Below, in pieces: positions 1 to 64,000 of a DNA stretch of 64,000 nucleotides. Position numbers and translations under genes: made by a program. Each line of letters opens with the position of its first letter. Positions within the stretch are counted from its first letter, which is position 1. The notes beneath the pieces were generated by a model, which made no database searches, was not told the origin of the DNA, and worked only from the letters and a program-made list of their open reading frames with translations. This stretch comes from Opitutus terrae PB90-1 (GTDB taxonomy: Bacteria > Verrucomicrobiota > Verrucomicrobiia > Opitutales > Opitutaceae): positions 3,171,001 through 3,235,000 of the forward strand of contig NC_010571.1 in the NCBI RefSeq assembly GCF_000019965.1, given 5' to 3'.

Positions 1-1
1 A

Positions 2-1114
2 GTGAACGGCGAATTTTTCCGCGTGGCGGGCGGCGAGGTGCACGAGGTGGCAGTGGGACCGGTGCACGCGGGCATCATCGAGCCCGGACATTTCCGTTTC
101 CAATGTGCGGGCGAGGAGGTGCTGCATCTGGAGATTGCGCTCGGCTATCAGCACCGTGGGATCGAGGCGGCGCTGGTGGGCGGGCCGCATCCGCGGACCG
201 AGCTGCAGATGCAGGTGGTGGCGGGTGACGCGTCGATTGCGCACAGCACGGCCCATGCGCTCGTCTCGGAAGTGCTCGCGGGGAGCGAGGCGCCGCTGCG
301 CGCGCAGTGGCTGCGGGCGATTGCACTCGAGCTCGAGCGGCTGGCGAATCACACCGGCGATCTGGGCGCGCTGGCGAACGACGTGGCGTTTCTGCCGACG
401 TCATCGGCGTGCGGGAAGATTCGCGGGGACTTTCTCAATCTCACGGCGCTGATCTGCGGGAACCGGTTTGGTCGCGGGCTGGTGCGCCCGGGCGGTTGCC
501 GTTACGAACTCGATCCGGCGCGGCTGGGCCAGCTGCGGGAACGGCTGAAGACCGCTTTGGACGACGTGGAGGCGGCGCTGGGCTGGTTGTGGGACGCGGC
601 GTCGGTGCGCGCGCGGTTCGAGGATGTCGGTGTGGTGAGCGACGAGCAGGCGGCGGAGATCGGCCTCGTGGGTCCGGCGGCGCGGGCGAGCGGATTGGTG
701 CGCGACGTGCGCTACGATCACCCGGCGGGCTGGCACCGGTTCGCGCAGATGCCGGTGGCGGTGTGGCCGGGTGGCGACGTGCTGGCGCGGGCCCGGGTGC
801 GTGCGCTCGAGATCCAGCGCTCCGGCGCGTTTATTTTGGAACAGCTCGGCGGCGCGCCCGAAGGTGAACTCGTCGCCACGCTGGATGCGCCAGCGGCCGA
901 CACGCTGTCGGTGGCATTGGTGGAAGGCTGGCGCGGCGAGGTGTGCCACGTGGCGTTGACCGATGTCGCGCGGCGGTTCCGATGCTACAAGATCGTCGAT
1001 CCGTCGTTCCACAACTGGACCGGGATGGCGCTCGCGCTGCGCGGACAGGCAATCTCGGATTTTCCGATCTGCAACAAGAGCTTCAACCTGTCGTATTGCG
1101 GGTTCGATTTGTGA
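2..1114 (+). CDS. Hydrogenase large-subunit/NuoD-like protein lacking NiFe ligands
   Basis: This protein resembles the HycE/HyfG/NuoD (49 kDa) family: near its start it has the typical GPVHAGIIEPGHFRF segment followed by LEIALGYQHRGIE. In active group 4 [NiFe] hydrogenases four Cys bind the metal site, in an N-terminal CGIC pair and a C-terminal DPCxxC pair. Here the first pair is replaced (VAGDASIAHS, both Cys are Ala), and the C-terminus reads DFPICNKSFNLSYCGFDL with no CxxC. A NiFe site is therefore not expected. GTG at position 2 is the first start in the window, but the family usually has more sequence upstream, so the 5' end may lie outside. The next gene, 134 bp downstream, encodes the matching small subunit, so this is probably the end of a membrane-complex operon. 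Family is confident; function is not known. Confidence 0.85.
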   Translation: MNGEFFRVAGGEVHEVAVGPVHAGIIEPGHFRFQCAGEEVLHLEIALGYQHRGIEAALVGGPHPRTELQMQVVAGDASIAHSTAHALVSEVLAGSEAPLRAQWLRAIALELERLANHTGDLGALANDVAFLPTSSACGKIRGDFLNLTALICGNRFGRGLVRPGGCRYELDPARLGQLRERLKTALDDVEAALGWLWDAASVRARFEDVGVVSDEQAAEIGLVGPAARASGLVRDVRYDHPAGWHRFAQMPVAVWPGGDVLARARVRALEIQRSGAFILEQLGGAPEGELVATLDAPAADTLSVALVEGWRGEVCHVALTDVARRFRCYKIVDPSFHNWTGMALALRGQAISDFPICNKSFNLSYCGFDL

Positions 1115-1133
1115 ACTCGAACCGGAGGAGATA

Positions 1134-1196
1134 CCACGAAACACACGAAAGACACGAAAGCACACCGGCCGCGAATCACGCGAATGACCGCGAATG
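1134..1196. repeat. Purine-rich intergenic micro-repeats
   Basis: Between the two hydrogenase-like genes lie short degenerate direct repeats: several ACACGAAA-type units (1134-1160), then GCGAAT units (1171-1196). They resemble the other simple purine-rich spacers of the window (25064-25120, 60130-60169, 62620-62706). No function can be read from them. Confidence 0.5.
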
Positions 1197-1248
1197 CGAC
1201 CGGAGATCTGCGGGCGGAAACGCGGCGCGAACAACCTGAATTCCAATC

Positions 1249-2106
1249 ATGTTTGTGGTCGATACACTGATTCACCGGCTGAAGCGCGGACGGGAAACGA
1301 TGGCGTTCCCGAACGGGCCGGCCCCGGCGCTGCCGGACCGGCACGGGGGTGCGTTGCGCGTTGACGCCTCGAAATGTGCCGACGGCTGCGCGGCGTGCGC
1401 GGAGGTGTGTCCGACGCAGGCCATCACCGTGGCGGATTCCAAGGTCGCACCACCCGGAATCACGGACGGGACGCCCGGGCCACGGGGGAATGCGTCCGCG
1501 CTCCCGAAGATTACGCTCGATCTGGGGCGCTGTGTGTTCTGTGCCGAGTGTGTGAAGACCTGTCCGGCGGGAGCGATCACGCAGACGGGCGATCATCGGA
1601 TGGCGGTGCGGCGGCGCGAGGATCTCGTGCTGGGCGCACCGGGGCAGGAGGAAGTGCGACTGGCGGCTGCGCTCGACGAAAAGCTGCGGAAGATGTTTGG
1701 CCGTTCGCTGCGGCTGCGCCAAGTGAGCGCCGGCGGCAGTGGCGCCGAGGAGGCGGATTTGAACGTGCTCGGGACGATCGGCTGGGATCTGGGCCGGTTT
1801 GGAATTCAGTTCGTCGCTTCGCCGCGGCACGCGGATGGCCTTGTCGTGACCGGGCCAGTTTCGAAAGGGATGGAGCTGGCGCTGCGGAAGACGTGGGAGG
1901 CGATGCCGGCGCCGAAGATCGTGATCGCGGTGGGCGCCGAGGCGATTTCGGGGGGCGTGTTTGCGGGCCATCCGCAGGTGCGGAACGGCGTGGATGCGAT
2001 CGTGCCCGTGGATCTCTACATTCCTGGCTGGCCGCCGCATCCGCTCACGATTTTGGATGGATTGCTGCGGTTGCTCGGGCGGTTGGAGGAAGACAGGCGC
2101 AGCTGA
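1249..2106 (+). CDS. Ferredoxin-NuoB-like fusion protein, proximal cluster ligands missing
   Basis: The 285-residue protein has two halves. Residues about 40-120 hold two ferredoxin motifs, CADGCAACAEVCP and CVFCAECVKTCP, which should bind two [4Fe-4S] clusters as in HycF/NuoI. Residues about 160-280 match the NuoB/HycG small subunit: a GGSGAEEAD segment, RFGIQFVASPRHADGLVVTG, then PKIVIAVGAEA and VPVDLYIPGWPPHP. The Cys that normally ligate the proximal (N2-type) cluster are absent in all three places (CxxC lost, GdCA is GAEA, PGCPP is PGWPP). Such subunits are known from hydrogenase-related complexes without an intact active site. The linker between the ferredoxin motifs contains a copy of an intergenic palindromic repeat (1464-1483). 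It probably pairs with the upstream large-subunit homologue on the cytoplasmic side of a membrane complex. Confidence 0.85.
   Translation: MFVVDTLIHRLKRGRETMAFPNGPAPALPDRHGGALRVDASKCADGCAACAEVCPTQAITVADSKVAPPGITDGTPGPRGNASALPKITLDLGRCVFCAECVKTCPAGAITQTGDHRMAVRRREDLVLGAPGQEEVRLAAALDEKLRKMFGRSLRLRQVSAGGSGAEEADLNVLGTIGWDLGRFGIQFVASPRHADGLVVTGPVSKGMELALRKTWEAMPAPKIVIAVGAEAISGGVFAGHPQVRNGVDAIVPVDLYIPGWPPHPLTILDGLLRLLGRLEEDRRS
1464..1483 (+). repeat. Half-copy of repeat family C inside a coding region
   Basis: This 20-base stretch differs at two positions from the intergenic repeat at 33857-33876 (core CGGGACGCCCG followed by GCCAC). It codes for part of a Gly/Pro-rich linker between two ferredoxin motifs, so it is tolerated in frame. 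Confidence 0.5.
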
Positions 2107-2120
2107 CAACGAACAGATAT

Positions 2121-2203
2121 GTAGGGCCACCGTTCACCGGCGGCCGGGAATGCCGGGAGAGCGGCAAGGGACATCCGCGGCCGGCGGCGAGCGCCGGCCC
2201 TAC
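2121..2203. repeat. Composite REP-like palindrome (family A), left of RAYT
   Basis: The element begins GTAGGGCC and ends GGCCCTAC. Its right half is a perfect hairpin: stem GGCCGGCG (2179-2186), loop GCGAG, stem CGCCGGCC (2192-2199). Its left half is a related hairpin in inverted orientation. It overlaps the last codon and stop of the RAYT gene, which is encoded on the minus strand. Confidence 0.8.
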
Positions 2204-2766
2204 GACACGTGAAGACGATTGCGAATGACTTCGCGCTCGCGCAACCACTCGCGAGGCGGCGTTCCGTCGGCATGGAGAAGAGGAAGAAACCGGCACGCGC
2301 TTGGCTCTGGACAATACCACCACGGCCAGCACGCCGTCGTCGGGATCAGCTTGGCTGCATACGGATTCATGAAGATGTAGAAGCGGTAGTCGTCGCGGGC
2401 TTCATCTGCACGCAGGCGATGTTCGAAGACATTGTCCTGCCACTCCCACGAAACGTGACGTCGTCGAGAGAGCGCCTTCAGTTTCGCCACGACTTGCATG
2501 AGCGAGAGACGTCCACCAAGGGGAAACAGGAGATGCACATGGTCGGGCATGATCGTGGCTGCGATGATCGAAGCGTCTCCGCGCTCATGCAGGTGCGATA
2601 AGGTCGAGATCAAACCGGTGGCCGAGCGTGACTCGGTCAAGACAGGCGCGCGGTGATGCACGCACGCCGTAACAAAATAGGTTGCTCCCGGCACGGAGAC
2701 ACGACCTGTCCGCAATCGCGCGGTCTGTCGCTGTGGGAGCAACATGAAAGAACTCTGACCCGCCAT
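2200..2766 (-). CDS. REP-associated tyrosine transposase (RAYT, Y1/IS200-like)
   Basis: The protein (188 aa from the chosen ATG at 2766; another ATG lies at 2745) carries the hallmarks of Y1 HUH single-strand transposases of the RAYT branch: the N-terminal motif PGATYFVTACVHHRAPVL, the metal-binding HVH in IMPDHVHLLFPLGG, and a catalytic-helix region YRFYIFMNPYAAKLI with candidate nucleophile Tyr. These enzymes are single-copy, domesticated relatives of IS200/IS605 transposases that act on REP palindromes. Here GGCCGGCG-type palindromes lie immediately on both sides, and the stop codon TAG is contributed by one of them. The reading frame continues upstream to 2823 through repeat sequence, so the farther start is unlikely. 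The gene appears intact. Whether it still moves the repeats cannot be told from one locus. Confidence 0.85.
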   Translation of the reverse strand: MAGQSSFMLLPQRQTARLRTGRVSVPGATYFVTACVHHRAPVLTESRSATGLISTLSHLHERGDASIIAATIMPDHVHLLFPLGGRLSLMQVVAKLKALSRRRHVSWEWQDNVFEHRLRADEARDDYRFYIFMNPYAAKLIPTTACWPWWYCPEPSACRFLPLLHADGTPPREWLREREVIRNRLHVS

Positions 2767-2786
2767 GGCGCTGAGAGCAAGTTCCC

Positions 2787-2811
2787 GGCCGGCGGCGAGC
2801 GCCGGCCCTAC
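2787..2811. repeat. REP hairpin, family A
   Basis: Perfect 8-bp stem GGCCGGCG (2787-2794) / CGCCGGCC (2800-2807) around loop GCGAG, followed by CTAC. It is identical to the right half of 2121-2203 and lies just upstream of the RAYT start. Confidence 0.75.
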
Positions 2812-2849
2812 GAATAGGAACAAGCAACCGGTCCGCCTAGTCAGGCGTC

Positions 2850-2932
2850 GTAAGGCCGCCGTTTACCGGCCGCCGAGAATGTGGAGTGCGCGTCGAAGGA
2901 CATTTGCGGCCGGCGGCGAGCGCCGGCCCTAC
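2850..2932. repeat. Composite REP-like palindrome (family A), right of RAYT
   Basis: Starts GTAAGGCC and ends GGCCCTAC. The right hairpin is at 2908-2928 with loop GCGAG; the left hairpin has loop TTTAC against TTCAC in the element at 2121. It has the same length as that element (83 bases). Confidence 0.75.
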
Positions 2933-2963
2933 AAGCAAAGGGACGCGCGGATGAGCGAACCAC

Positions 2964-5690
2964 TCACCCAAGCACGGCTTTCAGGACCTTGCCGAGGTCG
3001 GTGACGCGATAGGGCTTGGTCAGATAGCCGCAGAAGCCCATGTCGAGGAAGCGACGCGCCATGTCCTCGTTGTCGTAACCACTGGAGACGATCGCGCGCA
3101 CTTCCGGATCGAGGTCGCGGAGGGCCTTGAAACACTCCTCGCCGCCCATGCCGCCGACGACGGTGATGTCGAGCAGCGCGACGTCGTAGGGCCGGCCGAT
3201 GTTGAGGTAGCGTTTGTAGAGCTGAATCGCTTCCTCGCCGTTCTTCGCCAGGTCGAATTTGTAGTCGAGACTCTCGAGCATCGTCGCCGTGAGCTCGGAG
3301 AGTTTCGGGTCGTCGTCCATTAACAGGATTCGCCCCGTGCCAAAGCGCAGCGACGGTGCACGGCGCGCCTGCACCTCGACGGGCGCGTCGGCGCGTGGAA
3401 AGAACGCGGTGAACGCTGTTCCCGTGCCCACGACCGAGTCGACGGCGATCTGGCCGCCGTGCTTGCGGACGATGGAGAGCACCGTCGCGAGGCCGAGGCC
3501 GGTGCCGTGTTTCTTCGTCGTGAAGAACGGATCGAAGATTTTCTGGAGATTTTCCGGCGCGATCCCGCTGCCGTTGTCGCGCACCTCGATCTCGACGTAG
3601 TTCCCCTCGGCGAGCGGCGGAATCTGGTCGGCGGCAAGCGTGACGTTTTTCGCGGTGAGCTGCAGCTTCGCGCGATGCGGCTTCGGCGGCATCGCCTGGA
3701 GCGCGTTGACGATGAGGTTTTGAAAAACCTGCAGGATCTGCGCGCGATCGACGCGCACCGGATCGACGTTTTCGGTGAGGTTGACGGTGATCTCCGCGTC
3801 GGAACCGGCGGCGGCGATCTTCACCGCGTCCTGCAGGATTTCTTTCGGCGAAATCACGCTTTGCGAACCGGCGCCGCCCTTGGCGAACGCGAGCAGCTGC
3901 TTGGTCAAGCCCTTCGCGGTGAGGCAGGCTTTTTCGCAATCCTCGAGGGCGGAGTAATTGCGGTTGTCCTTGGCGAGCGACACGCCGGCGAGGATGGTAG
4001 CGAGGAGATTGTTGAAGTCGTGTGCGATGCCGCCGGCGAGCAGGCCGAGCGATTCGAAGCGATTCGCCTTCACCAGTTCTTCCGGCGTGAGGCTCATCTC
4101 GCCGGGGTCGCGGAAGACGATCACCACGCCGCGCGGGTTGTTCTCGGCGTCCTTGGAGGCGCGCGCGGTCCAGACGATCGGCAGCGCCGTTTCCGCGGGC
4201 GAGGAGGCCGCATCGGTGGCCGCGGGCGGTCGCGCGCCCACGACCAGCGCGTGGTCGCTGAACAGCGGCAGCGGCTGGTCGGCGCCGAGCGCGCGATCGC
4301 ACGGATCGTCGCCGGGCCGGCCACTCTCGCGGTGCACGAGCTGGAAAACATCCGCGACGGCGGCGCCGACGATCTCGTCGGGCTTGCGCGCGAGCAATCG
4401 CACGGCGGCGGGATTGGCGTGGAGAATCCGGCCTGTGGCGTCGGTGACGAGGACGCCCTCGGCGAGGGCCGCGAACGCATCCTGCGCGAGCCCGGCGCCG
4501 AGCCCGTCGTCGCTGCCGGCGCTGCGCGGCGTGAGCGTGGGCGCGGTGCAGATGAAGCCGATGATGCGGGCGAGATCGCGCTTGCGCGTGAGCGTGCGGT
4601 GTGCGCCGAGGAGCACGGGCACGCGCTGGCCGTCCTTGCCGACGAGCTCCTCGGCGAGCACGAAGGTATTTTGTCCCGGCGCGAGCAACAGCAGCCAGGT
4701 TTCCACGCCGCCGGGAATTTCGTCGGCGGGCAACACGGCGGCCAGCGTCTCCAGCGTGTCGGCCAGCTCGTCGTCGCGGTAGCCGAGAATCTTTTTCCAG
4801 GCGGGCGAGAACCAGAAGGACTTCGCGGTAAAATCGAGGTCGAACGCGCCAAGCGGACCGCCGCCGAGCGTCTCCATGCGCTCGTCGTTGGCGAGGCTCG
4901 CTTCCTCGATCTCCTTGCGCTCGGAGACATCGAGGTTGAGTCCGACCACGCGCTCGAGCTGGCCGGTGGCGTTCAGCACCTGCACGCCGACGCACTGCAC
5001 CCAGACCCAGTGGCCGAGCCGGTGGCGCATGCGAAACTCGACGCTGAACGGTCGTGCGCCGGCGGCGGGTTTGCGACCGACCTGATCCGGCGCGGCGCCG
5101 GAGTCGTCGGGATGAATGAGCTCACGCCAGGTCTCGAGCGTATCCGGCAACTCGGCATCGACGTAGCCGAGCATCTTTTTCCACGAGCGGGAGTAGGTCG
5201 CGCGGTTGGTGATCAGGTCGAGGTCGAAGAAACCCGCGGCGCCCTGTTCGGCGACGAGTTGGTAGGCGCTGCCGTCGCCGTTCGCGCTGGGGGCCGTCGG
5301 TGCGGCCGCCGGAGGTTGGACGGTCGCAAGGAAAAAGGTTTCGGAAAAACGCTCCAGGCGCACCTGCACCGCGCGGGGCGCGCCGTCGCGCGGCTGCGCG
5401 TCGAGTGTGGCGGTGCGATCGAGCGTGGCGTCGCGCAGGACTTCCCACTGGGCTTCGAACCACTCGGGTCCGTCGGCGACCACCTCGAAGGCGAACAGCG
5501 AGGCGAACGGCTCGCCGATCAGTCCGCCCTCGGCGGCCTGCCAGAGCGCGCGGGCGCTCGCGGAGGCGCCGGTGATGCGGCCGTGGGAGTCGAGCAGGAG
5601 GACGGCGGCGACATCGGCCGCGGCGAGGCGGTGGGCGGCGGGATCGGTGGATGGGCGCGGCTCGTTCAACGGTGACTCGCTTGTAGCCAA
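2964..5690 (-). CDS. Multi-PAS hybrid histidine kinase with C-terminal receiver
   Basis: A 908-residue signalling protein without obvious membrane segments. After about three PAS/PAC units (residues ~20-480) comes a phospho-acceptor helix with GGIAHDFNN (His557), an HATPase domain (N-box NALQAMP, G-boxes DNGSGIAP and GTGLGL) and a receiver domain whose phospho-acceptor is probably Asp841 (ALLDITV) with a conserved Lys in LTKPY. This is the CheA-independent, NtrB-like hybrid kinase type. The first in-frame start is TTG at 5690, which overlaps the end of hemH by 25 bases; no ATG or GTG follows before the first PAS domain, so translational coupling to hemH is possible. It is a paralogue of the larger kinase at 7045-12078. 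The signal sensed is unknown. Confidence 0.85.
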   Translation of the reverse strand: MATSESPLNEPRPSTDPAAHRLAAADVAAVLLLDSHGRITGASASARALWQAAEGGLIGEPFASLFAFEVVADGPEWFEAQWEVLRDATLDRTATLDAQPRDGAPRAVQVRLERFSETFFLATVQPPAAAPTAPSANGDGSAYQLVAEQGAAGFFDLDLITNRATYSRSWKKMLGYVDAELPDTLETWRELIHPDDSGAAPDQVGRKPAAGARPFSVEFRMRHRLGHWVWVQCVGVQVLNATGQLERVVGLNLDVSERKEIEEASLANDERMETLGGGPLGAFDLDFTAKSFWFSPAWKKILGYRDDELADTLETLAAVLPADEIPGGVETWLLLLAPGQNTFVLAEELVGKDGQRVPVLLGAHRTLTRKRDLARIIGFICTAPTLTPRSAGSDDGLGAGLAQDAFAALAEGVLVTDATGRILHANPAAVRLLARKPDEIVGAAVADVFQLVHRESGRPGDDPCDRALGADQPLPLFSDHALVVGARPPAATDAASSPAETALPIVWTARASKDAENNPRGVVIVFRDPGEMSLTPEELVKANRFESLGLLAGGIAHDFNNLLATILAGVSLAKDNRNYSALEDCEKACLTAKGLTKQLLAFAKGGAGSQSVISPKEILQDAVKIAAAGSDAEITVNLTENVDPVRVDRAQILQVFQNLIVNALQAMPPKPHRAKLQLTAKNVTLAADQIPPLAEGNYVEIEVRDNGSGIAPENLQKIFDPFFTTKKHGTGLGLATVLSIVRKHGGQIAVDSVVGTGTAFTAFFPRADAPVEVQARRAPSLRFGTGRILLMDDDPKLSELTATMLESLDYKFDLAKNGEEAIQLYKRYLNIGRPYDVALLDITVVGGMGGEECFKALRDLDPEVRAIVSSGYDNEDMARRFLDMGFCGYLTKPYRVTDLGKVLKAVLG

Positions 5691-6703
5691 GTACGGACGC
5701 GGTTGGCGAGAAAATCGATGAACGGCGGCTGGTCGTTGAGGCAGGGAATCTGCGTAAAGGATTCACCGCCGGCCTGCACGAACGTCTCCTTCCCCGCGAC
5801 GCTGATCTCCTCGAGCGTCTCGAGGCAGTCGGAGAGGAAGGCGGGACAGAGCACGAGAATTCGTTTGATGCCAGCCTTCGCGAGCCGTTCCAACTCGTGG
5901 TCGGTGTAGGGCGACAGCCAGGGTTCGCCGACCAGGCGCGACTGGAACGAAACGGAATGGCGGTCGGGCGCCAGGCCGGCGCGGGCGGCGAGTGCGCGCG
6001 TCGTGGCGAACACTTGGGCGCGGTAACAGGTGGCGTGAACGGGCGAGGGCGTGTTGCAGCAGTCGTTCACAATCTGGCAGTGCGCGTGCGAGGAGTCGGC
6101 CTTGCACAGGTGGCGGACCGGGATGCCATGGTAGCTGAACAGCACGTAGTCGTGCGGCTGGGCGAAGTAGGGCGCGGAGACCGCGTGCAACGCTTCGATG
6201 TAGTCCGCGTCATCGAAGAAAGGCTGCACCGTGGTCACGCGCAACTGCGGCGCCTGGCGTGCGGCTTCCTCGTAAACCTTCACCACGACGGTTTCCCACG
6301 AGGACATCGCGTAATGCGGATACTGCGGGATCAGGAGCAGTTCGCTGACGCCGTCGGCGACGATCTGGCCGAGGACCGAGGCGATCGATGGCTGCCCGTA
6401 CCGCATCGCGAGGTAGACGGGCGTCTCGGGGCCGAGAGTGGCGGCGAGCTTTTGCTGGACGTTGCGCGAGGTGATGATCAGCGGCGAGCCGTCCTTGGTC
6501 CAGATCTGCTCGTAGGCGTGCGCGGAATTGGGCGAACGCCGCGGTACGATGATGCGATGCACCAGGATCGAACGGAACGGCTGCGCCGGCCGATCGATGA
6601 CGCGCTCATCGCCGAGAAACTCATCGAGGTAACGCCGGACGTCGGGGACGGAGGTGGAATCGGGCGAGCCGAGGTTGACGAGAAGGACCGCGCGGTTGGG
6701 CAT
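5666..6703 (-). CDS. hemH: Ferrochelatase with internal cysteine cluster
   Basis: HemH inserts Fe2+ into protoporphyrin IX, the last step of haem synthesis. The 345-residue protein has the conserved start RAVLLVNLGSPD, the catalytic SYHGIP (His192), FQSRLVGEPWLSPYTD and CLETLEEI near residue 295. Between residues 200 and 226 it carries five Cys (CKADSSHAHC, then CC and C). This is the arrangement described for the class of bacterial ferrochelatases that bind a [2Fe-2S] cluster through an internal Cys segment, as in Myxococcus. The C-terminus has no Cys. The start ATG at 6703 fits the family. It is followed by, and overlaps, a PAS histidine kinase, and is divergent from another one. Confidence 0.95.
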   Translation of the reverse strand: MPNRAVLLVNLGSPDSTSVPDVRRYLDEFLGDERVIDRPAQPFRSILVHRIIVPRRSPNSAHAYEQIWTKDGSPLIITSRNVQQKLAATLGPETPVYLAMRYGQPSIASVLGQIVADGVSELLLIPQYPHYAMSSWETVVVKVYEEAARQAPQLRVTTVQPFFDDADYIEALHAVSAPYFAQPHDYVLFSYHGIPVRHLCKADSSHAHCQIVNDCCNTPSPVHATCYRAQVFATTRALAARAGLAPDRHSVSFQSRLVGEPWLSPYTDHELERLAKAGIKRILVLCPAFLSDCLETLEEISVAGKETFVQAGGESFTQIPCLNDQPPFIDFLANRVRTWLQASHR

Positions 6704-7044
6704 GCGGCGGAGATTGGTCGTTGGAACGTTGTGAAAGTCAAACGACGATGGTGGGAACGCGATCGGGAGGAACGGCCGCGACGGCGATCGAGCGCGGGTG
6801 CGACCGCGGGACCGGTCGTCCGCTCCGCGCCCGCAGGTACGCTTTTCGACGAGCCGCGAGAGCCGCGCGATCGCTTTTTTCCCGTCGGCTCACGGACGCG
6901 TTTCGCGAAGGGGGCGGCATTGCGGCGAAAACACTGCTGGGGCCCGCGGCAGAAGCCTCGCGCTGGATGTAAATTGGTTGTTCAAGTTGAACCCTGAAAT
7001 ACCGATAGTTTGCGCGTTTAATTGTTGGTCGTTACTCAGAAACG
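6704..7044. other. Intergenic region between divergent hemH and PAS kinase
   Basis: This 341-base spacer should hold the promoters of hemH (leftwards) and of the giant PAS kinase (rightwards). The last ~80 bases (from about 6960) are noticeably less GC-rich than their surroundings. I could not identify a convincing -35/-10 pair, riboswitch or repeat. Confidence 0.4.
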
Positions 7045-10000
7045 GTGAATTTGCACCCGCTGCGCGATATCAAGGCTTTCGGCGCCTCACCGAAAGGGGG
7101 CGGGTGCGTTCGCGCTGGTCTGGCGGCGGCGTTGTTCGCGCCGGTGCGAAGCCCGGCGGCGGAACCGGTGCTGGCGGGATTCACCGGGAGCGGCTGGTGG
7201 CTGGCGGCCGCGTTGGTCGTTGCTGCAGCCGTGGTGACGTGGCTGATCACGAAAGCGATCGGGCGGCGCACCGCCGGTCAGGCGGGCCAGCTGAAGTCGC
7301 TGCTGGAGTTCGCCAACTGCCTGCTGTGGGAAGCGCGCGTGGAATTGCAGGGTGACGCGTTGAAGTGGGACGTCTCGCTGCAATCGACCGCGCTCGCGCA
7401 GCAGCTCTTCGGTCACCTGCCGCCGCGGCCCGACGAAGGACTGTGGGACCGCTTCGAGGTGCCGGAGCGCGAGGAGATGGAGGCCCGCTGCCGGACGGCA
7501 CTGCGCGAGCGGCGTTCGCACTACGAACACCAATTCAGTTTCGTGCGCGAGGGCCGGCCGGTGTGGCTGCGGGAAAGCGTCACGGTCACGCCGGAGAGCG
7601 GCAATCGGTTTCACCTCGTCGGATTGGTGACGGACGTCACCCGCCAACGGGAGACGGAACTCGCGCGGCGCGCGAGCGAGGAGCGCGTGCGGCAACTGTT
7701 GTCGCGGTCGGACTGCATGCTGTGGGAAGCGCGCGTGCGGCAGGACGAGGCGGGGGCGTTTCACTGGGACTGGTTCATCCCGAAATCCGAACTCTACCGG
7801 AGACTGGTGGGCGAGGCAGGTGGGCCGAATCGGATGCCCTGGGATGCGTCGATCGTGCCGGAGTACGGCGAGATCGAGGCCCGCGCGAAGAGCGCGATGC
7901 GGGAAGGCCGTGACGGTTACGAGCAGGAGTTTCGGGTGGTGGCGAACAACTCCGTGTTGTGGATGCACGAGCAGGTGGTGGTCAAAGCGCTCAGCCCGCG
8001 CGAGTGGATGCTGCAGGGCGTCGTGATCGACATCACGGTGCAGCGGCAGGCGGAGGAATCGAAACGCGCGAGCGAGGCGCAGCTCCAGCAGGTGATGGGG
8101 ACGGCGGATTTTCTTTTGTGGCACGCGCGGGTGTTTGTCGGACCGGATGGTCGAATGCAGTGGGTGTTGAACGTGCCGGGTTCGACGCTGTATCGCCGGC
8201 TGTTCGGACGGGATCCGCAGCACCCGCTGGCGCTGCCGTGGAATCAGCTGGTCAGCGCAGACGTGTATGCGCAGATGGACGCGCGGTCGGCGCATGCGAT
8301 CAAAACAGGCGCCGAAGGTTACGAGCAGGAATTTCCGGCCCGCCGGGGCAGCGAGGAATTCTGGCTGCGCGAGCAGGCGACGATCCGGGCGGTGGGGCCC
8401 GGCGAGTGGCAGGTGGTGGGCATCGTCACCGACGCGACGACACGGCACCTGGCCGAGGAGGCGCGGTTGGCGAGCGAACGCGCGCTGCGGGAGATTCTCG
8501 AGCGCGCGGGCTGTCTGCTCTGGCGCGCGACGGTGATGCGGACCGAAGAGGGCGTGCGGTGGACGGAGTTTGAGATGCCGGCCTCGCGACTGAGCACGGA
8601 AATTTTTGGAGGGCGGATGCCGACGCGGTCGGACCAGCTGTGGGATTATGCGGAAGTGCCCGATCTGGCGCAGATGAACGTGGTGAGCACGCGGGCGCTG
8701 CTGTCGGGGTCGCAAGGTTACGAGCAGGAATTTCGGGCGGTACAGGGCGACCGGCTGTTCTGGTTGCACGAGCAGGTGGCGATCACGAAGACCGGGCCGG
8801 ACGAATGGCACGCGGTGGGTGTGGTCACGGACGTGACGCAGCGCCACCTCGCCCAAGAGGCGCAGCGGCAAAGCGAAGTACGGCTCGAGGAGTTGCTGCG
8901 CACGGCCGACTGCCTGATCTGGCAAGGCGAGGTGTCACTGCGCAGCGATGGCACGCTCGAGTGGGTGTTGTATGTGCCGCGGTCGCGGCTGTTCCGCCGC
9001 ATCTTCGGGCATGATCCGCAGGGCAAGGTGATCCGCTGGGACGAGGTGCGCGTGCCGGAGTTGCCGGAGATGCAGCGCACCGCGCGCATGGCGCTGTCGA
9101 GCGGCCATCCGGGCTATGAGCAGGTGTTCCACGTGCCGAAGCCGAATGGCGACATCTGGGTGACGGAGCAGGTGACGATCAGTCCGGCCGGTCCGCAACG
9201 GTGGAGCGTGGTCGGCGTGATTACCGACATCACGGCGCGGCGCGAGGCGGAGGAGGCGCGGCGGACCACCGAGGCGCAACTGCAGCAGATCCTCGAGCTG
9301 GCGGATTGCATGGTCTGGCAGGCGACCATCACGGAGCACGAAGACGGGGAACTGGACTGGAAATTGTTCACGCCGAATTCCGTGCTTTACCGCCGGTTGT
9401 TTGGCGACGGCGAAGGCGAGCCCGAGATGGGCTGGGACCGGCTCGATGTGCCGGAGCACGCGGAGATGCACGAGCGCGCCACCGCGGCGATTCGTCGGCG
9501 CGATCCCGGCTACGAGCAGGAGTTCCGGGTCGTGCTGCCGCAGGGCGTGGTCTGGCTGCGCGAAGTGGTGACGGTGACGGGCCTCGACGAGCACCGCTTC
9601 CGGCTCGTCGGCGTGATCACCGACATCACGGCGCAACGCGAGGCGCAGGAGGCGTATCGCGCGAGCGTGGCGCAGGTGGAGCAGATGCTGGTGGCGGCGG
9701 ATTGCACGCTGTGGCAGGCGCGGGTGTTTGAGGTGGCGCCGCGGCAGTTGCGTTGGGTGATGTTTGTCCCGCGCTCGCGGTTGTACCGGGAGCTGTTCGG
9801 CCGCGATCCGTCCCCGCCGGCGGGGCTGCCCTGGACGGAGGTGACCGACGCGGCTACGCGGGCGGAGATCGACCGGCACGCGACGGAAGCGATCCTCGGC
9901 GAGCAGCCGGCCTATGAGCAGGAATTCCGCGCCCAACGCGGCGCGCGAGCGTTCTGGCTGCATGAGCAGGTGTCGATCACGCCGATCGGCCCCGGCGAGT

Positions 10001-12078
10001 GGCGGCTGGTGGGCGTGATGACCGACATGACGGCGCGACGCGAAGCCGAGCAGGCGGTACGGGCGTCGGAGCTGCGGTATCGCACGCTTTTCCAGCACAT
10101 GCCCGTGGCGATCATTGAAATCGATTTTAGCGAAGTCGGGCGCTGGCTGGCGTCGGTGCGGGCGCGAGGCATCACCGACCTGAGCGCGTGGTTACGGGCG
10201 CATCCGCGGGAGTTGCTGCGGCCCGCGCGGTTGATTCGCGTGCTGGACTGCAACGATACCGCGATGGACGTGCTGCGCGCGACCGGCCCGAGCGACTTCC
10301 GCCGGCGGCGGATGCGGCTGGCCACGCCGGACATGATGGAGCTGGTGCGTTCGGCGATCCTGTGCCTGTGGGACGAGCGGAACACGCTCGAGGCCGAGGT
10401 GGAGATGCGCGACTTCGAAGGCGGCCTGCACGAGATGAACGTGCGATGGTGGATGGAGCTCACCGAGGAGGGGCTCGATTTCCGGCAATCGGTGCTGGTG
10501 CTCGTCGACCTCACCGAGCTCAAGCAGGCCGAGGCGGCGCTCGCGGCGGAGAAAGAGCGGCTCGCGGTGACGTTGCGCGCGATGGCGGAAGGCGTGATCA
10601 CGACGGACGTCGAAGGTCGGGTGCAGTTCATCAACGACGCGGCGGTGTCGTTCACGCAGTGGGAAGCCAGCGCGGCGATCGGGCGGCCGGTGCAGGAGGT
10701 CTGCCTGCTCGAGAACGATCGCACCGGCGAACGCGTGGAGATGCCGGTCGCGCGGGTGGGCCGCGGCGACGTGGTGATGGATCTGCCGCCCCGCACACGG
10801 TTGGTGCGACGCGACGGCGCGAGCCGGCTGGTCGAAGGCTGCTGCGCGCCGATCCACTCGGCGGTGAGCAAGGTGATCGGGACGGTCTTCGTGTTCCGCG
10901 ACGTGACGGAGCACGAGCGGCTCGAACAGGAGCTGGTCCGGGCGACGAAGCTGGAATCCGTCGGAATTCTCGCCGGCGGCATCGCGCACGATTTCAACAA
11001 CATCCTGACGGCGGTGATGGGCAACGTGGCGCTGGCGGGACTCGACGTGGATCCCGAGTCGGAGGCCGCCCGCAGTCTGCGCGAAGCCGAGAAGGCTACG
11101 CTGCGGGCGCGCGATCTCACGCAGCAGCTGCTGACCTTCGCGAAGGGCGGCGAACCGGTGCGCGCGGCGGTGCAACTGGGCGGGACCGTGCACGAGATCG
11201 TCACGTTCACCCTGCACGGCTCGAAGGTGCGCGCGGCCTACGACATTCCGGACGATCTCTGGCCGGCCGACGTCGACAAGGGCCAGATCGGGCGCGTGGT
11301 TCAAAACCTCGTGCTCAACGCGGTGCAGGCAATGCCGGAGGGCGGCACGGTGTCGATCGCGCTGCGGAACGAGCGGATCGAAGGCTATTCGCAGGTGGCG
11401 CTGGCCCCGGGCGACTATGTGCGGATTGCGATCGCCGACACGGGCGTCGGCATTCCGCCGGAACACCTGCCGCGGATCTTCGACCCGTATTTCAGCACGA
11501 AGCCGATGGGCAGCGGACTGGGGCTCGCGGCCGTTTACTCGATCGTCAACAAACACCGCGGCGGCATCGACGTGAAGTCCCAAGTCGGCAAGGGCTCGAC
11601 GTTCACCATCTGGCTGCCGGCGTCGCACGACCAGGCGGCGGACGAGAGTCCGAACATGCCCGTGACGCGGACGACGGTACTCAAGGGCCGCGTCCTCTTC
11701 ATGGACGACGAGGAGCCGATTCGCGAGATGGCGGTGTTTCTGTTGCGCCGGCTGGGCATGGAGGTCGAATGCGCGGCGGATGGAGCCGAAGCGGTGCACA
11801 AGTACGAGGAGGCGCGGGCCGCGGGGAATCCGTTCGCGCTTGTGATCATGGACCTCACGGTGCCTGGCGGGATGGGCGGCCGCGAGGCGATCGGACAATT
11901 GCGCGCGCTCGATCCGAACGTGCGCGCGGTCGTATCGAGCGGTTATTCGAGTGATCCGGTGCTGGCGAACTATCGCGAGCATGGTTTCTGCGGCGTGGTG
12001 GCGAAGCCGTACGAAGTCGCGGATCTTGCGCGGGTGCTGCGCTCGGTGCTGGGCGGAAGCAACGGCGTGGCGGAATAA
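7045..12078 (+). CDS. Giant hybrid histidine kinase with seven tandem PAS units
   Basis: A 1677-residue protein with an N-terminal hydrophobic segment (about residues 50-72, GWWLAAALVVAAAVVTWLI). Then follow seven consecutive units of about 132 residues, each opening with a C/F-x-L/I/V-W-x-A/G motif (residues 92, 224, 356, 490, 623, 755, 887) and closing with a PAC-like GVITDIT.. segment. Two more PAS-type domains follow (from ~1011 and ~1170), then a His-box GGIAHDFNN (His1315), HATPase (NAVQAMP, DTGVGIPPEH, GSGLGLAA) and a receiver with Asp1603 (VIMDLTVPGG) and Lys in AKPYE. It should autophosphorylate and pass phosphate to its own receiver. The GTG start at 7045 has no clear ribosome site, so the exact N-terminus is uncertain. 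The C-terminal half is paralogous to the kinase at 2964-5690. Confidence 0.9.
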   Translation: MNLHPLRDIKAFGASPKGGGCVRAGLAAALFAPVRSPAAEPVLAGFTGSGWWLAAALVVAAAVVTWLITKAIGRRTAGQAGQLKSLLEFANCLLWEARVELQGDALKWDVSLQSTALAQQLFGHLPPRPDEGLWDRFEVPEREEMEARCRTALRERRSHYEHQFSFVREGRPVWLRESVTVTPESGNRFHLVGLVTDVTRQRETELARRASEERVRQLLSRSDCMLWEARVRQDEAGAFHWDWFIPKSELYRRLVGEAGGPNRMPWDASIVPEYGEIEARAKSAMREGRDGYEQEFRVVANNSVLWMHEQVVVKALSPREWMLQGVVIDITVQRQAEESKRASEAQLQQVMGTADFLLWHARVFVGPDGRMQWVLNVPGSTLYRRLFGRDPQHPLALPWNQLVSADVYAQMDARSAHAIKTGAEGYEQEFPARRGSEEFWLREQATIRAVGPGEWQVVGIVTDATTRHLAEEARLASERALREILERAGCLLWRATVMRTEEGVRWTEFEMPASRLSTEIFGGRMPTRSDQLWDYAEVPDLAQMNVVSTRALLSGSQGYEQEFRAVQGDRLFWLHEQVAITKTGPDEWHAVGVVTDVTQRHLAQEAQRQSEVRLEELLRTADCLIWQGEVSLRSDGTLEWVLYVPRSRLFRRIFGHDPQGKVIRWDEVRVPELPEMQRTARMALSSGHPGYEQVFHVPKPNGDIWVTEQVTISPAGPQRWSVVGVITDITARREAEEARRTTEAQLQQILELADCMVWQATITEHEDGELDWKLFTPNSVLYRRLFGDGEGEPEMGWDRLDVPEHAEMHERATAAIRRRDPGYEQEFRVVLPQGVVWLREVVTVTGLDEHRFRLVGVITDITAQREAQEAYRASVAQVEQMLVAADCTLWQARVFEVAPRQLRWVMFVPRSRLYRELFGRDPSPPAGLPWTEVTDAATRAEIDRHATEAILGEQPAYEQEFRAQRGARAFWLHEQVSITPIGPGEWRLVGVMTDMTARREAEQAVRASELRYRTLFQHMPVAIIEIDFSEVGRWLASVRARGITDLSAWLRAHPRELLRPARLIRVLDCNDTAMDVLRATGPSDFRRRRMRLATPDMMELVRSAILCLWDERNTLEAEVEMRDFEGGLHEMNVRWWMELTEEGLDFRQSVLVLVDLTELKQAEAALAAEKERLAVTLRAMAEGVITTDVEGRVQFINDAAVSFTQWEASAAIGRPVQEVCLLENDRTGERVEMPVARVGRGDVVMDLPPRTRLVRRDGASRLVEGCCAPIHSAVSKVIGTVFVFRDVTEHERLEQELVRATKLESVGILAGGIAHDFNNILTAVMGNVALAGLDVDPESEAARSLREAEKATLRARDLTQQLLTFAKGGEPVRAAVQLGGTVHEIVTFTLHGSKVRAAYDIPDDLWPADVDKGQIGRVVQNLVLNAVQAMPEGGTVSIALRNERIEGYSQVALAPGDYVRIAIADTGVGIPPEHLPRIFDPYFSTKPMGSGLGLAAVYSIVNKHRGGIDVKSQVGKGSTFTIWLPASHDQAADESPNMPVTRTTVLKGRVLFMDDEEPIREMAVFLLRRLGMEVECAADGAEAVHKYEEARAAGNPFALVIMDLTVPGGMGGREAIGQLRALDPNVRAVVSSGYSSDPVLANYREHGFCGVVAKPYEVADLARVLRSVLGGSNGVAE

Positions 12079-12237
12079 CGCCGACGGCGGAAGAGGTCGA
12101 GGTCGCGGAATAAAGGCGCGGTCGCTACCAAGGGCGGCCCGGATGTGCATTATTTGACCGCGGTCCGGGCAAAGCGTGCAGAGAGTTTTGCCTTTCGTCC
12201 GCGGATCGTCGTGTCTTCCGTGTTGATCCGAATATCC

Positions 12238-13824
12238 ATGAGCACCTCGCGCAAACCTGTCCTCCTTGTGATCCGTGATGGTTGGGGCAAGAACCCCGAC
12301 CCGAAGCAAAACGCGACCAACGCGGTGCACCTGGCGCAGAAGCCCTGTGACGATCGGCTGCATGCGACCTTCCCGCACACGCTGGTCAAGGCGAGCGGAC
12401 TGGACGTGGGTCTGCCGGATGGCGTGATGGGCAACAGCGAAGTCGGACACGAGAACATCGGCGCCGGCCGGATCGTCGACCAGGAGCTGGTGCGGTTGAA
12501 CAAGCTTTTTTCCGAAAAACGGCTGGCGACGAATTCGGTCTGGCGGGCGGCGGTCGAGCGGGTGAAGAGCCGCGGCGGCAAACTGCACCTGATGGGCATC
12601 GTGAGCGATGCCGGGGTGCATGGGATGCTGGAGCATCTTTACGGCATCCTGCGGCAGGCGAAGGCGGATGGGCTTGGCGCGAACCAGGTCTTCATCCACG
12701 CGTTCACCGACGGCCGCGACACGCCGCCGCAGAGCGGGCTGGGCTACGTGAAACAGGTGGAAATGAAGTGCCGAGAAATCGGTGTCGGCAAAATCGCGAC
12801 GGTCTGCGGGCGGTTCTGGGCGATGGATCGCGACAACCGCTGGGAACGCGTACAAAAAGCCTATGACATGCTGACCGGCCGGAAGGCGATGGCGACGGCG
12901 GCAAGCGCGGTGGCGGCGGTGGAGAACTATTACGCGAATCCGCTCAGCGAAACGCAGAAGGGCGACGAGTTCGTGACCGCCACGCAGATCGTTGACGCGA
13001 AGGGCCAGCCGCTGGCCACGATCGGCAACGGCGACGCCGTGCTGTTCTACAACTACCGCGGCGACCGGCCGCGCGAGCTGACGAAAGCGTTCGTGCTGGA
13101 TGATTTTAGCGGGTTCGATCGCGGCGCGAAGCTCGACCTCTACTACGCCACGATGACCGAGTATGAGACCGGGCTGCCGGTGAACGTCATCTCGCCGAAG
13201 CCGGAGAAGTTGAAGAACATCCTCGGCGAGGTGGTCGCAAAGGCGGGCATCGCGCAGTTCCGCTGCGCGGAGACGGAGAAGAACCCGCACGTGACGTTCT
13301 TCTTCAACAATTATCGCAAGGAGCCGTTTGCGGGCGAAGACCGGGCGTGTCCGGCAAGCCCGAAGGTGCCGACGTATGATCTCGCGCCGGAGATGTCCGC
13401 CGCCGAGGTGACGAAGGCCGCCAAGGAGGCGATCCTCTCGGGCAAATACGGGCTGATCGTCGTGAACTTCGCCAACCCCGACATGGTCGGGCACACGGGC
13501 TCGCTGCCGGCGGCGATCAAGGCGGTCGAGGCGACGGACCGCGGCGTCGGCGAGTTGCTGGCGGCGCTGGAGCAGAAACACGGATACGCGGTGATCCTCG
13601 CGGATCACGGCAATGCCGAGCAGATGTGGGATCCGAGTGTCAACGGCCCGCACACGGCGCACACGCTGAACCTCGTGGAGCTGTTCGTGGTCGGCGAAGG
13701 CTATGCGGCGGGGAAGACCAGGATGCGGACCGGCGGCCGGCTGGCGGACGTGGCGCCGACGGTGCTGCACCTGATGGGCCTGCCGAAACCGGCGGAGATG
13801 ACCGGCGAGAGCCTCATCGCCTGA
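12238..13824 (+). CDS. gpmI: 2,3-bisphosphoglycerate-independent phosphoglycerate mutase
   Basis: GpmI interconverts 3- and 2-phosphoglycerate in glycolysis using two Mn2+ ions. The 528-residue protein starts PVLLVIRDGWG, has the catalytic Ser in MGNSEVGHENIGAGR, the substrate-site segment HAFTDGRDTPP, the GDRPRELT motif, and the metal-binding DMVGHTG and DHGNAEQMWD plus HTAHT segments. Length and order are those of the family. The reading frame opens earlier (12145), but ATG at 12238 gives the conserved N-terminus. A 57-residue reading frame follows after 4 bases and may be co-transcribed. Confidence 0.97.
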   Translation: MSTSRKPVLLVIRDGWGKNPDPKQNATNAVHLAQKPCDDRLHATFPHTLVKASGLDVGLPDGVMGNSEVGHENIGAGRIVDQELVRLNKLFSEKRLATNSVWRAAVERVKSRGGKLHLMGIVSDAGVHGMLEHLYGILRQAKADGLGANQVFIHAFTDGRDTPPQSGLGYVKQVEMKCREIGVGKIATVCGRFWAMDRDNRWERVQKAYDMLTGRKAMATAASAVAAVENYYANPLSETQKGDEFVTATQIVDAKGQPLATIGNGDAVLFYNYRGDRPRELTKAFVLDDFSGFDRGAKLDLYYATMTEYETGLPVNVISPKPEKLKNILGEVVAKAGIAQFRCAETEKNPHVTFFFNNYRKEPFAGEDRACPASPKVPTYDLAPEMSAAEVTKAAKEAILSGKYGLIVVNFANPDMVGHTGSLPAAIKAVEATDRGVGELLAALEQKHGYAVILADHGNAEQMWDPSVNGPHTAHTLNLVELFVVGEGYAAGKTRMRTGGRLADVAPTVLHLMGLPKPAEMTGESLIA

Positions 13825-13828
13825 GCCC

Positions 13829-14002
13829 ATGAACCTCGACGACCTGATGGCGGAAGGCGAACTGGCGCTGTCGGTGGACGGCGACGATGGCGTCATCCGC
13901 CTGAAGGCTCGGGCGACGTTTGACGAGCCGGTGGAGTTGTCGGCCGATGCGGCCCGAGAACTCGCACAGCGGCTGATCGAACTGGCGGACGAGATCGGAT
14001 AG
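13829..14002 (+). CDS. Small acidic hypothetical protein (57 aa)
   Basis: ATG at 13829, four bases after the gpmI stop, opens a frame of 57 codons ending in TAG. The product is acidic (MNLDDLMAEGELALSV..., ..LIELADEIG) and appears to combine a beta-like segment (ALSVDGDDGVIRLKARATF) with a C-terminal helix (SADAARELAQRLIELADEI). No family is recognised. Close spacing to gpmI, clean codon use and the convergent neighbour downstream make a real gene plausible. Confidence 0.5.
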   Translation: MNLDDLMAEGELALSVDGDDGVIRLKARATFDEPVELSADAARELAQRLIELADEIG

Positions 14003-14021
14003 GCGCCCGTGGCGGGTCCGC

Positions 14022-16685
14022 TCAGTCCATCGGCTCAAAGGGCACAGGGCTGCTCGCGCGTGCAGCCAGTGCCTGGGCCATGAGCTCCGCGAGGGGTGCA
14101 GCCGGACGGGGTGCGGGTGATGCGGCGGCAGGTGGTGCCATCGACGACGGCGTCCACGTGGCGCCGCTCGAGTCGGTTACGGCGGGCGGAGTGAACAGCT
14201 CGACGCCGATATGCTCGCCCAACTTGCGGTAGCTTTCCCACTGGGCCTCGTCGAAATACTGATCGGTGGTCGGTTCCTGGGGGAAAAGGGGATGCGTCTG
14301 CTGGTAGGCGCCGACGTCGGTGGCTTCGTCGCCCATCAGTCCCGGCTTGATCAGCAGCAGCCAGGCGAACTCGTTCGTGTCGAGATAGTGGATGCGAGCG
14401 AGCAGGGCGTGACAGCGCGAGCGGCTCGCCGCGCGATCGCGACCATCGGGTTCCGCGCTGAGCGGCGCGAAATCCTCCGGTACGCCGATCACGTCGAGCA
14501 GCGACGGATGGACGATTTGCTCGAGCTTGGGCAATGGGAATTGCACGCCGGGATCGTCGGTCCAGCCATCTGCGGCGCGGCGGAGCACCTGGATCTCGGC
14601 GCAGAAATCCGTGCGGGCCTTGCGGACGAGGTTCGCGAAATCGCAGAAGCGGTAATCGGGATCCTGTCCGCCATCGCTGCAGATGATCAGCGGCACGCGA
14701 CGGCGGATGAGCTCGTAGCAGCCGGTGTTTTCGAAATGACCGCCGTCGGAAAGATACCAATGACGCCGCGCGGGGCCGTGGAATCGCGCGAAGAATTCGT
14801 TCATCAGGCAGGTCTGGACCGGGAGGAGGCGACTGAGCAGCCGGCTGCCGAGTTCAAGAAAGTTGGGCCGTTGTGTGCCGCAACGACCGGCGGTGATCCC
14901 GCTGTCCCACCAGTAGCCCAGCCGGACATTGGCGAGTCCCAGCAGCAGACTCAGCCCGAGGTCCGTACTCGCGCCGGTGCCGGTGGTGAAGGCGGCGCCG
15001 GAGATCGCCACCCAGCGACCGACGGCGAGGGCTTCGATCTGCTGCGGTTCGGGCGAGTCTGGCGTCGGATCGCACAGGGCGTGAAACTCGCCGGCGGGCA
15101 CGGGCACCGGAGCGATCGTGCGGCGGCGCGATTCCCAGAGCGCCTGCAGCCGGTCGAGCGCGGAGGTGTGCGCCGGCGACTCAACCCAGAGGGCGTGGGA
15201 GCCGGTGCCGACGGACAGCCCGCAGGGGCCGACGGCCATGGCCAGACCCTTGCGATCGCGGCGCTCGATCTGGGTCTTGCCGGAGAGGGTTTCGTTGACG
15301 GTGACGTTGACGAGGTGCAGCGGGCCGCCACGCTGATGCGGCGCGTAGTCGTCGAGCGCGAGATCGTCGCCGGGGATCAACTCGGTCATCGCATGATTGG
15401 CGTGACGCTGGCGCAGAGGATTGGTGGCGCCGAGATAAGCACGGGCGAGGCGTGCGGCGTAGGTCTGCTGCAGGGAGGAGAGGTTCACGAAACCGAAGCT
15501 GCGACTGAAGAACCACGACGCGGCAAAGCAGATCGCGACCGCGAGGGTGAGCGGCCAGCCGCCGGACATGGGCTGGAACGAGCGGCCGTCCCAGACGAGT
15601 TGCCATTCCCACGCCAGCCCGCAGGCGAGCACCGATAGCGCCAGGACGATCAACAGCGACCAAGCGAATGCGAGCAGGAGCGCTACGACGTTAAACGGAA
15701 TGCGGAAGCGGCGGGCGCCCAGCAGCCGTTCCACATAGAGGGCGATGCGCGAGCCGAACCCGAAGGCAACGGCGCCCGCGCCCGTCAGCGCCGTCCAGAG
15801 CGACGGGAATTCGAAGCCTTGCTGCGACCAGCGGGCGTAGGCGGTTTGGCCGAGCGAATCGATCACGCCGAATCCGAGGAGCGCGACGGTGGAGGCGAGC
15901 CCCACCACGAAGCCGTGCGTCAACGCGGCCTGCGCGCGATTCGCAAATTGGGCGTCGCTCATCGTGCGACAAGCGCGCGAAACAGTGCCGGCCAATCGAC
16001 GGACGACGGCCATCAGCGAACAAAACTGGGTGGCCCAGTAGACCGTGCCCGTCGGAACCATCACGAGGAGAAAGGGGATCAGCGGCAGGACCAGCCAGGG
16101 GCTCCACCAGAGGAGGTCGCCTTGCCGATCCCAGAAGAAGTGCTCGACGGCGATCCAACCCGACTGCGTCGGCGAGGAGACGGACAGATCCGTCCGGATC
16201 AACGCGCCAAACCCGAGCAGGAAAAAGAGGAACGTGAGCACCACAATGTGCAGCGCGGTCCAGTTGCGCAGCGCGACGGCGGCAGCGAGCCAGTTGTCGC
16301 CGGCGCCGTTGGGCGAAAGGAAGCGGCCGTTCTCGCGCAACCAGTTGACCGACCACGAGTGATTGTCGGCGAGTTCGCGTTCGACGCTGTCGACCGTGCT
16401 GCCGTCCCGCGAAAACGCCGCGCCGAGAAAACTGCCGAAATAACCGCCGCCGGACACGGTCGACATCACATCGATCCGGCGGATCAGATTCAGCCGCGCG
16501 AGCGACTGAAACAAACCGAGGCAGAAGGTGGCGCTCCGGATACCGCCGCCGGAGAGCGCGACGCCCACGACGGGAGCGTCCGTCGAGACGCGTGCGCGGC
16601 GGCGGCGCTCGGCGATGAGCGCGCGCTCCGCCGCGGCAAAACCAGCGGGATAGGCCGAGGGATTTTGGGGTGAGGTCTCGGGCAT
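14022..16685 (-). CDS. Membrane-embedded patatin-like phospholipase
   Basis: An 887-residue protein split by a membrane block. The N-terminal part has the patatin oxyanion loop SGGGIRSATFCLGL (about 45-58) and the nucleophile region STVSGGGY (Ser78). The middle contains about six hydrophobic stretches (for example LHIVVLTFLFFLLGFGALI and FNVVALLLAFAWSLLIVLA). The C-terminal part holds the second half of the catalytic dyad in SDGGHFENTGCYELIRR and a SDGGQDPDYRF segment. The active site is thus assembled from sequences more than 500 residues apart. Such large patatin-like proteins are known in bacteria, but their substrates are mostly undefined. I chose ATG 16685; a GTG at 16757 in the same frame would add 24 residues of Arg-rich, unconserved-looking sequence. 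The extreme C-terminus is Ala/Pro-rich. Confidence 0.85.
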   Translation of the reverse strand: MPETSPQNPSAYPAGFAAAERALIAERRRRARVSTDAPVVGVALSGGGIRSATFCLGLFQSLARLNLIRRIDVMSTVSGGGYFGSFLGAAFSRDGSTVDSVERELADNHSWSVNWLRENGRFLSPNGAGDNWLAAAVALRNWTALHIVVLTFLFFLLGFGALIRTDLSVSSPTQSGWIAVEHFFWDRQGDLLWWSPWLVLPLIPFLLVMVPTGTVYWATQFCSLMAVVRRLAGTVSRACRTMSDAQFANRAQAALTHGFVVGLASTVALLGFGVIDSLGQTAYARWSQQGFEFPSLWTALTGAGAVAFGFGSRIALYVERLLGARRFRIPFNVVALLLAFAWSLLIVLALSVLACGLAWEWQLVWDGRSFQPMSGGWPLTLAVAICFAASWFFSRSFGFVNLSSLQQTYAARLARAYLGATNPLRQRHANHAMTELIPGDDLALDDYAPHQRGGPLHLVNVTVNETLSGKTQIERRDRKGLAMAVGPCGLSVGTGSHALWVESPAHTSALDRLQALWESRRRTIAPVPVPAGEFHALCDPTPDSPEPQQIEALAVGRWVAISGAAFTTGTGASTDLGLSLLLGLANVRLGYWWDSGITAGRCGTQRPNFLELGSRLLSRLLPVQTCLMNEFFARFHGPARRHWYLSDGGHFENTGCYELIRRRVPLIICSDGGQDPDYRFCDFANLVRKARTDFCAEIQVLRRAADGWTDDPGVQFPLPKLEQIVHPSLLDVIGVPEDFAPLSAEPDGRDRAASRSRCHALLARIHYLDTNEFAWLLLIKPGLMGDEATDVGAYQQTHPLFPQEPTTDQYFDEAQWESYRKLGEHIGVELFTPPAVTDSSGATWTPSSMAPPAAASPAPRPAAPLAELMAQALAARASSPVPFEPMD

Positions 16686-16951
16686 CGGACAAGCCGCGTA
16701 GCGCCGGGGTTTGGTGGATCGGGCAGGGGCCGAAGCGCGGCGGCGCGCTATTTTCACTCGTGCGCGGGTCGGAGAGGCGATGCTTTCCCGCGCCTAAACG
16801 CCGCAAACGATCATCGGGAATTCACCGGTTCGCGGTGGGTTCGGGCGCAGGCGTATCCGAAGCGTTTGCGGACGGCCGAGTTCCATGGCCAAGAGTTGTG
16901 CTTGCCCCCGGGGCGGCGGGTTGGCTTGCTCACAAACTCGTTTCTCCACGC

Positions 16952-18739
16952 ATGCACCGGACCCACCATTGCGCACAGCTCACCACGTCCCAACTCGGCG
17001 CGACCGTCTCACTACTCGGCTGGGTCGACACGATTCGCGACCAGGGCGGCATCATCTTCGTCGACCTGCGGGATCGGAAGGGGATCACGCAGATCCAGCT
17101 GGAGCCGCACGAGAACGCGAAGCTGGCGGAGCAGGTGAAGCAGTTGAAGCCGGAGTCGGTGATCGGGATCACCGGTAAAGTGGTGCGCCGGCCCGCGGGC
17201 ACGGAGAATCCCGCGCTGCCGACGGGCGAGGTCGAGGTGGTCGCGAGCTCGCTGGAGATTCACAACATTTCCGACACGCCGCCGTTTCCGCTGGATGACG
17301 CGGGTGGCGACAAGGTGAACGAGGATCTGCGGCTGACCTATCGCTACCTCGACCTGCGCCGGCCCAAGATGCGGAAGAACCTGCAGGTGCGGCACCGCGC
17401 CGCGAAGTCGATCCGCGACTACTTCGATGCGCAGGAGTTCATCGAGGTCGAGACGCCGGCGCTGTTCAAGAGCACGCCGGAGGGCGCGCGCGAGTATCTC
17501 GTGCCGTCGCGCATCCATCCCGGCCAGTTCTACGCGCTCTCGCAATCGCCGCAGCAGTTCAAGCAGATCCTGATGGTCGCCGGCGTGGAAAAGTATTTCC
17601 AGATCGCCCGCTGCTTTCGCGATGAAGACTTGCGTGCTGATCGGCAGATGGAGTTCACCCAGGTCGACGTCGAGGCGTCGTTCGTGACGCGCGAGGACAT
17701 TTACGCGCTGTTCGAGGGCATGCTGAAGAAGGTGTGGAAGGACGTGCTCGACGTCGACATTCCCACGCCGTTCCCGCGAATGGCGTTTCACGACGCGATG
17801 AACCGCTACGGCGTCGACAAGCCCGATGTGCGGTTCGCGCTCGAACTCGCCGACTTTTCCGAGCTGTTCAAGAACTCCGCGTTCAAGGTGTTTCAGTCGA
17901 CGGTCGCCGGCGGCGGCGTCGTGAAGGCGCTCAACGCGAAGGGCCTCGCCGATCTCACGCAGGGCGAACTGAAGTCGATGGAGGACACCGCGAAATCGCT
18001 CGGCGCGAAGGGCCTCGCGTTCATCAAGGTCGAGGGCGGCGAGTGGAAGTCGCCGATCGTGAAATTCTTCACCGAGCCCGAAAAGGCCGAGCTGACGAAG
18101 CGGCTCAACATCGAGGAAGGCGACATCATCTTCTTTGCGGCGGCGCCGTGGGAGAAGGCATGCGCGATCCTCGGCCGGCTGCGGCTCGAGTCGGCGGCGT
18201 TCCTGCAAAAGCGGGGTAAGCTCACGATCCGGCACGACGACTGGCAGTTCCTGTGGGTGATCGATTTCCCGCTGATGACCTACGACGAAGCGGAAAATCG
18301 CTACGTCGCGACGCATCACCCGTTCACCGCGCCGGTGCCGGACGACACGCAATATCTCGACAGCGATCCGAAGAAAGTCCGCGGCCAGCACTACGACGTC
18401 GTGCTGAACGGCATGGAACTGGGCGGCGGCTCGATCCGAATTCACCAACCGGTGCTGCAGAAGAAGGTGTTCGAGGACGTGCTGAAGATTCCGCAGGACG
18501 TCGTCGAGAGCCGGTTCGGCTACATGCTGAAGGCGTTCACCTACGGCGCGCCGCCGCACGGCGGGATCGCGTTCGGGCTCGACCGGATGGTGGCGCTGCT
18601 CTGCGGGACGACGAGCATCCGCGACGTGATTGCCTTCCCAAAGACGCAGAAGGGGCAGGACCTCATGGCGCAGAGCCCGACGCCGGTGACGCCGCGGCAG
18701 CTGAAGGATCTGCACATCCAGACGGTGATGCCGGAGTAA
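16952..18739 (+). CDS. aspS: Aspartyl-tRNA synthetase (bacterial type)
   Basis: AspRS charges tRNA-Asp. The 595-residue protein has an N-terminal OB fold (LLGWVDTIRDQGGIIFVDLRDR), the class II catalytic core with FIEVETPALFKSTPEGAREYLVP, motif 2 in RCFRDEDLRADRQMEFTQVD, the bacterial insertion (GAD) domain in the middle (about 290-420), and motif 3 in GIAFGLDRMVALLCG. ATG 16952 gives the conserved N-terminus; the frame is open farther upstream, but that sequence does not resemble AspRS. Whether the enzyme also makes Asp-tRNA-Asn cannot be decided here, because no asparagine or gatCAB genes are in view. Confidence 0.97.
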   Translation: MHRTHHCAQLTTSQLGATVSLLGWVDTIRDQGGIIFVDLRDRKGITQIQLEPHENAKLAEQVKQLKPESVIGITGKVVRRPAGTENPALPTGEVEVVASSLEIHNISDTPPFPLDDAGGDKVNEDLRLTYRYLDLRRPKMRKNLQVRHRAAKSIRDYFDAQEFIEVETPALFKSTPEGAREYLVPSRIHPGQFYALSQSPQQFKQILMVAGVEKYFQIARCFRDEDLRADRQMEFTQVDVEASFVTREDIYALFEGMLKKVWKDVLDVDIPTPFPRMAFHDAMNRYGVDKPDVRFALELADFSELFKNSAFKVFQSTVAGGGVVKALNAKGLADLTQGELKSMEDTAKSLGAKGLAFIKVEGGEWKSPIVKFFTEPEKAELTKRLNIEEGDIIFFAAAPWEKACAILGRLRLESAAFLQKRGKLTIRHDDWQFLWVIDFPLMTYDEAENRYVATHHPFTAPVPDDTQYLDSDPKKVRGQHYDVVLNGMELGGGSIRIHQPVLQKKVFEDVLKIPQDVVESRFGYMLKAFTYGAPPHGGIAFGLDRMVALLCGTTSIRDVIAFPKTQKGQDLMAQSPTPVTPRQLKDLHIQTVMPE

Positions 18740-18769
18740 GCCGGACGTCGCGAGGGTGGGGCCGTTGAG

Positions 18770-18788
18770 GGCGCAGCAAGGCTGCGCC
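18770..18788. repeat. Short perfect hairpin after aspS
   Basis: Stem GGCGCAGC / GCTGCGCC with loop AAG, 31 bases after the aspS stop. It is not followed by a T run, so it is either a Rho-dependent 3' end structure or a REP-like palindrome. Confidence 0.5.
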
Positions 18789-18865
18789 CCGGCGGACAGG
18801 TCAACGAGCTACGCCGGCCGGGCTGGACCCGTTATGCCAGAACGCATCGGGGCGATCTCCGATGC

Positions 18866-18881
18866 TGGCATTGCTCCTGCT
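18866..18881 (+). promoter_or_regulatory. Candidate sigma-54-type element upstream of amt (weak)
   Basis: TGGCAT-N5-CTGCT matches the -24/-12 pattern with correct GG-to-GC spacing. It would, however, place the transcript start only about five bases before the amt start codon, so it needs caution. Confidence 0.25.
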
Positions 18882-18896
18882 TTCGGGCGGTTGCAC

Positions 18897-20324
18897 ATGA
18901 ACAAAGCACCGTCCCTTCCCCTGCGCGTATTCGCGTTGCTATGTCTCCTCACCCTGGGTGCGTTTTCTGCGTCGGCCGAGCAGACCGCCGCCACGCCCCC
19001 GGAGCCCACCGTCGAACAGCGGCTGGCCGACCTGGAAGCGTATGTGAACAACACCGCCCGAACGCCCGACGTGGCCTCGAAGATTCCGGGGCCGGGGCCG
19101 GGCCACAACGCCTGGCAGATGACCAGCACCGCGCTCGTGCTCTTCATGACGCTGCCGGGTCTGGCGCTGTTCTACGGGGGCTTGGTGCGCCGGAAGAATG
19201 TGCTCTCCGTGCTCGCGCAGTGCCTCGGGATCGCGGGCCTCGTGACGATCCTCTGGTGGGCGGTGGGCTACAGCCTGTCGTTCTCCGGCGGCAACGCGTT
19301 CATCGGCGATCTCGCGAACCGCTTCCTCAACGGCGTGGAGCCGGGGAACACCGGTGCGGGGTATTACTGGATCAGCGACACGATGTGGTCGATGTTCCAG
19401 CTAACCTTCGCGATCATCACGCCGGCGCTGATCCTCGGCGCGATCGCCGAGCGGATGAAGTTCTCCGCGGTGCTCGTCTTCGTCACGATCTGGATGTTTC
19501 TCGTCTACTTTCCCTTCGCGCACATGGTCTGGTCCGGCACCGGTTTGATGTGCGGACCGCTCAATCCGAACGCCGCGATCAAGGCGATCGACTTCGCCGG
19601 CGGCACCGTGGTCCACATGACCTCGGGCTGGAGCGCGCTGGTGCTCTGCCTGATCCTCGGCAAGCGCAATGGCTACGGCAAGGTCGCCATGCCGCCGCAC
19701 TCGATGGTGCTCTGTATGGTCGGCACCGGCATGCTGTGGGTGGGCTGGTATGGCTTCAATGCGGGCTCGGCGCTCGGTGCCGACGCGATCGCGTCGAATG
19801 CGTTCGCGACCACCACGCTCGCCGCCGCCACCGCCGGTTTCGTCTGGGCGCTGGCTGAGTGGATCCTGCGCGGCAAACCGAGCGTCCTCGGCTTCTGCTC
19901 CGGCATCGTGGCCGGACTGGTGGTGATCACCCCGGGCGCCGGATTCGTGACCGCCTCGTCCTCGGTGATCATCGGTATCGCGGCTGGGATCATCCCGTTC
20001 CTGGCGGTGGCCTACCTGAAGAAACTGCTCGGCTACGATGACGCGCTGGACACCTTCGGCGTGCACGGCGTGGGCGGCACGTTGGGCGCAATTCTCACGG
20101 GCGTGTTCGCCGATGAGAAGGCGAACTCGGTCGTGGCGGGGTTGAAGGACGGCCTGCTCGGCAATCAGCTGAAAGCGGTGCTGCTGACGATTGTCTGGTC
20201 GGTGGTCGCCACGGCGGTGATCGCCTTCCTGGTCAAGGTGATCGTCGGCCTGCGCTCGTCGCCGGAGGCGGAATCGGCCGGTCTGGACATCACGGAACAC
20301 GGCGAAGAGGGCTACATCGCCTGA
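18897..20324 (+). CDS. amt: Ammonium transporter (Amt family)
   Basis: Amt proteins conduct ammonium across the inner membrane as trimers and are blocked by P-II proteins when nitrogen is plentiful. The 475-residue protein begins with a signal peptide (LPLRVFALLCLLTLGAFSASA), then a short predicted coiled segment (TVEQRLADLEAYVNN), and about 11 membrane helices. The pore histidines are visible in GTVVHMTSGWSAL and FGVHGVGG. The chosen ATG (18897) directly precedes the signal peptide. Four P-II genes follow, the first after 23 bases, consistent with the classic amtB-glnK pairing. Confidence 0.96.
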   Translation: MNKAPSLPLRVFALLCLLTLGAFSASAEQTAATPPEPTVEQRLADLEAYVNNTARTPDVASKIPGPGPGHNAWQMTSTALVLFMTLPGLALFYGGLVRRKNVLSVLAQCLGIAGLVTILWWAVGYSLSFSGGNAFIGDLANRFLNGVEPGNTGAGYYWISDTMWSMFQLTFAIITPALILGAIAERMKFSAVLVFVTIWMFLVYFPFAHMVWSGTGLMCGPLNPNAAIKAIDFAGGTVVHMTSGWSALVLCLILGKRNGYGKVAMPPHSMVLCMVGTGMLWVGWYGFNAGSALGADAIASNAFATTTLAAATAGFVWALAEWILRGKPSVLGFCSGIVAGLVVITPGAGFVTASSSVIIGIAAGIIPFLAVAYLKKLLGYDDALDTFGVHGVGGTLGAILTGVFADEKANSVVAGLKDGLLGNQLKAVLLTIVWSVVATAVIAFLVKVIVGLRSSPEAESAGLDITEHGEEGYIA

Positions 20325-20335
20325 GCGCAACCTGA

Positions 20336-20686
<351 letters not shown>

Positions 20687-20706
20687 CGAGGTTCGGTTGA
20701 TACAGA

Positions 20707-20808
20707 GAGCTGCGGCGGCAGGACAGGCGCTCCCACACACACATTGCGCCGCCGCAGCTCCGCTTCAGCCCGTGGGGGACGCCGCTGGCTTTCAGCCAAC
20801 CCACGGGC
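20707..20808. repeat. Two strong hairpins between P-II genes 1 and 2
   Basis: First: 13-bp perfect stem GAGCTGCGGCGGC (20707-20719) / GCCGCCGCAGCTC (20748-20760) with a 28-base loop. Second: GCCCGTGGG (20768-20776) / CCCACGGGC (20800-20808) with an inner GGCT/AGCC hairpin. Neither has a T tract. They may mark the 3' end of the amt-glnK1 message or be REP-type insertions; the CCCACGGGCGGG end resembles repeat family C. Confidence 0.6.
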
Positions 20809-20911
20809 GGGGCGCCGGTGACACGTGGGAGCGTCACGCTCGGGTCACAAAAGTGAGAGGCCCCGCACGGGAGGCGGCGCAGGTGAACGAACTTGCGTCT
20901 ATCAGCCGCAA

Positions 20912-20927
20912 GGGCTTGCACCTTGCT
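20912..20927 (+). promoter_or_regulatory. Candidate sigma-54 promoter of P-II gene 2
   Basis: GGGCTT-N5-TTGCT has the GG and GC doublets at the -24/-12 spacing (12 bases between the two G positions). Predicted start is about 33 bases before the ATG at 20971, a normal leader length. Confidence 0.4.
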
Positions 20928-20958
20928 CCCTAGCCGCCTAACTACCGGTTCAGCTTAA

Positions 20959-21309
<351 letters not shown>

Positions 21310-21333
21310 GCCGGTCGCGTTGGGATCTTTCGC

Positions 21334-21361
21334 AAGCCAGCCCGAGAGGGCTGGCTTTTTT
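21334..21361 (+). terminator. Rho-independent terminator after P-II gene 2
   Basis: Perfect stem AAGCCAGCCC / GGGCTGGCTT with GAGA loop, continuing directly into a run of T (21356-21361). It ends transcription 25 bases after the stop codon. Confidence 0.9.
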
Positions 21362-21397
21362 GTAGGTGCCGTGGATGACGCAGACGGAGGTGGCGCT

Positions 21398-21413
21398 TGG
21401 TATCGAACCTGCT
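21398..21413 (+). promoter_or_regulatory. Candidate sigma-54 promoter of P-II gene 3
   Basis: TGGTAT-N5-CTGCT followed by TTTT fits -24/-12 spacing. It lies between the terminator of gene 2 and the ATG of gene 3 and would give a leader of about 18 bases. A gene after a terminator needs its own promoter, which supports the call. Confidence 0.45.
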
Positions 21414-21423
21414 TTTTGGATGA

Positions 21424-22207
<784 letters not shown>

Positions 22208-22219
22208 TCGAAGGCAGCG

Positions 22220-23059
22220 TCAGGTCAGCGCGCGGGCGCGGAGCCGGAACTGCCGCGGCGTCACGCCGTGCTGTCGACGGAACAAGTGGTAGAAATGGCT
22301 AAGACTCTCGAAGCCTGCGGCCAGCGAGATGTCGGCGATGGCGCGACTGGAGAACTGCAGCTCCACCGCAGCCCAATCGAGTCGTTGCGCGTTGACCAGA
22401 TCCGTGGGCGTGACGCCGTGCACGCGACGAACCATCCGCGCGAGATGCTCGGGCGAGCAGCCGGCGAGCCGGACCAGCTGGTTCACGCCGCCGGCGAGCT
22501 TTTGCGGATCGGAGAGCTCCCTACGCGCTGCGGCGAGCCATGCGGGCTCGGTCGCCTGTCGCTCGGGCGCTTCGCGCTCGCGCAGCAGGTGAAAGAGATT
22601 GAGCAGGAAACGATCAACATCGGCGATTGTGAGGGTGCGGAGGCTCGCCAGTTCACGCGCGGCTTGGTCCAGTGCCCGCAACTCGGCCCCGGATAGCTGC
22701 ACGCCGAGCGGCATCGCCGCATCGTGCCACCACGCGCCGCGGTGCCGGGCAAAATAGCGCCTGCGGGCGGCCGCGAGCAGATCGCGGCGGAGCGCGAAAT
22801 TGCAGACCGTGCCGCCGTTCTCGCCGGCGCCGAGGAAGTGATGGCGGTCGAGCGGACGAATGAAAACCAGCCGACCGCGGCCGAGCTCGGTGGTGACGCC
22901 GTTCACCGTGTGCCGCATGACGCCTTCCGAGACCCAGAACACCTCAGGATAGTCGTGGTCATGCAGCGGGAATTCCTCGCCGACGGCCTTGTGCGACCAG
23001 GAGATCTGCGCCACTCGGCGGGCGGACATCAGCCGGTTCCAACGAAGGGTCAGGGACAT
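22220..23059 (-). CDS. AraC-family regulator with cupin sensor domain
   Basis: The 279-residue protein has an N-terminal cupin-like ligand domain (EEFPLHDHDYPEVFWVSEG, a typical metal/sugar-binding fold) and a C-terminal double helix-turn-helix (residues ~180-275; ADISLAAGFESLSHFYHLFRRQHGVTPRQFR is its second half, seen as LAAGFESLSHFYHLFR and GVTPRQFR). The first recognition helix region (VRLAGCSPEHLARMVRRVHG) is also clear. It is divergent from the isomerase/oxidoreductase fusion with only 69 bases between the start codons, which makes that gene its most likely target. The small molecule sensed is probably a carbohydrate, by analogy only. Start ATG 23059; the frame is open much farther upstream, but only as antisense to the neighbour. 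Confidence 0.9.
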   Translation of the reverse strand: MSLTLRWNRLMSARRVAQISWSHKAVGEEFPLHDHDYPEVFWVSEGVMRHTVNGVTTELGRGRLVFIRPLDRHHFLGAGENGGTVCNFALRRDLLAAARRRYFARHRGAWWHDAAMPLGVQLSGAELRALDQAARELASLRTLTIADVDRFLLNLFHLLREREAPERQATEPAWLAAARRELSDPQKLAGGVNQLVRLAGCSPEHLARMVRRVHGVTPTDLVNAQRLDWAAVELQFSSRAIADISLAAGFESLSHFYHLFRRQHGVTPRQFRLRARALT

Positions 23060-23128
23060 CAATAAACAGCAAGAAAACATCGGCGCGGCGACAAGACAGA
23101 TCGCGGCGGGCGGCGCTAGAGTCGGCGG

Positions 23129-25063
23129 ATGACCCCACGGCTTTCTTTCATTACCGCGAACTTCGTCGCCCGGCAGCTGGGCTATCATATGCCCAAAGGC
23201 TGGATGCAGGGCGACGACGCGGCGCAGGCGTGGTTTGCGCCGCTCGCCACGTTCCCGGAACGGTTCGAGGCGATGCTGCAGGAGGTGAAGCGACTCGGCT
23301 TCACGGCGATCGATCTCTGGGGTGCGCACCTGCACTGGCGCTGGGCGACGCAGGTGCACCTCGAGCACGCGCGGGCGCTGCTCGCGCAGCACCAGCTTCC
23401 GGTGCGCAGCTACGCGGCGTGGGTTCCCGGGGACGGGACCGACCTGCGGGCGGCGTGCCGGTTCTGCCAGCAGCTCGAGATCCCGATCATCGCCGGACAC
23501 ATCGAACACTTCGCTCACAACCGCGCGGAAGCGGTCGCGATCCTCCGCGAGCATGGCGTTGCCTATGCGATCGAGAATCATCCGGAAAAGAACGCGGCGG
23601 AGGTGCGGGCCAAGATGGGCGAGGGCGACGAGGACGTGGTGGGCGTGGCGCTCGACACGGGCTGGTGTCTGACGCGCGGCTGGGATCCCGTCGCGGCATT
23701 GCAAGAGCTGGGTCCGCGCGTGATGGCTGTGCACTTGAAGGATGTGAAGCCGCCGCGCGCACAGAAGTCCGGTTTCGAAATGACCGATATGGGGCACGAG
23801 ACGTGCCGGCTCGGCACGGGCCTCCTGCCTTTGACGACGTTCCTGACCGCGCTCCGGCAGCGGGATTTTCGCGGGCCGATCGGACTCGAGCACGAGCCGG
23901 AGGATTTCGACCCGAGCGAGGATCTGCGACAGGGGCGGCTTTTTGTGGAGCACGAGTGGGCCGCGGTCGAGGTCAAGGAGAGTGTGCCGCCGCTGCGCGT
24001 CGCGGTGGTGGGCTGCGGCAACATCGCGAACGCCTACGGCGACGCGATGCGGACGCATCCACAGATCCAGATCTTGGGCGCGAGCGATCTCGACCGGGCG
24101 CGGGCGACTGCGTGGGTGGAGAAGAACGGCGGACGTGTTTACGGCTCGCTGCAGGACGTGCTGGCCGATCCGGCCGTCGAGGCGGTGGTGAACCTCACGA
24201 TCCAGAACGCCCACGTGGAGGTGGTGACGCGCTCGCTTGCGGCGGGGAAGCATGTTCACACGGAGAAACCGCTGGCGCCGACACGCGCCGAGGCGAAAAG
24301 GCTGGTGGACTTTGCGGCGGCGCGCGGGCTGCGGCTGAGCAGTGCGCCGGTGACTTGGCTTGGCGAAGCGCAGCAAACGGCGTGGAAGCTGGTGCGCGAC
24401 GGGCGCATCGGGACGCCGCGCGTGGCGTATGCGGCGGTCGATTGGGCGCGCATCGAGTCGTGGCATCCGAATCCTGTCCCGTTCTACGCGGTGGGACCGG
24501 TGTTTGATGTGGGCGTTTATCCGCTCGCGCTGCTGACGGCGTGGTTCGGCCCGGTGGCGAAGGTCACTGCGGGCGGTGGGATCGTGCTGCCGAATCGCCG
24601 GACGAAGTCAGGCGAGTCATTCACGTTGAAAACCGAGGACTGGATCGTGGCGGTGCTGGAATTTCGGAATGGGCTGCGCGCGCGGTTGACGGCGAATTTT
24701 TATGTGGGCGACCCGGCGCCGAATCGTGCGGGATTGGAGATCCACGGTGACGAAGGATCGATCGCGACGGAGTGGTTCGCGGCGACCGCGCCGGTGAAGC
24801 TGGGCGCGGCTGGCGGCAGCTATCATCGCGTGCGGCCGGTGCGTCCGTCGGCGGGCGAGGGGCCATGGTGGTGCGACTGGGGCGCCGGCGTGCTCGAACT
24901 CTGGCGCGGGCTGCGGTTCAACCAGCCGCATCCGACCGGCGGCGCACACGCGGCGCATGTGGTCGACGTGATGGAGAGCGTGCACCGCGCGATCCGAGAA
25001 CAGCGCGCGGTGGAGCTGACGAGCGAGTTTCCCGCGCCTGAGCCGCTCACGTGGGCGAAGTGA
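23129..25063 (+). CDS. Sugar isomerase/epimerase - Gfo/Idh/MocA oxidoreductase fusion
   Basis: The 644-residue protein joins two enzymes. Residues 1-270 form a xylose-isomerase-like TIM barrel (RLGFTAIDLWGAHLHW, GVAYAIENHPEK, VGVALDTGWCLTRG, VMAVHLKDVK, GPIGLEHEPED) with the Glu/Asp/His metal ligands of that family. Residues ~285-640 form an NAD(P)-dependent Gfo/Idh/MocA oxidoreductase: Rossmann motif VAVVGCGNIANAYG, then AGKHVHTEKPLAPT with the conserved EKP, and the C-terminal alpha/beta domain. In many bacteria these are separate neighbouring genes in sugar or inositol catabolism; here they could pass an intermediate within one polypeptide. ATG 23129. Likely controlled by the divergent AraC-type regulator. 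The substrate is unknown. Confidence 0.9.
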   Translation: MTPRLSFITANFVARQLGYHMPKGWMQGDDAAQAWFAPLATFPERFEAMLQEVKRLGFTAIDLWGAHLHWRWATQVHLEHARALLAQHQLPVRSYAAWVPGDGTDLRAACRFCQQLEIPIIAGHIEHFAHNRAEAVAILREHGVAYAIENHPEKNAAEVRAKMGEGDEDVVGVALDTGWCLTRGWDPVAALQELGPRVMAVHLKDVKPPRAQKSGFEMTDMGHETCRLGTGLLPLTTFLTALRQRDFRGPIGLEHEPEDFDPSEDLRQGRLFVEHEWAAVEVKESVPPLRVAVVGCGNIANAYGDAMRTHPQIQILGASDLDRARATAWVEKNGGRVYGSLQDVLADPAVEAVVNLTIQNAHVEVVTRSLAAGKHVHTEKPLAPTRAEAKRLVDFAAARGLRLSSAPVTWLGEAQQTAWKLVRDGRIGTPRVAYAAVDWARIESWHPNPVPFYAVGPVFDVGVYPLALLTAWFGPVAKVTAGGGIVLPNRRTKSGESFTLKTEDWIVAVLEFRNGLRARLTANFYVGDPAPNRAGLEIHGDEGSIATEWFAATAPVKLGAAGGSYHRVRPVRPSAGEGPWWCDWGAGVLELWRGLRFNQPHPTGGAHAAHVVDVMESVHRAIREQRAVELTSEFPAPEPLTWAK

Positions 25064-25150
25064 GGGCGAAAATCCGAAGCACGAAATTCGAAATCCGAGG
25101 GAAGCACGAAGTCCGAATGAGCGAAAAGGCTGGGGCCAGCGCAGGACGTT

Positions 25151-25214
25151 GTAGCCGGGCTCGGTGAGCCCGGCAGCGAGCAACCATGCCGGCCGGGGTC
25201 AACGACCCCGGCTA
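25151..25214. repeat. Composite palindrome, family B (GTAGCC...GGCTAC)
   Basis: Begins GTAGCCGGGCTCGGTGAGCC (hairpin GGGCTC/GAGCCC) and ends ACCCCGGCTAC after a second GGGGTC/GACCCC hairpin. It lies downstream of the fusion gene. Preceded at 25064-25120 by degenerate CGAAATCCGAA-type micro-repeats. Confidence 0.65.
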
Positions 25215-25220
25215 CAGCGG

Positions 25221-25257
25221 AAAAACAAAGAGCCGCGACGAGGGCGTCGCGGCTCTT
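25221..25257 (-). terminator. Rho-independent terminator of thrS
   Basis: A perfect 13-bp stem (25228-25240 / 25245-25257) with loop AGGG on the plus strand. Read on the minus strand it is followed by TTTGTTTTT (complement of 25221-25229). Its core GCCGCGACG-AGGG is shared with intergenic hairpins at 33004 and (with altered stem) 36081, so the terminator may derive from a repeat. Confidence 0.8.
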
Positions 25258-25300
25258 GAAGTGAGCGGACGGCTCGGAGAGCCGTCCCTACCGTGGGGGA

Positions 25301-27214
25301 TCAGGCGGTCTTCTTCGCGGGGAGCGCGCGGGTCGCGATCTCGGTCTTGAGCTTCGCGATGTAGGCATCGGCGGTCATGACGCCCTCGTCGCCGCGAGCG
25401 CGGGAGCGCACCGACACGCTGTTCGCCTCGGCCTCTTTTTGACCAATGACGAGCGTGTAGGGGACCTTGTCGATTTCGGCGCGACGGATCTTGGCGCCCA
25501 GCTTGTCGCTGTGCTCGTCGAGCGTGGCGCGGAAGTTTTCCGCCTTCAGCCGGCCGAGCAGTGCACGGGCGTAGTCAGCGACCTTGTCACTGATCGGCAC
25601 GAGCCGCACCTGTTCGGGCGCGAGCCAGGCCGGGAAGTCGCCAGCGAAGTGCTCGATCAGCACGCCGCAGAACCGCTCCATCGAGCCGAACGGTGCGCGG
25701 TGAATCATCACCGGCCGATGCGGTTGGTTGTCGGCGCCGATGTAGCTGAGGTCGAAGCGCACGGGCAGGTTGTAATCGACCTGCACGGTGCCGAGCTGCC
25801 ACTCGCGGCCGATCACGTCCTTGATGACGAAATCGATCTTCGGCCCGTAGAACGCGGCCTCGCCGGGCTCCTCGGTGAACGGCACGCCGAGCGTCTTCGC
25901 CGCCTCGCGGCAGGCGTTCTCGGCCTTGTCCCAGTTGGCGGCGTCGCCGGTGTATTTGTTCGAATCCGGATCGCGGAGACCGACGCGCACGCGGTAGTCG
26001 GCCATACCGAGCGTGCTCAGGATGATCTTCACGAGCGAGAGGCAGCCGAGCACCTCGGCGGCGACCTGCTCCTCAGTGCAGAACAGGTGCGCGTCGTCCT
26101 GGGTGAAGCCCCGGACGCGGGTCATACCGTTGAGCTCGCCGGACTGTTCCCAGCGGTAAACGGTGCCGAACTCCGCGAGCCGCACGGGCAGGTCGCGGTA
26201 GGAGTGCGGCTGCGAAGCGAAGATCTTGATGTGATGAGGGCAGTTCATCGGCTTCAGCATGAAGCCGCTGAGCAACTGGTCGTCGGGGCGGACGCGATCG
26301 GGGGCGATCGACTCCTTGCCAGTGCGCGCGTTGATTTGCGCGGCGAGATTCGCCGACACCGCTTCGAGCCGGGCGAACGCCTCGGCGCACGAGCAGTTTT
26401 CGCCGATCGCCTTCGCGAGCGAGTCGGTCTCGAAGATGGGAGAGAACTGCGAGTCCTTGTAGTAGGGGAAGTGGCCGGAGGTCTTGTAGAGCTCGAGCTT
26501 GCCGATGTGCGGTGTGAACACCTGCTGGTAGCCCTGCTTGCGGAGCTCCTCGCTGATGAAGTTCTGCAGCTCCTGCCGGATCACGGCGCCATTGGGCGTC
26601 CAGAGCACGAGACCCTGGCCCACGTCTTCGTCGATGTGGAAAAGCTTCAGGTCCTTGCCGAGCTTGCGATGATCGCGAGCCTTGGCCTGCTCCTGGCGTT
26701 CGAGATACTGCGCGAGTTCCTCCTTGGTCGGGAAGGCGGTCCCGTAGATGCGCTGGAGCTGTTTGTTCTTCTCGTCGCCGCGGTGATAGGCACCGGCGAT
26801 CGTGAGCAGCTTGAACGCCTTCAGCTTGGAGGTGTAGCGGACGTGCGTGCCGGCGCAGAGGTCGACGAACTCGCCGTTCTGGTAGAACGAGATTTTCTCG
26901 TCGGCAGGGATGTCGGCGAGCCGGCCGAGCTTGTAGCGCTCCTGACCGCGGGCCTTGATGATCTGCACGGCCTCGTCGCGGGAGACCTCCTTGCGGAGGA
27001 ATGGCTGGTTTTCGTCGGCGATCTTCTTCATCTCCGCCTCGATACGAGTGAGGTCTTCGGCGGTGAATTTGTGATCGAGGTCGATGTCGTAATAGAACCC
27101 CGTGTCCGTCGGCGGTCCGATGTCGAGCTTCGCGTCCGGAAAGAGGCGAAGGACGGCGGTCGCAAGAATGTGCGACCCCGAGTGACGGAGTTCTTCGAGC
27201 GGAGTCATGGCCAT
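25301..27214 (-). CDS. thrS: Threonyl-tRNA synthetase without TGS domain
   Basis: ThrRS charges tRNA-Thr and edits Ser-tRNA-Thr. The 637-residue protein begins at the editing domain: HSGSH (11-15) and LCAGTHV (Cys120, His124) are its metal-site motifs. The ~60-residue N-terminal TGS domain of typical bacterial ThrRS is missing, and I see no frame encoding it upstream. The class II core has the zinc Cys in KPMNCPHH, motif 2 around TVYRWEQSGELNGMTRVRGF, His in DDAHLFC and motif 3 near APFGSMERFCGVL. About 50 extra residues (~264-316, with ENCSC) sit just before FMLKPMNCP. The C-terminal anticodon-binding domain is normal. ATG at 27214 or the next Met two codons on. Confidence 0.96.
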   Translation of the reverse strand: MAMTPLEELRHSGSHILATAVLRLFPDAKLDIGPPTDTGFYYDIDLDHKFTAEDLTRIEAEMKKIADENQPFLRKEVSRDEAVQIIKARGQERYKLGRLADIPADEKISFYQNGEFVDLCAGTHVRYTSKLKAFKLLTIAGAYHRGDEKNKQLQRIYGTAFPTKEELAQYLERQEQAKARDHRKLGKDLKLFHIDEDVGQGLVLWTPNGAVIRQELQNFISEELRKQGYQQVFTPHIGKLELYKTSGHFPYYKDSQFSPIFETDSLAKAIGENCSCAEAFARLEAVSANLAAQINARTGKESIAPDRVRPDDQLLSGFMLKPMNCPHHIKIFASQPHSYRDLPVRLAEFGTVYRWEQSGELNGMTRVRGFTQDDAHLFCTEEQVAAEVLGCLSLVKIILSTLGMADYRVRVGLRDPDSNKYTGDAANWDKAENACREAAKTLGVPFTEEPGEAAFYGPKIDFVIKDVIGREWQLGTVQVDYNLPVRFDLSYIGADNQPHRPVMIHRAPFGSMERFCGVLIEHFAGDFPAWLAPEQVRLVPISDKVADYARALLGRLKAENFRATLDEHSDKLGAKIRRAEIDKVPYTLVIGQKEAEANSVSVRSRARGDEGVMTADAYIAKLKTEIATRALPAKKTA

Positions 27215-27345
27215 GGCGTATGTTGGTTGTGGTCCTGCCTACGATTGCAGGGCCGGAAGGAACAGAGCGCCGCGAAACCCGGGGCGTGTCAATCCGCGGA
27301 ACAGAACAGCCGTGGCAGTAACGGGCAAGACGGTGTGCCCGAGCC

Positions 27346-27417
27346 GTAGCCGCACGGCTTTGCCGTGCGGACGTCGCTGTGAGCCCGTGGGGACCGCGTC
27401 GTAACCGACGCGGCTAC
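27346..27417. repeat. Composite palindrome, family B
   Basis: Begins GTAGCC and ends GGCTAC. It contains two hairpins: CCGCACGG around CTTTG, and CCGCGTCG around TAAC. It lies between the PL14-like gene and thrS, so it is upstream of the thrS start. Confidence 0.7.
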
Positions 27418-27455
27418 AACACCTCGCCGGCAAGGACGGCACCCTCCGCCCGAAA

Positions 27456-28271
27456 TCAGAAGGGCGTCGCGTCGACGCGCACCGGACCGAGCAGCAGGTA
27501 TTGGTCGTGCGCCGGAGCCCAGGTCGGATCGTTGCCGCCGTAGAACACGTTGTGCATGTATTGCGTGAGCTTCCACGACTGGCCGGGTTGGAGGAAACGA
27601 AACGCGCGGTCGACGCGCAGCGCGCCGTCGATCCACAGCTTCACCAATCCATCACGCTCGGGCGTGCCGAGATCGACGCGAAGTTTTATCCGATAAGTGC
27701 GGCCGGCCTCGACGTCCTGCGCGAAGAACCGGTCCCCATATTTTTCGGTCTGTTGCGGCCAGTAGAGGTAGAGTTCGAGGTAGTTCTGCGGCGCGGCGGA
27801 GAAACGCGTGTCGCGGCGCCACATCGGGCGGACGCTCATACCATCAGGTTTGCCGAGCCCGCCGGACGGATGTGAACCGCCGCTGATCCCGGGGAGCTTG
27901 CCACCGCCGTGCGGCGGCTGGTTGTTCTGGCTGAACTCCCACTCGGGCGGAAAGTAGACTTCGTATTCGAGGGTGTAGCTGTCGGCCGGCGCCAGGTTGG
28001 CAGCGAACTTGACGCCGCTGTCGGGGCCGCCCCATTTGCCGGCAGGGAAGTCGACGCGGAGCCATTTGCGATCCGAGTTGGCGGGTTTTTCGGCGATGCT
28101 GGCTTTGCTCGGTGCGTCGAACCACTGCAGCGTGGGCCAGTCTCGGGTCGCCTCCGTTTTGGTGTAGGCTTGGCCGGCGGGCCAGCGGGCGTAGTCGACG
28201 GACCAGGCGGCCGGCGCCGCGTGTGCGACCCAGGTGGTGAGCAGCAGAAGCGGGAGAAAGAAGGGGCGCAT
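27456..28271 (-). CDS. Secreted polysaccharide lyase 14-like protein
   Basis: The 271-residue protein has a clear signal peptide (MRPFFLPLLLLTTWVAHAAPA). The mature part has the jelly-roll features of the PL14 lyase family: SYTLEYEVYFPPEWEF, KLPGISGGS, MSVRPMWRRDT, and a C-terminal KLWIDGALRVDRAFRF...HNVFYGGNDPTWAP segment. PL14 members cleave alginate or glucuronan-type uronate polymers; which polymer is degraded here cannot be read. The ATG at 28271 follows the cysS stop by 8 bases (a GTG at 28280 would overlap it), so it may be co-transcribed with cysS despite the unrelated function. Confidence 0.7.
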   Translation of the reverse strand: MRPFFLPLLLLTTWVAHAAPAAWSVDYARWPAGQAYTKTEATRDWPTLQWFDAPSKASIAEKPANSDRKWLRVDFPAGKWGGPDSGVKFAANLAPADSYTLEYEVYFPPEWEFSQNNQPPHGGGKLPGISGGSHPSGGLGKPDGMSVRPMWRRDTRFSAAPQNYLELYLYWPQQTEKYGDRFFAQDVEAGRTYRIKLRVDLGTPERDGLVKLWIDGALRVDRAFRFLQPGQSWKLTQYMHNVFYGGNDPTWAPAHDQYLLLGPVRVDATPF

Positions 28272-28279
28272 GAGCGGCA

Positions 28280-29653
28280 CTACTTTTTTGCCGGTTCGAG
28301 CGAGTAGCCGTCTTTGCGGTCGAGCATCGACCAGCCGGCAGCAGCGATCTCCTTGCGGAGCGCATCGGCGGTGGCAAAATCCTTGGCCTGCTTCGCGGCC
28401 CAGCGTTTCTCGGCGAGCGCGGTCACCTCGGCGGGGACTTCGGCTTTCGGCGCCGTAGGCGCATCGAGCTTGAGGCCGAGCGCGAACATCACACGGTCGA
28501 ACGACTCGACGTCGGCCTCACCTTTGCCCCGGTTCACGATTGTGAACAGCGCGCCGAGCGCCGCGGGCGTGTTGAGGTCGTCCTCCAGCGCCGCGATCAC
28601 TGGCGCGAACACGTGATGGGCAGCCCCGCCCGCCGCGAGCGTAGCGCGATAGGCGCGCAGCGTCGCGAGCGCCTTCTCTGCGGCGTGCAGCGAATCGAGG
28701 GTGAAGTTGAGCTGCTTGCGCGGGTGGCCGGAGAGCAGCGCATAGCGCACGGCCATCGGCGAGAAACCCTTCTGCTTCAGGTCGTCGAGCGTGTAGAGGT
28801 TGCCGAGGCTCTTGCTCATCTTCTTGCCGTCGACCAGCAGGTGCTCGCTGTGATACCAGTGCCGCGAGAACTGCACGCCGTTGCAGCATTCGCTCTGCGC
28901 GATCTCGTTTTCGTGGTGCGGGAACAGCAGGTCGACGCCGCCGGTGTGCAAATCGATTGTCTCGCCGAGATGCTTCTTGCTCATCGCGCTGCACTCGATG
29001 TGCCAGCCCGGCCGACCACGGCCCCACGGACTGTCCCAACTGTTTTCGCCGTCGTCGGGCTTGTGCGCTTTCCACAGCGCGAAATCGCTGCCGTCTTCCT
29101 TCTCGTCCGCATCAACCGCCTGCGACTTGCCGGCGAGCGCGCTGCCGATCTGCAGCTCGCGCTCCTTCACCCGTGAGAGCCGGCCATAGTCGGAGAACGA
29201 CGACACCTTGAAATACACCGAGCCATCCGCCGCGCGGTAGGCGTTGCCCTTCTGCATCAGGCAATCGATCATGTCGACCTGCTCGCGGATGTGTCCGGTC
29301 GCGGTCGGCTCGATGTGCGGCGGCAGGCAGTTCAACGCGGCGCAATCGGCGTGGAACTTGTCCGTCCACTGGCGCGTGACGTCGGCGAGGGGGCGGCCTT
29401 CGTCGCGGGCGCGCTTGATCGTCTTGTCGTCGACGTCGGTGAGATTCCGGACGTGCTTCACCTTCGGGGCGCCAAACTCCAGCTCGAGCATGCGACGGAG
29501 GATGTCGTTTACCACGAAGGTCCGGAAGTTGCCGATGTGCGCCGGGGCATAAACAGTCGGGCCGCAGTTGTAGAAACGGAAAACGCCATCCGGATGCGAG
29601 GGCTGGAGTTCGCGGAGATTGCGGGTGAGCGAGTCGAAGAGCTTGAGCGCCAT
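28280..29653 (-). CDS. cysS: Cysteinyl-tRNA synthetase
   Basis: CysRS charges tRNA-Cys. The 457-residue class I enzyme has the zinc Cys in FYNCGPTVY, the HIGH-like [20 protein letters not shown], the zinc ligands in HIECSAM and [12 protein letters not shown], and KMSKSLGN. The C-terminal helical domain ends in [17 protein letters not shown]. Length and domain order are standard. The start ATG 29653 matches the family start ([10 protein letters not shown]). Confidence 0.97.
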
Positions 29654-29790
29654 GGCGGGAAGGGAACGAGCAACGTGGAGGAAAATTTGGCGAAGCGAAA
29701 TGTTTGTTTTTGACGGCCGGCAACTCGGCTGGACGCAGGGCGCCGGCTCCAGATCCGTCGGCGTCGGCCGATAAGAACAGATTGCCTGCC

Positions 29791-31857
29791 ATGGACGCGT
29801 CCCCCGAGCCTGAGCCCAAGTCGGTCCTCCGAACGACCACGCGCGCCGGCGGCAAGGCGGCGCGCTGGCGACTGCCCCGCTGGCCGGTGCTGGTCGGGAT
29901 GGTGGGCGTGGGCGCGGCCGTGACGACCGGCACGCTCGTCAAACGCCGCGTGGACGCACGGCAGCACGCCGAGATCCAGGCGATCCGGATGGAGGTGAAT
30001 GCCTCGCGGTCCGAACTCGCGGTCTATTGGGCGCGGGTGGTGAGTTTGCGAGCCGAGGCGGAGCGGATGCGTGCGGCCGCCGAATCGAGCCGGGTGGAAC
30101 CGGCGAAGTCCTGGACGCGGGCCCGCGCGCGCTGTTTCGATGGGTTCGTCGAGCGGGTGCATCGCCGTGCCGACGAGGTAGCGTTCGACGAGCAAAGCAA
30201 AGCGATCGAGGCCGCGTGCGCGCGGGGCGACGTAGCCGCGGCGCGGGCGGGCTTGCTGCAGTTGACCTCGGTCAGTTTCCCGTCGACGGCAAAACTCGCC
30301 GCGTTGAAAGCCGAGGCGTATCTGCAGCCGCTGGCGGAGTTCAGCCGCCAGACGCCGGACTACTATCGGGCATTTCAGCAGCACGAACCGGAGGCGGCGC
30401 GCGAGGATTTCGCCGCGCTGCGGAAGGAGCTTGCCGGCGCCGAGATCGAAGCGACGACGCCGCAGCTGATGTTGAAGATGGAATTGTTCAGCACGGTCGC
30501 GCCCAAGGACGATCCGTTGCTGGAGGACATTGCGGCGCTGGCGTCGGCAGCGGATTTTTTTGAGAACCCCGATCCCGCTACGCTCGCGGCGTGGCGGCGC
30601 GCGCAGCGCGCGATCCGGATCGCGGAGTGGCCGACGGCGGCGGCCGAGATGCAGTCGATCTTGCGGACCACGGTGAGGACGCGGCAGCCCTTCCGGGCAG
30701 CGTACGGGCGGGCAATCCTGCAGAACAAGCCGGACGATCCCGGCGCGGCGTATCCGTATTTGGAAGAGGCCGCGGCCGCGGGCGACGCGGCGGCGCGGGC
30801 GTGGGTGGTGCAGCAGGATCTGGCGCAGGGCCGCACCGCGCAGGCGTTGCGCTGGCTGGAAGTCGGCGCGATGGCGGGCGACAAGGAGAACGCGGCCAAA
30901 CTACTCGAACTTTATGCCCTGCCGCGGACGGCGGTGCCGCGCGATCCGAAACGGGAAACCGGCGTGCTTTTGCGGCTCGCCGCGGGACCCGATGCGCCGC
31001 CGCTTGTCGCTATGCTGCTCGCGCGACATTACGAGGAGGGCGGCGGGTTGCCGACCTCGCCGGCGAAGGCGTTCGCCTGCTATCGGGAAGCCGCGGAGAA
31101 GAAACACGTGCCGGCGTTTGCGGAGGTCGCGCGACGTTATCTGCAGGGCGACGGCATCGCGGCGGACCCGGATCAGGCGCGCGACTGGGCGTGCCGGGCG
31201 TTCGCCGCGGGCGAGCAGGAAGCGGCGTTGCCGCTGCTCATCGAGCTGATGAACACCGCGCCGGAGCGAACGGCGCCGGCGGTGCAGCAGATGTTCGAGC
31301 AGGAGCAAGTCGCGGGCGCGGCCGGGTTCGACGACACGCGGATCGGCGGGCCGAGCATGGCGCAGCTGCAGATGCAGCTCGCGCGGTTCTTCGATCAAGC
31401 GGGCGACTACGCGCAGGCGGCAAAGTTTTATGAGAAATCCGGCAGCCGGGATCCGGCGGTGATAAAACGCCGCGGCGAGCTCACCACCGTGCGGCCGTGC
31501 GAAACCTGTGGTGGCGTCGGCAAGGTCAGACAGTCGCCGCCGTGCCCGACGTGCGAGGGCAAGGGCACGGTGCTTTGCCCGTTGTGCGACGGCCGCGGGT
31601 ATAACTTTGCGCCGGGGAGTCCGCCGTGTTCGACCTGCGGCGGATCCGGACAGGTGCGGCAGGACGGCCACGTGTTCGCGTGCTCGACCTGCGGCGGCAC
31701 GGGCAAGGCGAAGAGCAGCGTGATCAAGCAGCCCTGTCCGAATTGCGCGCAGGGCAGGGCGGCGTGCCGCGAATGCGGCGGCACGGGCCGGCGCACGGTG
31801 CTGAAAGAGTGTCCGGACTGTCATGGAACAGGCGCCCGCGCGCTGGCGGACCAGTAG
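29791..31857 (+). CDS. Membrane-anchored Sel1-repeat protein with DnaJ-type zinc-finger tail
   Basis: A 688-residue protein with one membrane segment near the N-terminus (LVGMVGVGAAVTTGTLV), then a helical region and a coiled stretch (~80-260). Sel1-like repeats follow (ARHYEEGGGLPTSPAKAFACY, ARRYLQGDGIAADPDQARDW and less clear ones, ~320-540). From residue 570 to the end there are eight CxxC-type knuckles, most as CxxCxGxG (CETCGGVG, CPTCEGKG, CPLCDGRG, CSTCGGSG, CSTCGGTG, CPNCAQG, CRECGGTG, CPDCHGTG), as in the zinc-binding domain of DnaJ but twice as many and with no J domain. It probably acts as a protein-binding scaffold at the membrane; no target is known. A TTG at 29704 is an alternative start. 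Confidence 0.75.
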   Translation: MDASPEPEPKSVLRTTTRAGGKAARWRLPRWPVLVGMVGVGAAVTTGTLVKRRVDARQHAEIQAIRMEVNASRSELAVYWARVVSLRAEAERMRAAAESSRVEPAKSWTRARARCFDGFVERVHRRADEVAFDEQSKAIEAACARGDVAAARAGLLQLTSVSFPSTAKLAALKAEAYLQPLAEFSRQTPDYYRAFQQHEPEAAREDFAALRKELAGAEIEATTPQLMLKMELFSTVAPKDDPLLEDIAALASAADFFENPDPATLAAWRRAQRAIRIAEWPTAAAEMQSILRTTVRTRQPFRAAYGRAILQNKPDDPGAAYPYLEEAAAAGDAAARAWVVQQDLAQGRTAQALRWLEVGAMAGDKENAAKLLELYALPRTAVPRDPKRETGVLLRLAAGPDAPPLVAMLLARHYEEGGGLPTSPAKAFACYREAAEKKHVPAFAEVARRYLQGDGIAADPDQARDWACRAFAAGEQEAALPLLIELMNTAPERTAPAVQQMFEQEQVAGAAGFDDTRIGGPSMAQLQMQLARFFDQAGDYAQAAKFYEKSGSRDPAVIKRRGELTTVRPCETCGGVGKVRQSPPCPTCEGKGTVLCPLCDGRGYNFAPGSPPCSTCGGSGQVRQDGHVFACSTCGGTGKAKSSVIKQPCPNCAQGRAACRECGGTGRRTVLKECPDCHGTGARALADQ

Positions 31858-31962
31858 CCGGGCAACGCTCGGCTGACGCATCCGGGTCAAGGGATGCGCA
31901 GTCGCGGCCGAAAAACGGGTGGTGCGCGGCTGTGGACGTGTGTTAGGTTGACCGCTCACACC

Positions 31963-32976
31963 ATGGCTGAATCCTTCAAACTCGATCTTACCCAGCGCCC
32001 GCGCCGGCTGCGCCGCACGGCCAGCCTGCGCCAGCTCGTCACCGAGACGGTGCTGCGACCGGCGGACTTCATCGCGCCGTTGTTCGTCATCGACGGCAAA
32101 TCGGCGCCGCAACCGATCGCCTCGATGCCGGGCGTGTCGCGGTTCGCCATCAACGATCTGGTGAAGGAGTGCCGCGCCCTGGCGAAGCTCGGCGTGCCGG
32201 CGGTGGCGCTGTTTCCCAAACTGGATGCGCGGCTGAAGGACGAGGAAGGCACCGCGGCGTTGCACGAGGACGCGCTGATTCTGCGCGCGGTGCGCGCGGT
32301 GAAGAAGGCGGTGCCGGAACTGACGATCATGACCGACATCGCGCTCGATCCCTATACGACGCACGGCCACGACGGCGTGCTCACGCCGGCGCGCGACGAC
32401 GTCGACAATGATCGCACGGTGGAGATTCTGGTGAAGATGGCGGTGCTGCATGCGCGCGCGGGCGTCGATCTGGTGGCACCGAGCGACATGATGGACGGCC
32501 GCGTCGGCGCGATCCGCCAAGCGCTCGACGCCGCAGGCTGCACCGGCACGGGGATCATGGCGTATTCGGTCAAGTTCGCCTCGGCCTACTACGGTCCGTT
32601 CCGCGATGCCGTGGGCAGCGCGACGGCGGCGGGCACGCACCTGCTCAGCAAAGCGACGTATCAGCTCGATCCGGCCAACCGGCGGACGGCAATGACGGAG
32701 CTGGCGCTCGATGAAGCGGAAGGCGCGGACATCGTGATGGTGAAACCGGCCGGACCTTACCTCGACATCATCCGCGACGTGCGCAACGCGACGAACAAGC
32801 CCGTCGCGGCGTATCAAGTTTCGGGTGAGTACGCGCAGCTACAAGCGGCCGCGAAGCTGGGCTGGCTCGACTTGGCGCGGACGCGGCACGAGTCGCTGCT
32901 CGCGATCAAGCGGGCGGGCGCGGACATGATCCTGACGTATTTCGCGAAGGAAATGGCGACGGAGCTGAAGAGGTAG
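31963..32976 (+). CDS. hemB: Delta-aminolevulinic acid dehydratase (porphobilinogen synthase)
   Basis: HemB condenses two 5-aminolevulinate molecules to porphobilinogen. The 337-residue protein shows RPRRLRRTASLRQLV at the start, the two catalytic lysines in MAYSVKFASAYYGPFRDA and MVKPAGPYLDI, and DVDNDRTV. The metal-site region reads TDIALDPYTTHGHDG, with Asp where zinc enzymes have Cys, so it is predicted to be a Mg-dependent, zinc-independent type. ATG 31963 gives the family start; the frame opens earlier, at 31894. Confidence 0.97.
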   Translation: MAESFKLDLTQRPRRLRRTASLRQLVTETVLRPADFIAPLFVIDGKSAPQPIASMPGVSRFAINDLVKECRALAKLGVPAVALFPKLDARLKDEEGTAALHEDALILRAVRAVKKAVPELTIMTDIALDPYTTHGHDGVLTPARDDVDNDRTVEILVKMAVLHARAGVDLVAPSDMMDGRVGAIRQALDAAGCTGTGIMAYSVKFASAYYGPFRDAVGSATAAGTHLLSKATYQLDPANRRTAMTELALDEAEGADIVMVKPAGPYLDIIRDVRNATNKPVAAYQVSGEYAQLQAAAKLGWLDLARTRHESLLAIKRAGADMILTYFAKEMATELKR

Positions 32977-32998
32977 CGCTGAAGAGCTTGAAAGGTGC

Positions 32999-33027
32999 GT
33001 AGGGCCGCGACGAGGGCGTCGCGGCTC
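32999..33027. repeat. Hairpin with conserved AGGG loop
   Basis: GTAGG followed by perfect 9-bp stem GCCGCGACG / CGTCGCGGC around AGGG (33004-33025). The core is identical to the stem of the thrS terminator. There is no T tract here, so it is not an intrinsic terminator for hemB. Confidence 0.65.
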
Positions 33028-33102
33028 CATCAACTCCGGCCGAGCGGGCGGGATCCGACGTTCGCTGAAGGCTGCGCCGGACAGACTGCCCGCGCTGCCG
33101 AG

Positions 33103-33693
33103 CTAAAACGGCGAGCGCGGCACTTGGATCGCGTCGCCGGGCACGAGTCGCGGATCCTGCTCCGGGCGTTTTTGCGCGAGCTTCACGTCGACGTCGTAGC
33201 TCTTCTGGTCGCGGACGAGGCTGACGCGCGTTTCCTTCGCATAAAGGCTGAAGCCGCCGGCGGCCTGGATCGCTTTGGCGACGGTGAGATCAGGCGTCCA
33301 CACGATCCGGCCCGGCCGCATCACCTCGCCGCCGACATACACGAACCGTTCGGTGACGGAGACCGAAACGTCGACGGCGTTGTAGATTTTTCGCGCGAGG
33401 TAAGTTTCGCGAATCCGCGTGGCGAGTTCGCCGGCGTTTAGACCCGCGGCGGAAACCGGTCCGATGAATGGCAGGCTGATGCTGCCCTGATCGTCAATCT
33501 GCACGGCTTGGGTGCTGGGATCAGGCACACCCTGCAGCGAAACCGTGAGGCTGTCGCCGCCGCGCAGTTGAGCCGAGGAGGTGGCGGACGGGATCTCAGG
33601 ATTTGGGCCGCCGACGGTGCCGTCCGTCACACAGCCCGCGAGAGCCAGAACCGCAGCGGCGAGGGGGGACAGCGAGGCACGGCGGAAACGCAT
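33103..33693 (-). CDS. Wza-like polysaccharide export lipoprotein
   Basis: The 196-residue protein has a lipoprotein signal peptide (LAAAVLALAGC lipobox), a polysaccharide export domain (GGDSLTVSLQGVP, VQIDDQGSISLPFIGPVSAAGLNAGELATRI) and an SLBB domain (FVYVGGEVMRPGRIVWTPDLTVAKAIQAAGG) ending LVPGDAIQVPRSPF. Proteins of this family form the outer-membrane exit channel for capsule or exopolysaccharide. It is short compared with Wza and has no adjacent export partners; the nearest polysaccharide genes are at 51-56 kb. Confidence 0.9.
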   Translation of the reverse strand: MRFRRASLSPLAAAVLALAGCVTDGTVGGPNPEIPSATSSAQLRGGDSLTVSLQGVPDPSTQAVQIDDQGSISLPFIGPVSAAGLNAGELATRIRETYLARKIYNAVDVSVSVTERFVYVGGEVMRPGRIVWTPDLTVAKAIQAAGGFSLYAKETRVSLVRDQKSYDVDVKLAQKRPEQDPRLVPGDAIQVPRSPF

Positions 33694-33743
33694 GCGGCGA
33701 GCGTGGGTGCGCCAGCCCGCGAACGCAACGTCGGGATCGAGGA

Positions 33744-33876
33744 GTGGCGCGGGCGTCCCGCCCGTGTGGAGGTGCGGGCAGAATGATTTGGCGGCAAGAG
33801 AAGAGTGGAAAGAGGGGCATCGCTGCGCTCACGCGCAGGGCCACGAAAACACCCAGGGGCGGGACGCCCGTGCCAC
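33744..33876. repeat. Family C element with terminal inverted repeats
   Basis: The left end (33744-33763, GTGGCGCGGGCGTCCCGCCC) is the reverse complement of the right end (33857-33876) with one mismatch, giving a 133-base MITE-like unit without coding capacity. Half-copies occur at 1464-1483 and 61123-61145. Confidence 0.6.
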
Positions 33877-33880
33877 AGGC

Positions 33881-33912
33881 AAAAAAAGGGCGGTCCGAAA
33901 ATAGGACCGCCC
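33881..33912 (-). terminator. Rho-independent terminator of the acidic-tail gene
   Basis: On the minus strand, stem GGGCGGTCC / GGACCGCCC with a 7-base loop runs into seven T. It lies 24 bases after the stop codon of the gene at 33937-34722. Confidence 0.92.
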
Positions 33913-33936
33913 GAAAGGGTGCGGAACGGCAGTCGC

Positions 33937-34722
33937 TCAGCGCTTGCCGCGGGCCTTGCGCTTCGGCTTTTCGTCTTCGTCGTCCGGCTTTTCGTCCTCG
34001 TCCTCGTCGTCCTCGTCCTTGTCCTTGTCGCCGTCTTCGTCGTCGTCGCCGTCCTCATCTTCATCCTCGTCCCATTTCAGCGACTCGTCATTCTTCAGCT
34101 TCTCCTCTTCCTCTTCATCGAGTTCGGGGAGATCGTCGGTGTCGGCGTCTTCGTCGTCGCTCTTCACCGGCTGCTCTTCGTCGGACTCGTAGCCGGCGGG
34201 CATGAAGTCGAGGATCGCGGTGAGCTCCTCGAAGGAGTGGACGGCCTTGCCCTCGATGAAGTGGCTGTTCTGGTCCTCGCGCAGTTCGTCCTCGACCTCG
34301 TCGAGAGTGAGCTTGGATTCAAACTCGAACAGATCGTTGAGCATCTTCACGCGGCAGCGCGTGAGGTGATCGAGCAGGTCGGCGTAGGGCCCGTTTTCCT
34401 CATCGAGAATATCGGGCAGCGCGAACAGCTTTTCGTCCGACTCGAAGAGTGATTCCTTCGTGCGCTTGAGCCGGACTTTGCCACTGCCGAGATCCCTCTC
34501 GATGCGGAAAAGGATGAATGCCCGCTCCATCACGTCCTGGTCGAAGCCATAGTCGCGCAGCGGATCGACGAGATCGATCAAGTGCGCGAGCTGACGCGGG
34601 TCGATGATGCTGAGACCGTCGACGTCCCACCGGACCGGATCGCTGGTTTCCGCGACCCACCAGTTGTGATCCTCGCCGAGACGCACGATGCACCAGTCGA
34701 GAGTGGAAGTAGCTTTGGGCAT
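33937..34722 (-). CDS. Hypothetical protein with long acidic tail and basic end
   Basis: 261 residues from ATG 34722. Residues 1-180 look like a folded domain (STLDWCIVRLGEDHNWWVAE, PRQLAHLIDLVDPLRDYGFD, TRCRVKMLNDLFEFESKLTLDEVEDELRED). Residues ~190-250 are almost only Asp/Glu (with some Lys), and the protein ends in a basic KRKARGKR. I do not recognise the family. Acidic tails of this sort occur on histone- or ribosome-associated proteins and on RNA polymerase delta-like factors, but that is analogy only. Own terminator downstream; divergent from pyrD with 185 bases between. Confidence 0.8.
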   Translation of the reverse strand: MPKATSTLDWCIVRLGEDHNWWVAETSDPVRWDVDGLSIIDPRQLAHLIDLVDPLRDYGFDQDVMERAFILFRIERDLGSGKVRLKRTKESLFESDEKLFALPDILDEENGPYADLLDHLTRCRVKMLNDLFEFESKLTLDEVEDELREDQNSHFIEGKAVHSFEELTAILDFMPAGYESDEEQPVKSDDEDADTDDLPELDEEEEEKLKNDESLKWDEDEDEDGDDDEDGDKDKDEDDEDEDEKPDDEDEKPKRKARGKR

Positions 34723-34907
34723 GAAAAGAAAAACGGGTGGAATTTTTGCGCAGCGTGCGAGGGGTCGTTCAAAAAACAAGCACAAAAAGCATGCATTTCG
34801 CAGTTCGGCAGCAGTCGTGGCGAAGGCGGGAAAATCGTTCGGTTCCGGCCAGTTAGGATTGTCCGAAACCTTGCTTTTTCGGTCCCGGATTTCAGGCTCG
34901 TGCGGCC

Positions 34908-35966
34908 ATGGGTTCCTACTACGAGCGGGCGATCCGGCCGGTCCTGTTCCGGATGGATCCGGAGAAAGCGCATGAGCTGGCGGTGCACGGGCTCACGTTG
35001 CTGGCCAAGCTGCAGCCGGTGTGCCGGTTGCTCGAGTGGCAGCACCGGCTGCCGGCGGACTGTCGCCGGCCGGTGCGGGCATTCGGGCTCGATTTTCCGA
35101 ATGCGATCGGACTCGCCGCCGGCTTTGACAAGAACGCCACGGCCTGGCCGGCGCTCGCCGCGTTGGGCTTCGGGCATGTCGAGATCGGCACGATCACGGC
35201 GCTGGCGCAGCCGGGCAATGAGAAGCCGCGCGTGTTCCGGTTTCCCGCGGAGAAGGCGGTGATCAACCGGATGGGCTTCAACAATGAAGGCTCGGAGGCG
35301 ATCGCGCGGCGGCTTGCGCATCAGCCCGGCGTGGGCCAGCGGCGAATCCCGCTCGGAATCAATCTCGGCAAATCGAAGGTCACCGATCTCGATCAGGCGG
35401 CGCAGGATTACCTGACGAGCTTTGGCCGGTTGGCGGACCATGCCGACTACATCGCGTTGAACGTGAGCAGTCCGAACACGCCGGGACTGCGTCAACTGCA
35501 GGACGAAGCGCGGGTGCGCGAGCTGCTGGGCGCGATTTCCGCGGCCAATCGTGCGCGCCCGCGCCCGGTGCCGCTGCTCCTGAAGATCGCGCCGGATCTG
35601 ACGTTCCCGCAGATCGACGCGGTGCTGGCGGCGCTGATGGAGTTTCGGTTCGACGGGATCATCGCCACGAACACCACGCTCGCGCGTCCGGGGCCGTTTG
35701 CGGCCGCGAATCAAGCGGGCGGATTGAGCGGTCGGCCGTTGCGCCGTCGCTCGACGGAGATCATCAATTACATCGCGCGGGCGACGGCTGGAAAGCTGCC
35801 GATCATCGGCGTGGGTGGCATCGAAGATGGCGCGAGCGCGGCGGAGAAACTGGATGCGGGTGCGACGCTACTGCAGATCTACACGGGAATGATCTACCGT
35901 GGTCCGTGGCTTGCCGCGGCACTCGCGCGCGCGGTTGTCGACCGTCAGCGGCGGCACGCGGCGTAA
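34908..35966 (+). CDS. pyrD: Dihydroorotate dehydrogenase (quinone), class 2
   Basis: PyrD oxidises dihydroorotate to orotate with membrane quinone as acceptor. The 352-residue protein has the N-terminal helix typical of class 2 (YYERAIRPVLFRMDPEKAHELAV), NAIGLAAGFDKNA, GFGHVEIGTITALAQPGNEKPRVFR, the catalytic-base Ser in NVSSPNTPGLR, GINLGKSK, and the FMN phosphate site IIGVGGIEDGASA. Complements the pyrR-pyrB-pyrC operon at the end of the window. The frame before ATG 34908 holds no conserved sequence. Confidence 0.96.
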   Translation: MGSYYERAIRPVLFRMDPEKAHELAVHGLTLLAKLQPVCRLLEWQHRLPADCRRPVRAFGLDFPNAIGLAAGFDKNATAWPALAALGFGHVEIGTITALAQPGNEKPRVFRFPAEKAVINRMGFNNEGSEAIARRLAHQPGVGQRRIPLGINLGKSKVTDLDQAAQDYLTSFGRLADHADYIALNVSSPNTPGLRQLQDEARVRELLGAISAANRARPRPVPLLLKIAPDLTFPQIDAVLAALMEFRFDGIIATNTTLARPGPFAAANQAGGLSGRPLRRRSTEIINYIARATAGKLPIIGVGGIEDGASAAEKLDAGATLLQIYTGMIYRGPWLAAALARAVVDRQRRHAA

Positions 35967-35998
35967 GCGGATGGCTGCCCACGGAGGAAGGTAAGGAG

Positions 35999-36102
35999 TC
36001 CGGAGCCGGAATCATCGACCCCGGCTACAACGCTGGAGCCGCGATGCCCCCGTCGCGGCCCGAATGAACGCAAGATCGATGACGCGGCGAGGGCGCCGCG
36101 TC
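35999..36102. repeat. Cluster of palindromes after pyrD
   Basis: Includes a family B end (ACCCCGGCTAC, around 36018-36028), a GCCGCGA/TCGCGGC hairpin (about 36038-36059) and the hairpin GACGCGGCG / CGCCGCGTC around AGGG (36081-36102). The last has the same loop but swapped stem bases compared with 33004. Confidence 0.6.
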
Positions 36103-36238
36103 CCCATCGGCCATGACTTCGGGCTGCAACGCGGCGAGGGCGTGGCATCTCCATGGCACGCGGCGGAAGTTTTTGCGTGCCGGCTGACTCCAAGGCCGCG
36201 GTCGGCCCGTAATCATGGGTGAACTTCCCTTTCCAGCC

Positions 36239-36868
36239 ATGAGACGGTTCATCTGCTTCTTTGTGTTGGCCGCGGCGTGCCGCCTGACGGCCATGCCTGG
36301 ACCCTACGTCGAGGCGGGGGTGAGCTACGTGCGGCTCAGCAAGGCGGACCTTCCGGCGAGTTCGAGTTTCGCGCTTACCGAGGTACGCCACGATCGGTCG
36401 GCGTGGTCGCCGTTTCTCGCCGCAGGGTGGGATTTTTCCGACCGCGTAGGCATTCGAACGTCGTATCGCAGCGTTGCAGGCGTCGATGCCAGCACGAGCT
36501 ACAACATCGTCGACACCACGGGCTCGTATTATCTGCGAAACCGATACTCGGACGATCTGCACGTCATCACGGTCGCCCCCGAATTCACCTTCCGGGCGAC
36601 GCCTAGCCTCATGTTGGGGGTGTCTCCCGAACTGAACTGGGTCTATGCGCGGCAGACAACGCGCACGGACTCCAACGCGCCGATGATCCTGGTACTGCCC
36701 TACCATACGGATTCCGACAGCGGGCTGTCCCTGGGCGGCTCAGCGGCAATGAACTGGGCTTGGTCGCCGCCCTGGTCGGTGTCGCTGCGTTACAGCTGGA
36801 TTGACCTCGATCCGAGCTGGAACCGTCGCGCGCATGCGCTGTCCGGCGCGGTGGCGTGGAGGTGGTGA
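36239..36868 (+). CDS. Outer-membrane beta-barrel protein
   Basis: A 209-residue protein with a signal peptide (MRRFICFFVLAAACRLTAMP) followed by alternating amphipathic strands (YVEAGVSYVRLS, WSPFLAAGWDFSDRVGIRTSYRSV, LHVITVAPEFTFRATPSLMLGVSPELNWVYA is a longer run seen in parts, WSVSLRYSWIDLD). It ends in aromatic Trp (GAVAWRW), as do many barrels recognised by the BAM machinery. The size fits an 8-stranded OmpA/OmpW-like barrel. I chose ATG 36239 over 36215, because it directly starts the signal peptide. No specific function can be given. The ECF sigma gene begins 86 bases downstream. Confidence 0.8.
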   Translation: MRRFICFFVLAAACRLTAMPGPYVEAGVSYVRLSKADLPASSSFALTEVRHDRSAWSPFLAAGWDFSDRVGIRTSYRSVAGVDASTSYNIVDTTGSYYLRNRYSDDLHVITVAPEFTFRATPSLMLGVSPELNWVYARQTTRTDSNAPMILVLPYHTDSDSGLSLGGSAAMNWAWSPPWSVSLRYSWIDLDPSWNRRAHALSGAVAWRW

Positions 36869-36954
36869 GCCGGCCCGGTTCTGCGCGATTCGAGCGATGA
36901 AACCCAACCGAAACCGAGCCGGCCTGACTGGCTGCATGCGGAGGATTGAAATCT

Positions 36955-37554
36955 GTGGTGCGCGTCGCTAGCCAGTCCCGCACCGTGCTGCCGTTCGATG
37001 CTGAAGCCCTCGCCACCCACCGCGGATTGGTCGCGCGAATGGCAGCTCGCGACGCGGAAGCACTGCAGCTGCTGTATCTCGATTTCGGTGCGCGCATTCA
37101 CGGCGTCGTCCGCCGCATCCTGGAGGATCCGGAGGATGCCCGCGAAGCGGTGCAGGACGCGTTCATCAAAGCCTGGCAGCAAGCCGGCTCGTACCGGCCG
37201 GAGCGCGGCGAGGTGGTTTCTTGGCTGGTTTTCATCGCGCGCAACGCCGCGATCGACCGCATTCGGAAGGGCGCGCGGCGCCGGCTGCTCCAGGAGGCGC
37301 TCGAACGCGAGCCCGTGGAGACCGTCATGCCGGCGCACGAGCTGTCGGATCTGCAGGAAAACCTCTCCCGTCACCTCAACGAACTCTCGCCGGCGCAGCG
37401 GCAAGCCTTGGAGCTCGCCTTCTTCAGCGGCTGCACCCAGGCGCAAATCGCCACCGCCATGCGCACGCCGGTTGGCAACGTGAAAAACCATCTCCGCCGT
37501 GGCCTCGCGCGCCTGCGGCAAATCGCCACTCAACATGACCAAGGATTTTTTTGA
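36955..37554 (+). CDS. ECF-type RNA polymerase sigma factor
   Basis: A 199-residue sigma-70 family protein with region 2 (LYLDFGARIHGVVRRILEDP, DAREAVQDAFIKAWQQ, VSWLVFIARNAAIDRIRK) and region 4 (LSPAQRQALELAFFSGCTQ, AQIATAMRTPVGNVKNHLRRGLARLR), typical of the SigK-like ECF groups paired with RskA-type anti-sigma factors. The start is not ATG: TTG 36946 is too close to the GGAGG at 36940-36944, while GTG 36955 has proper spacing. The downstream gene overlaps by 20 bases, so translation is coupled. Confidence 0.93.
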   Translation: MVRVASQSRTVLPFDAEALATHRGLVARMAARDAEALQLLYLDFGARIHGVVRRILEDPEDAREAVQDAFIKAWQQAGSYRPERGEVVSWLVFIARNAAIDRIRKGARRRLLQEALEREPVETVMPAHELSDLQENLSRHLNELSPAQRQALELAFFSGCTQAQIATAMRTPVGNVKNHLRRGLARLRQIATQHDQGFF

Positions 37555-37828
37555 TACGGAAGCCCTCCGCTACCTGCTCGGGGAAATGAACTCCTCGCAA
37601 CGCAGCACCTTCGAGGAACAGTTGACGTGCTATCCCGCCGCGCGGATTGCGCTGGAGGAATGCGCCGACGTGATGTCCATGCTCCGGCGCCAGGCCGTGG
37701 ACCTGCCGTTCTTCGGTGGCGCGGTGGAAAACGAGATCGCCCGGCTGCTCCAAACCACCCGCACCGACGCCAAGCGCCAGCTGCAGCAGTACGCGCATCA
37801 GCTGCGCGGATTCATCACGCTGTCATGA
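37535..37828 (+). CDS. Small anti-sigma-like protein (97 aa), paralogue of next gene's N-terminus
   Basis: ATG 37535 overlaps the sigma factor end by 20 bases, and the stop overlaps the next start (ATGA). The N-terminus FDTEALRYLLGEMNSSQRSTFEEQL closely parallels the start of the next protein (FEIESLSYLLGQMEPTRRAAFEAEL), the segment which in RskA/ZAS-type proteins contacts the sigma factor. It has no zinc-motif HxxxCxxC and no membrane helix. It may be a soluble anti-sigma factor, or compete with the membrane one. Confidence 0.8.
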   Translation: MTKDFFDTEALRYLLGEMNSSQRSTFEEQLTCYPAARIALEECADVMSMLRRQAVDLPFFGGAVENEIARLLQTTRTDAKRQLQQYAHQLRGFITLS

Positions 37829-38991
37829 CCGAGGATTTCGAGATCGAATCGCTCTCTTACCTGCTCGGCCAGATGGAGCCGACCCGGCGCGCCGCGTTCG
37901 AGGCGGAGTTGGAGCGTGATCCCGCGGCCGCGGCGGCGTTCAAGGAATGTGCGGACGCGATGGCGCGCTTCGCCTGCGACAGCGCGCCGGCGGAGCCGAT
38001 GAGCGCGACGGATCAGCAGGCGGCGTTGACGGCGATTCTCGCGGCGACCGGCGGAGCGAAGCCGCAGCCCGTGCCCGCCGCGAGCAAGGTCATTCCGTGG
38101 TCCCGCTATGCCTGGCCCATCGCGGCGGCCCTCCTGTTGGGGTTGAATCTCGTGCAATTCAAACGGCCGTTGCAGCCGACAGCCGGAGGCGGGCGTGATG
38201 CGTCCGGCCCGAGCCTGACGGCGACGTCGCGGCCCGCCGGAGCCGGCGAGCAGGCGGCTGTGGTCACGCCTCCGGCCGGAGCCCAGTCGCAGGTGGAGAA
38301 CACCACGCTCGCGGCGACCGAGACGAATGGCACCGCAACGATGGAGCGCGGAGGTGGCGCAAAGCCGGAACAAGCGCGCCAATTCGAGGAGCTCGGCCGG
38401 AAATATGCGGACCTGCAGCGCACCCACGCCGCCCTGCGGGCCGATTACGATGCCGCGGTCCGGTTGCTCGCGAGCCATTCGGTGATCGACAAGACGATCG
38501 GCCGGCTCGCAGCGATGGAACTGGTGGATTCGGCCAGTTACGCGCGCGGCGAACGCAAAGGACTGCTCGAAATCGCCCGCGGAATCCTGACCGAACCCGG
38601 CGTGGTCGTCGCGGACACGAGCACGCCGCCGACGACTGACACGCCCGGGGACGGGATTGGCACCGCGCTGAGTCCGGAAGTGAGCCGACCGGTGGCGCCG
38701 CCGTATGCGTGGGCGGTTTACGATGAGAAAGAGAATCGGGGTTATCTGAATCTCTACAACCTGCCCGAAGTCCAAGCGGGCCAGTCGCTCCAGTTGTGGG
38801 TGAAGCCGGTCGATGCGCTGGCCTACCAGCGCGTGGGCGAGGTGCCGAACCAGATGCGGGACGGCACGGGCAGTCTTTACTACACGCTGCCGGAAGGCGC
38901 GGCGCCGCCGGCGGAGATTCTGATCACGCAGGAATCGAAGGATGCAGCGCCCGTGGAACCGACGGGTCCCGTGGTGCTCCGTGGGCCTTGA
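37825..38991 (+). CDS. RskA-like membrane anti-sigma factor
   Basis: The 388-residue protein has an N-terminal sigma-binding-like domain (1-60), one membrane helix (YAWPIAAALLLGLNLVQF, ~93-112), a long Ala/Thr-rich and coiled linker (QFEELGRKYADLQRTHAAL) and a C-terminal RskA domain (PYAWAVYDEKENRGYLNLY, QSLQLWVKP, GTGSLYYTLPEGAAPP), all matching the anti-sigma-K family. It should hold the co-encoded ECF sigma factor at the membrane until a periplasmic signal causes its proteolysis. Start overlaps the previous stop as ATGA. Confidence 0.88.
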   Translation: MTEDFEIESLSYLLGQMEPTRRAAFEAELERDPAAAAAFKECADAMARFACDSAPAEPMSATDQQAALTAILAATGGAKPQPVPAASKVIPWSRYAWPIAAALLLGLNLVQFKRPLQPTAGGGRDASGPSLTATSRPAGAGEQAAVVTPPAGAQSQVENTTLAATETNGTATMERGGGAKPEQARQFEELGRKYADLQRTHAALRADYDAAVRLLASHSVIDKTIGRLAAMELVDSASYARGERKGLLEIARGILTEPGVVVADTSTPPTTDTPGDGIGTALSPEVSRPVAPPYAWAVYDEKENRGYLNLYNLPEVQAGQSLQLWVKPVDALAYQRVGEVPNQMRDGTGSLYYTLPEGAAPPAEILITQESKDAAPVEPTGPVVLRGP

Positions 38992-39095
38992 ACCGGCTGC
39001 TCGGCACGCGTTTGGTGCAGGTGGCGGGCGGTGGAAATTTCAGGGCTTTACAAGCCTCCGTGGATGGCTCTTAGTCCGCCTTCCTTCCTGCAAAT

Positions 39096-39180
39096 GCTCA
39101 GGTGGTGGAATTGGTAGACACACACGTTTGAGGGGCGTGTGCCGTAAGGCGTAAGGGTTCGAGTCCCTTCCTGAGCACCA
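39096..39180 (+). tRNA. tRNA-Leu (anticodon GAG)
   Basis: 85 bases with acceptor GCTCAGG / CCTGAGC, D-arm GGTGGAATTGGTAGACAC, anticodon stem CACGT / GCGTG around loop TTGAGGG (anticodon GAG), a long variable arm typical of tRNA-Leu, T-arm with GGTTCGAGTCC, discriminator A and encoded CCA. Confidence 0.96.
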
Positions 39181-39292
39181 TGCGAAAGTCGCTGCGGGAG
39201 AGCTTTGCTCAGAAGTTCGGAAACGGGTGAGGCTTCGCGCGCAGGGCTTCTCGCCCCCGCTTGGCCGCCGGGGCAGGAGGGGGACTTCCGAA

Positions 39293-39311
39293 TACTACTT
39301 TTGTGGTAGCG
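39293..39311. promoter_or_regulatory. Operator-like palindrome, copy 1
   Basis: CTAC-TTTTGTG-GTAG with flanking TA and CG. 17 of 19 bases are identical to the site at 47734-47752 upstream of the sensor kinase gene. It is a plausible binding site for the NarL-type regulator encoded at 43930-44568. Confidence 0.55.
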
Positions 39312-39596
39312 AAGCTTGGACCAATGCTGCTTTGAGAGCGCGGAGCGGAGCTGCCGTGATGCTGCGACCGGGATCCGTTTCTCCCCGCGGTTTCGGCTAC
39401 GGAGATCGCGCCAGCGTGAAATCCTTCCGGTCTTCGCATGGTTTGTTACGGCGGACGCCAGCACTCCAGGGTGGGAGCGGCTGGCGTCCGCTCGTTTTGG
39501 GGCGGCCGAATGCGGTCGGACATCCTCCATCGTTGCGCCCGCTGTCTGCGTTGTGTCGCCGCGTCGACGCCGCCATGCGCCGGCGGATCGCGACCC

Positions 39597-39611
39597 CTAC
39601 TTTAGTCGTAG
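39597..39611. promoter_or_regulatory. Operator-like palindrome, copy 2
   Basis: CTAC-TTTAGTC-GTAG, same half-sites and spacing as copies at 39295 and 47736, 143 bases before the TonB receptor start codon. Weaker match in the flanks. Confidence 0.4.
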
Positions 39612-39753
39612 GCCGGCACCGCCTAATGGCACCTTGATGGAGCGGAGCGCCGCCGATTGTGCTGAGCACGGCTTACCCCAAGTCGCTCCGACTTAGATGG
39701 CCAACCCTGCTGCCCCGTAACACGCAGCCGGGATACCTCGAACAAACCTGACT

Positions 39754-42700
39754 ATGAATACACGCAATCGGCGTCGCATTGTGACGCTGGCCGCGCTCAT
39801 TACGCACGGCCTGATCGCCCAAACGGTCACCCCGTCCAACACCCCGGCCGCGGGCGCTAACACCCCGGAAGAGGACCTCGTCGTCCTATCCCCCTTTGAA
39901 GTGAGGGCGGAGACAGATCGCGGCTATGCCGCCACAGAAACCCTCGCAGGCACGCGCATTCGCACCGAGCTGAAGGACGTCGGGTCCGCCATCTCGGTGA
40001 TCACGAAGGAACTGCTGGGCGACATTGGCGCGACCGACAACGGCACGCTGCTGCAGTATACCACCAACGCCGAAGTTGGACTCACCCGCGGCACCTACGC
40101 CGGCCTCGAGAACGCCGGCACCGTGAACGAGGGCACGACGCTGGTTTCCCGCAACTCCGCCAACCGCGTGCGCGGGCTCAGCGCCGCGGACAACACGCGC
40201 GATTTCTTCGTCACGGATATTCCGTGGGATTCCTATAATGTGGACCGCATCGACATCCAGCGCGGCCCGAATGCGATGCTCTTCGGTCTCGGCAAGCCGG
40301 CGGGCATCATCAACGCCGCCATGCGCAATGCCGATTTCAAGAATAGCGCGCAGGTGGCGGCCCGGTATGGCTCCTACGGCAGCTGGCGCGCCAGTCTCGA
40401 CGTCAACCAGGAACTCGTCGACAACGTGCTCGCGGTCCGCTTCGCCACCGTGAAGGACGACGAGAAGTTCCAGCAGGAACCCGCCTACGAGGACGACGAG
40501 CGCTATTACGGCACCATCCGGTTCGAGCCGAAGCAGGGACCGGGTTCGCGGATGAGCCTCAAGCTGAAATACGAGCACGGCGAAATCGACGCCAACCGTC
40601 CGCGCACTGTCACGCCGATGGATGCGGTCAGTGTTTGGTTCAAACCGCTGCCGACCACGCGACGCACGAACGGCCAGTATAACTGGACGATCAACGACGG
40701 CATGGGAAAGAAGCTGTTCGACAATCCGTATGACGTCTTCGCCACCGAGCTCTCGAGCGGCAACGCCGAATACATCCCGTGGCTCAATGGCGGCCCGCTG
40801 AACGCGCAGCAGCCGTTCTGGCTGATCGACGGGGCGAGCGCGACGGTCTACAACATCCGCGCCGGCATCATCAACAATGGCGCGCGGCGCACCGACGGGA
40901 CGACCCTCGGCACCTCTGACACGTTCCCCGGCAAGCGCTATGCCACGCCGTTCCTCGGCATCAACACGTTGAACGGCGCGACGGCGGTGAACCTGAATCT
41001 GCCGAACGCCAACTACGGCCAGTATCGGGCCAACTCGATGCTCGATCCGTCGATCTTCGACTTCTACGGTCAGCTGATCGACGGCGACACCAAGCACGAA
41101 TTCGAACGCTGGGACTCGTTCAACTTCGATTTGAGCCAGACGGTGCTGGACGATCGGCTCGGCCTGCAGCTCAGCTACGACAGCCAGAACTACACTCGCG
41201 GCGGCGAGTCGTTCCTCGGCTGGCAGCCGACCATTCAGATGGACGTATTGCAGCGGTGGGATGACCTCGGCGCGAACCCGAATGTCGGTCGCCCCTACGT
41301 CGTGTCGGGCGGTGGCGGCACGGGCAACTCCTACCAGAGCGAGCGCGAATACTACCGCGGATCACTCTTCGGTGAACTGCGGGCCTCGGACTTCCTGGAC
41401 GAGCGTGGCTTCTGGGCCAAGTTGCTCGGCACGCACCGGCTGAACGCCGTGTATAGCGACGAAAAATATGTCGTCGAGAATCGCACCTGGCAGCGGAAGG
41501 CCTTCGACACGGACTGGGCCGGGTATTGGACGATGACCAACGGGCTGACGACGCCGATCGACGACCGTAATCCGGTCGGGATCATTTATCTGGGCGACTC
41601 CATCGCCAACCTCTCGTCGGCTGCCGGCGCGAACATTCCGCGCATCACGGGCCGACCCGACCTCACCGACGGCAACGTGTATCTGTTCGACACGATCTGG
41701 ACGGCGCCGGCATCGGTGGCGTTGAACGCTCCCTGGACGGTGCCCGCCGATCTCGCACCGATGTTTTCGACGACGCTGCCGACGCACCCGTCGCCGACCC
41801 CGGCCGGCTACTACCAGAATTCGAATCCCTCCAACTACAAGGGCTGGAACAAGGACCAGATGCTGAACCTCTGGAGCTACGACGGCGGTGAGGACATGCG
41901 GCTGCTCACCCGCCGGCAGTTTGCCGACCGGCAGACCAAGTCGCAGGTGGTGTCCTGGCAGTCGTTCTGGTGGGATGGCGCGCTCGTCGGCACGCTCGGC
42001 TGGCGCAAGGACGAGATCCAGAGCCTTTATTGGGGTCACACCCAGAACGGCGCCAACCGGAAGATCCTGTCGGACAGCCCAACCTACACTCCGCTCCGTA
42101 ACGAAAGTGCGGAGACGACCAGCGGCGGCGTGGTCCTGCACGTCAACAAGCTGTTCAGGAACGACCGCTGGCTGCCGGTGAACGTCAGTCTCTCCTACAA
42201 TACCTCGAAAAACTTCGACGTGACCGGGATCCGCAACGATCTCTACGGCCGGCAGATTCCGAATCCGACCGGCGAAACCAAGGATTACGGTGTGCTGATT
42301 TCCACGAAGGACGGGAAATACTCGCTCCGCGTGATCAAATACGAGGCGACGGTCAAGGGCGACAACGCCGGGCTCGATTCCGGGTTTGGCGGCGTGATCT
42401 CGAACGGCCTGAACTGGCGCAACGTGTTCCTCTACGACCTGGCGGCCTACGACTGGAGTGGCCGCGAGAGTCCCAGCTACCGAAACAACTGGGCTAACGC
42501 GTTCCCGGAAACCGGCACCGGTCCCTGGGGCGTAGTGAACGGTTCGGCCGAGGAAGCAGCGGTCGAGGACGAGGCAATCGCGCAGTGGAATCAGATCCAG
42601 ACGTGGCTGACGGAGAAGGGCTTCTTCCAGGCATGGGGCTTCACACCCGTGCCGACCGCCAACCTCACCACGCGGTCGACCTATGCGGCGAGCTTGAACG

Positions 42701-43497
42701 GCGGTCGCGACCCCGCGGCGCAGTACGTGCCGCCATCCGGCACGCTGTACTCCTACACCGCAACCGCCCCGCAAAACTTCGCGGTGACGGCCGACACGCT
42801 GTCGAAGGGCTACGAGTTCGAACTCGTCGCCAACCCGACCAGCAACTGGCGCATCGCGTTCAACGCGTCGAAGACCGAAGCCTTCAAGAACAATGTGGGC
42901 GGCGCGGCCATGCAGGAGTTCGTCGATTACATGGACTCCATGCTGATCGACGACGAGGGCACGGCGCACGGTCCCGGCCGCACCTCGAACGGCTACACCG
43001 CGGCGGGCAACCTGCCGCGCTGGGGTGGCGCGGGCAGCGCCATCGGGCCGAGCGTCTGGGCCCCGTGGAAGGCGAACTACAACCGGCTCAAGCTCAACGA
43101 AGGCGCGGCCGTGCCGGAGCTCCGCAAGTGGCGCTTCAACGTCATGACGAACTACACGTTCCGCGAAGGCTTCCTCAAGGGCGTGGGCGTCGGCGGCAGC
43201 TATCGCTGGCAGGACAAGGTGGCGATCGGGTACCCGCTGATCCCGAACGGACCCTACTACGGCTTCGATATCGCCAACCCGATCTTCGGGCCGGCCGAAG
43301 ACGCGGTGGACCTGTGGACCAGCTATGAGCGCAAGCTCACGAACCGCATCAACTGGAAGATTCAGCTCAACGTCCGAAATGCGTTCGCCGACAACGGGCT
43401 GATTCCGATTTCCGTGCAGCCCGACAACACGACTTGGGCGAGCGTGCGCGTGAAGCCTGTCCAGGAATGGTTCGTGACGAACACGTTCACGTTCTAG
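39754..43497 (+). CDS. Large TonB-dependent outer-membrane receptor
   Basis: A 1247-residue receptor with signal peptide (IVTLAALITHGLIAQTV), a TonB-box-like region around EEDLVVLSPFEV, a plug domain (GYAATETLAGTRIRTELKDV, ISVITKELLGDIGA, VDRIDIQRGPNAMLFGLGKPAGIIN) and a long beta-barrel ending in the aromatic EWFVTNTFTF. The plug/TonB-box style is typical of the expanded receptor family in Opitutaceae, thought to import large carbohydrates or siderophores; the substrate is unknown. There is no STN domain. The stop codon TAG is the first triplet of a MITE-like palindrome, and an intrinsic terminator lies about 200 bases on. Divergent/convergent neighbours: convergent with the two-component system, which may regulate it. 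Confidence 0.95.
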   Translation: MNTRNRRRIVTLAALITHGLIAQTVTPSNTPAAGANTPEEDLVVLSPFEVRAETDRGYAATETLAGTRIRTELKDVGSAISVITKELLGDIGATDNGTLLQYTTNAEVGLTRGTYAGLENAGTVNEGTTLVSRNSANRVRGLSAADNTRDFFVTDIPWDSYNVDRIDIQRGPNAMLFGLGKPAGIINAAMRNADFKNSAQVAARYGSYGSWRASLDVNQELVDNVLAVRFATVKDDEKFQQEPAYEDDERYYGTIRFEPKQGPGSRMSLKLKYEHGEIDANRPRTVTPMDAVSVWFKPLPTTRRTNGQYNWTINDGMGKKLFDNPYDVFATELSSGNAEYIPWLNGGPLNAQQPFWLIDGASATVYNIRAGIINNGARRTDGTTLGTSDTFPGKRYATPFLGINTLNGATAVNLNLPNANYGQYRANSMLDPSIFDFYGQLIDGDTKHEFERWDSFNFDLSQTVLDDRLGLQLSYDSQNYTRGGESFLGWQPTIQMDVLQRWDDLGANPNVGRPYVVSGGGGTGNSYQSEREYYRGSLFGELRASDFLDERGFWAKLLGTHRLNAVYSDEKYVVENRTWQRKAFDTDWAGYWTMTNGLTTPIDDRNPVGIIYLGDSIANLSSAAGANIPRITGRPDLTDGNVYLFDTIWTAPASVALNAPWTVPADLAPMFSTTLPTHPSPTPAGYYQNSNPSNYKGWNKDQMLNLWSYDGGEDMRLLTRRQFADRQTKSQVVSWQSFWWDGALVGTLGWRKDEIQSLYWGHTQNGANRKILSDSPTYTPLRNESAETTSGGVVLHVNKLFRNDRWLPVNVSLSYNTSKNFDVTGIRNDLYGRQIPNPTGETKDYGVLISTKDGKYSLRVIKYEATVKGDNAGLDSGFGGVISNGLNWRNVFLYDLAAYDWSGRESPSYRNNWANAFPETGTGPWGVVNGSAEEAAVEDEAIAQWNQIQTWLTEKGFFQAWGFTPVPTANLTTRSTYAASLNGGRDPAAQYVPPSGTLYSYTATAPQNFAVTADTLSKGYEFELVANPTSNWRIAFNASKTEAFKNNVGGAAMQEFVDYMDSMLIDDEGTAHGPGRTSNGYTAAGNLPRWGGAGSAIGPSVWAPWKANYNRLKLNEGAAVPELRKWRFNVMTNYTFREGFLKGVGVGGSYRWQDKVAIGYPLIPNGPYYGFDIANPIFGPAEDAVDLWTSYERKLTNRINWKIQLNVRNAFADNGLIPISVQPDNTTWASVRVKPVQEWFVTNTFTF

Positions 43498-43637
43498 CCC
43501 GGATATTTCATGAAATGTCCGCCCTCCGGGCCGACTCTGTCGGGGCTGAATTGCCGCCCCGACAAGTCGGGGCTCCGCCGCAGGCGGACGGAAGTTTCGG
43601 ACCCAGATTCAATCCTGTTCATGAAATTCCCGGGCTA
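43495..43637. mobile_element. MITE-like palindromic element at the receptor stop codon
   Basis: Terminal inverted repeats of 20 bases: TAGCCCGGATATTTCATGAA (43495-43514) and the reverse complement of TTCATGAAATTCCCGGGCTA (43618-43637), with two mismatches. The interior folds into nested arms, GTCCGCC/GGCGGAC and GCCCCGACA-AGTCGG pairing with CCGACTCTGTCGGGGC. It has no coding capacity. The total length of 143 bases and the structure fit a non-autonomous palindromic element. Confidence 0.7.
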
Positions 43638-43698
43638 GCGCAACACCCCCAGCCGCGGCTCCACGCTCACCGAGCGTGAATCCAGGTTGTTCGACCTC

Positions 43699-43729
43699 AC
43701 GCCCCGGAAGCACGCTTCCGGGGCGTTTT
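43699..43729 (+). terminator. Rho-independent terminator of the TonB receptor transcript
   Basis: Stem ACGCCCCGGAAGC / GCTTCCGGGGCGT with a minimal loop, followed by TTT(G). It is 200 bases past the receptor stop, beyond the MITE-like insertion, as if the insertion separated it from the gene. Confidence 0.85.
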
Positions 43730-43929
43730 GCGTTATCGCAGCTACCCGAACTCCTGAGTGCGTGCGGGGATGGTGTGGTCAAAACCTGTCGGAAGATACG
43801 GCGCCGCGGCAGGGCGGGCGCCTTCATCGCCGCGCTCACCAGAAGCCGTCTCGGCGTGGAACGGAATCCTCGCCCGATCTCAGCCCCGTCGCTTCTTTCG
43901 TTTGTCGGCGCCGGGCTCTGTCCGGTCCG

Positions 43930-44568
43930 TTACTCGAGCTGGATGATCCCGCGCTTCACTCCGGCCAGCACGGCCTGCGTGCGATCGGCGACGCCGAGTT
44001 TGGAGAGGATGTTGGTCACGTGCACCTTCACCGTCGATTCCACGACGTTGAGCGCCGCGCCGATTTCTTTGTTGCTGAGGCCGCGGCCGATCAATGCGAG
44101 CACTTCGAGCTCGCGGGTGGAAAGATGCGAGGTGATCCGGCTGGCGAGACGTCGGGCCACCTCCGATGGCACCACCTGATCGCCGGCGCGGATCTTGCGG
44201 ATCGCATCCAGCAGCTCGGCCAGCGCCGTGTCTTTGCCAATGAACCCGGAGGCGCCGGCTTGGAGCGCGGCCGACACCTCGTCGCCGCTCCCGTAGTTGC
44301 TGAGCACGAGCACGCGCACGGCGCCGAATTCGCGCCGCAGCACGCCGATGGTTTCGATGCCGTTGCGCTTCGGCATCCGCAGATCGAGGATGACCACGTC
44401 GGGCTGGTGCTGCCGATACACCTCGATGGCCTCGTGACCGTCCTCAGCTTGGGCGACCACCTGCATGTCCGGCTGGTTGTTGATGGCGAACGACAGACCC
44501 ATTCGCACGATGAGATGGTCGTCGACCAGCATGACGCGGATCTTCGCCGGGTGGTTATCGGAGGACAT
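43930..44568 (-). CDS. NarL/FixJ-type response regulator
   Basis: 212 residues. The receiver domain has the acidic pair in VMLVDDHLIVR, phospho-acceptor Asp62 in VVILDLRMPKRNG and Lys in GFIGKDTAL. The C-terminal LuxR-type helix-turn-helix is LSTRELEVLALIGRGLSNKE, then IGAALNVVESTVKVHVTNIL. It lies 2 bases after the sensor kinase gene and shares its operon. Regulators of this family bind short inverted repeats as dimers, which makes the CTAC-N7-GTAG sites at 39293, 39597 and 47734 candidate targets. Confidence 0.95.
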   Translation of the reverse strand: MSSDNHPAKIRVMLVDDHLIVRMGLSFAINNQPDMQVVAQAEDGHEAIEVYRQHQPDVVILDLRMPKRNGIETIGVLRREFGAVRVLVLSNYGSGDEVSAALQAGASGFIGKDTALAELLDAIRKIRAGDQVVPSEVARRLASRITSHLSTRELEVLALIGRGLSNKEIGAALNVVESTVKVHVTNILSKLGVADRTQAVLAGVKRGIIQLE

Positions 44569-44570
44569 GG

Positions 44571-47500
44571 TCAGAGAATCACGGCCTTTTCGACGGGCAC
44601 ACGGACGGTGATGCGCGTGCCGGCGCCGGGCCGACTCGTGATCTCGACTGTGCCGCCGATTTTGTTGGCGCGGCCGCGGAAACTGGGCAGCCCAAAATGC
44701 CCGATCCCGGCGTTCAGGACGGCTGCGGGGTCGAATCCCCGGCCGTCGTCGCGAATGTCGAGCTCCACCTCGCTCTTGCGAAACGCGAGTGTGACCGCGA
44801 GGTGGCTGGCGGCGGCGTGCTTGACGGCATTGGCGATCGCCTCCTGGGCGATGCGTAGCAGGTGGTGCTCGACACTGGAGCCGAGGCGCACGGGCGAGCC
44901 TTCGATCCGGAGCCTGGCGTAGTCGGCGTGCGGCGCGACCTGCGCGAGGATCTGCCGCAACGCCGTCTCCAGATCCGCCGAGGCGAGGATCGGCGAGTGC
45001 ATGTCGCGGACGGCGTGGCGAACCTCGTTGCGGCTGAACGCGACCATGTTCAGAGCGACCGCCAAGCCCGACTTCACCTCAGGGGAGCAGGTGGAGAAGG
45101 CGGCGGTGGTCTCGAGCTGCAGCGTCAGACCAGTGAAGCCCTGCTCGAGGCTGTCGTGGATCTCGCCGGCGAGCCGGTTGCGCTCGGCGAGCGTGGCGCT
45201 GGTGCGGGTTTCCTGCTGCAGCTGGCGCATGGTGGTCTGCAACTCGCCGGTGCGCTGCGCCACCAGCTGTTCCAGCGCGGCATTCCGCGCTTCCGCCCGG
45301 CGCATCGCAAACCGCACCAGCCCGAACAGCAGGGCGGCGAGCAAGATCGGGTAGCTGGCCAGCACATACCAGTGCCGATACCAAGGCGGCGTGACCGTGA
45401 ACCCGAAGGCTTTGGAGGCGCCGATCGGACCACGGCTGTCGATGAGCCGGACGCGGAGCCGGTAGACGCCCTCGTGCAGATCGGACAATGCGACGGAGGA
45501 GCCGGAGGCGACTTGTTCCCACGGCTGGTCGTTGAGCCGGTATTCGTAGGCAGGGGGCCGCATCGAGGCGTAGCTGCCGGCGAAGAAATCGAATCGCACG
45601 CTGTTCTGATCGTAACCGAGCGGCTGCAGCAGGGCCGGAGTGCCGGCCGGGCGTGGGATCTCCGCATTCGTGCGGCTGTCGCGAATCGAGACTAGCACCG
45701 GCGAGAAGGCCGCGGCAGGGGGAGAGCTTCCGTGCCGGTCGAGGCGGTAGAGGGATTGACCGGTGGACACCCAGATCTCGCCGCTAGGCAGAGCGCGGAT
45801 CAGCGGGACGCGTTCGTCGATCGCCTGATAGCTGGTCGAGTCGAAGGTGTAGCGGCCGGCGCGGGCAGTCACCCAGAGAACCCCTTGTTGATGCGAGCCC
45901 CACCACGTCCCGGTCTCGTCGGCGCAGATGCGCACGAGCGGATAAGGGGCTTGGCGAAACAATTCGTTCAACTCGGGCGCGGCGGTGAAAGTCTGACGGC
46001 GTTCGTCGAAGAACACGCGCTGGCCTTCCGAACCACTGAGAACCACGGTGGAGCCGAGCACACTCACGTTGACCCAGCTGGGCGTGGGCCAGGGGAACTC
46101 TTCGAAGACACGGGATTCGAGCCGGCCCGCGCTCAGCCCGATGCGGGCGACGCGGTTGACGCCGAGCTCGATCCAGGCTGCGCCTTGACCGGCGTGGACG
46201 ATAGCCGGGTAACCGACGCCCGGAATGCGCGGAGCGCACTCCGACCAATGCCCGTCGCGCACCTGGATCGCGCTGATTTCTTTTTCGCCGATCACGATGC
46301 AGGTGGTGGCGTCCACCGGCACCAGCCGGGCACCGCCGACGCCGGGCACGGCGAGGGCGAAGTCGGCATCGGGTTGATGGACGTAAACGCCGTCGTGGTT
46401 GCTGACGAGCAGCGCGTCGCCCACCACGGCGATCCCCCAAGCGCCGGCTCCGGGTTGGCCGCGCACCGGTTGAAACTGCGCGGGACCCTCAATGGCCGTG
46501 GGAACCGGGCTGTAGAGACGCCCGGCGGAGGCGATGACGATCTCGCCCCGCCACGACACGACCTGCGGCCAGCTGATCGGCAGTCCGAGCGTTTGGCCGA
46601 ACCGCGTGAACGGCTGCCCGTAAAGGATCTTGAGCACGCCGGTTTCGTTGGCCGCCCACAGCACGCCAGGCTCGCGGCTGGCGAGGGCGGTGACGCGCGA
46701 GTATTCGGGACCGGTGAGCGCGAACCGCACCTGACCTTCCGTATCCACAATGTAGACCCCGATGCCGCCGACCGAGACGGCGGCGCCGCCCTCGGGCAGC
46801 GCCTGCAGCGCGGTCACCCCGGCAAGAAGCTGGGGCCCGAGCGGCGGCGGCAGGTCCTCCAGCGCCCCGCCACGGTAGCGGAGGAGGTGGCGATAGGTGG
46901 TGGCCAGCAGACCGGAGTTCGGGCCGAGCCGGGCGAATCGGCCAACCGCCCTACTCCCGAACACCCGCCGGTCGGCGGTGGTGAGGGTCTGACGCGAAGC
47001 ATCGAGGATCAGCACTCCGCGGTCATGTGACGAGACATAGATCGTGTTCTCGAACACGAAGAGGCACGAGACGCCGGGAACCTCGAAGAACTGGTGCTCG
47101 CCGGTCTGGCGGTCGCGGAACACGACGCCGTTCCAACCGGCGAAATAGACGCCTTCGGGCCGGCAAACGATTTCGGCGAAATTCGTGGCGAGCACCCACT
47201 TGGGGTAGGTCTTCGGCACGAAGGATTGTGGCCGCAATTGTCCGCTCGGCTCCGGGGTGAGCCGGCCCCACGAGCCCAGCGCGCCGTAGACTAACGAGCC
47301 GTCGAGATCGGGGGTCGCCGCATACATGCCAATGCCAGCCAGCGCCGGGCTCGACAGGCGCAGCCAGAGATTATCGTTCAGGACGATGTATTCGTCTTCC
47401 TGCACCACTGCCAGTCGGCCGAGCGCATCGAAATTCAGATGCACGCCGCGCGACACCCGACCGATCTCTTCGTAGGGATAGAAACGCGTCAGCGGATTGC

Positions 47501-47666
47501 CGACCACCGGCCCGGCAGTGCGTGCGTGCGCCAGCCCGCCGAGCAACAGCACCAAGGCGAGCCAGCCAGCGACCCGGGGGATCGGCGCAAACGCGCAGCC
47601 GCGAGTCCCCCGGACGAGCCTGGGCTGGGCGCGTGAACTGGCGGTCATCGGGCGATTTTTTTCCAT
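44571..47666 (-). CDS. Beta-propeller (Y_Y_Y) sensor histidine kinase
   Basis: A 1031-residue membrane kinase. The N-terminus has a hydrophobic export segment (GWLALVLLLGGLAHA). Residues ~50-690 form a repeated propeller-like periplasmic sensor (GVYFAGWNGVVFRDRQTGE, GVLWAANETGVLKI, GEIWVSTGQSLYRLDR), followed by a Y_Y_Y domain (YEYRLNDQPW, LHEGVYRLRVRLIDSRG), one membrane helix (YVLASYPILLAALLFGLVRFA), a HisKA_3 helix with RNRLAGEIHDSLEQGF (His837) and HATPase (EAIANAVKHAAA, DDGRGFDP). The architecture is that of BT-type sensors of Bacteroidetes and Verrucomicrobia for polysaccharide breakdown products, though those are often hybrids with an AraC output; here the output is a separate NarL-type regulator. 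ATG 47666 (another Met at 47648). Confidence 0.93.
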   Translation of the reverse strand: MEKNRPMTASSRAQPRLVRGTRGCAFAPIPRVAGWLALVLLLGGLAHARTAGPVVGNPLTRFYPYEEIGRVSRGVHLNFDALGRLAVVQEDEYIVLNDNLWLRLSSPALAGIGMYAATPDLDGSLVYGALGSWGRLTPEPSGQLRPQSFVPKTYPKWVLATNFAEIVCRPEGVYFAGWNGVVFRDRQTGEHQFFEVPGVSCLFVFENTIYVSSHDRGVLILDASRQTLTTADRRVFGSRAVGRFARLGPNSGLLATTYRHLLRYRGGALEDLPPPLGPQLLAGVTALQALPEGGAAVSVGGIGVYIVDTEGQVRFALTGPEYSRVTALASREPGVLWAANETGVLKILYGQPFTRFGQTLGLPISWPQVVSWRGEIVIASAGRLYSPVPTAIEGPAQFQPVRGQPGAGAWGIAVVGDALLVSNHDGVYVHQPDADFALAVPGVGGARLVPVDATTCIVIGEKEISAIQVRDGHWSECAPRIPGVGYPAIVHAGQGAAWIELGVNRVARIGLSAGRLESRVFEEFPWPTPSWVNVSVLGSTVVLSGSEGQRVFFDERRQTFTAAPELNELFRQAPYPLVRICADETGTWWGSHQQGVLWVTARAGRYTFDSTSYQAIDERVPLIRALPSGEIWVSTGQSLYRLDRHGSSPPAAAFSPVLVSIRDSRTNAEIPRPAGTPALLQPLGYDQNSVRFDFFAGSYASMRPPAYEYRLNDQPWEQVASGSSVALSDLHEGVYRLRVRLIDSRGPIGASKAFGFTVTPPWYRHWYVLASYPILLAALLFGLVRFAMRRAEARNAALEQLVAQRTGELQTTMRQLQQETRTSATLAERNRLAGEIHDSLEQGFTGLTLQLETTAAFSTCSPEVKSGLAVALNMVAFSRNEVRHAVRDMHSPILASADLETALRQILAQVAPHADYARLRIEGSPVRLGSSVEHHLLRIAQEAIANAVKHAAASHLAVTLAFRKSEVELDIRDDGRGFDPAAVLNAGIGHFGLPSFRGRANKIGGTVEITSRPGAGTRITVRVPVEKAVIL

Positions 47667-47733
47667 GCATCCCCGCTCCCGTGAGGGTGGGCGGTCGGCT
47701 TCGGACGGTAAAGGCGGTTCGCACGCACCGCGC

Positions 47734-47752
47734 TACTACTTTGGTTGTAGCG
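47734..47752. promoter_or_regulatory. Operator-like palindrome, copy 3 (sensor kinase promoter)
   Basis: CTAC-TTTGGTT-GTAG, 68 bases before the sensor kinase start codon. 17 of 19 bases match the copy at 39293 upstream of the TonB receptor. Its position suits autoregulation. Confidence 0.55.
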
Positions 47753-47873
47753 TGGATCGGTCTACTGCGACGTTGCGGTGCGCGCACGCGATCGAGTGAT
47801 CATCGGCATGCCGATTCTCTCGGTGTGGGGTGCTCACTCTGCGCTGCAGCGATCGGTTCCTTAACAGGTATTG

Positions 47874-47905
47874 GGCTCCGGTCCGGGCTTGGGCCGGAGC
47901 CTTTT
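47874..47905 (+). terminator. Orphan plus-strand Rho-independent terminator
   Basis: Stem GGCTCCGG / CCGGAGCC, extended by TCC/GGG, followed by TTTTCC on the plus strand. Both flanking genes are on the minus strand, so it would end a plus-strand transcript starting in about 47700-47850, possibly a small RNA. On the minus strand no T tract follows. Confidence 0.5.
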
Positions 47906-47942
47906 CCTTGCACTCAGTTGCGCTGGCCGGCGAACCGGAGGC

Positions 47943-48344
47943 TCAGCGCCGAGCGAGTTCGGCGGCGGCTTCGGCGCGCGTCTTGCAGGTGATCGTCGGC
48001 ACCTTGCCGTGATAGTGCACCAGCGAGAGCAGATTGAATCCGATGTCCTTGCGTGGATTCGGAATGATCCGGATCACGCGGCCAATGCCGGCCGCCAGCG
48101 CAAGATCCATCACGCGCGTGACGTGCGTGCAGCAGTCGAGGTCCATCGCATCAAGCTCGCTCAGATCCGTTACGAGCGTGAATCCGTTGCGCATCTTCGC
48201 CAGTTCCCGGGGCACGAACTCGAGTTGAGCTAACGTGTGCGGCGGGCGGACGTTGTCGCGATACACGATGCGAAGGACATTGCGCGCGCGGTCCGCCTTC
48301 ATGACGACGGGCGAACGCGTGATGAGAGAGCCTGATGCGGCCAT
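47943..48344 (-). CDS. STAS-like small protein
   Basis: 133 residues from ATG 48344 (an open frame extends to 48407). The sequence NVLRIVYRDNVRPPHTLAQL, then FTLVTDLSELDAMDLDCCTH and IRIIPNPRKDIGFNLLSLVHY has the alternating strand-helix pattern of STAS/SpoIIAA-like domains, which bind partner kinases or lipids. I recognise the style but not a named family. It lies 91 bases downstream of pit on the same strand. Confidence 0.65.
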   Translation of the reverse strand: MAASGSLITRSPVVMKADRARNVLRIVYRDNVRPPHTLAQLEFVPRELAKMRNGFTLVTDLSELDAMDLDCCTHVTRVMDLALAAGIGRVIRIIPNPRKDIGFNLLSLVHYHGKVPTITCKTRAEAAAELARR

Positions 48345-48435
48345 TTGAGTCACACTATGCCGGGGCCGGCTGCGGTCAAACCTGTGACACCCCGCGCCGC
48401 ACCGCACGGGCTGCCGCGCGGCAGTTGGATCGGCG

Positions 48436-49476
48436 CTAGATCCCGAACTTGTGGAGCAGCGTCACCACACCGTAGCCGAGCAGGCCGGTGACCGGCAAAG
48501 TGAGCACCCACGCCCACACGATCTTGCCCACCAGGCCCCATTTCACCGCGCTGAGCCGCTTGGTCGCACCGACGCCCATGATCGACGTCGAGATCACGTG
48601 CGTGGTGGAAACCGGGATGCCGAGCGTAGTCGCGCCGTGGATCACGATGGCCGCGGTGGTTTCGGCCGCGAAACCGTGCACCGGCTGCAGCTTCACCATC
48701 TTGTGCCCCATCGTGCGAATGATTCGCCAACCGCCGGCCGCGGTGCCCGCCGCCATCGTCAGCGCGCAGGTATACATGACCCATTTGTGGACGACGAACT
48801 CCGGGGTGTGGAGAAAGCCCGCCCAATCCGGCAAGCCGGCGAATGCGCCGGACTGCGTGCCGGTGAACAGCGCCAGCGCGATGATGCCCATCGTTTTCTG
48901 CGCGTCATTGGAACCGTGACTGTAGCCCATGAAGCCGGCGCTGACGAGCTGGGCCTTGCCGAAGATCAGCGCGACGAGGCGCGGCGTGGTTTTATGCAGC
49001 AGCGCCGTGAGCACGAGCATGATCAGGGCGCCGCCGATGAACCCAAGCAACGGTGACGCCATCATCGGCAGGACGATCTTGGGCCAGAGGCCGGTGGACC
49101 ATTTCAACACCGCCCAATTCCCGCTCGCGCTGCCCATGGCGGCGCCGCACAACCCGCCAACCAGCGCGTGGCTGGAACTGGAGGGCAGCCCGAGCCACCA
49201 GGTGAACAGGCCCCACACGATCGCGCTGAGGAGGGCGGCGAGGACCGTGGCCATGCTCACGTAGTTCGTGTCGACGAGCCCCTTGCCGATCGTCGACGCC
49301 ACCGCGGTGCCCATCAGCGCGCCGAAAAGATTCCAGAACGTCGCCCACACGATCGCCTGCCGCGGCGTCAGCACCTTGGTGGAAACCACCGTGGCGATGG
49401 CGTTCGCGGTGTCGTGAAATCCGTTGATATACTCGAAGACGAGCGCGGCGAGCAGAACGAGCAGGAAGAGGGTCAT
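48436..49476 (-). CDS. pit: Low-affinity inorganic phosphate transporter (PiT family)
   Basis: A 346-residue membrane protein with about ten helices and the two PiT signature motifs: GFHDTANAIATVVSTK near the N-terminus and FMGYSHGSNDAQKTMG in the middle, plus IPVSTTHVISTSIMGVGA near the end. It transports metal-phosphate with protons or sodium. It follows a DUF47 gene by 97 bases, the usual pairing. Start ATG 49476. Confidence 0.96.
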   Translation of the reverse strand: MTLFLLVLLAALVFEYINGFHDTANAIATVVSTKVLTPRQAIVWATFWNLFGALMGTAVASTIGKGLVDTNYVSMATVLAALLSAIVWGLFTWWLGLPSSSSHALVGGLCGAAMGSASGNWAVLKWSTGLWPKIVLPMMASPLLGFIGGALIMLVLTALLHKTTPRLVALIFGKAQLVSAGFMGYSHGSNDAQKTMGIIALALFTGTQSGAFAGLPDWAGFLHTPEFVVHKWVMYTCALTMAAGTAAGGWRIIRTMGHKMVKLQPVHGFAAETTAAIVIHGATTLGIPVSTTHVISTSIMGVGATKRLSAVKWGLVGKIVWAWVLTLPVTGLLGYGVVTLLHKFGI

Positions 49477-49573
49477 CGCGGCGACAGTAGAAGTTCAGAT
49501 CGGCGCCGGGCGGGCGAGGTCGAAAACACGGACGGCCGGCCGGGCGGGGCGAGTTCGTGCGACGGGCGTCGGA

Positions 49574-50212
49574 TCAGGCATATTTCAGCACAATCTGGAC
49601 GACGATGTTGCCCGCATTGCGGCAGCGATCCACCGCCTGTTCCACCATCTCATACAGTTCCTGCAGGATGAGGAGCTCCTTGGTGTCGAAGGGACCGTGA
49701 TAAAGCTCCTTCAACAGGCCGAGCATCACCTTGTCGGCCTCGCCTTCCGCGTGCTGCAGCCGATCGTTGGCCTCGCGGACCTTTTCGAGATGCGTGCCGC
49801 TGCGCAGACCCTTGACCATGAAAACGACCGCGTCCGCCGCCATCGTGAGCAGCTCGGCCTGACGCAGAAACGCGGTGTGCGGCACCCGGCCGGGATAAAT
49901 CGACAGTCGCTCCACGATCTTCTCGATTGCCTTCGGAATCCGATACAGCGCGAAGGAGAGTGCTTCGATGTCCTCGCGTTCCAACGGCGTGACGAAGGTT
50001 TTGCTCAGTTGCTCCATCATCTGGTACCGGATCCGTTTTTCCTTCCGCCGCGTCTGTACGAAATCATCCAACTGCGGCGGCGGCCCGCCCCGGTTCAGAG
50101 TCTGCAGATACTGGGAGAGCAACAGGACGCTGGTGCGCGCCTCCTCCGCGCCCGCTTCAAGCAGATCGAAGAACTTGTCGTCGCGGCCGAGAATCTTTTT
50201 GAGCCACTGCAT
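49574..50212 (-). CDS. DUF47/PhoU-like Pit accessory protein
   Basis: 212 residues, all helical, matching the DUF47 (TIGR00153-like) family: MQWLKKILGRDDKFFDLLE at the start, and KAIEKIVERLSIYP, EADKVMLGLLKELYHG and ELYEMVEQAVDRCRNAGNIV further on. The last segment is a hallmark. These PhoU relatives are encoded next to Pit transporters and modulate phosphate uptake. ATG 50212. Confidence 0.93.
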   Translation of the reverse strand: MQWLKKILGRDDKFFDLLEAGAEEARTSVLLLSQYLQTLNRGGPPPQLDDFVQTRRKEKRIRYQMMEQLSKTFVTPLEREDIEALSFALYRIPKAIEKIVERLSIYPGRVPHTAFLRQAELLTMAADAVVFMVKGLRSGTHLEKVREANDRLQHAEGEADKVMLGLLKELYHGPFDTKELLILQELYEMVEQAVDRCRNAGNIVVQIVLKYA

Positions 50213-50295
50213 GCGGCTTTCGACGTAAACGGCGGAGACTCGTTAGCAAGGCCTAACTCCGGCTCCACGAACCGCGTGGGGTTCTGGCCAGCTGC

Positions 50296-50715
50296 TCACC
50301 GCGCGGCCGGTGCGTGCCGCTCGAGGTAGCGCGCGAGTCGATCCTCCAGGTCCCTCGCCGATTCAAAATAGCGCCGTTCGAGCGCGTCGAAAGTCCGCCG
50401 CGCTTCATCCGACAACGTGCGCAACGCCTGCTCCCGGAGGCGCGGATCCGTCGGCACACCGCCGGGTCCAAAAACGGCGTTGGCCTGCTCGGCGATTTCC
50501 GCCTGGGTGCGCGCTTCGACCGCGCGAAACGCGGCGGGAGCGTGCCGCGCGAGTTCGCCATCGACGGTCTTGAAGTAGCGCTCGAACCCGGCGTTCGCGA
50601 CTTTCGATTCGAAATGCCAGATGGCCGCGAGCGTCTTCTCCTCTTCGCTCAGGCCGGCAAAGCCCAGTCGCTTGAGGCGGTCCAACGCCCGTTGCATCGC
50701 GAGATCGGCATTCAT
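50296..50715 (-). CDS. DUF4375 (DMP19-like) protein
   Basis: 139 residues from ATG 50715. A LSEEEKTLAAIWHFESKVANAGFERYFKTVDGE region (seen in parts: LSEEEKTLAAIWHFE and NAGFERYFKTVDGE) matches the GFxQYF motif of the DUF4375/DMP19 family, a helical domain found widely in bacteria. Ends with ERRYFESARDLEDRLARYLE. Function unknown. It is in the same orientation as DUF47-pit, 83 bases upstream. Confidence 0.7.
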   Translation of the reverse strand: MNADLAMQRALDRLKRLGFAGLSEEEKTLAAIWHFESKVANAGFERYFKTVDGELARHAPAAFRAVEARTQAEIAEQANAVFGPGGVPTDPRLREQALRTLSDEARRTFDALERRYFESARDLEDRLARYLERHAPAAR

Positions 50716-50885
50716 GGCGGCGTGGTTGACGCAAGATGCACGCGCCGCGCCGATCCTCAAATCGCATCGGTCGGCGCACTGCGGGGCACGGCCGTCCCCG
50801 CTGCGGCTGCCCCGCGTCTCACGCGGGGCTCGGTTCGATCACCGCGGGTGCGTCGTGTCGATGTGCTGCCCGCGACCAGCCGCGT

Positions 50886-51086
50886 TCAGCGCGTCGCGTC
50901 CGTCCCGGCCGAAGACATGCCGGCATAACACGCGTGGTGCCGCAGGACCTCCCATTCGGCTTCGAGCCAATTGATCAGCGGATACCGGGTCCCGCCATTG
51001 CGCTCGCGCGCGAGTTCGTCGGCGCGGCGGGCGATTTGTTGTTCCAACTCCAGCAAAGGATCACCGGCCACAAAGAGATGGTTCAT
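50886..51086 (-). CDS. Small DUF2934-like protein (66 aa)
   Basis: ATG 51086 to 50886. IARRADELARERNGG followed by WLEAEWEVLRHHA fits the short helix-loop-helix pattern of DUF2934 proteins (IARRAYEL...WLxAExEL). Size is right for that family. The call is moderate because the gene is short and composition in this strand is favourable to open frames. Confidence 0.5.
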   Translation of the reverse strand: MNHLFVAGDPLLELEQQIARRADELARERNGGTRYPLINWLEAEWEVLRHHACYAGMSSAGTDATR

Positions 51087-51472
51087 GTTCTGCGACGATC
51101 CTACCGACTACGGATCTTATCGTGCATCGGGCCTGCTCCCGGTCTGGCCACCGAGCATTCGGGCACCACGCCGGCGCGGCACTTGCGAGCGGCGGGGCCA
51201 GCGTCGCCGGTCCTTGAAGGAGAGCGACTTCAGAAGCCTGGGGCATCGGTCGGGGGCCGGGGTGGGGCTACCGCCCCAGAGGGGCTCAGGATCGTGCCGA
51301 CCCGAATCTGGGAACGTCTGGCGTGAAATCGATTTGAGACGCCGTGAAGTTCGGACTCGGGTGAAGGAAGATTACAAAACGAACCGCCGGCCTGAACACG
51401 GGTCGGTGGTGCCCAGCCGCCGGCTGTAGCTCAGCGCTGCCAGCGATTTCCGCCACATCACCTCCAGTCGAA
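51087..51472. other. 386-base region without recognised gene
   Basis: Lies between divergent genes. It contains a GGGGTGG...CCGCCCC-type hairpin near 51262-51280, but no convincing promoter, RNA or repeat family member. Confidence 0.4.
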
Positions 51473-52543
51473 ATGCCGTTCGCCTCCCTCGCGTTTCCGT
51501 ACTCGCTTTGGTACTTCGCCCGTCGCGCGGGCTCCGGCGACATCGCGCCGACCCCGGCGCGTGACTTGGAGCGAGGCGACAGGGGAATCGACGCTTCACC
51601 TGCGGCCGGCCCGGCTCACGCGCGCGGCGGATTGCCGCCGGCGGCCTTTGATGAGCTCCGCGAGACGTTGCGCGCGGTGAGCGGTCGACGCATCACCCTG
51701 CTCGTCAATCGCGGCAATCGCGGGGATGGGGTGATCCACCTCGGCGGGCGGCAATTGTTGCGTTCGCTCGATCTCCGTTGGACGGAGGTTTACGAGCCCA
51801 GGGCGCCGGAAAAGATTCAGGCCGACGTGCTGCTCGTGTTCGGCAATGGCGCTTTCTGCCGGGCGACGCATTCCCTGATCCCGATCGTCCAGCGCTACGC
51901 GGATCAGGTTTCCCGCGTGATCATCCTGCCGGCGTCGTTTGACCTCCGCTGCCCTGCGGTGCGAACGTTTGCCGCGTCCTGGGATGATCGCTACACCGTG
52001 TTTTGTCGCGAGCGGCGGAGCTTCGGGGACCTTGAAGCGGCGGGCGTGCGGCCGCGGCGGCTGGCGCTGTCTCATGACCTGGCGTTCCTCGCCGATCTTG
52101 GCCGCTGGGCGCGACGACCGCACAGCGGCACCAGCGGAATCTTCCGGCGCGACGGCGAAGCGGTGTTCGACTGGCGGCCGCGCCATCTGCCCGGTACCGA
52201 CGTTTCGCGTGGACCCGACTCGGAGTCGCACGTGCTCCTCGACTACGTGGCGCGGCACGCGGTGGTACACACCGACCGCACGCACGCCGCGATCACGGCG
52301 GCGATGATGGGGCGCGAGGTCTGGCTCTATCGCAATGCCTACTTCAAGAACGAGGCGATCTACGAACACAGCCTCGTCCATTGGCCGCGCGTGCATTTCG
52401 TCGGACGGCTGCCGTTCTCGTTCCGTCAGCTGGTGCGGTCCCTCTACTTTCACCATCTGCAGCGCCGGGCCTACAAGCTGCGCCGCCGCTATCGGGGGTG
52501 GAAGGAACTGAAACGCCGCGGCGCTTCGGCCGGCCGGCGCTAG
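51473..52543 (+). CDS. Polysaccharide pyruvyl transferase family protein
   Basis: 356 residues. Conserved parts of the family are visible: GNRGDGVIHLGGRQLL (donor-side loop), ADVLLVFGNGAFC, YTVFCRERRSFGDLEAAGV, and VVHTDRTHAAITAAMMGREVWLYRNAYFKNEAIYEH (read in parts). Members add ketal pyruvate to sugars of capsules or exopolysaccharides. The first ~55 residues look unconserved and the ATG at 51473 has no good ribosome site, so the true start may be downstream. A glycosyltransferase begins 10 bases later. Confidence 0.75.
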   Translation: MPFASLAFPYSLWYFARRAGSGDIAPTPARDLERGDRGIDASPAAGPAHARGGLPPAAFDELRETLRAVSGRRITLLVNRGNRGDGVIHLGGRQLLRSLDLRWTEVYEPRAPEKIQADVLLVFGNGAFCRATHSLIPIVQRYADQVSRVIILPASFDLRCPAVRTFAASWDDRYTVFCRERRSFGDLEAAGVRPRRLALSHDLAFLADLGRWARRPHSGTSGIFRRDGEAVFDWRPRHLPGTDVSRGPDSESHVLLDYVARHAVVHTDRTHAAITAAMMGREVWLYRNAYFKNEAIYEHSLVHWPRVHFVGRLPFSFRQLVRSLYFHHLQRRAYKLRRRYRGWKELKRRGASAGRR

Positions 52544-52553
52544 CCTTTGCCTC

Positions 52554-53675
52554 GTGAGCACCCTCGTCTCCCAACCCCGCGCCGACGGCGCGGAGCGACC
52601 CAACGATCAGCGCCGCACGGATAAGCCGGCGCTGTCGGTGATCATGCCGGCCTACAACGCCGGCCGGTTTCTCGCTCCGGCGATCGAGAGCGTGCTGAGC
52701 CAGACCTGGCGCGACTTTGAGTTCATCATCATCGATGACGGCTCCACGGATGGGACGCGCGAGGCGATCGAGCGCTATGCCGAATCCGACCCACGGATCG
52801 TCAGCCGGCCGAATCCCCGCAATCTCGGCGTCACGCCCACCTTGAACCGCGCGATCGCGTTGGCGCGCGCGGAGTGGATCGCGCGGATGGATGCGGATGA
52901 TCTTTCGCTCCCGCATCGTTTCGAACGACAGATGGCATTGGTGCGGGCGCATCCGGAGGTGGGGCTGGTCACGTGTCCGTTCAACATCATTGACGCCGAG
53001 GATCGGCAGTTGCCCGGCTGGCGCGGCATCTGTTTTCAGCAGGAACTGCTGCCGTTCTTTCTGTTGTTCTACAATCGGCTGAACGCGCACGGGCAGGTGC
53101 TATATTCGGCGCGGCTGGTGCGCGAGCTCGGCGGCTACCGGGAGCGTTACCTCCGAAGCGAAGCGACGGAACTCTGGATCCGGATGGTGCGCGCCGGCTC
53201 GTGGGCGGTGATCCCCGAGCCGCTCTACGCCTGGCGGGCGGCGAATCCCAATTCGGTCACCAAGCAAAACCCGTTTCGTTACGGTGAGTTCAGCCTCATC
53301 GCCTGCCAGGAGGAGATCGCCCGCGCGTGCGGGCTCAACGTGAGCCGCGAAGAGATGATCGCGCTGCGGGATTTCTGGGTGAGGTTCGACAGCACGGCGA
53401 CCGACTGGGATCACGTGGAGCGGCTGCTGGAACAGGTGACGCAGCGCTATTCGCCGCCCCGTCCGGTGCGCCATTGGCGGCGCAAAGTCGCGGTGGCGCA
53501 GGCGGGCGGCTGGTTCTCACTGGCCGCGCTCAAGCTCAAACAGCGCCGTTTCGGCGCGGCGGCGGCGCATCTGCGACGCGCGACCCGCGTCGCCGGCTGG
53601 GCCCTGCCGCACGCGGCGGTTCAGTTTCTTCGCGAGTATGTCGCCGTCGGCGGGCATCTCGCGCGTCGGGCATAG
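52554..53675 (+). CDS. Glycosyltransferase family 2
   Basis: 373 residues with the GT-A fold signatures: LSVIMPAYNAGRFLAPAIES, DFEFIIIDDGSTDGT, NLGVTPTLNRAIALARAEW and the metal-binding RMDADDLSLP. The C-terminal ~100 residues (LKLKQRRFGAAAAHLRRATR) are helical, as in many GT2 enzymes of surface polysaccharide clusters. The start is GTG 52554, 10 bases after the pyruvyl transferase, so the two form an operon. Acts at the inner membrane on an unknown acceptor. Confidence 0.9.
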   Translation: MSTLVSQPRADGAERPNDQRRTDKPALSVIMPAYNAGRFLAPAIESVLSQTWRDFEFIIIDDGSTDGTREAIERYAESDPRIVSRPNPRNLGVTPTLNRAIALARAEWIARMDADDLSLPHRFERQMALVRAHPEVGLVTCPFNIIDAEDRQLPGWRGICFQQELLPFFLLFYNRLNAHGQVLYSARLVRELGGYRERYLRSEATELWIRMVRAGSWAVIPEPLYAWRAANPNSVTKQNPFRYGEFSLIACQEEIARACGLNVSREEMIALRDFWVRFDSTATDWDHVERLLEQVTQRYSPPRPVRHWRRKVAVAQAGGWFSLAALKLKQRRFGAAAAHLRRATRVAGWALPHAAVQFLREYVAVGGHLARRA

Positions 53676-53703
53676 TCCGGCGGCTTTCAGATGTAGGTCA
53701 GAG

Positions 53704-53784
53704 GTAGGGCTGCCGCTGGCCGGCAGCCGCGAGCCGGTTGAACCGGCAAACTCATTCCCGGCCGGCGGCCAGCGCCGGCCCTAC
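53704..53784. repeat. Composite REP-like palindrome, family A
   Basis: Begins GTAGGGC and ends GGCCCTAC. Left hairpin GCTGCCG / CGGCAGC with loop CTGGC; right hairpin GGCCGGCG / CGCCGGCC with loop GCCAG. The two loops are exact reverse complements. It lies in the leader of the acyltransferase gene. Confidence 0.75.
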
Positions 53785-53808
53785 GAACGCAAAGGGCTGT
53801 TGACGGAA

Positions 53809-55806
53809 ATGGACGGCGAAAAAAAACCGGCGGTCGGCGGCGGGCTGCGGCTGAGCTACCGGCCTGAAATCGATGGACTGCGCGCGATCGCGGTGCTCGC
53901 GGTGGTGTTCTATCACACCCAGCTCCGCATGCCCGGCGGCTACGTGGGGGTGGATGTTTTCTTCGTGATCTCCGGTTTTCTGATCACGAGCCTGATCGCG
54001 GGCGAACTCGCGGCGGGGACGTTCTCGCTGGAGCAGTTCTGGGTGCGGCGGATCCGCCGGATTTTTCCGGCGGCGATGGTGACGGTGGCCGCGTGTCTCG
54101 TGCTCGGGTTCGTGCTCCTGCTGCCGACTGACTTCGAGGAACTCGGCCGGTCCGCCATCGCGCAGGCCCTGCTGGGGGCAAATTTCTTTTTCTGGAAAAC
54201 GTCGGGCTACTTCGCGGCGCCGGCGGAAACGAAGCCGCTGCTGCACTTCTGGTCGCTCGCGGTCGAGGAGCAGTTTTACCTGCTGTTTCCCCTGATCCTG
54301 CTCGTGCTTCATCGCCGGCGCATGACCCCGGGCAAGCTCGTGGCGGGCGGCGCGATCGTGTCGTTCGCGGTCAGTCTCGTCGGTGTGCGGTGGTTTCCGG
54401 ACGCCACGTTTTACCTGCTACCGACGCGAGCGTGGGAGCTGGCGCTCGGCGCGTGGCTCGCGCTCCGACGAGGTAAGTTGCCCTTGCCCGGCTTCCCCCG
54501 CGCCGGGCTCGGCTGGGCCGGGTTGGCATTGATGGTGACGCCGATGTTTCTCTACACGACGGACACGCCGTTCCCGGGACTGGCCGCGGTGCCGCCCTGC
54601 CTGGGAACGCTGCTGGTCATCTGGGCAACCACGAGCGGTGAGTCATCGTTGCGCCGGCTGCTTTCCTGGCGGCCGCTCGTCGCGATCGGACTGATTTCCT
54701 ACTCGCTCTACCTGTGGCACTGGCCGGTGAAGGTGTTTTCACACTACTGGTTCACCGGCCTGTATAGCCCCGCCTGGATGCGCCTGGCGGTGGTCGTGGT
54801 GAGCTTCGGGCCGGCGTGGCTGTCGTGGCGCTATGTGGAACGGCCGTTCCGCCAGCAGCGGCAGTGGGGGTTCGGCCAGCTGCTCTTCCGCGCGGCGATC
54901 GCAAGCGGCGTCGTGCTGGTGGCCGGTTGGCTCGTATCCGCGAGCAAGGGCGTGCCGCAGCGGCTGCCCGACGAAATCGCCGGCTACGCGGAGGCCTACA
55001 CGGATCGCGTCGAACTCGCGGAAGCCGATCTCACTGTCGAGGCCGCGGAGCAGGGCGCGTTGCCGGAGTTGTTTCATACCACGGCAGCCGGACCATCGAT
55101 TCTGCTGTGGGGCGACAGTCATGCGCGCGTGGTTTCGCCGGCAGTGGAGACAATGTGTCGCGAGCTGCGCGTCGATGGCTACCGCGCGAGTCGCTCGGCG
55201 ACGGCCTCCCTGTTGGACTGGGGCGAGGCCGACCAGCGCCGCTACAATGCGGCCGTGCTGCGCTGGATCAAAACGCATCGGCCCACCGTCGTCGTGCTCG
55301 TCTCGCGCTGGGAAAAGGTGCTGCGCACGCCCGAGGACGAGGCGAGCCTGGTCGCCACCGTCAAGGCGATCCAAGCCGAACGCGTGCGCGTGGCGATCAT
55401 GCGGCAGGTGGCGTCACAGCGCCGCGAGATCCCCAAGGCGCTGGCGCTGGCCGCGATGTTCGGCGACGATGTCGCGCAAGTGGGCGTCCGCGTGGATCAG
55501 CATGCGCGGTTTACCCGCCGCTCGAATCAGATCATCGATCGGGTGGGGCGGGCCGCGCCCGGCGTGGCAGTGCTGGATCCGATCCCGTATCTATCGAAGG
55601 ACGGGCGGTGTCTTGCCGCGCTCTCTGGACGAGCGCTCTATTATGATTATCAACATCTCACGCGAGCCGGGGCGCGGTTGCTGACGCCGATGTTTGCCTC
55701 GTTGGTGCGCTCGATTTCGGTGGCGCCGACCGCTCCGGCGGGAAGGGCGCGTGAGGATCGCGACGCACGCGGCGTGAGCGCCCTACCGCGGACATCGCGC
55801 AGGTAG
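53809..55806 (+). CDS. OafA/YrhL-type acyltransferase with SGNH domain
   Basis: A 665-residue membrane enzyme. The N-terminal acyltransferase-3 domain has the motif RPEIDGLRAIAVLAVVFYH, GVDVFFVISGFLITSLI, RRIRRIFPA and HFWSLAVEEQFYLLFP, with about ten helices to residue ~390. The C-terminal periplasmic SGNH domain starts with ILLWGDSHARV and ends near YYDYQHLTRAGARLL (catalytic Asp/His). Such enzymes O-acetylate surface polysaccharides. The last ~25 residues come from low-complexity sequence running into a GTAGGGC repeat, which supplies the TAG stop, so the natural C-terminus may have been altered by repeat insertion. ATG 53809 lies just after another repeat (53704-53784). Confidence 0.92.
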   Translation: MDGEKKPAVGGGLRLSYRPEIDGLRAIAVLAVVFYHTQLRMPGGYVGVDVFFVISGFLITSLIAGELAAGTFSLEQFWVRRIRRIFPAAMVTVAACLVLGFVLLLPTDFEELGRSAIAQALLGANFFFWKTSGYFAAPAETKPLLHFWSLAVEEQFYLLFPLILLVLHRRRMTPGKLVAGGAIVSFAVSLVGVRWFPDATFYLLPTRAWELALGAWLALRRGKLPLPGFPRAGLGWAGLALMVTPMFLYTTDTPFPGLAAVPPCLGTLLVIWATTSGESSLRRLLSWRPLVAIGLISYSLYLWHWPVKVFSHYWFTGLYSPAWMRLAVVVVSFGPAWLSWRYVERPFRQQRQWGFGQLLFRAAIASGVVLVAGWLVSASKGVPQRLPDEIAGYAEAYTDRVELAEADLTVEAAEQGALPELFHTTAAGPSILLWGDSHARVVSPAVETMCRELRVDGYRASRSATASLLDWGEADQRRYNAAVLRWIKTHRPTVVVLVSRWEKVLRTPEDEASLVATVKAIQAERVRVAIMRQVASQRREIPKALALAAMFGDDVAQVGVRVDQHARFTRRSNQIIDRVGRAAPGVAVLDPIPYLSKDGRCLAALSGRALYYDYQHLTRAGARLLTPMFASLVRSISVAPTAPAGRAREDRDARGVSALPRTSRR

Positions 55807-55830
55807 GGCGGGCACCCCGCTGCCCGCTGG
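55780..55830. repeat. REP-like palindrome at the acyltransferase stop codon
   Basis: Contains GCCCTAC (inverted end) then GTAGGGC from 55803 and a hairpin CGGGCA / TGCCCG. It provides the stop codon at 55804-55806. Confidence 0.55.
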
Positions 55831-55831
55831 G

Positions 55832-56126
55832 AAGTCGGGTGAGGTGAGCGGTCCCCACGGAGTGAGTGCCCTGCCGAAGGCGCCGGGTCCGCGTTGACAA
55901 TGTTTTCCGGGAACGCGCGCCCCTGACCGCGAGTCGAACCGCGTGCTTTTCCCCGGGCTATGGTCGGACCGCCGGAGCGGGTGGAAGACAGGCTTTCGGG
56001 CCTGGCGTTTACCCTGCCGGGAAAGGCTTGCCTCACCCCCTTGCCCGTGAACACTCCGCTCCGACTACATCCGGACCCCACCCACTGCAAACACTCGTGG
56101 GCCCATGCCCACTCGACTCCGCTTAC
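55832..56126. other. Leader region of the Arg/Gly-rich protein gene
   Basis: 295 bases without a gene. A TTGACA at 55894-55899 has no -10 partner at 17 bases. Nothing else recognised. Confidence 0.35.
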
Positions 56127-58214
56127 ATGGACGACACGCCCGCCAAGGAAAATCCCGCCAAGGATTTCAACAAACTCGATCTGAGCCAGCTCCAGGGTTT
56201 CAGCTTCGGCACGCAATGGACGCAGGACAAGGTATCGCCTTCCGAATCGCGGGAGCGCAGTGATCGTCCGCGTCGCGAAGGCGGCGATCGTCGCGAGGGC
56301 ATGGCGCCGGATCGGCGCGATCGACGGACGTTCCGCCGTCCCGCAGGCGGCGACAGCGCGCCCGGCGGTCCGGCCGGCGGTCCGCAGTCGGAGCAGGCCC
56401 CGCGCCGCGAGTATTCCGGCGAACGCGGTCCGCGCCGCGAGTATTCCGGTCCGCGTCGCGAAGGCGGCGAGCGTGGCGGCCCGCGCTACGGCGGCTATGC
56501 CGGGCACGCGTCGCGCGAAATGATGGACCGCGGCCCCTACGAGAGCCCATATTTCAGCGTCGCGTTCTATCCGGAGGATACGAGTTTCAACGCGCTGGCA
56601 AAAACGATTCGTTCGTCGTGCCGCACGATCGAGTTGTTCGAGATCGCGCGCACGGTGATCGGCAAGGCCGATCGCTTCGTGGTGGTGCTCGCGCGGAAGA
56701 CGCCCGAGACCGCGCCCGCGCCTGACGCCGCGCAGCCCGCGGCGCGTCCCGCCAAGCAGCCGATTTACCTGTCGGTGCCGGACGGCATTCCGTTCGAGAG
56801 CGAGGAAGCGGTGGTCGCGCATGTGTTGAGCAACCACCTCGGCCGGTTCTTCGAACTCGCCGAAGTCGAGGTCGATCCGCCGAAGGGCAACTTCCAGGTG
56901 ATCAATCGCTGCAGCGTGACGGGCGAGTTGCTCGGGCCGCCGAACTACCATCGCTACGCGCAGATCGTGCAGCAGCATTTCTCGGCGAAGATCACGCGGA
57001 TGTCGTTCGACGCGTATCGCAGCCGGATCGAGACCGTGCGCGATCCCGAGGTCGTGGCGCAATGGCTGGCTAAGATGAAGACGACGACGCGCTACACGTG
57101 GAAGCCGAGCCTTAAGGCCGCGGCCGCGGCGAGCGCGCCGGCGCCGGCACCTGCGGCGGTCGCGACCGAGCCGGCGACGCCGGCCACGGAAGCGGCGGCG
57201 GCCGAAGTCGCCGCGCAGCAGGACAGCACGACGCCCGAGACTGCGCCGGCCCCGGTGATCACGTTCGACGCGTTCGAAGATGCCCGGGCCTATCTGCTCG
57301 CCAACGCGCGCGAAAAAGTGGTGCGCGCGGTCGAGACGGCGCGCTTCCACGGCAAGCTGCTGGAGCCGATGCCGCCGGGCGAAATCCGCCGGGCGATCGA
57401 AGGCGCGTTGGAACGCCAGCGCCGTTTTCCGCTGGATACGGCCAACGCGTTGCGCGGCCGGCTGCGGCGCGAGCATTTCACGATTTTCAAGAAGGGCTCG
57501 AAGGGCATCAGCTACGTCTGCGCGGTGAAGCGGAAATTCCGCGTGCCGGGCCAGACGTTCTCCGAGACCATCACGACGCTCATCACCTTCATCGAAGGCT
57601 CGCCGATGATTCGCGCGAGCGAGCTGGCGAAGAAATTCCTCGGCATCGACGTGCCGGCTCCTGCCGCGGGAGCCTCGGAAACGCCCGTGGCCGCGGCCGC
57701 GGCGCCGAGCGAAGCCGCCCCCGAGACCCCCAAGCCGGACGAGGCTGCGAAGCCTGAGGCGATGCTGACGATCGAACAACGGGCCAAGATCAGCCGGATG
57801 CAGGGCGACCTGCGCTGGCTCGTAACCGAAGGCTACGTGACCGAGTTCATCGATGGCCGGCTGTTCGCTCCGCCGCCGATGGTTGAGGCGCGGAAGAAGG
57901 AGATCGAGGCGCAGGAACACGATCCGGAAAACTTCCCCGAAGTGGTGCAATCGACGCCGCCGTTTGAGGCCAAGCCTGAAGCTGCGCCGGAAAGCGCTGC
58001 GCCGACGGAGGGTGCCGCACCCGCATCGGCCGTCGAGGAGGCGGTGACGGAAGCCGAGGCGCAAGCTGCGGCGCCCGAGCCTCTGCCGGAGTCGGTCTTG
58101 ACTGAACCGGAACGTCCGCAGGTCACCCGCCCCGAAACGGCGCCGGGTGAGCCGACAGCGCCTGAGTCGTCAGCCCCTGCCGACGAGCCCGTCAAGCCGA
58201 GCTCGCCAGCGTAA
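56127..58214 (+). CDS. Large Arg/Gly-rich conserved-looking hypothetical protein
   Basis: 695 residues from ATG 56127. The start NKLDLSQLQGFSFGTQW looks conserved. Residues ~40-135 are a disordered Arg/Gly/Glu/Asp tract with repeats (RREYSGERGP, RREYSGPRREGG, RGGPRYGGYAG), similar to RGG boxes of RNA-binding proteins. Then comes a folded region (YFSVAFYPEDTSFNALAKTI, FFELAEVEVDPPKGNFQVINR, CSVTGELLGPPNYHRY), an Ala/Pro linker, and a second folded region (FEDARAYLLANAREKVVRAV, FPLDTANALRGRLRREHFTIF, KISRMQGDLRWLVTEGYVTEFIDGRLFAPP in parts), ending in an acidic Ala/Pro/Glu tail. I do not recognise a named family. Own terminator at 58230. RNA binding is inference only. Confidence 0.85.
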   Translation: MDDTPAKENPAKDFNKLDLSQLQGFSFGTQWTQDKVSPSESRERSDRPRREGGDRREGMAPDRRDRRTFRRPAGGDSAPGGPAGGPQSEQAPRREYSGERGPRREYSGPRREGGERGGPRYGGYAGHASREMMDRGPYESPYFSVAFYPEDTSFNALAKTIRSSCRTIELFEIARTVIGKADRFVVVLARKTPETAPAPDAAQPAARPAKQPIYLSVPDGIPFESEEAVVAHVLSNHLGRFFELAEVEVDPPKGNFQVINRCSVTGELLGPPNYHRYAQIVQQHFSAKITRMSFDAYRSRIETVRDPEVVAQWLAKMKTTTRYTWKPSLKAAAAASAPAPAPAAVATEPATPATEAAAAEVAAQQDSTTPETAPAPVITFDAFEDARAYLLANAREKVVRAVETARFHGKLLEPMPPGEIRRAIEGALERQRRFPLDTANALRGRLRREHFTIFKKGSKGISYVCAVKRKFRVPGQTFSETITTLITFIEGSPMIRASELAKKFLGIDVPAPAAGASETPVAAAAAPSEAAPETPKPDEAAKPEAMLTIEQRAKISRMQGDLRWLVTEGYVTEFIDGRLFAPPPMVEARKKEIEAQEHDPENFPEVVQSTPPFEAKPEAAPESAAPTEGAAPASAVEEAVTEAEAQAAAPEPLPESVLTEPERPQVTRPETAPGEPTAPESSAPADEPVKPSSPA

Positions 58215-58229
58215 GCACTCGAGTCGCTC

Positions 58230-58256
58230 GGGACGCCACTCCGGTGGCGTCCCTTT
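58230..58256 (+). terminator. Rho-independent terminator
   Basis: Perfect stem GGGACGCCAC / GTGGCGTCCC with TCCG loop, then TTT, 15 bases after the stop of the Arg/Gly-rich gene. The T tract is short. Confidence 0.75.
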
Positions 58257-58402
58257 GGCAGGGAGCCGGAAGCCGCGCCGGTTGTGGCGCAGTCCGCACG
58301 GCGAAATCGTGCCGCTCGGCTCTCGGTGCATCGCTGTGCATGCGGCTTCGTTTCAGCGCAAGCGGGAGAGCCGCCCCAGCTGACCACCGACGTTCGCTTG
58401 CC

Positions 58403-58696
58403 TCAGGCGGGCGTGAAAATCCGTGCGAGGCCGTCGTAGGGATCCAGCGCCAGCAGTTCGAAACGGATACACTGCTCGCGCACCAACGGCAGCGTGCCGA
58501 GCGCGGCGCGGGCCGCCGCTTCGTCCGGACATTCGAGCAGGAGCACGGCACGGCGATCCGGCCGCGCAAACCAGATTTCGCGGAGCGTGTCCGCTTGCTG
58601 CAGCGCCCAGACGGCGCGCGCTTCCGCCTGCAACCACGGACGCATCTGCTCCGCGGTGACTCCGGCGACATCCTGTTCGAGAGCGAGAAATCTCAT
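58403..58696 (-). CDS. Muconolactone-isomerase-like small alpha-beta barrel protein
   Basis: 97 residues: MRFLALEQDV start, AEARAVWALQQADTLREIWF, RAVLLLECPDEAAARAALGT, LPLVREQCIRFELLAL, ending YDGLARIF. This pattern is that of the ferredoxin-like dimeric alpha/beta barrel proteins annotated as muconolactone delta-isomerase-like or YciI-like. A real isomerase role is not implied. It is the last gene of a run on the minus strand with tsaE and thiL. Confidence 0.7.
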   Translation of the reverse strand: MRFLALEQDVAGVTAEQMRPWLQAEARAVWALQQADTLREIWFARPDRRAVLLLECPDEAAARAALGTLPLVREQCIRFELLALDPYDGLARIFTPA

Positions 58697-58735
58697 GGGA
58701 TTTGTGGCGGCCGGGAAGGCGGTGGCGGGGCGTTT

Positions 58736-59170
58736 TCAGCGCAGGAGCAACGTATGGCGCTCGTCGGCGGTGATGGCCAACTCCAAGTGCCACGTGTCGG
58801 CGGGCAGCCATTCCGCGATGCGATCAGGCCACTCCACGGCGAGGCACCACGGCGTGACGAGAAAATCCTCGAGCAGCAGATCCTCGATCTCGCGGGCGCT
58901 TTCGATCCGATAGGCGTCGAGATGCACGAGCGTGCGCGACGGGCCGCGGTGGACGGTGTAGATGTTGAAGGTGGGGCTCGTGACGGGCTCGGGCACGCCG
59001 AAGCCGCAGGCGAGTCCCTGCACGAAGGTGGTTTTGCCGACGCCGAGATTGCCGTGCAGGGCGAGCGTCTGGTCGGGCGGAAGGGTGCGGGCAAGTTCGC
59101 CGGCGAGCGCGCGGGTTTCGTCGGCGGAGGCCGTAGTCACGCCGGCGCGGAGTCGTTCAAGAATACTCAT
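58736..59170 (-). CDS. tsaE: tRNA threonylcarbamoyladenosine biosynthesis ATPase TsaE
   Basis: 144 residues. Walker A in LHGNLGVGKTTFVQGLA, then SPTFNIYTVH, and the acidic switch region LVHLDAYRIESAREIEDLLLEDFL followed by CLAVEWPDRIAEWLP, all hallmarks of TsaE/YjeE. It drives turnover of the TsaB-TsaD complex that makes t6A37 in tRNAs. It lies 18 bases after thiL. Confidence 0.96.
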   Translation of the reverse strand: MSILERLRAGVTTASADETRALAGELARTLPPDQTLALHGNLGVGKTTFVQGLACGFGVPEPVTSPTFNIYTVHRGPSRTLVHLDAYRIESAREIEDLLLEDFLVTPWCLAVEWPDRIAEWLPADTWHLELAITADERHTLLLR

Positions 59171-59188
59171 CGCGATCGCCGCCCTCGG

Positions 59189-60118
59189 TTAACGCAAGTG
59201 TTCGTAGCCGTGGTAGTCGGCGAGATCGATCGCCGTGGCCGGCAGCGCGCCGACGCGCACGAAACGGCCGACGCGCGTCAAGCGCGTGCGCGGAAACGCG
59301 TGCCGCCACGCGCGCTCGAAATGCGCGGCGTCAGCCTGCGCGGCGACGGCGAAGACGAGCTCGTAGTCCTCGCCTTCGGTCAACGCCGCGCGCAGGTTCG
59401 CCCCGGACCGCCGGGGGAGCGTCGCCGGCTCCAACGCGGCCACACCGCGCGGTGGCGTGAGCGCGTGGATGTCTTTGGCAAGTCCATCGCTCAGGTCCAT
59501 CATCGCCCGCACCTCGGGCCGGCGCGCGAGCCACGCGCCCTCCTTGAGCCGCGGGGTGAACGAGTAGTGATGTCCGCTGCGCAAGCTGCCGCCGAGGACG
59601 CCGGTGACGTAGATCGCATCGCCGAGGCGCGCGCCGGTACGCGTGAGCGTTCGCGGCCCCGTCGCCTCGCCGAGAAGCGTCAGGCTGGCGCCGACCATCC
59701 CGTCGGCTTGCGCGATGTCGCCGCCAACGATCGGCACACGGTAGAGCCGCGCGCAGGCGGCAAGCCCACGGTAGAAGGCTTCCAGCCAGCGGCGGCTCAC
59801 GCGCGCGTCGAGGGTCAACGCGAGCACGGCGGCAGTGGGACGGCCGCCCATCGCGGCGAGATCGCTCAGGTTGCGTCGCAGCAGCTTGGCGCCGACGGCG
59901 CGCGGCGGCACGTGATCATTGAAGTGCCGCGGATAAATCACCGGATCCACCGTGATCAACTGCGGTCCGCGCGAAGGTGCGAGCACCGCGCAATCGTCCC
60001 CAATCCCGAACGGCGCGCGGGGCGACGTTCGTCCCAGCCAACGCCGGATCGCGGCAATAAGCTTCTCCTCGCCGAGTGCGCCGACGGATTCCCGTCGACT
60101 TTTGGAGAATGGATTCAC
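59189..60118 (-). CDS. thiL: Thiamine-monophosphate kinase
   Basis: ThiL phosphorylates thiamine monophosphate to the cofactor thiamine diphosphate. The 309-residue protein shows GEEKLIAAIRRWLG, the metal-binding FGIGDDCAVL, VGAKLLRRNLSDLAAMGGRP, IVGGDIAQADG, MMDLSDGLAKDI and EGEDYELVFAV, in family order. The start is GTG 60118. Upstream (60130-60169) lie GGTGAAAC-type micro-repeats. Confidence 0.95.
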   Translation of the reverse strand: MNPFSKSRRESVGALGEEKLIAAIRRWLGRTSPRAPFGIGDDCAVLAPSRGPQLITVDPVIYPRHFNDHVPPRAVGAKLLRRNLSDLAAMGGRPTAAVLALTLDARVSRRWLEAFYRGLAACARLYRVPIVGGDIAQADGMVGASLTLLGEATGPRTLTRTGARLGDAIYVTGVLGGSLRSGHHYSFTPRLKEGAWLARRPEVRAMMDLSDGLAKDIHALTPPRGVAALEPATLPRRSGANLRAALTEGEDYELVFAVAAQADAAHFERAWRHAFPRTRLTRVGRFVRVGALPATAIDLADYHGYEHLR

Positions 60119-60182
60119 GGAGGGGAGACGGTGAAACGTGATGCGGTAAACGGTGAAACCGTGAAGCGGCGGAGGCCTCGCT

Positions 60183-61031
60183 TCAGAACGACGTGGGCGC
60201 TTCGTCGAGTACGCCGGACAGCAGGATCAAGATCGTGTGCAGGTTGAACAGTGCGTGCGCCACCACAGCGGTCCCGATCCGGCCGGTGTGCTCATAGGCG
60301 AGCGAGAAGACCACGGCCAGCGTGACCAGCGGGGCAAAGCTGGCGAGCCCGTCGTGCGTGCTCCAGTTGACGTGCAGCGCCGCGAACACCAGACCCGGCA
60401 GCAGCAAGGCGAGCCAGCGCGGAATCCGCGTGCGGAGATAGCGAAAGATCGCCGCGCGAAACAACAGTTCCTCGGCGAGCGGGGCGACGAGCGTGGCCAG
60501 CACGATCATGACGCCGAGCAACGCAACCGAATCCGTGGCGCTGAAGAGGCGCAGCAAATCCTGCTGGTCGGCGGGGACGCCCAGCGCCTGCAGCAGCCAA
60601 AGCCACGCGATGTTGACCAGCGTGATAATCGGGAGCGCGATCAGAAAGGCGCCGACGCCGCTGAGCAGGCTGCGGCGATCGAATACGGAGCTGATCAGGC
60701 TTTGATCGCGGCCTGCCGGCAGCAGCGCCACGCCGCCGAGCAGGCCGAGCTGGAAGCCCGCGCTCGAAACGACGGTCTTGGCGTCGGTGGTCACGGCGAG
60801 GCCGTTGAAGGCGAGCCCGGCCACGAGATTGCCGACCATCCCCGCCGCGAAAACGAGGAACACGAAGAGCAGAAAATCAAGCAGCGAGATGTCCCACCGC
60901 GGCACGCCCGCGATGCGCGGCTCAACGCGCGCGGCCGGCCGGAGCACGACGCGCCAGAGCAGGATCACGCCTGCCAGCAGCAGGCTGAGCTCAGCGGCGA
61001 CGACCGCGATGGTGAACGGAGTGACGGGCAT
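60183..61031 (-). CDS. CPBP-family intramembrane metalloprotease
   Basis: 282 residues from ATG 61031 with about eight membrane segments. The Abi/CAAX-protease-like motifs are present: APLAEELLFRAAIFRYLR (EExxxR), FAALHVNWS and VAHALFNLHT. Family members cleave or bind membrane proteins; in bacteria their roles are mostly unknown. Same strand as thiL, with a 64-base gap. The frame is open to 61166, but without conserved sequence. Confidence 0.88.
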   Translation of the reverse strand: MPVTPFTIAVVAAELSLLLAGVILLWRVVLRPAARVEPRIAGVPRWDISLLDFLLFVFLVFAAGMVGNLVAGLAFNGLAVTTDAKTVVSSAGFQLGLLGGVALLPAGRDQSLISSVFDRRSLLSGVGAFLIALPIITLVNIAWLWLLQALGVPADQQDLLRLFSATDSVALLGVMIVLATLVAPLAEELLFRAAIFRYLRTRIPRWLALLLPGLVFAALHVNWSTHDGLASFAPLVTLAVVFSLAYEHTGRIGTAVVAHALFNLHTILILLSGVLDEAPTSF

Positions 61032-61122
61032 TGCCGACGAGTGCGGCGGAAAACTCCGGCCGGCGCAAGCGTGGGGAAGGAGCGTGGGATCAGCGCGCGG
61101 ATCCCTCTCGGTTGCCGTTAAA

Positions 61123-61145
61123 CCCACGGGCGGGACGCCCATGTG
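61123..61145. repeat. Half-copy of repeat family C
   Basis: CCCACGGGCGGGACGCCCATG closely matches the end of the element at 33744-33876 and the in-gene copy at 1464-1483. Confidence 0.55.
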
Positions 61146-61193
61146 AGTAGGGGAGTTGAAAGCCAACGGCGAAGCGCGACGGGTAGCGACCTG

Positions 61194-61272
61194 GTAGGGC
61201 TGCCGCTCGCCGGCAGCCGAGAAAGCCGACGATTGTGCGTGAGGCGCGGCCGGCGGCGAGCGCCGGCCCTAC
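61194..61272. repeat. Composite REP-like palindrome, family A
   Basis: Begins GTAGGGC and ends GGCCCTAC. Left hairpin GCTGCCG / CGGCAGC with loop CTCGC; right hairpin GGCCGGCG / CGCCGGCC with loop GCGAG, again reverse-complementary loops. Lies between pyrC (its 3' side) and the CPBP gene. Confidence 0.75.
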
Positions 61273-61323
61273 GTCGCGAGTGGCGAAAAGCTCACGCTTT
61301 CCGCTACGACAAACAGGCGGAGC

Positions 61324-62613
61324 TCAAACGATCCTGCCGTTCGCGTAGACGACACGCCCATCCACGATCGTGGTTTTCACGCGACCGGTGAAGGTGTGGC
61401 CGTGCCAGGGCGAGTTGCTCGATTTGCTGAGGCCGGCCTTGGCGTCGTAGCGCCAGGTTTCGGCGGGATCGAACAGACAGATGTCCGCGGGGGCGCCGAC
61501 CGCGAGCGTACCGGCCTTGAGCTTGAGGATGTCGGCCGGGCGCCGGGTCATCAGGTCGACGACCTGCGGCAGTTTGAACTTCTGCTGCTTCACGAGGACC
61601 TCGAGCACGACGGCGAGCGACGTCTCCAAACCGATGATGCCATTGGGCGCGAAATCGATCTCCTTGTCCTTCTCGTAATCGGTGTGCGGGGCGTGGTCCG
61701 TGCTGATGCAATCGAGCACCCCGTCGCGCAGCCCGGCGATGATCTCCTGCCGATCCTCCTCGGTGCGCAGCGGCGGGTTCATCTTGAAGTTCGGATCATA
61801 GCTGACCAGCGCGGCGTCGGTGAGCGCGATGTGGTGCGGCGTGGCCTCGGCGGTGATCGACACGCCGCGCTTCTTCGCGCGGCGGATCATCTCGACGGAC
61901 TGCCCGGAGGAGATGTGCTGCAGGTGAATCCGTGCGCCGGTGTAGGACGCGAGCACGATGTTGCGGGCGACGATCAGGTCCTCGGCGGCATTGGGCCAGC
62001 CGCGCAGGCCGAGGCGCGTCGAGACCACGCCCTCGTTCATCACCGCGCCCTGGGTCATGGACGTGTCCTGGCAGTGATCCATGAGCGGCAGGTCGAACAT
62101 CTTCGCGTATTCGCAGGCGCGGCGCATCACCTCGTTGCTCTGCACGCAGTCGCCGTCATCGGTGATCGCCACGACGCCCGCGCGCTGAAGCGAGCCGAAT
62201 GGCGCGAGCGCCTGGCCCTTCATGCCCACGGTGATGCATCCGGTGGGATGCACCTTCACGACCGCGTCCCGGCGGATCGCGTCGTTGATGTATTGGATCG
62301 TGCCGACGTTGTCGGCGGGCGGCGTGGTGTTGGGCATGCACACCACCGTGGTGAATCCGCCGGCGGCCGCGGCGCGGGATCCGGTCGCGATGGTCTCCTT
62401 GTGCGACTGACCGGGCTCCCGGAAATGGACGTGGATGTCGACCAGTCCCGGGCAGGCGACGAGCCCGCGGGCGTCGATTTTCTTCGCGCGGCGCTTCGCG
62501 TCGCGCGAGAGCGAGTCGACCAGGCGGCCGTCGGTGACGAAGAGGTCGCCGGTGGCGTCGCGCTTGCTGGCGGGATCGATGACCCGGGCGTTTTGGATCC
62601 AGAGGGAGGGCAT
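61324..62613 (-). CDS. pyrC: Dihydroorotase
   Basis: DHOase cyclises carbamoyl-aspartate to dihydroorotate. The 429-residue class I type enzyme has the zinc-binding DIHVHFREPGQSHKE, MPNTTPPAD, MDHCQDTS, HLQHISSGQSVEMIR, AEATPHHIALTD, the catalytic Asp in STDHAPHT, and the C-terminal amidohydrolase strand GAPADICLFDP. ATG 62613 is preferred; TTG 62619 in the same frame is possible. Third gene of pyrR-pyrB-pyrC, separated from pyrB by a 96-base spacer with an inverted repeat. PyrB and class I DHOases often associate physically. Confidence 0.96.
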   Translation of the reverse strand: MPSLWIQNARVIDPASKRDATGDLFVTDGRLVDSLSRDAKRRAKKIDARGLVACPGLVDIHVHFREPGQSHKETIATGSRAAAAGGFTTVVCMPNTTPPADNVGTIQYINDAIRRDAVVKVHPTGCITVGMKGQALAPFGSLQRAGVVAITDDGDCVQSNEVMRRACEYAKMFDLPLMDHCQDTSMTQGAVMNEGVVSTRLGLRGWPNAAEDLIVARNIVLASYTGARIHLQHISSGQSVEMIRRAKKRGVSITAEATPHHIALTDAALVSYDPNFKMNPPLRTEEDRQEIIAGLRDGVLDCISTDHAPHTDYEKDKEIDFAPNGIIGLETSLAVVLEVLVKQQKFKLPQVVDLMTRRPADILKLKAGTLAVGAPADICLFDPAETWRYDAKAGLSKSSNSPWHGHTFTGRVKTTIVDGRVVYANGRIV

Positions 62614-62619
62614 GTTCAA

Positions 62620-62706
62620 TCGTTCTCGTTATCGTTCTCTTTCTCGTTCTCCCCGATCGCCTCCGTTCGCTTGCGAGAACGAGAACGATTAAGAGAACGA
62701 GAACGA
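62620..62706. repeat. Inverted purine/pyrimidine repeat between pyrB and pyrC
   Basis: The left arm is TCGTTCTCGTT-type pyrimidine-rich sequence (62620-62652). The right arm (62675-62706) repeats GAGAACGAGAACGA. They are imperfect reverse complements over about 32 bases with a ~22-base loop. Located within the operon, it would form a long hairpin in the transcript. Confidence 0.65.
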
Positions 62707-62709
62707 TGG

Positions 62710-63654
62710 TTACTCGATCGGCGCGACGTTTTCCGGCTGGCCGCCGGCGCAGAGGTAGAGCGCGGCCATGCGGACCGCGATGCCGTTGTTCACCTGTTCC
62801 AGGATCACGCTGTGGTCGCCGTCGGCGAGATCGCTGTCGATCTCCACGCCGCGGTTGATCGGGCCGGGGTGCATGATGATCGCCTTCGGGTTCAGCCAGC
62901 TCGCGCGGGTCTTGTTCAATCCGAACATGCTGGTGTACTCGCCGAGCGACGGGAAATGGCCGCTCGACTGGCGCTCGTGCTGGATGCGCAGCAGCATCAC
63001 GACCTCGGCATCGGCGAGCGCCGTGCGCAGGTCGTGCGAGACCTCGACACCGAGATCGGTGAACCAGTGCGGCACGAGCGTCGCCGGGCCGACCAGCGTG
63101 ACGTTTGCACCGAGCTTCGTCAGCGCGTGAATGTTCGAGCGCGCCACGCGGCTGAAAAGAATATCGCCGAGGATCACGATTTTGCGGCCCTTCAGGCTGC
63201 CGAGGTGCTCCTTCATCGTGAACGTGTCGAGCAGCCCCTGCGTCGGATGCTCGTGCGCGCCGTCGCCGGCGTTGATCACGGGAATGTCCAGGATTCGCGA
63301 GAGATACAGCGGCGAGCCGGCGGCGGCGTGGCGGATGACGATCATGTCCGCGCCGAGCGCCTGGATGTTCTTGGCGGTGTCGTGCAGCGTTTCTCCTTTG
63401 GTCGTGCTGCTGCTGGCGGCGTCGAAGGAAATCACATCGGCGCTGAGCCGCTTGGCGGCCATGTCGAAGGCCATGCGCGTGCGCGTGCTCGGCTCGAGGA
63501 AAAGGTTGACGATGGTCTTGCCGCGAAGGGCGGGAACCTTTTTGACGCGGCGGGACAACGTGCGCTTGAAGGCTGCCGCCGTGGCGTGGATTTGGTCGAT
63601 TTCCTCGCGGGAAAGTTCCTCGAGGGTGAGAAGATGTCGGCGCGTCCAGGGCAT
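62710..63654 (-). CDS. pyrB: Aspartate carbamoyltransferase catalytic subunit
   Basis: ATCase makes carbamoyl-aspartate, the first committed step of pyrimidine synthesis. The 314-residue protein has the carbamoyl-phosphate motif FLEPSTRTRMAFD, SSSTTKGETLHDT, IRHAAAGSP, INAGDGAHEHPTQGLLD, ILGDILFSRVARSN, LLRIQHERQ and HPGPINRGVEID. There is no pyrI-like regulatory subunit nearby. Starts 13 bases after pyrR, so regulation by PyrR is likely. Confidence 0.97.
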   Translation of the reverse strand: MPWTRRHLLTLEELSREEIDQIHATAAAFKRTLSRRVKKVPALRGKTIVNLFLEPSTRTRMAFDMAAKRLSADVISFDAASSSTTKGETLHDTAKNIQALGADMIVIRHAAAGSPLYLSRILDIPVINAGDGAHEHPTQGLLDTFTMKEHLGSLKGRKIVILGDILFSRVARSNIHALTKLGANVTLVGPATLVPHWFTDLGVEVSHDLRTALADAEVVMLLRIQHERQSSGHFPSLGEYTSMFGLNKTRASWLNPKAIIMHPGPINRGVEIDSDLADGDHSVILEQVNNGIAVRMAALYLCAGGQPENVAPIE

Positions 63655-63667
63655 GAGATTTTCGATT

Positions 63668-64000
63668 TCAGGTTGCCGCTTTTCGATTGGCCCCCGCGGG
63701 TTCCACGCGAAGCACGTCGGCCGCGGGATCGCGAGGATCGAGTCGGACGACGACTTTTTCGTCGGCGGAGGGCTCGAGCGTCAGCGCGCAGTAATCTGCG
63801 GCGAGGGGGAGCCGGCGGCCGCCGCGATCAACGAGGATGGCGAGTTCGACCAGGTCGGGCCGGCCGTGATCGAAGAGCTCATTGAGCGCGGCGTTCACGG
63901 TGCGGCCGGAGAACAGCACGTCATCGACGAGGACGACGGTAGCGCCGTTCACGTCGCCGGGGATGTGTGTGGGTGCGAATTCCTTCGGGATCGGATTGCG
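63668..64000 (-). CDS. pyrR: Bifunctional pyr operon regulator / uracil phosphoribosyltransferase PyrR (5' truncated by window)
   Basis: The visible 110 codons include IPKEFAPTHIPGDVNGATVV, the PRPP-binding LVDDVLFSGRTVNAALNEL, and GRPDLVELAILVDRGGRRLPLAADY, the C-terminal two thirds of PyrR. The frame stays open through the window edge at 64000, and the first visible GTG (63952) lies inside the conserved core, so the real start is outside. PyrR binds UMP and the pyr mRNA leader to attenuate the operon. It is the first visible gene of pyrR-pyrB-pyrC. Confidence 0.93.
   Translation of the reverse strand, partial: RNPIPKEFAPTHIPGDVNGATVVLVDDVLFSGRTVNAALNELFDHGRPDLVELAILVDRGGRRLPLAADYCALTLEPSADEKVVVRLDPRDPAADVLRVEPAGANRKAAT

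Follow-up and report, generated by a model that had tools for sequence, protein, structure and literature searches.

Two adjacent genes of Opitutus terrae PB90-1 encode a hydrogenase-like protein pair that lacks the ligands of two redox centres, which raises the question of what such a pair is kept for. The DNA analyzed here (the window) is a stretch of 64,000 nucleotides, G000:C1:3171001-3235000, of the single-contig 5,957,605-base genome of this organism. An initial annotation described a large subunit in which the first NiFe motif reads AGDA and DPCxxC is missing and a small subunit devoid of proximal-cluster cysteines; both open reading frames are real and the losses are as described. The pair was also assigned to the energy-converting-hydrogenase-related (Ehr) complexes, and this was borne out: the NiFe ligands are absent, antiporter-like and NuoH-like membrane subunits are encoded alongside, and the genes group with other Ehr sequences, including the Geomonas/Geobacter loci L091 and L118, in the 84-row tree described below. 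One usual feature of Ehr is absent, namely, the four proximal-cluster cysteines of the small subunit, which the published passages defining Ehr do not list. Aligned sequences with cysteine at all four proximal positions (C-C-C-C) are called keepers below, and those of the two groups that have lost such ligands are called loss rows.

The 15 kb preceding the window were added as locus L007 (window position = L007 position minus 15001). The genes of interest, ehrL (LSU_B) and ehrS (SSU_B), close a same-strand run of 12 Ehr genes that comprises two nested operons, A and B (Table 1). Pfam and NCBIfam matches were obtained to NuoL/HyfB-, NuoH-, HyfE-, and HyfF-like families, as well as to NuoC/D- and ferredoxin-plus-NuoB-like families; no NADH-module gene was found in the L007 gene run. 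The initial annotation had advised looking for NuoH/NuoL-like membrane genes upstream of position 1, and four NuoL/NuoH/NuoN-like genes of the B set indeed precede ehrL and ehrS. A search of 252 genomes of the family (by which we mean genome group f1 of the window's genome, taken as Opitutaceae) with LSU_A at E 1e-60 matched 42. Judged by identity and neighbors, the B set is present in 36 of these, the A set in 10, and both in 4 (G000, which is O. terrae itself, G131, G148, and G222). The A operon is inserted between hyfF1 and LSU_B in G000 and G148 and lies immediately upstream of the B operon in G131. Other relatives carry B alone, often in the order hyfB - EIIA - hyfB - C - E - F - LSU_B - SSU_B (e.g., L038-L043), or A alone (L047, L048). 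The sibling small subunit encoded upstream, SSU_A, has all four proximal ligands; the A type thus keeps the proximal ligands and has lost ferredoxin cluster I, and the B type has the reverse pattern. Clustering of neighboring genes gave no candidate for a gene specific to the loss operons, and its output consisted mostly of overlapping-frame artefacts.

Table 1. Genes of the Ehr run and redox-site positions in ehrL and ehrS
Feature	L007 position	Window position	Strand	Remark
HTH-EIIA	854-1555			
hyfB1	1836-3824			
hyfC1	3847-4896			
hyfE1	4893-5534			
hyfF1	5604-7046			
hyfB2	7043-9094			
hyfC2	9091-10035			
hyfE2	10032-10700			
hyfF2	10705-12186			
LSU_A	12183-13778			
SSU_A	13780-14619			
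LSU_B (ehrL)	14616-16115	2-1114	+	3' part of NuoC/D-like subunit, 499 aa
First NiFe CxxC (CGxC) position		221..232	+	reads A-G-D-A
C-terminal DPCxxC position		1085..1102	+	reads N-L-S-Y-C-G
SSU_B (ehrS)	16250-17107	1249-2106	+	ferredoxin-NuoB fusion, 285 aa
Ferredoxin motif 1 (C43, C47, C50, C54)		1375..1410	+	intact
Ferredoxin motif 2 (C95, C98, C101, C105)		1531..1563	+	intact
Proximal ligand 1		1738..1740	+	Cys in keepers, Ser164 here
Proximal ligand 2		1747..1749	+	Cys in keepers, Glu167 here
Proximal ligand 3		1939..1941	+	Cys in keepers, Glu231 here
Proximal ligand 4		2029..2031	+	Cys in keepers, Trp261 here

The ehrL gene probably starts at L007:14616, 386 bases before the window, and its DPCxxC region aligns without gaps to 'SLDPCY' of HycE. 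Cysteine was found at none of the four NiFe positions in any large subunit aligned (0/82 of the B type, one of them gapped there, and 0/10 of the A type). Ehr large subunits have been described as relatives of NiFe hydrogenases without the NiFe ligands (PMC6349859, PMC7894505, PMC10284858, PMC6688271), and this loss is a published hallmark of Ehr (PMC6349859, PMC10284858). Where the DPC motif has Asp, nearly all Ehr rows have Asn491. Arg440 is conserved in 82/82 rows and, by our own offset reckoning, appears to match the canopy arginine of HycE (PMC9474812). The initial annotation had named alternative conserved cysteines in the ligand positions as grounds for refutation, and such grounds exist in a weak sense at most. 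There are none at the four proximal positions; EhrL does contain six further near-invariant cysteines (C164, C266, C281, C444, C486, and C495), but these lie off the NiFe positions and are common to keepers (61 to 66 of 67) and loss rows (15 of the 15 having an EhrL).

In EhrS, the two-cluster ferredoxin domain has 8/8 cysteines, and the NuoB/HycG-like domain has 0/4 proximal ligands. In 35 keepers, of which 25 are family rows and 10 are near GTDB loci, 107 columns are invariant; the protein differs at five of these. Because four of these five columns are the ligands, the loss is not a matter of chance. A structure model of SSU_B had a mean pLDDT of 84.7 and matched NuoB-type chains, such as MbhJ (6cfw_J; TM 0.86, by target length). 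By sequence, the best solved relatives of the pair are formate hydrogenlyase subunits 5 and 7 (HycE and HycG).

Among the 36 family carriers of the B set, C-C-C-C is found in 25, ligands have been lost in 10, and one has a frameshift (L158). All four ligands are gone in 6 of the 10 loss rows (residues at ligands 1 to 4: S/E/E/W in L007 and L175, N/E/D/W in L150, D/D/A/W in L164, D/D/G/W in L167, and D/A/D/W in L171), and the rest are partial (D/A/C/W in L165, D/V/C/W in L174, C/E/S/W in L156, and C/A/C/W in L152). Ligand 4 is Trp in all 10. An earlier view, formed from the first 9 relatives, that the loss is unique to the window's genome was refuted when wider sampling turned up these 10 family genomes. 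The loss rows are spread over five genus groups, three of which (g6, g38, and g41) also include C-C-C-C forms, so that gene lineage and genus do not simply coincide. Among the best 80 matching GTDB loci, five were not C-C-C-C. Three of the five agree in length with contigs of G120, G140, and G222 and are the same records; of the other two, L066 (Methylococcaceae) has lost ligand 4 alone, to Ser, and L100 is a planctomycete locus with N/E/E/W. In the order of the latter, the protein was present in 11/45 genomes at E 1e-40, with C-C-C-C in 5/11 and ligands lost in 6/11 (G622, the genome of L100, N/E/E/W; G645, N/E/D/W; G640, D/A/C/S; G666, D/E/S/F; G635, D/A/D/N; and G646, D/A/S, with the fourth position past the contig end). 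S-E-E-W or N-E-E-W was reached in both phyla. DNA scans for PGWPP, which miss every loss without Trp at ligand 4 and therefore undercount, found this form in 1/387 Verrucomicrobiota (G000 itself), 1/392 Planctomycetota (G622), and 2/45 genomes of the order of G622. Most of the loss sequences other than that of O. terrae were taken from many-contig draft assemblies.

A quick tree was built from the joined small and large subunits of 84 rows, in which the ligand columns were blanked; 67 of these rows have C-C-C-C. The 10 family loss rows form one clade (SH-aLRT 95), and the six planctomycete loss rows fall far from it, requiring two changes. A single clade for all 16 was rejected (333.6 log units; p-AU 4.97e-5), so that the proximal ligands were lost independently in the window's family and in planctomycetes. 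These data bear on two points of the initial annotation. Fixation of the cysteine losses in relatives, which it proposed to check, holds for the NiFe ligands, which are missing throughout the aligned set, and fails for the proximal ligands, which are missing in some rows only. The two losses, which it treated together, are both real but are separate events, the proximal one being newer and rarer than the NiFe loss and derived, in one gene lineage within the family.

The surrounding motifs had been thought to be under selection rather than decaying, and dN/dS estimates confirmed this. In a codon-likelihood model of 20 family sequences on the tree of joined proteins, with near-saturated synonymous sites and an optimizer stopped at a fixed step number, the SSU_B dN/dS was 0.063 in keepers and 0.055 in the loss clade (no difference; 2dlnL, 1.6), indicative of purifying selection, and 0.051 on the branch of the window's genome. 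The joined-protein tree was preferred to an SSU_B-only tree, in which the loss rows are not one clade and the values were 0.063 for keepers and 0.046 for loss rows (2dlnL, 6.8). For LSU_B, dN/dS was 0.063 in keepers, 0.059 on the other loss branches, and 0.121 on the branch of the window's genome (2dlnL, about 8); this mild acceleration, confined to the window's genome, counts against complete stasis, and relaxation there is possible. Across the 10 family loss rows, 91 of the 107 keeper-invariant SSU_B columns are unchanged, and the four ligands are the most changed (10, 10, 8, and 7 of 10 rows; the next columns, 3/10). In LSU_B, 99/110 such columns are unchanged in the loss rows, and no column is changed in more than two. 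Decay to a pseudogene was ruled out by the dN/dS values, the unchanged invariant columns, and the ligand-specific nature of the changes.

Two other SSU_B positions changed convergently. Residue 199 is Val (L199V) in 10/10 family and 6/6 planctomycete loss rows and in 3/67 keepers, and residue 171 is Leu in 9/10, 6/6, and 6/67, respectively; these changes look like packing around an empty cluster site. All 127 readable ferredoxin cysteine positions are kept in the 16 loss rows, one position being cut by a contig end. In the membrane arm, 68 charged positions are conserved in ≥93% of keepers. The window's genome has 68/68, and 63/68 are unchanged throughout the loss rows, of which there are 16 for hyfB and 10 for the other membrane subunits; the exceptions are K243 of hyfB (13/16) and E124 of hyfC, E156 and D204 of hyfE, and H37 of hyfF (each 9/10).

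We propose, at a probability of about one half, that the Ehr complex of the B set works as an ion-translocating machine whose activity is gated and no longer driven by electrons. EhrL and EhrS belong to an Ehr complex, and the Ehr relatives aligned lack the NiFe site. In the gene lineage of the window, the proximal [4Fe-4S] cluster, equivalent to N2 of complex I, would have been lost as well, so that folded EhrS would lack it. Strong selection nevertheless maintains the remainder of the complex, its membrane machinery and ion path included. Removal of this cluster would make the two ferredoxin clusters a dead end, and electrons entering them would have no path at catalytic rate to the large-subunit cavity. 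The complex would continue to move H+ or other cations without drive from electron flow to the cavity, and its gating would fall to the redox state of the dead-end clusters, to the EIIA encoded in the same operon, or to both. The His of the EIIA PH motif, which we take, from PTS EIIA proteins, to be the phosphorylation site, is present in 80/80 rows. As EIIA and the membrane arm are common to cluster-keeping operons, they do not mark a new function. In formate hydrogenlyase, the clusters form a single relay with gaps under 14 A (PMC9474812). Complex I mutated to lose N2 assembles and does not reduce quinone (PMC8042128). A role of Ehr in pH homeostasis has been suggested for a verrucomicrobial methanotroph (PMC6688271), and this would be compatible with gated ion transport. 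Against gating, electrons may still be getting through, given that no ferredoxin ligand has been lost. The incomplete losses count against it too: one or two of the proximal cysteines persist in four of the ten family loss rows and in at least one planctomycete row. That, in at least two phyla, an electron-driven Ehr became a gated ion transporter through removal of its N2-type cluster is a broader statement, which we offer tentatively and hold to be less likely than its negation. In an Ehr so converted, the ferredoxin clusters would act as the redox sensor, with a phosphorylatable EIIA as a possible second control input.

The main rival is that the complex is still a redox enzyme, in which ferredoxin electrons bypass the proximal site and reach another, unseen cofactor in EhrL, for example, at its six cysteines. 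The fully retained ferredoxin ligands, the presence of those six cysteines in every loss row with an EhrL, and the standing of EhrL among the best-conserved parts all speak for such an enzyme, and contested older complex I mutants apparently kept partial activity and reduced quinone with N2 apparently missing, or not detected (PMC8042128). However, no new ligand arises alongside the loss, and the six cysteines are no replacement because they are equally present in cluster-keeping Ehr. Without the proximal cluster, the last gap would also roughly double relative to the under 14 A of the hydrogenlyase relay (PMC9474812). We consider continued redox activity rather unlikely, if still to be reckoned with. 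Binding of the proximal cluster through Glu, Asp, Ser, or Asn in place of cysteine could be read from the commonly acidic or polar residues at ligands 1 to 3, but these vary, with E, A, D, or V at ligand 2 and E, D, A, G, S, or C at ligand 3, and the Trp or Phe at ligand 4 is unable to ligate iron, which makes this very improbable.

Constraint might instead have been relaxed, the ligands of a cluster made useless by NiFe loss drifting with no change in function relative to other Ehr. The ligand residues do differ among lineages, some rows keep one or two cysteines, the Methylococcaceae locus has a change at ligand 4 only, and the EhrL branch of the window's genome is accelerated. Yet C-C-C-C occurs in 62 of 67 rows in the tree set, in 67/84 rows overall, and in all sampled phyla outside the two loss groups, and because these other Ehr keep it though they too are without NiFe, the cluster is normally needed. 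Drift also sits poorly with the uniform Trp at ligand 4 in the family and with the convergence of L199V, 171L, and S-E-E-W or N-E-E-W in both phyla, so that we regard it as improbable. Nor do we favor the idea that the B-set EhrL and EhrS act only with the A complex of the same operon, whose small subunit keeps the cluster. The nesting of the two operons in G000 and G148 and the complementary patterns of the two types (A with proximal ligands and without ferredoxin cluster I, B the reverse) speak for it, but 7/10 family loss genomes have no A match at E 1e-60 and planctomycete contig L195 has a B-type operon only; its chances appear slim.

Should gated ion transport prove correct, these would be natural members of the complex I family that have the whole pump minus its supposed driving electron step. 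The prevailing view of this superfamily is that turnover at the cavity adjoining N2 and ion translocation are coupled (PMC9474812). The independent losses suggest that such complex-I-like machines can be useful without the central electron step. Because the cluster was lost more than once with the pump parts preserved, the necessity of that step can be tested in a natural system, and one family offers orthologues with and without the cluster whose EhrS proteins are about 71-78% identical. The locus also gives a handle on Ehr complexes as a class, whose role has been called unknown or never investigated (PMC10284858, PMC7894505). Ehr complexes are already known; the new part is that the proximal cluster has been lost in nature, and convergently, and no report of such a loss in an Ehr or complex-I-like complex was found in searches of an open-access library.

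The closest parallel is Ehr itself, as the same kind of gene set is found in Geobacter (EhrA-1/C/L/S; GSU0739-45) and Methylacidiphilum (ehrABCDLS). Geomonas/Geobacter loci with the same operon encode an EhrS 50-53% identical to that of the window, but their proteins (L091, L094, L118, and L128) have the four proximal ligands and the window EhrS has none. Formate hydrogenlyase and hydrogenase-4 (HycE, HycG, and HycF; group 4 NiFe) are the closest solved relatives and share the fold. Unlike group 4 NiFe hydrogenases, the window pair has neither the NiFe Cys pairs nor the proximal ligands, and unlike formate hydrogenlyase, its ferredoxin domain is fused to the small subunit. Respiratory complex I has homologous small, large, and membrane subunits (NuoB and NuoD, with N2, among them), whereas the window EhrS lacks the N2 ligands and its gene run lacks the NADH module. 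Two adjacent cysteines are among the N2 ligands of complex I (PMC8042128), where Ehr keepers carry CxxC. In function, the window complex may work like Mrp antiporters. Mrp cation/proton antiporters have antiporter-like subunits that transport ions without a redox arm. They have no counterpart of the EhrL/EhrS arm, whereas in the window complex this arm is present and strongly conserved.

The A-type small subunits (SSU_A), which belong to a sibling Ehr operon, retained the ligands of the proximal (N2-type) cluster and had lost those of ferredoxin cluster I in all 10 rows examined, including the O. terrae copy (L007:13780-14619; L007 is the same locus with 15 kb of upstream sequence). This pattern is the reverse of that in the O. 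terrae B-type small subunit EhrS, a ferredoxin-NuoB fusion. Cluster I ligands also were missing from two B-type rows, one from Elusimicrobia (L126) and one from Omnitrophota (L121).

Loss of the proximal ligands varied among relatives. In the EhrS of a Methylococcaceae genome (L066:10001-10831), ligand 4 is replaced by Ser, the remaining three Cys are kept, and an additional Cys lies nearby (RQVCAGGC); this perhaps represents an early or compensated loss. Within each of three genus groups of the O. terrae family (g6, g38, and g41), some species encode a cluster-keeping EhrS and others a cluster-less one. This coexistence in one genus group hints that the Ehr operon has undergone lineage sorting or been transferred horizontally.

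Inspection of the large subunit EhrL revealed six near-invariant cysteines that are common to cluster-keeping and cluster-less rows, none of them at the NiFe positions. It is possible that they constitute a site for an unknown cofactor or a thiol site.

Near-invariant cysteines of B-type EhrL in O. terrae
Residue	Window position	Strand
Cys164	104-106	+
Cys266	410-412	+
Cys281	455-457	+
Cys444	944-946	+
Cys486	1070-1072	+
Cys495	1097-1099	+

A dispersed palindromic repeat lies in frame within ehrS (window 1461-1484), where it separates ferredoxin motifs 1 and 2. Its site coincides with the long insert of O. terrae EhrS, and its 18-base core is present in 36 exact copies across the genome. Right downstream of the operon, a putative IS200/REP-associated-transposase-like frame (MPDHVHLLF; window 2200-2823, minus strand) was noted by eye, as were GC-rich repeats on each side of it.

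The A-type operon is inserted within the B operon in O. terrae (L007:7043-14619, upstream of the window) and in one other genome (G148; L150). This nesting seems to be older and to have been undone repeatedly, because a broken SSU_A remnant stands immediately ahead of the B-type large subunit gene in G121 (L170:7955-8292), and a fragment of the membrane-subunit gene hyfF1 together with an EIIA gene is located upstream of the A operon in G222 (L153:10312-11561). The EIIA gene, which encodes an HTH and PTS-EIIA protein (L007:854-1555 and 79 similar rows), accompanies many B-type Ehr operons in several phyla, and its PH-motif histidine is kept in 80/80 rows. Many relatives carry an additional copy of the membrane-subunit gene hyfB ahead of the EIIA gene, which is missing from the O. 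terrae genome (L182; L007:1-1835): none of the operon proteins had a match in the next 20 kb upstream.
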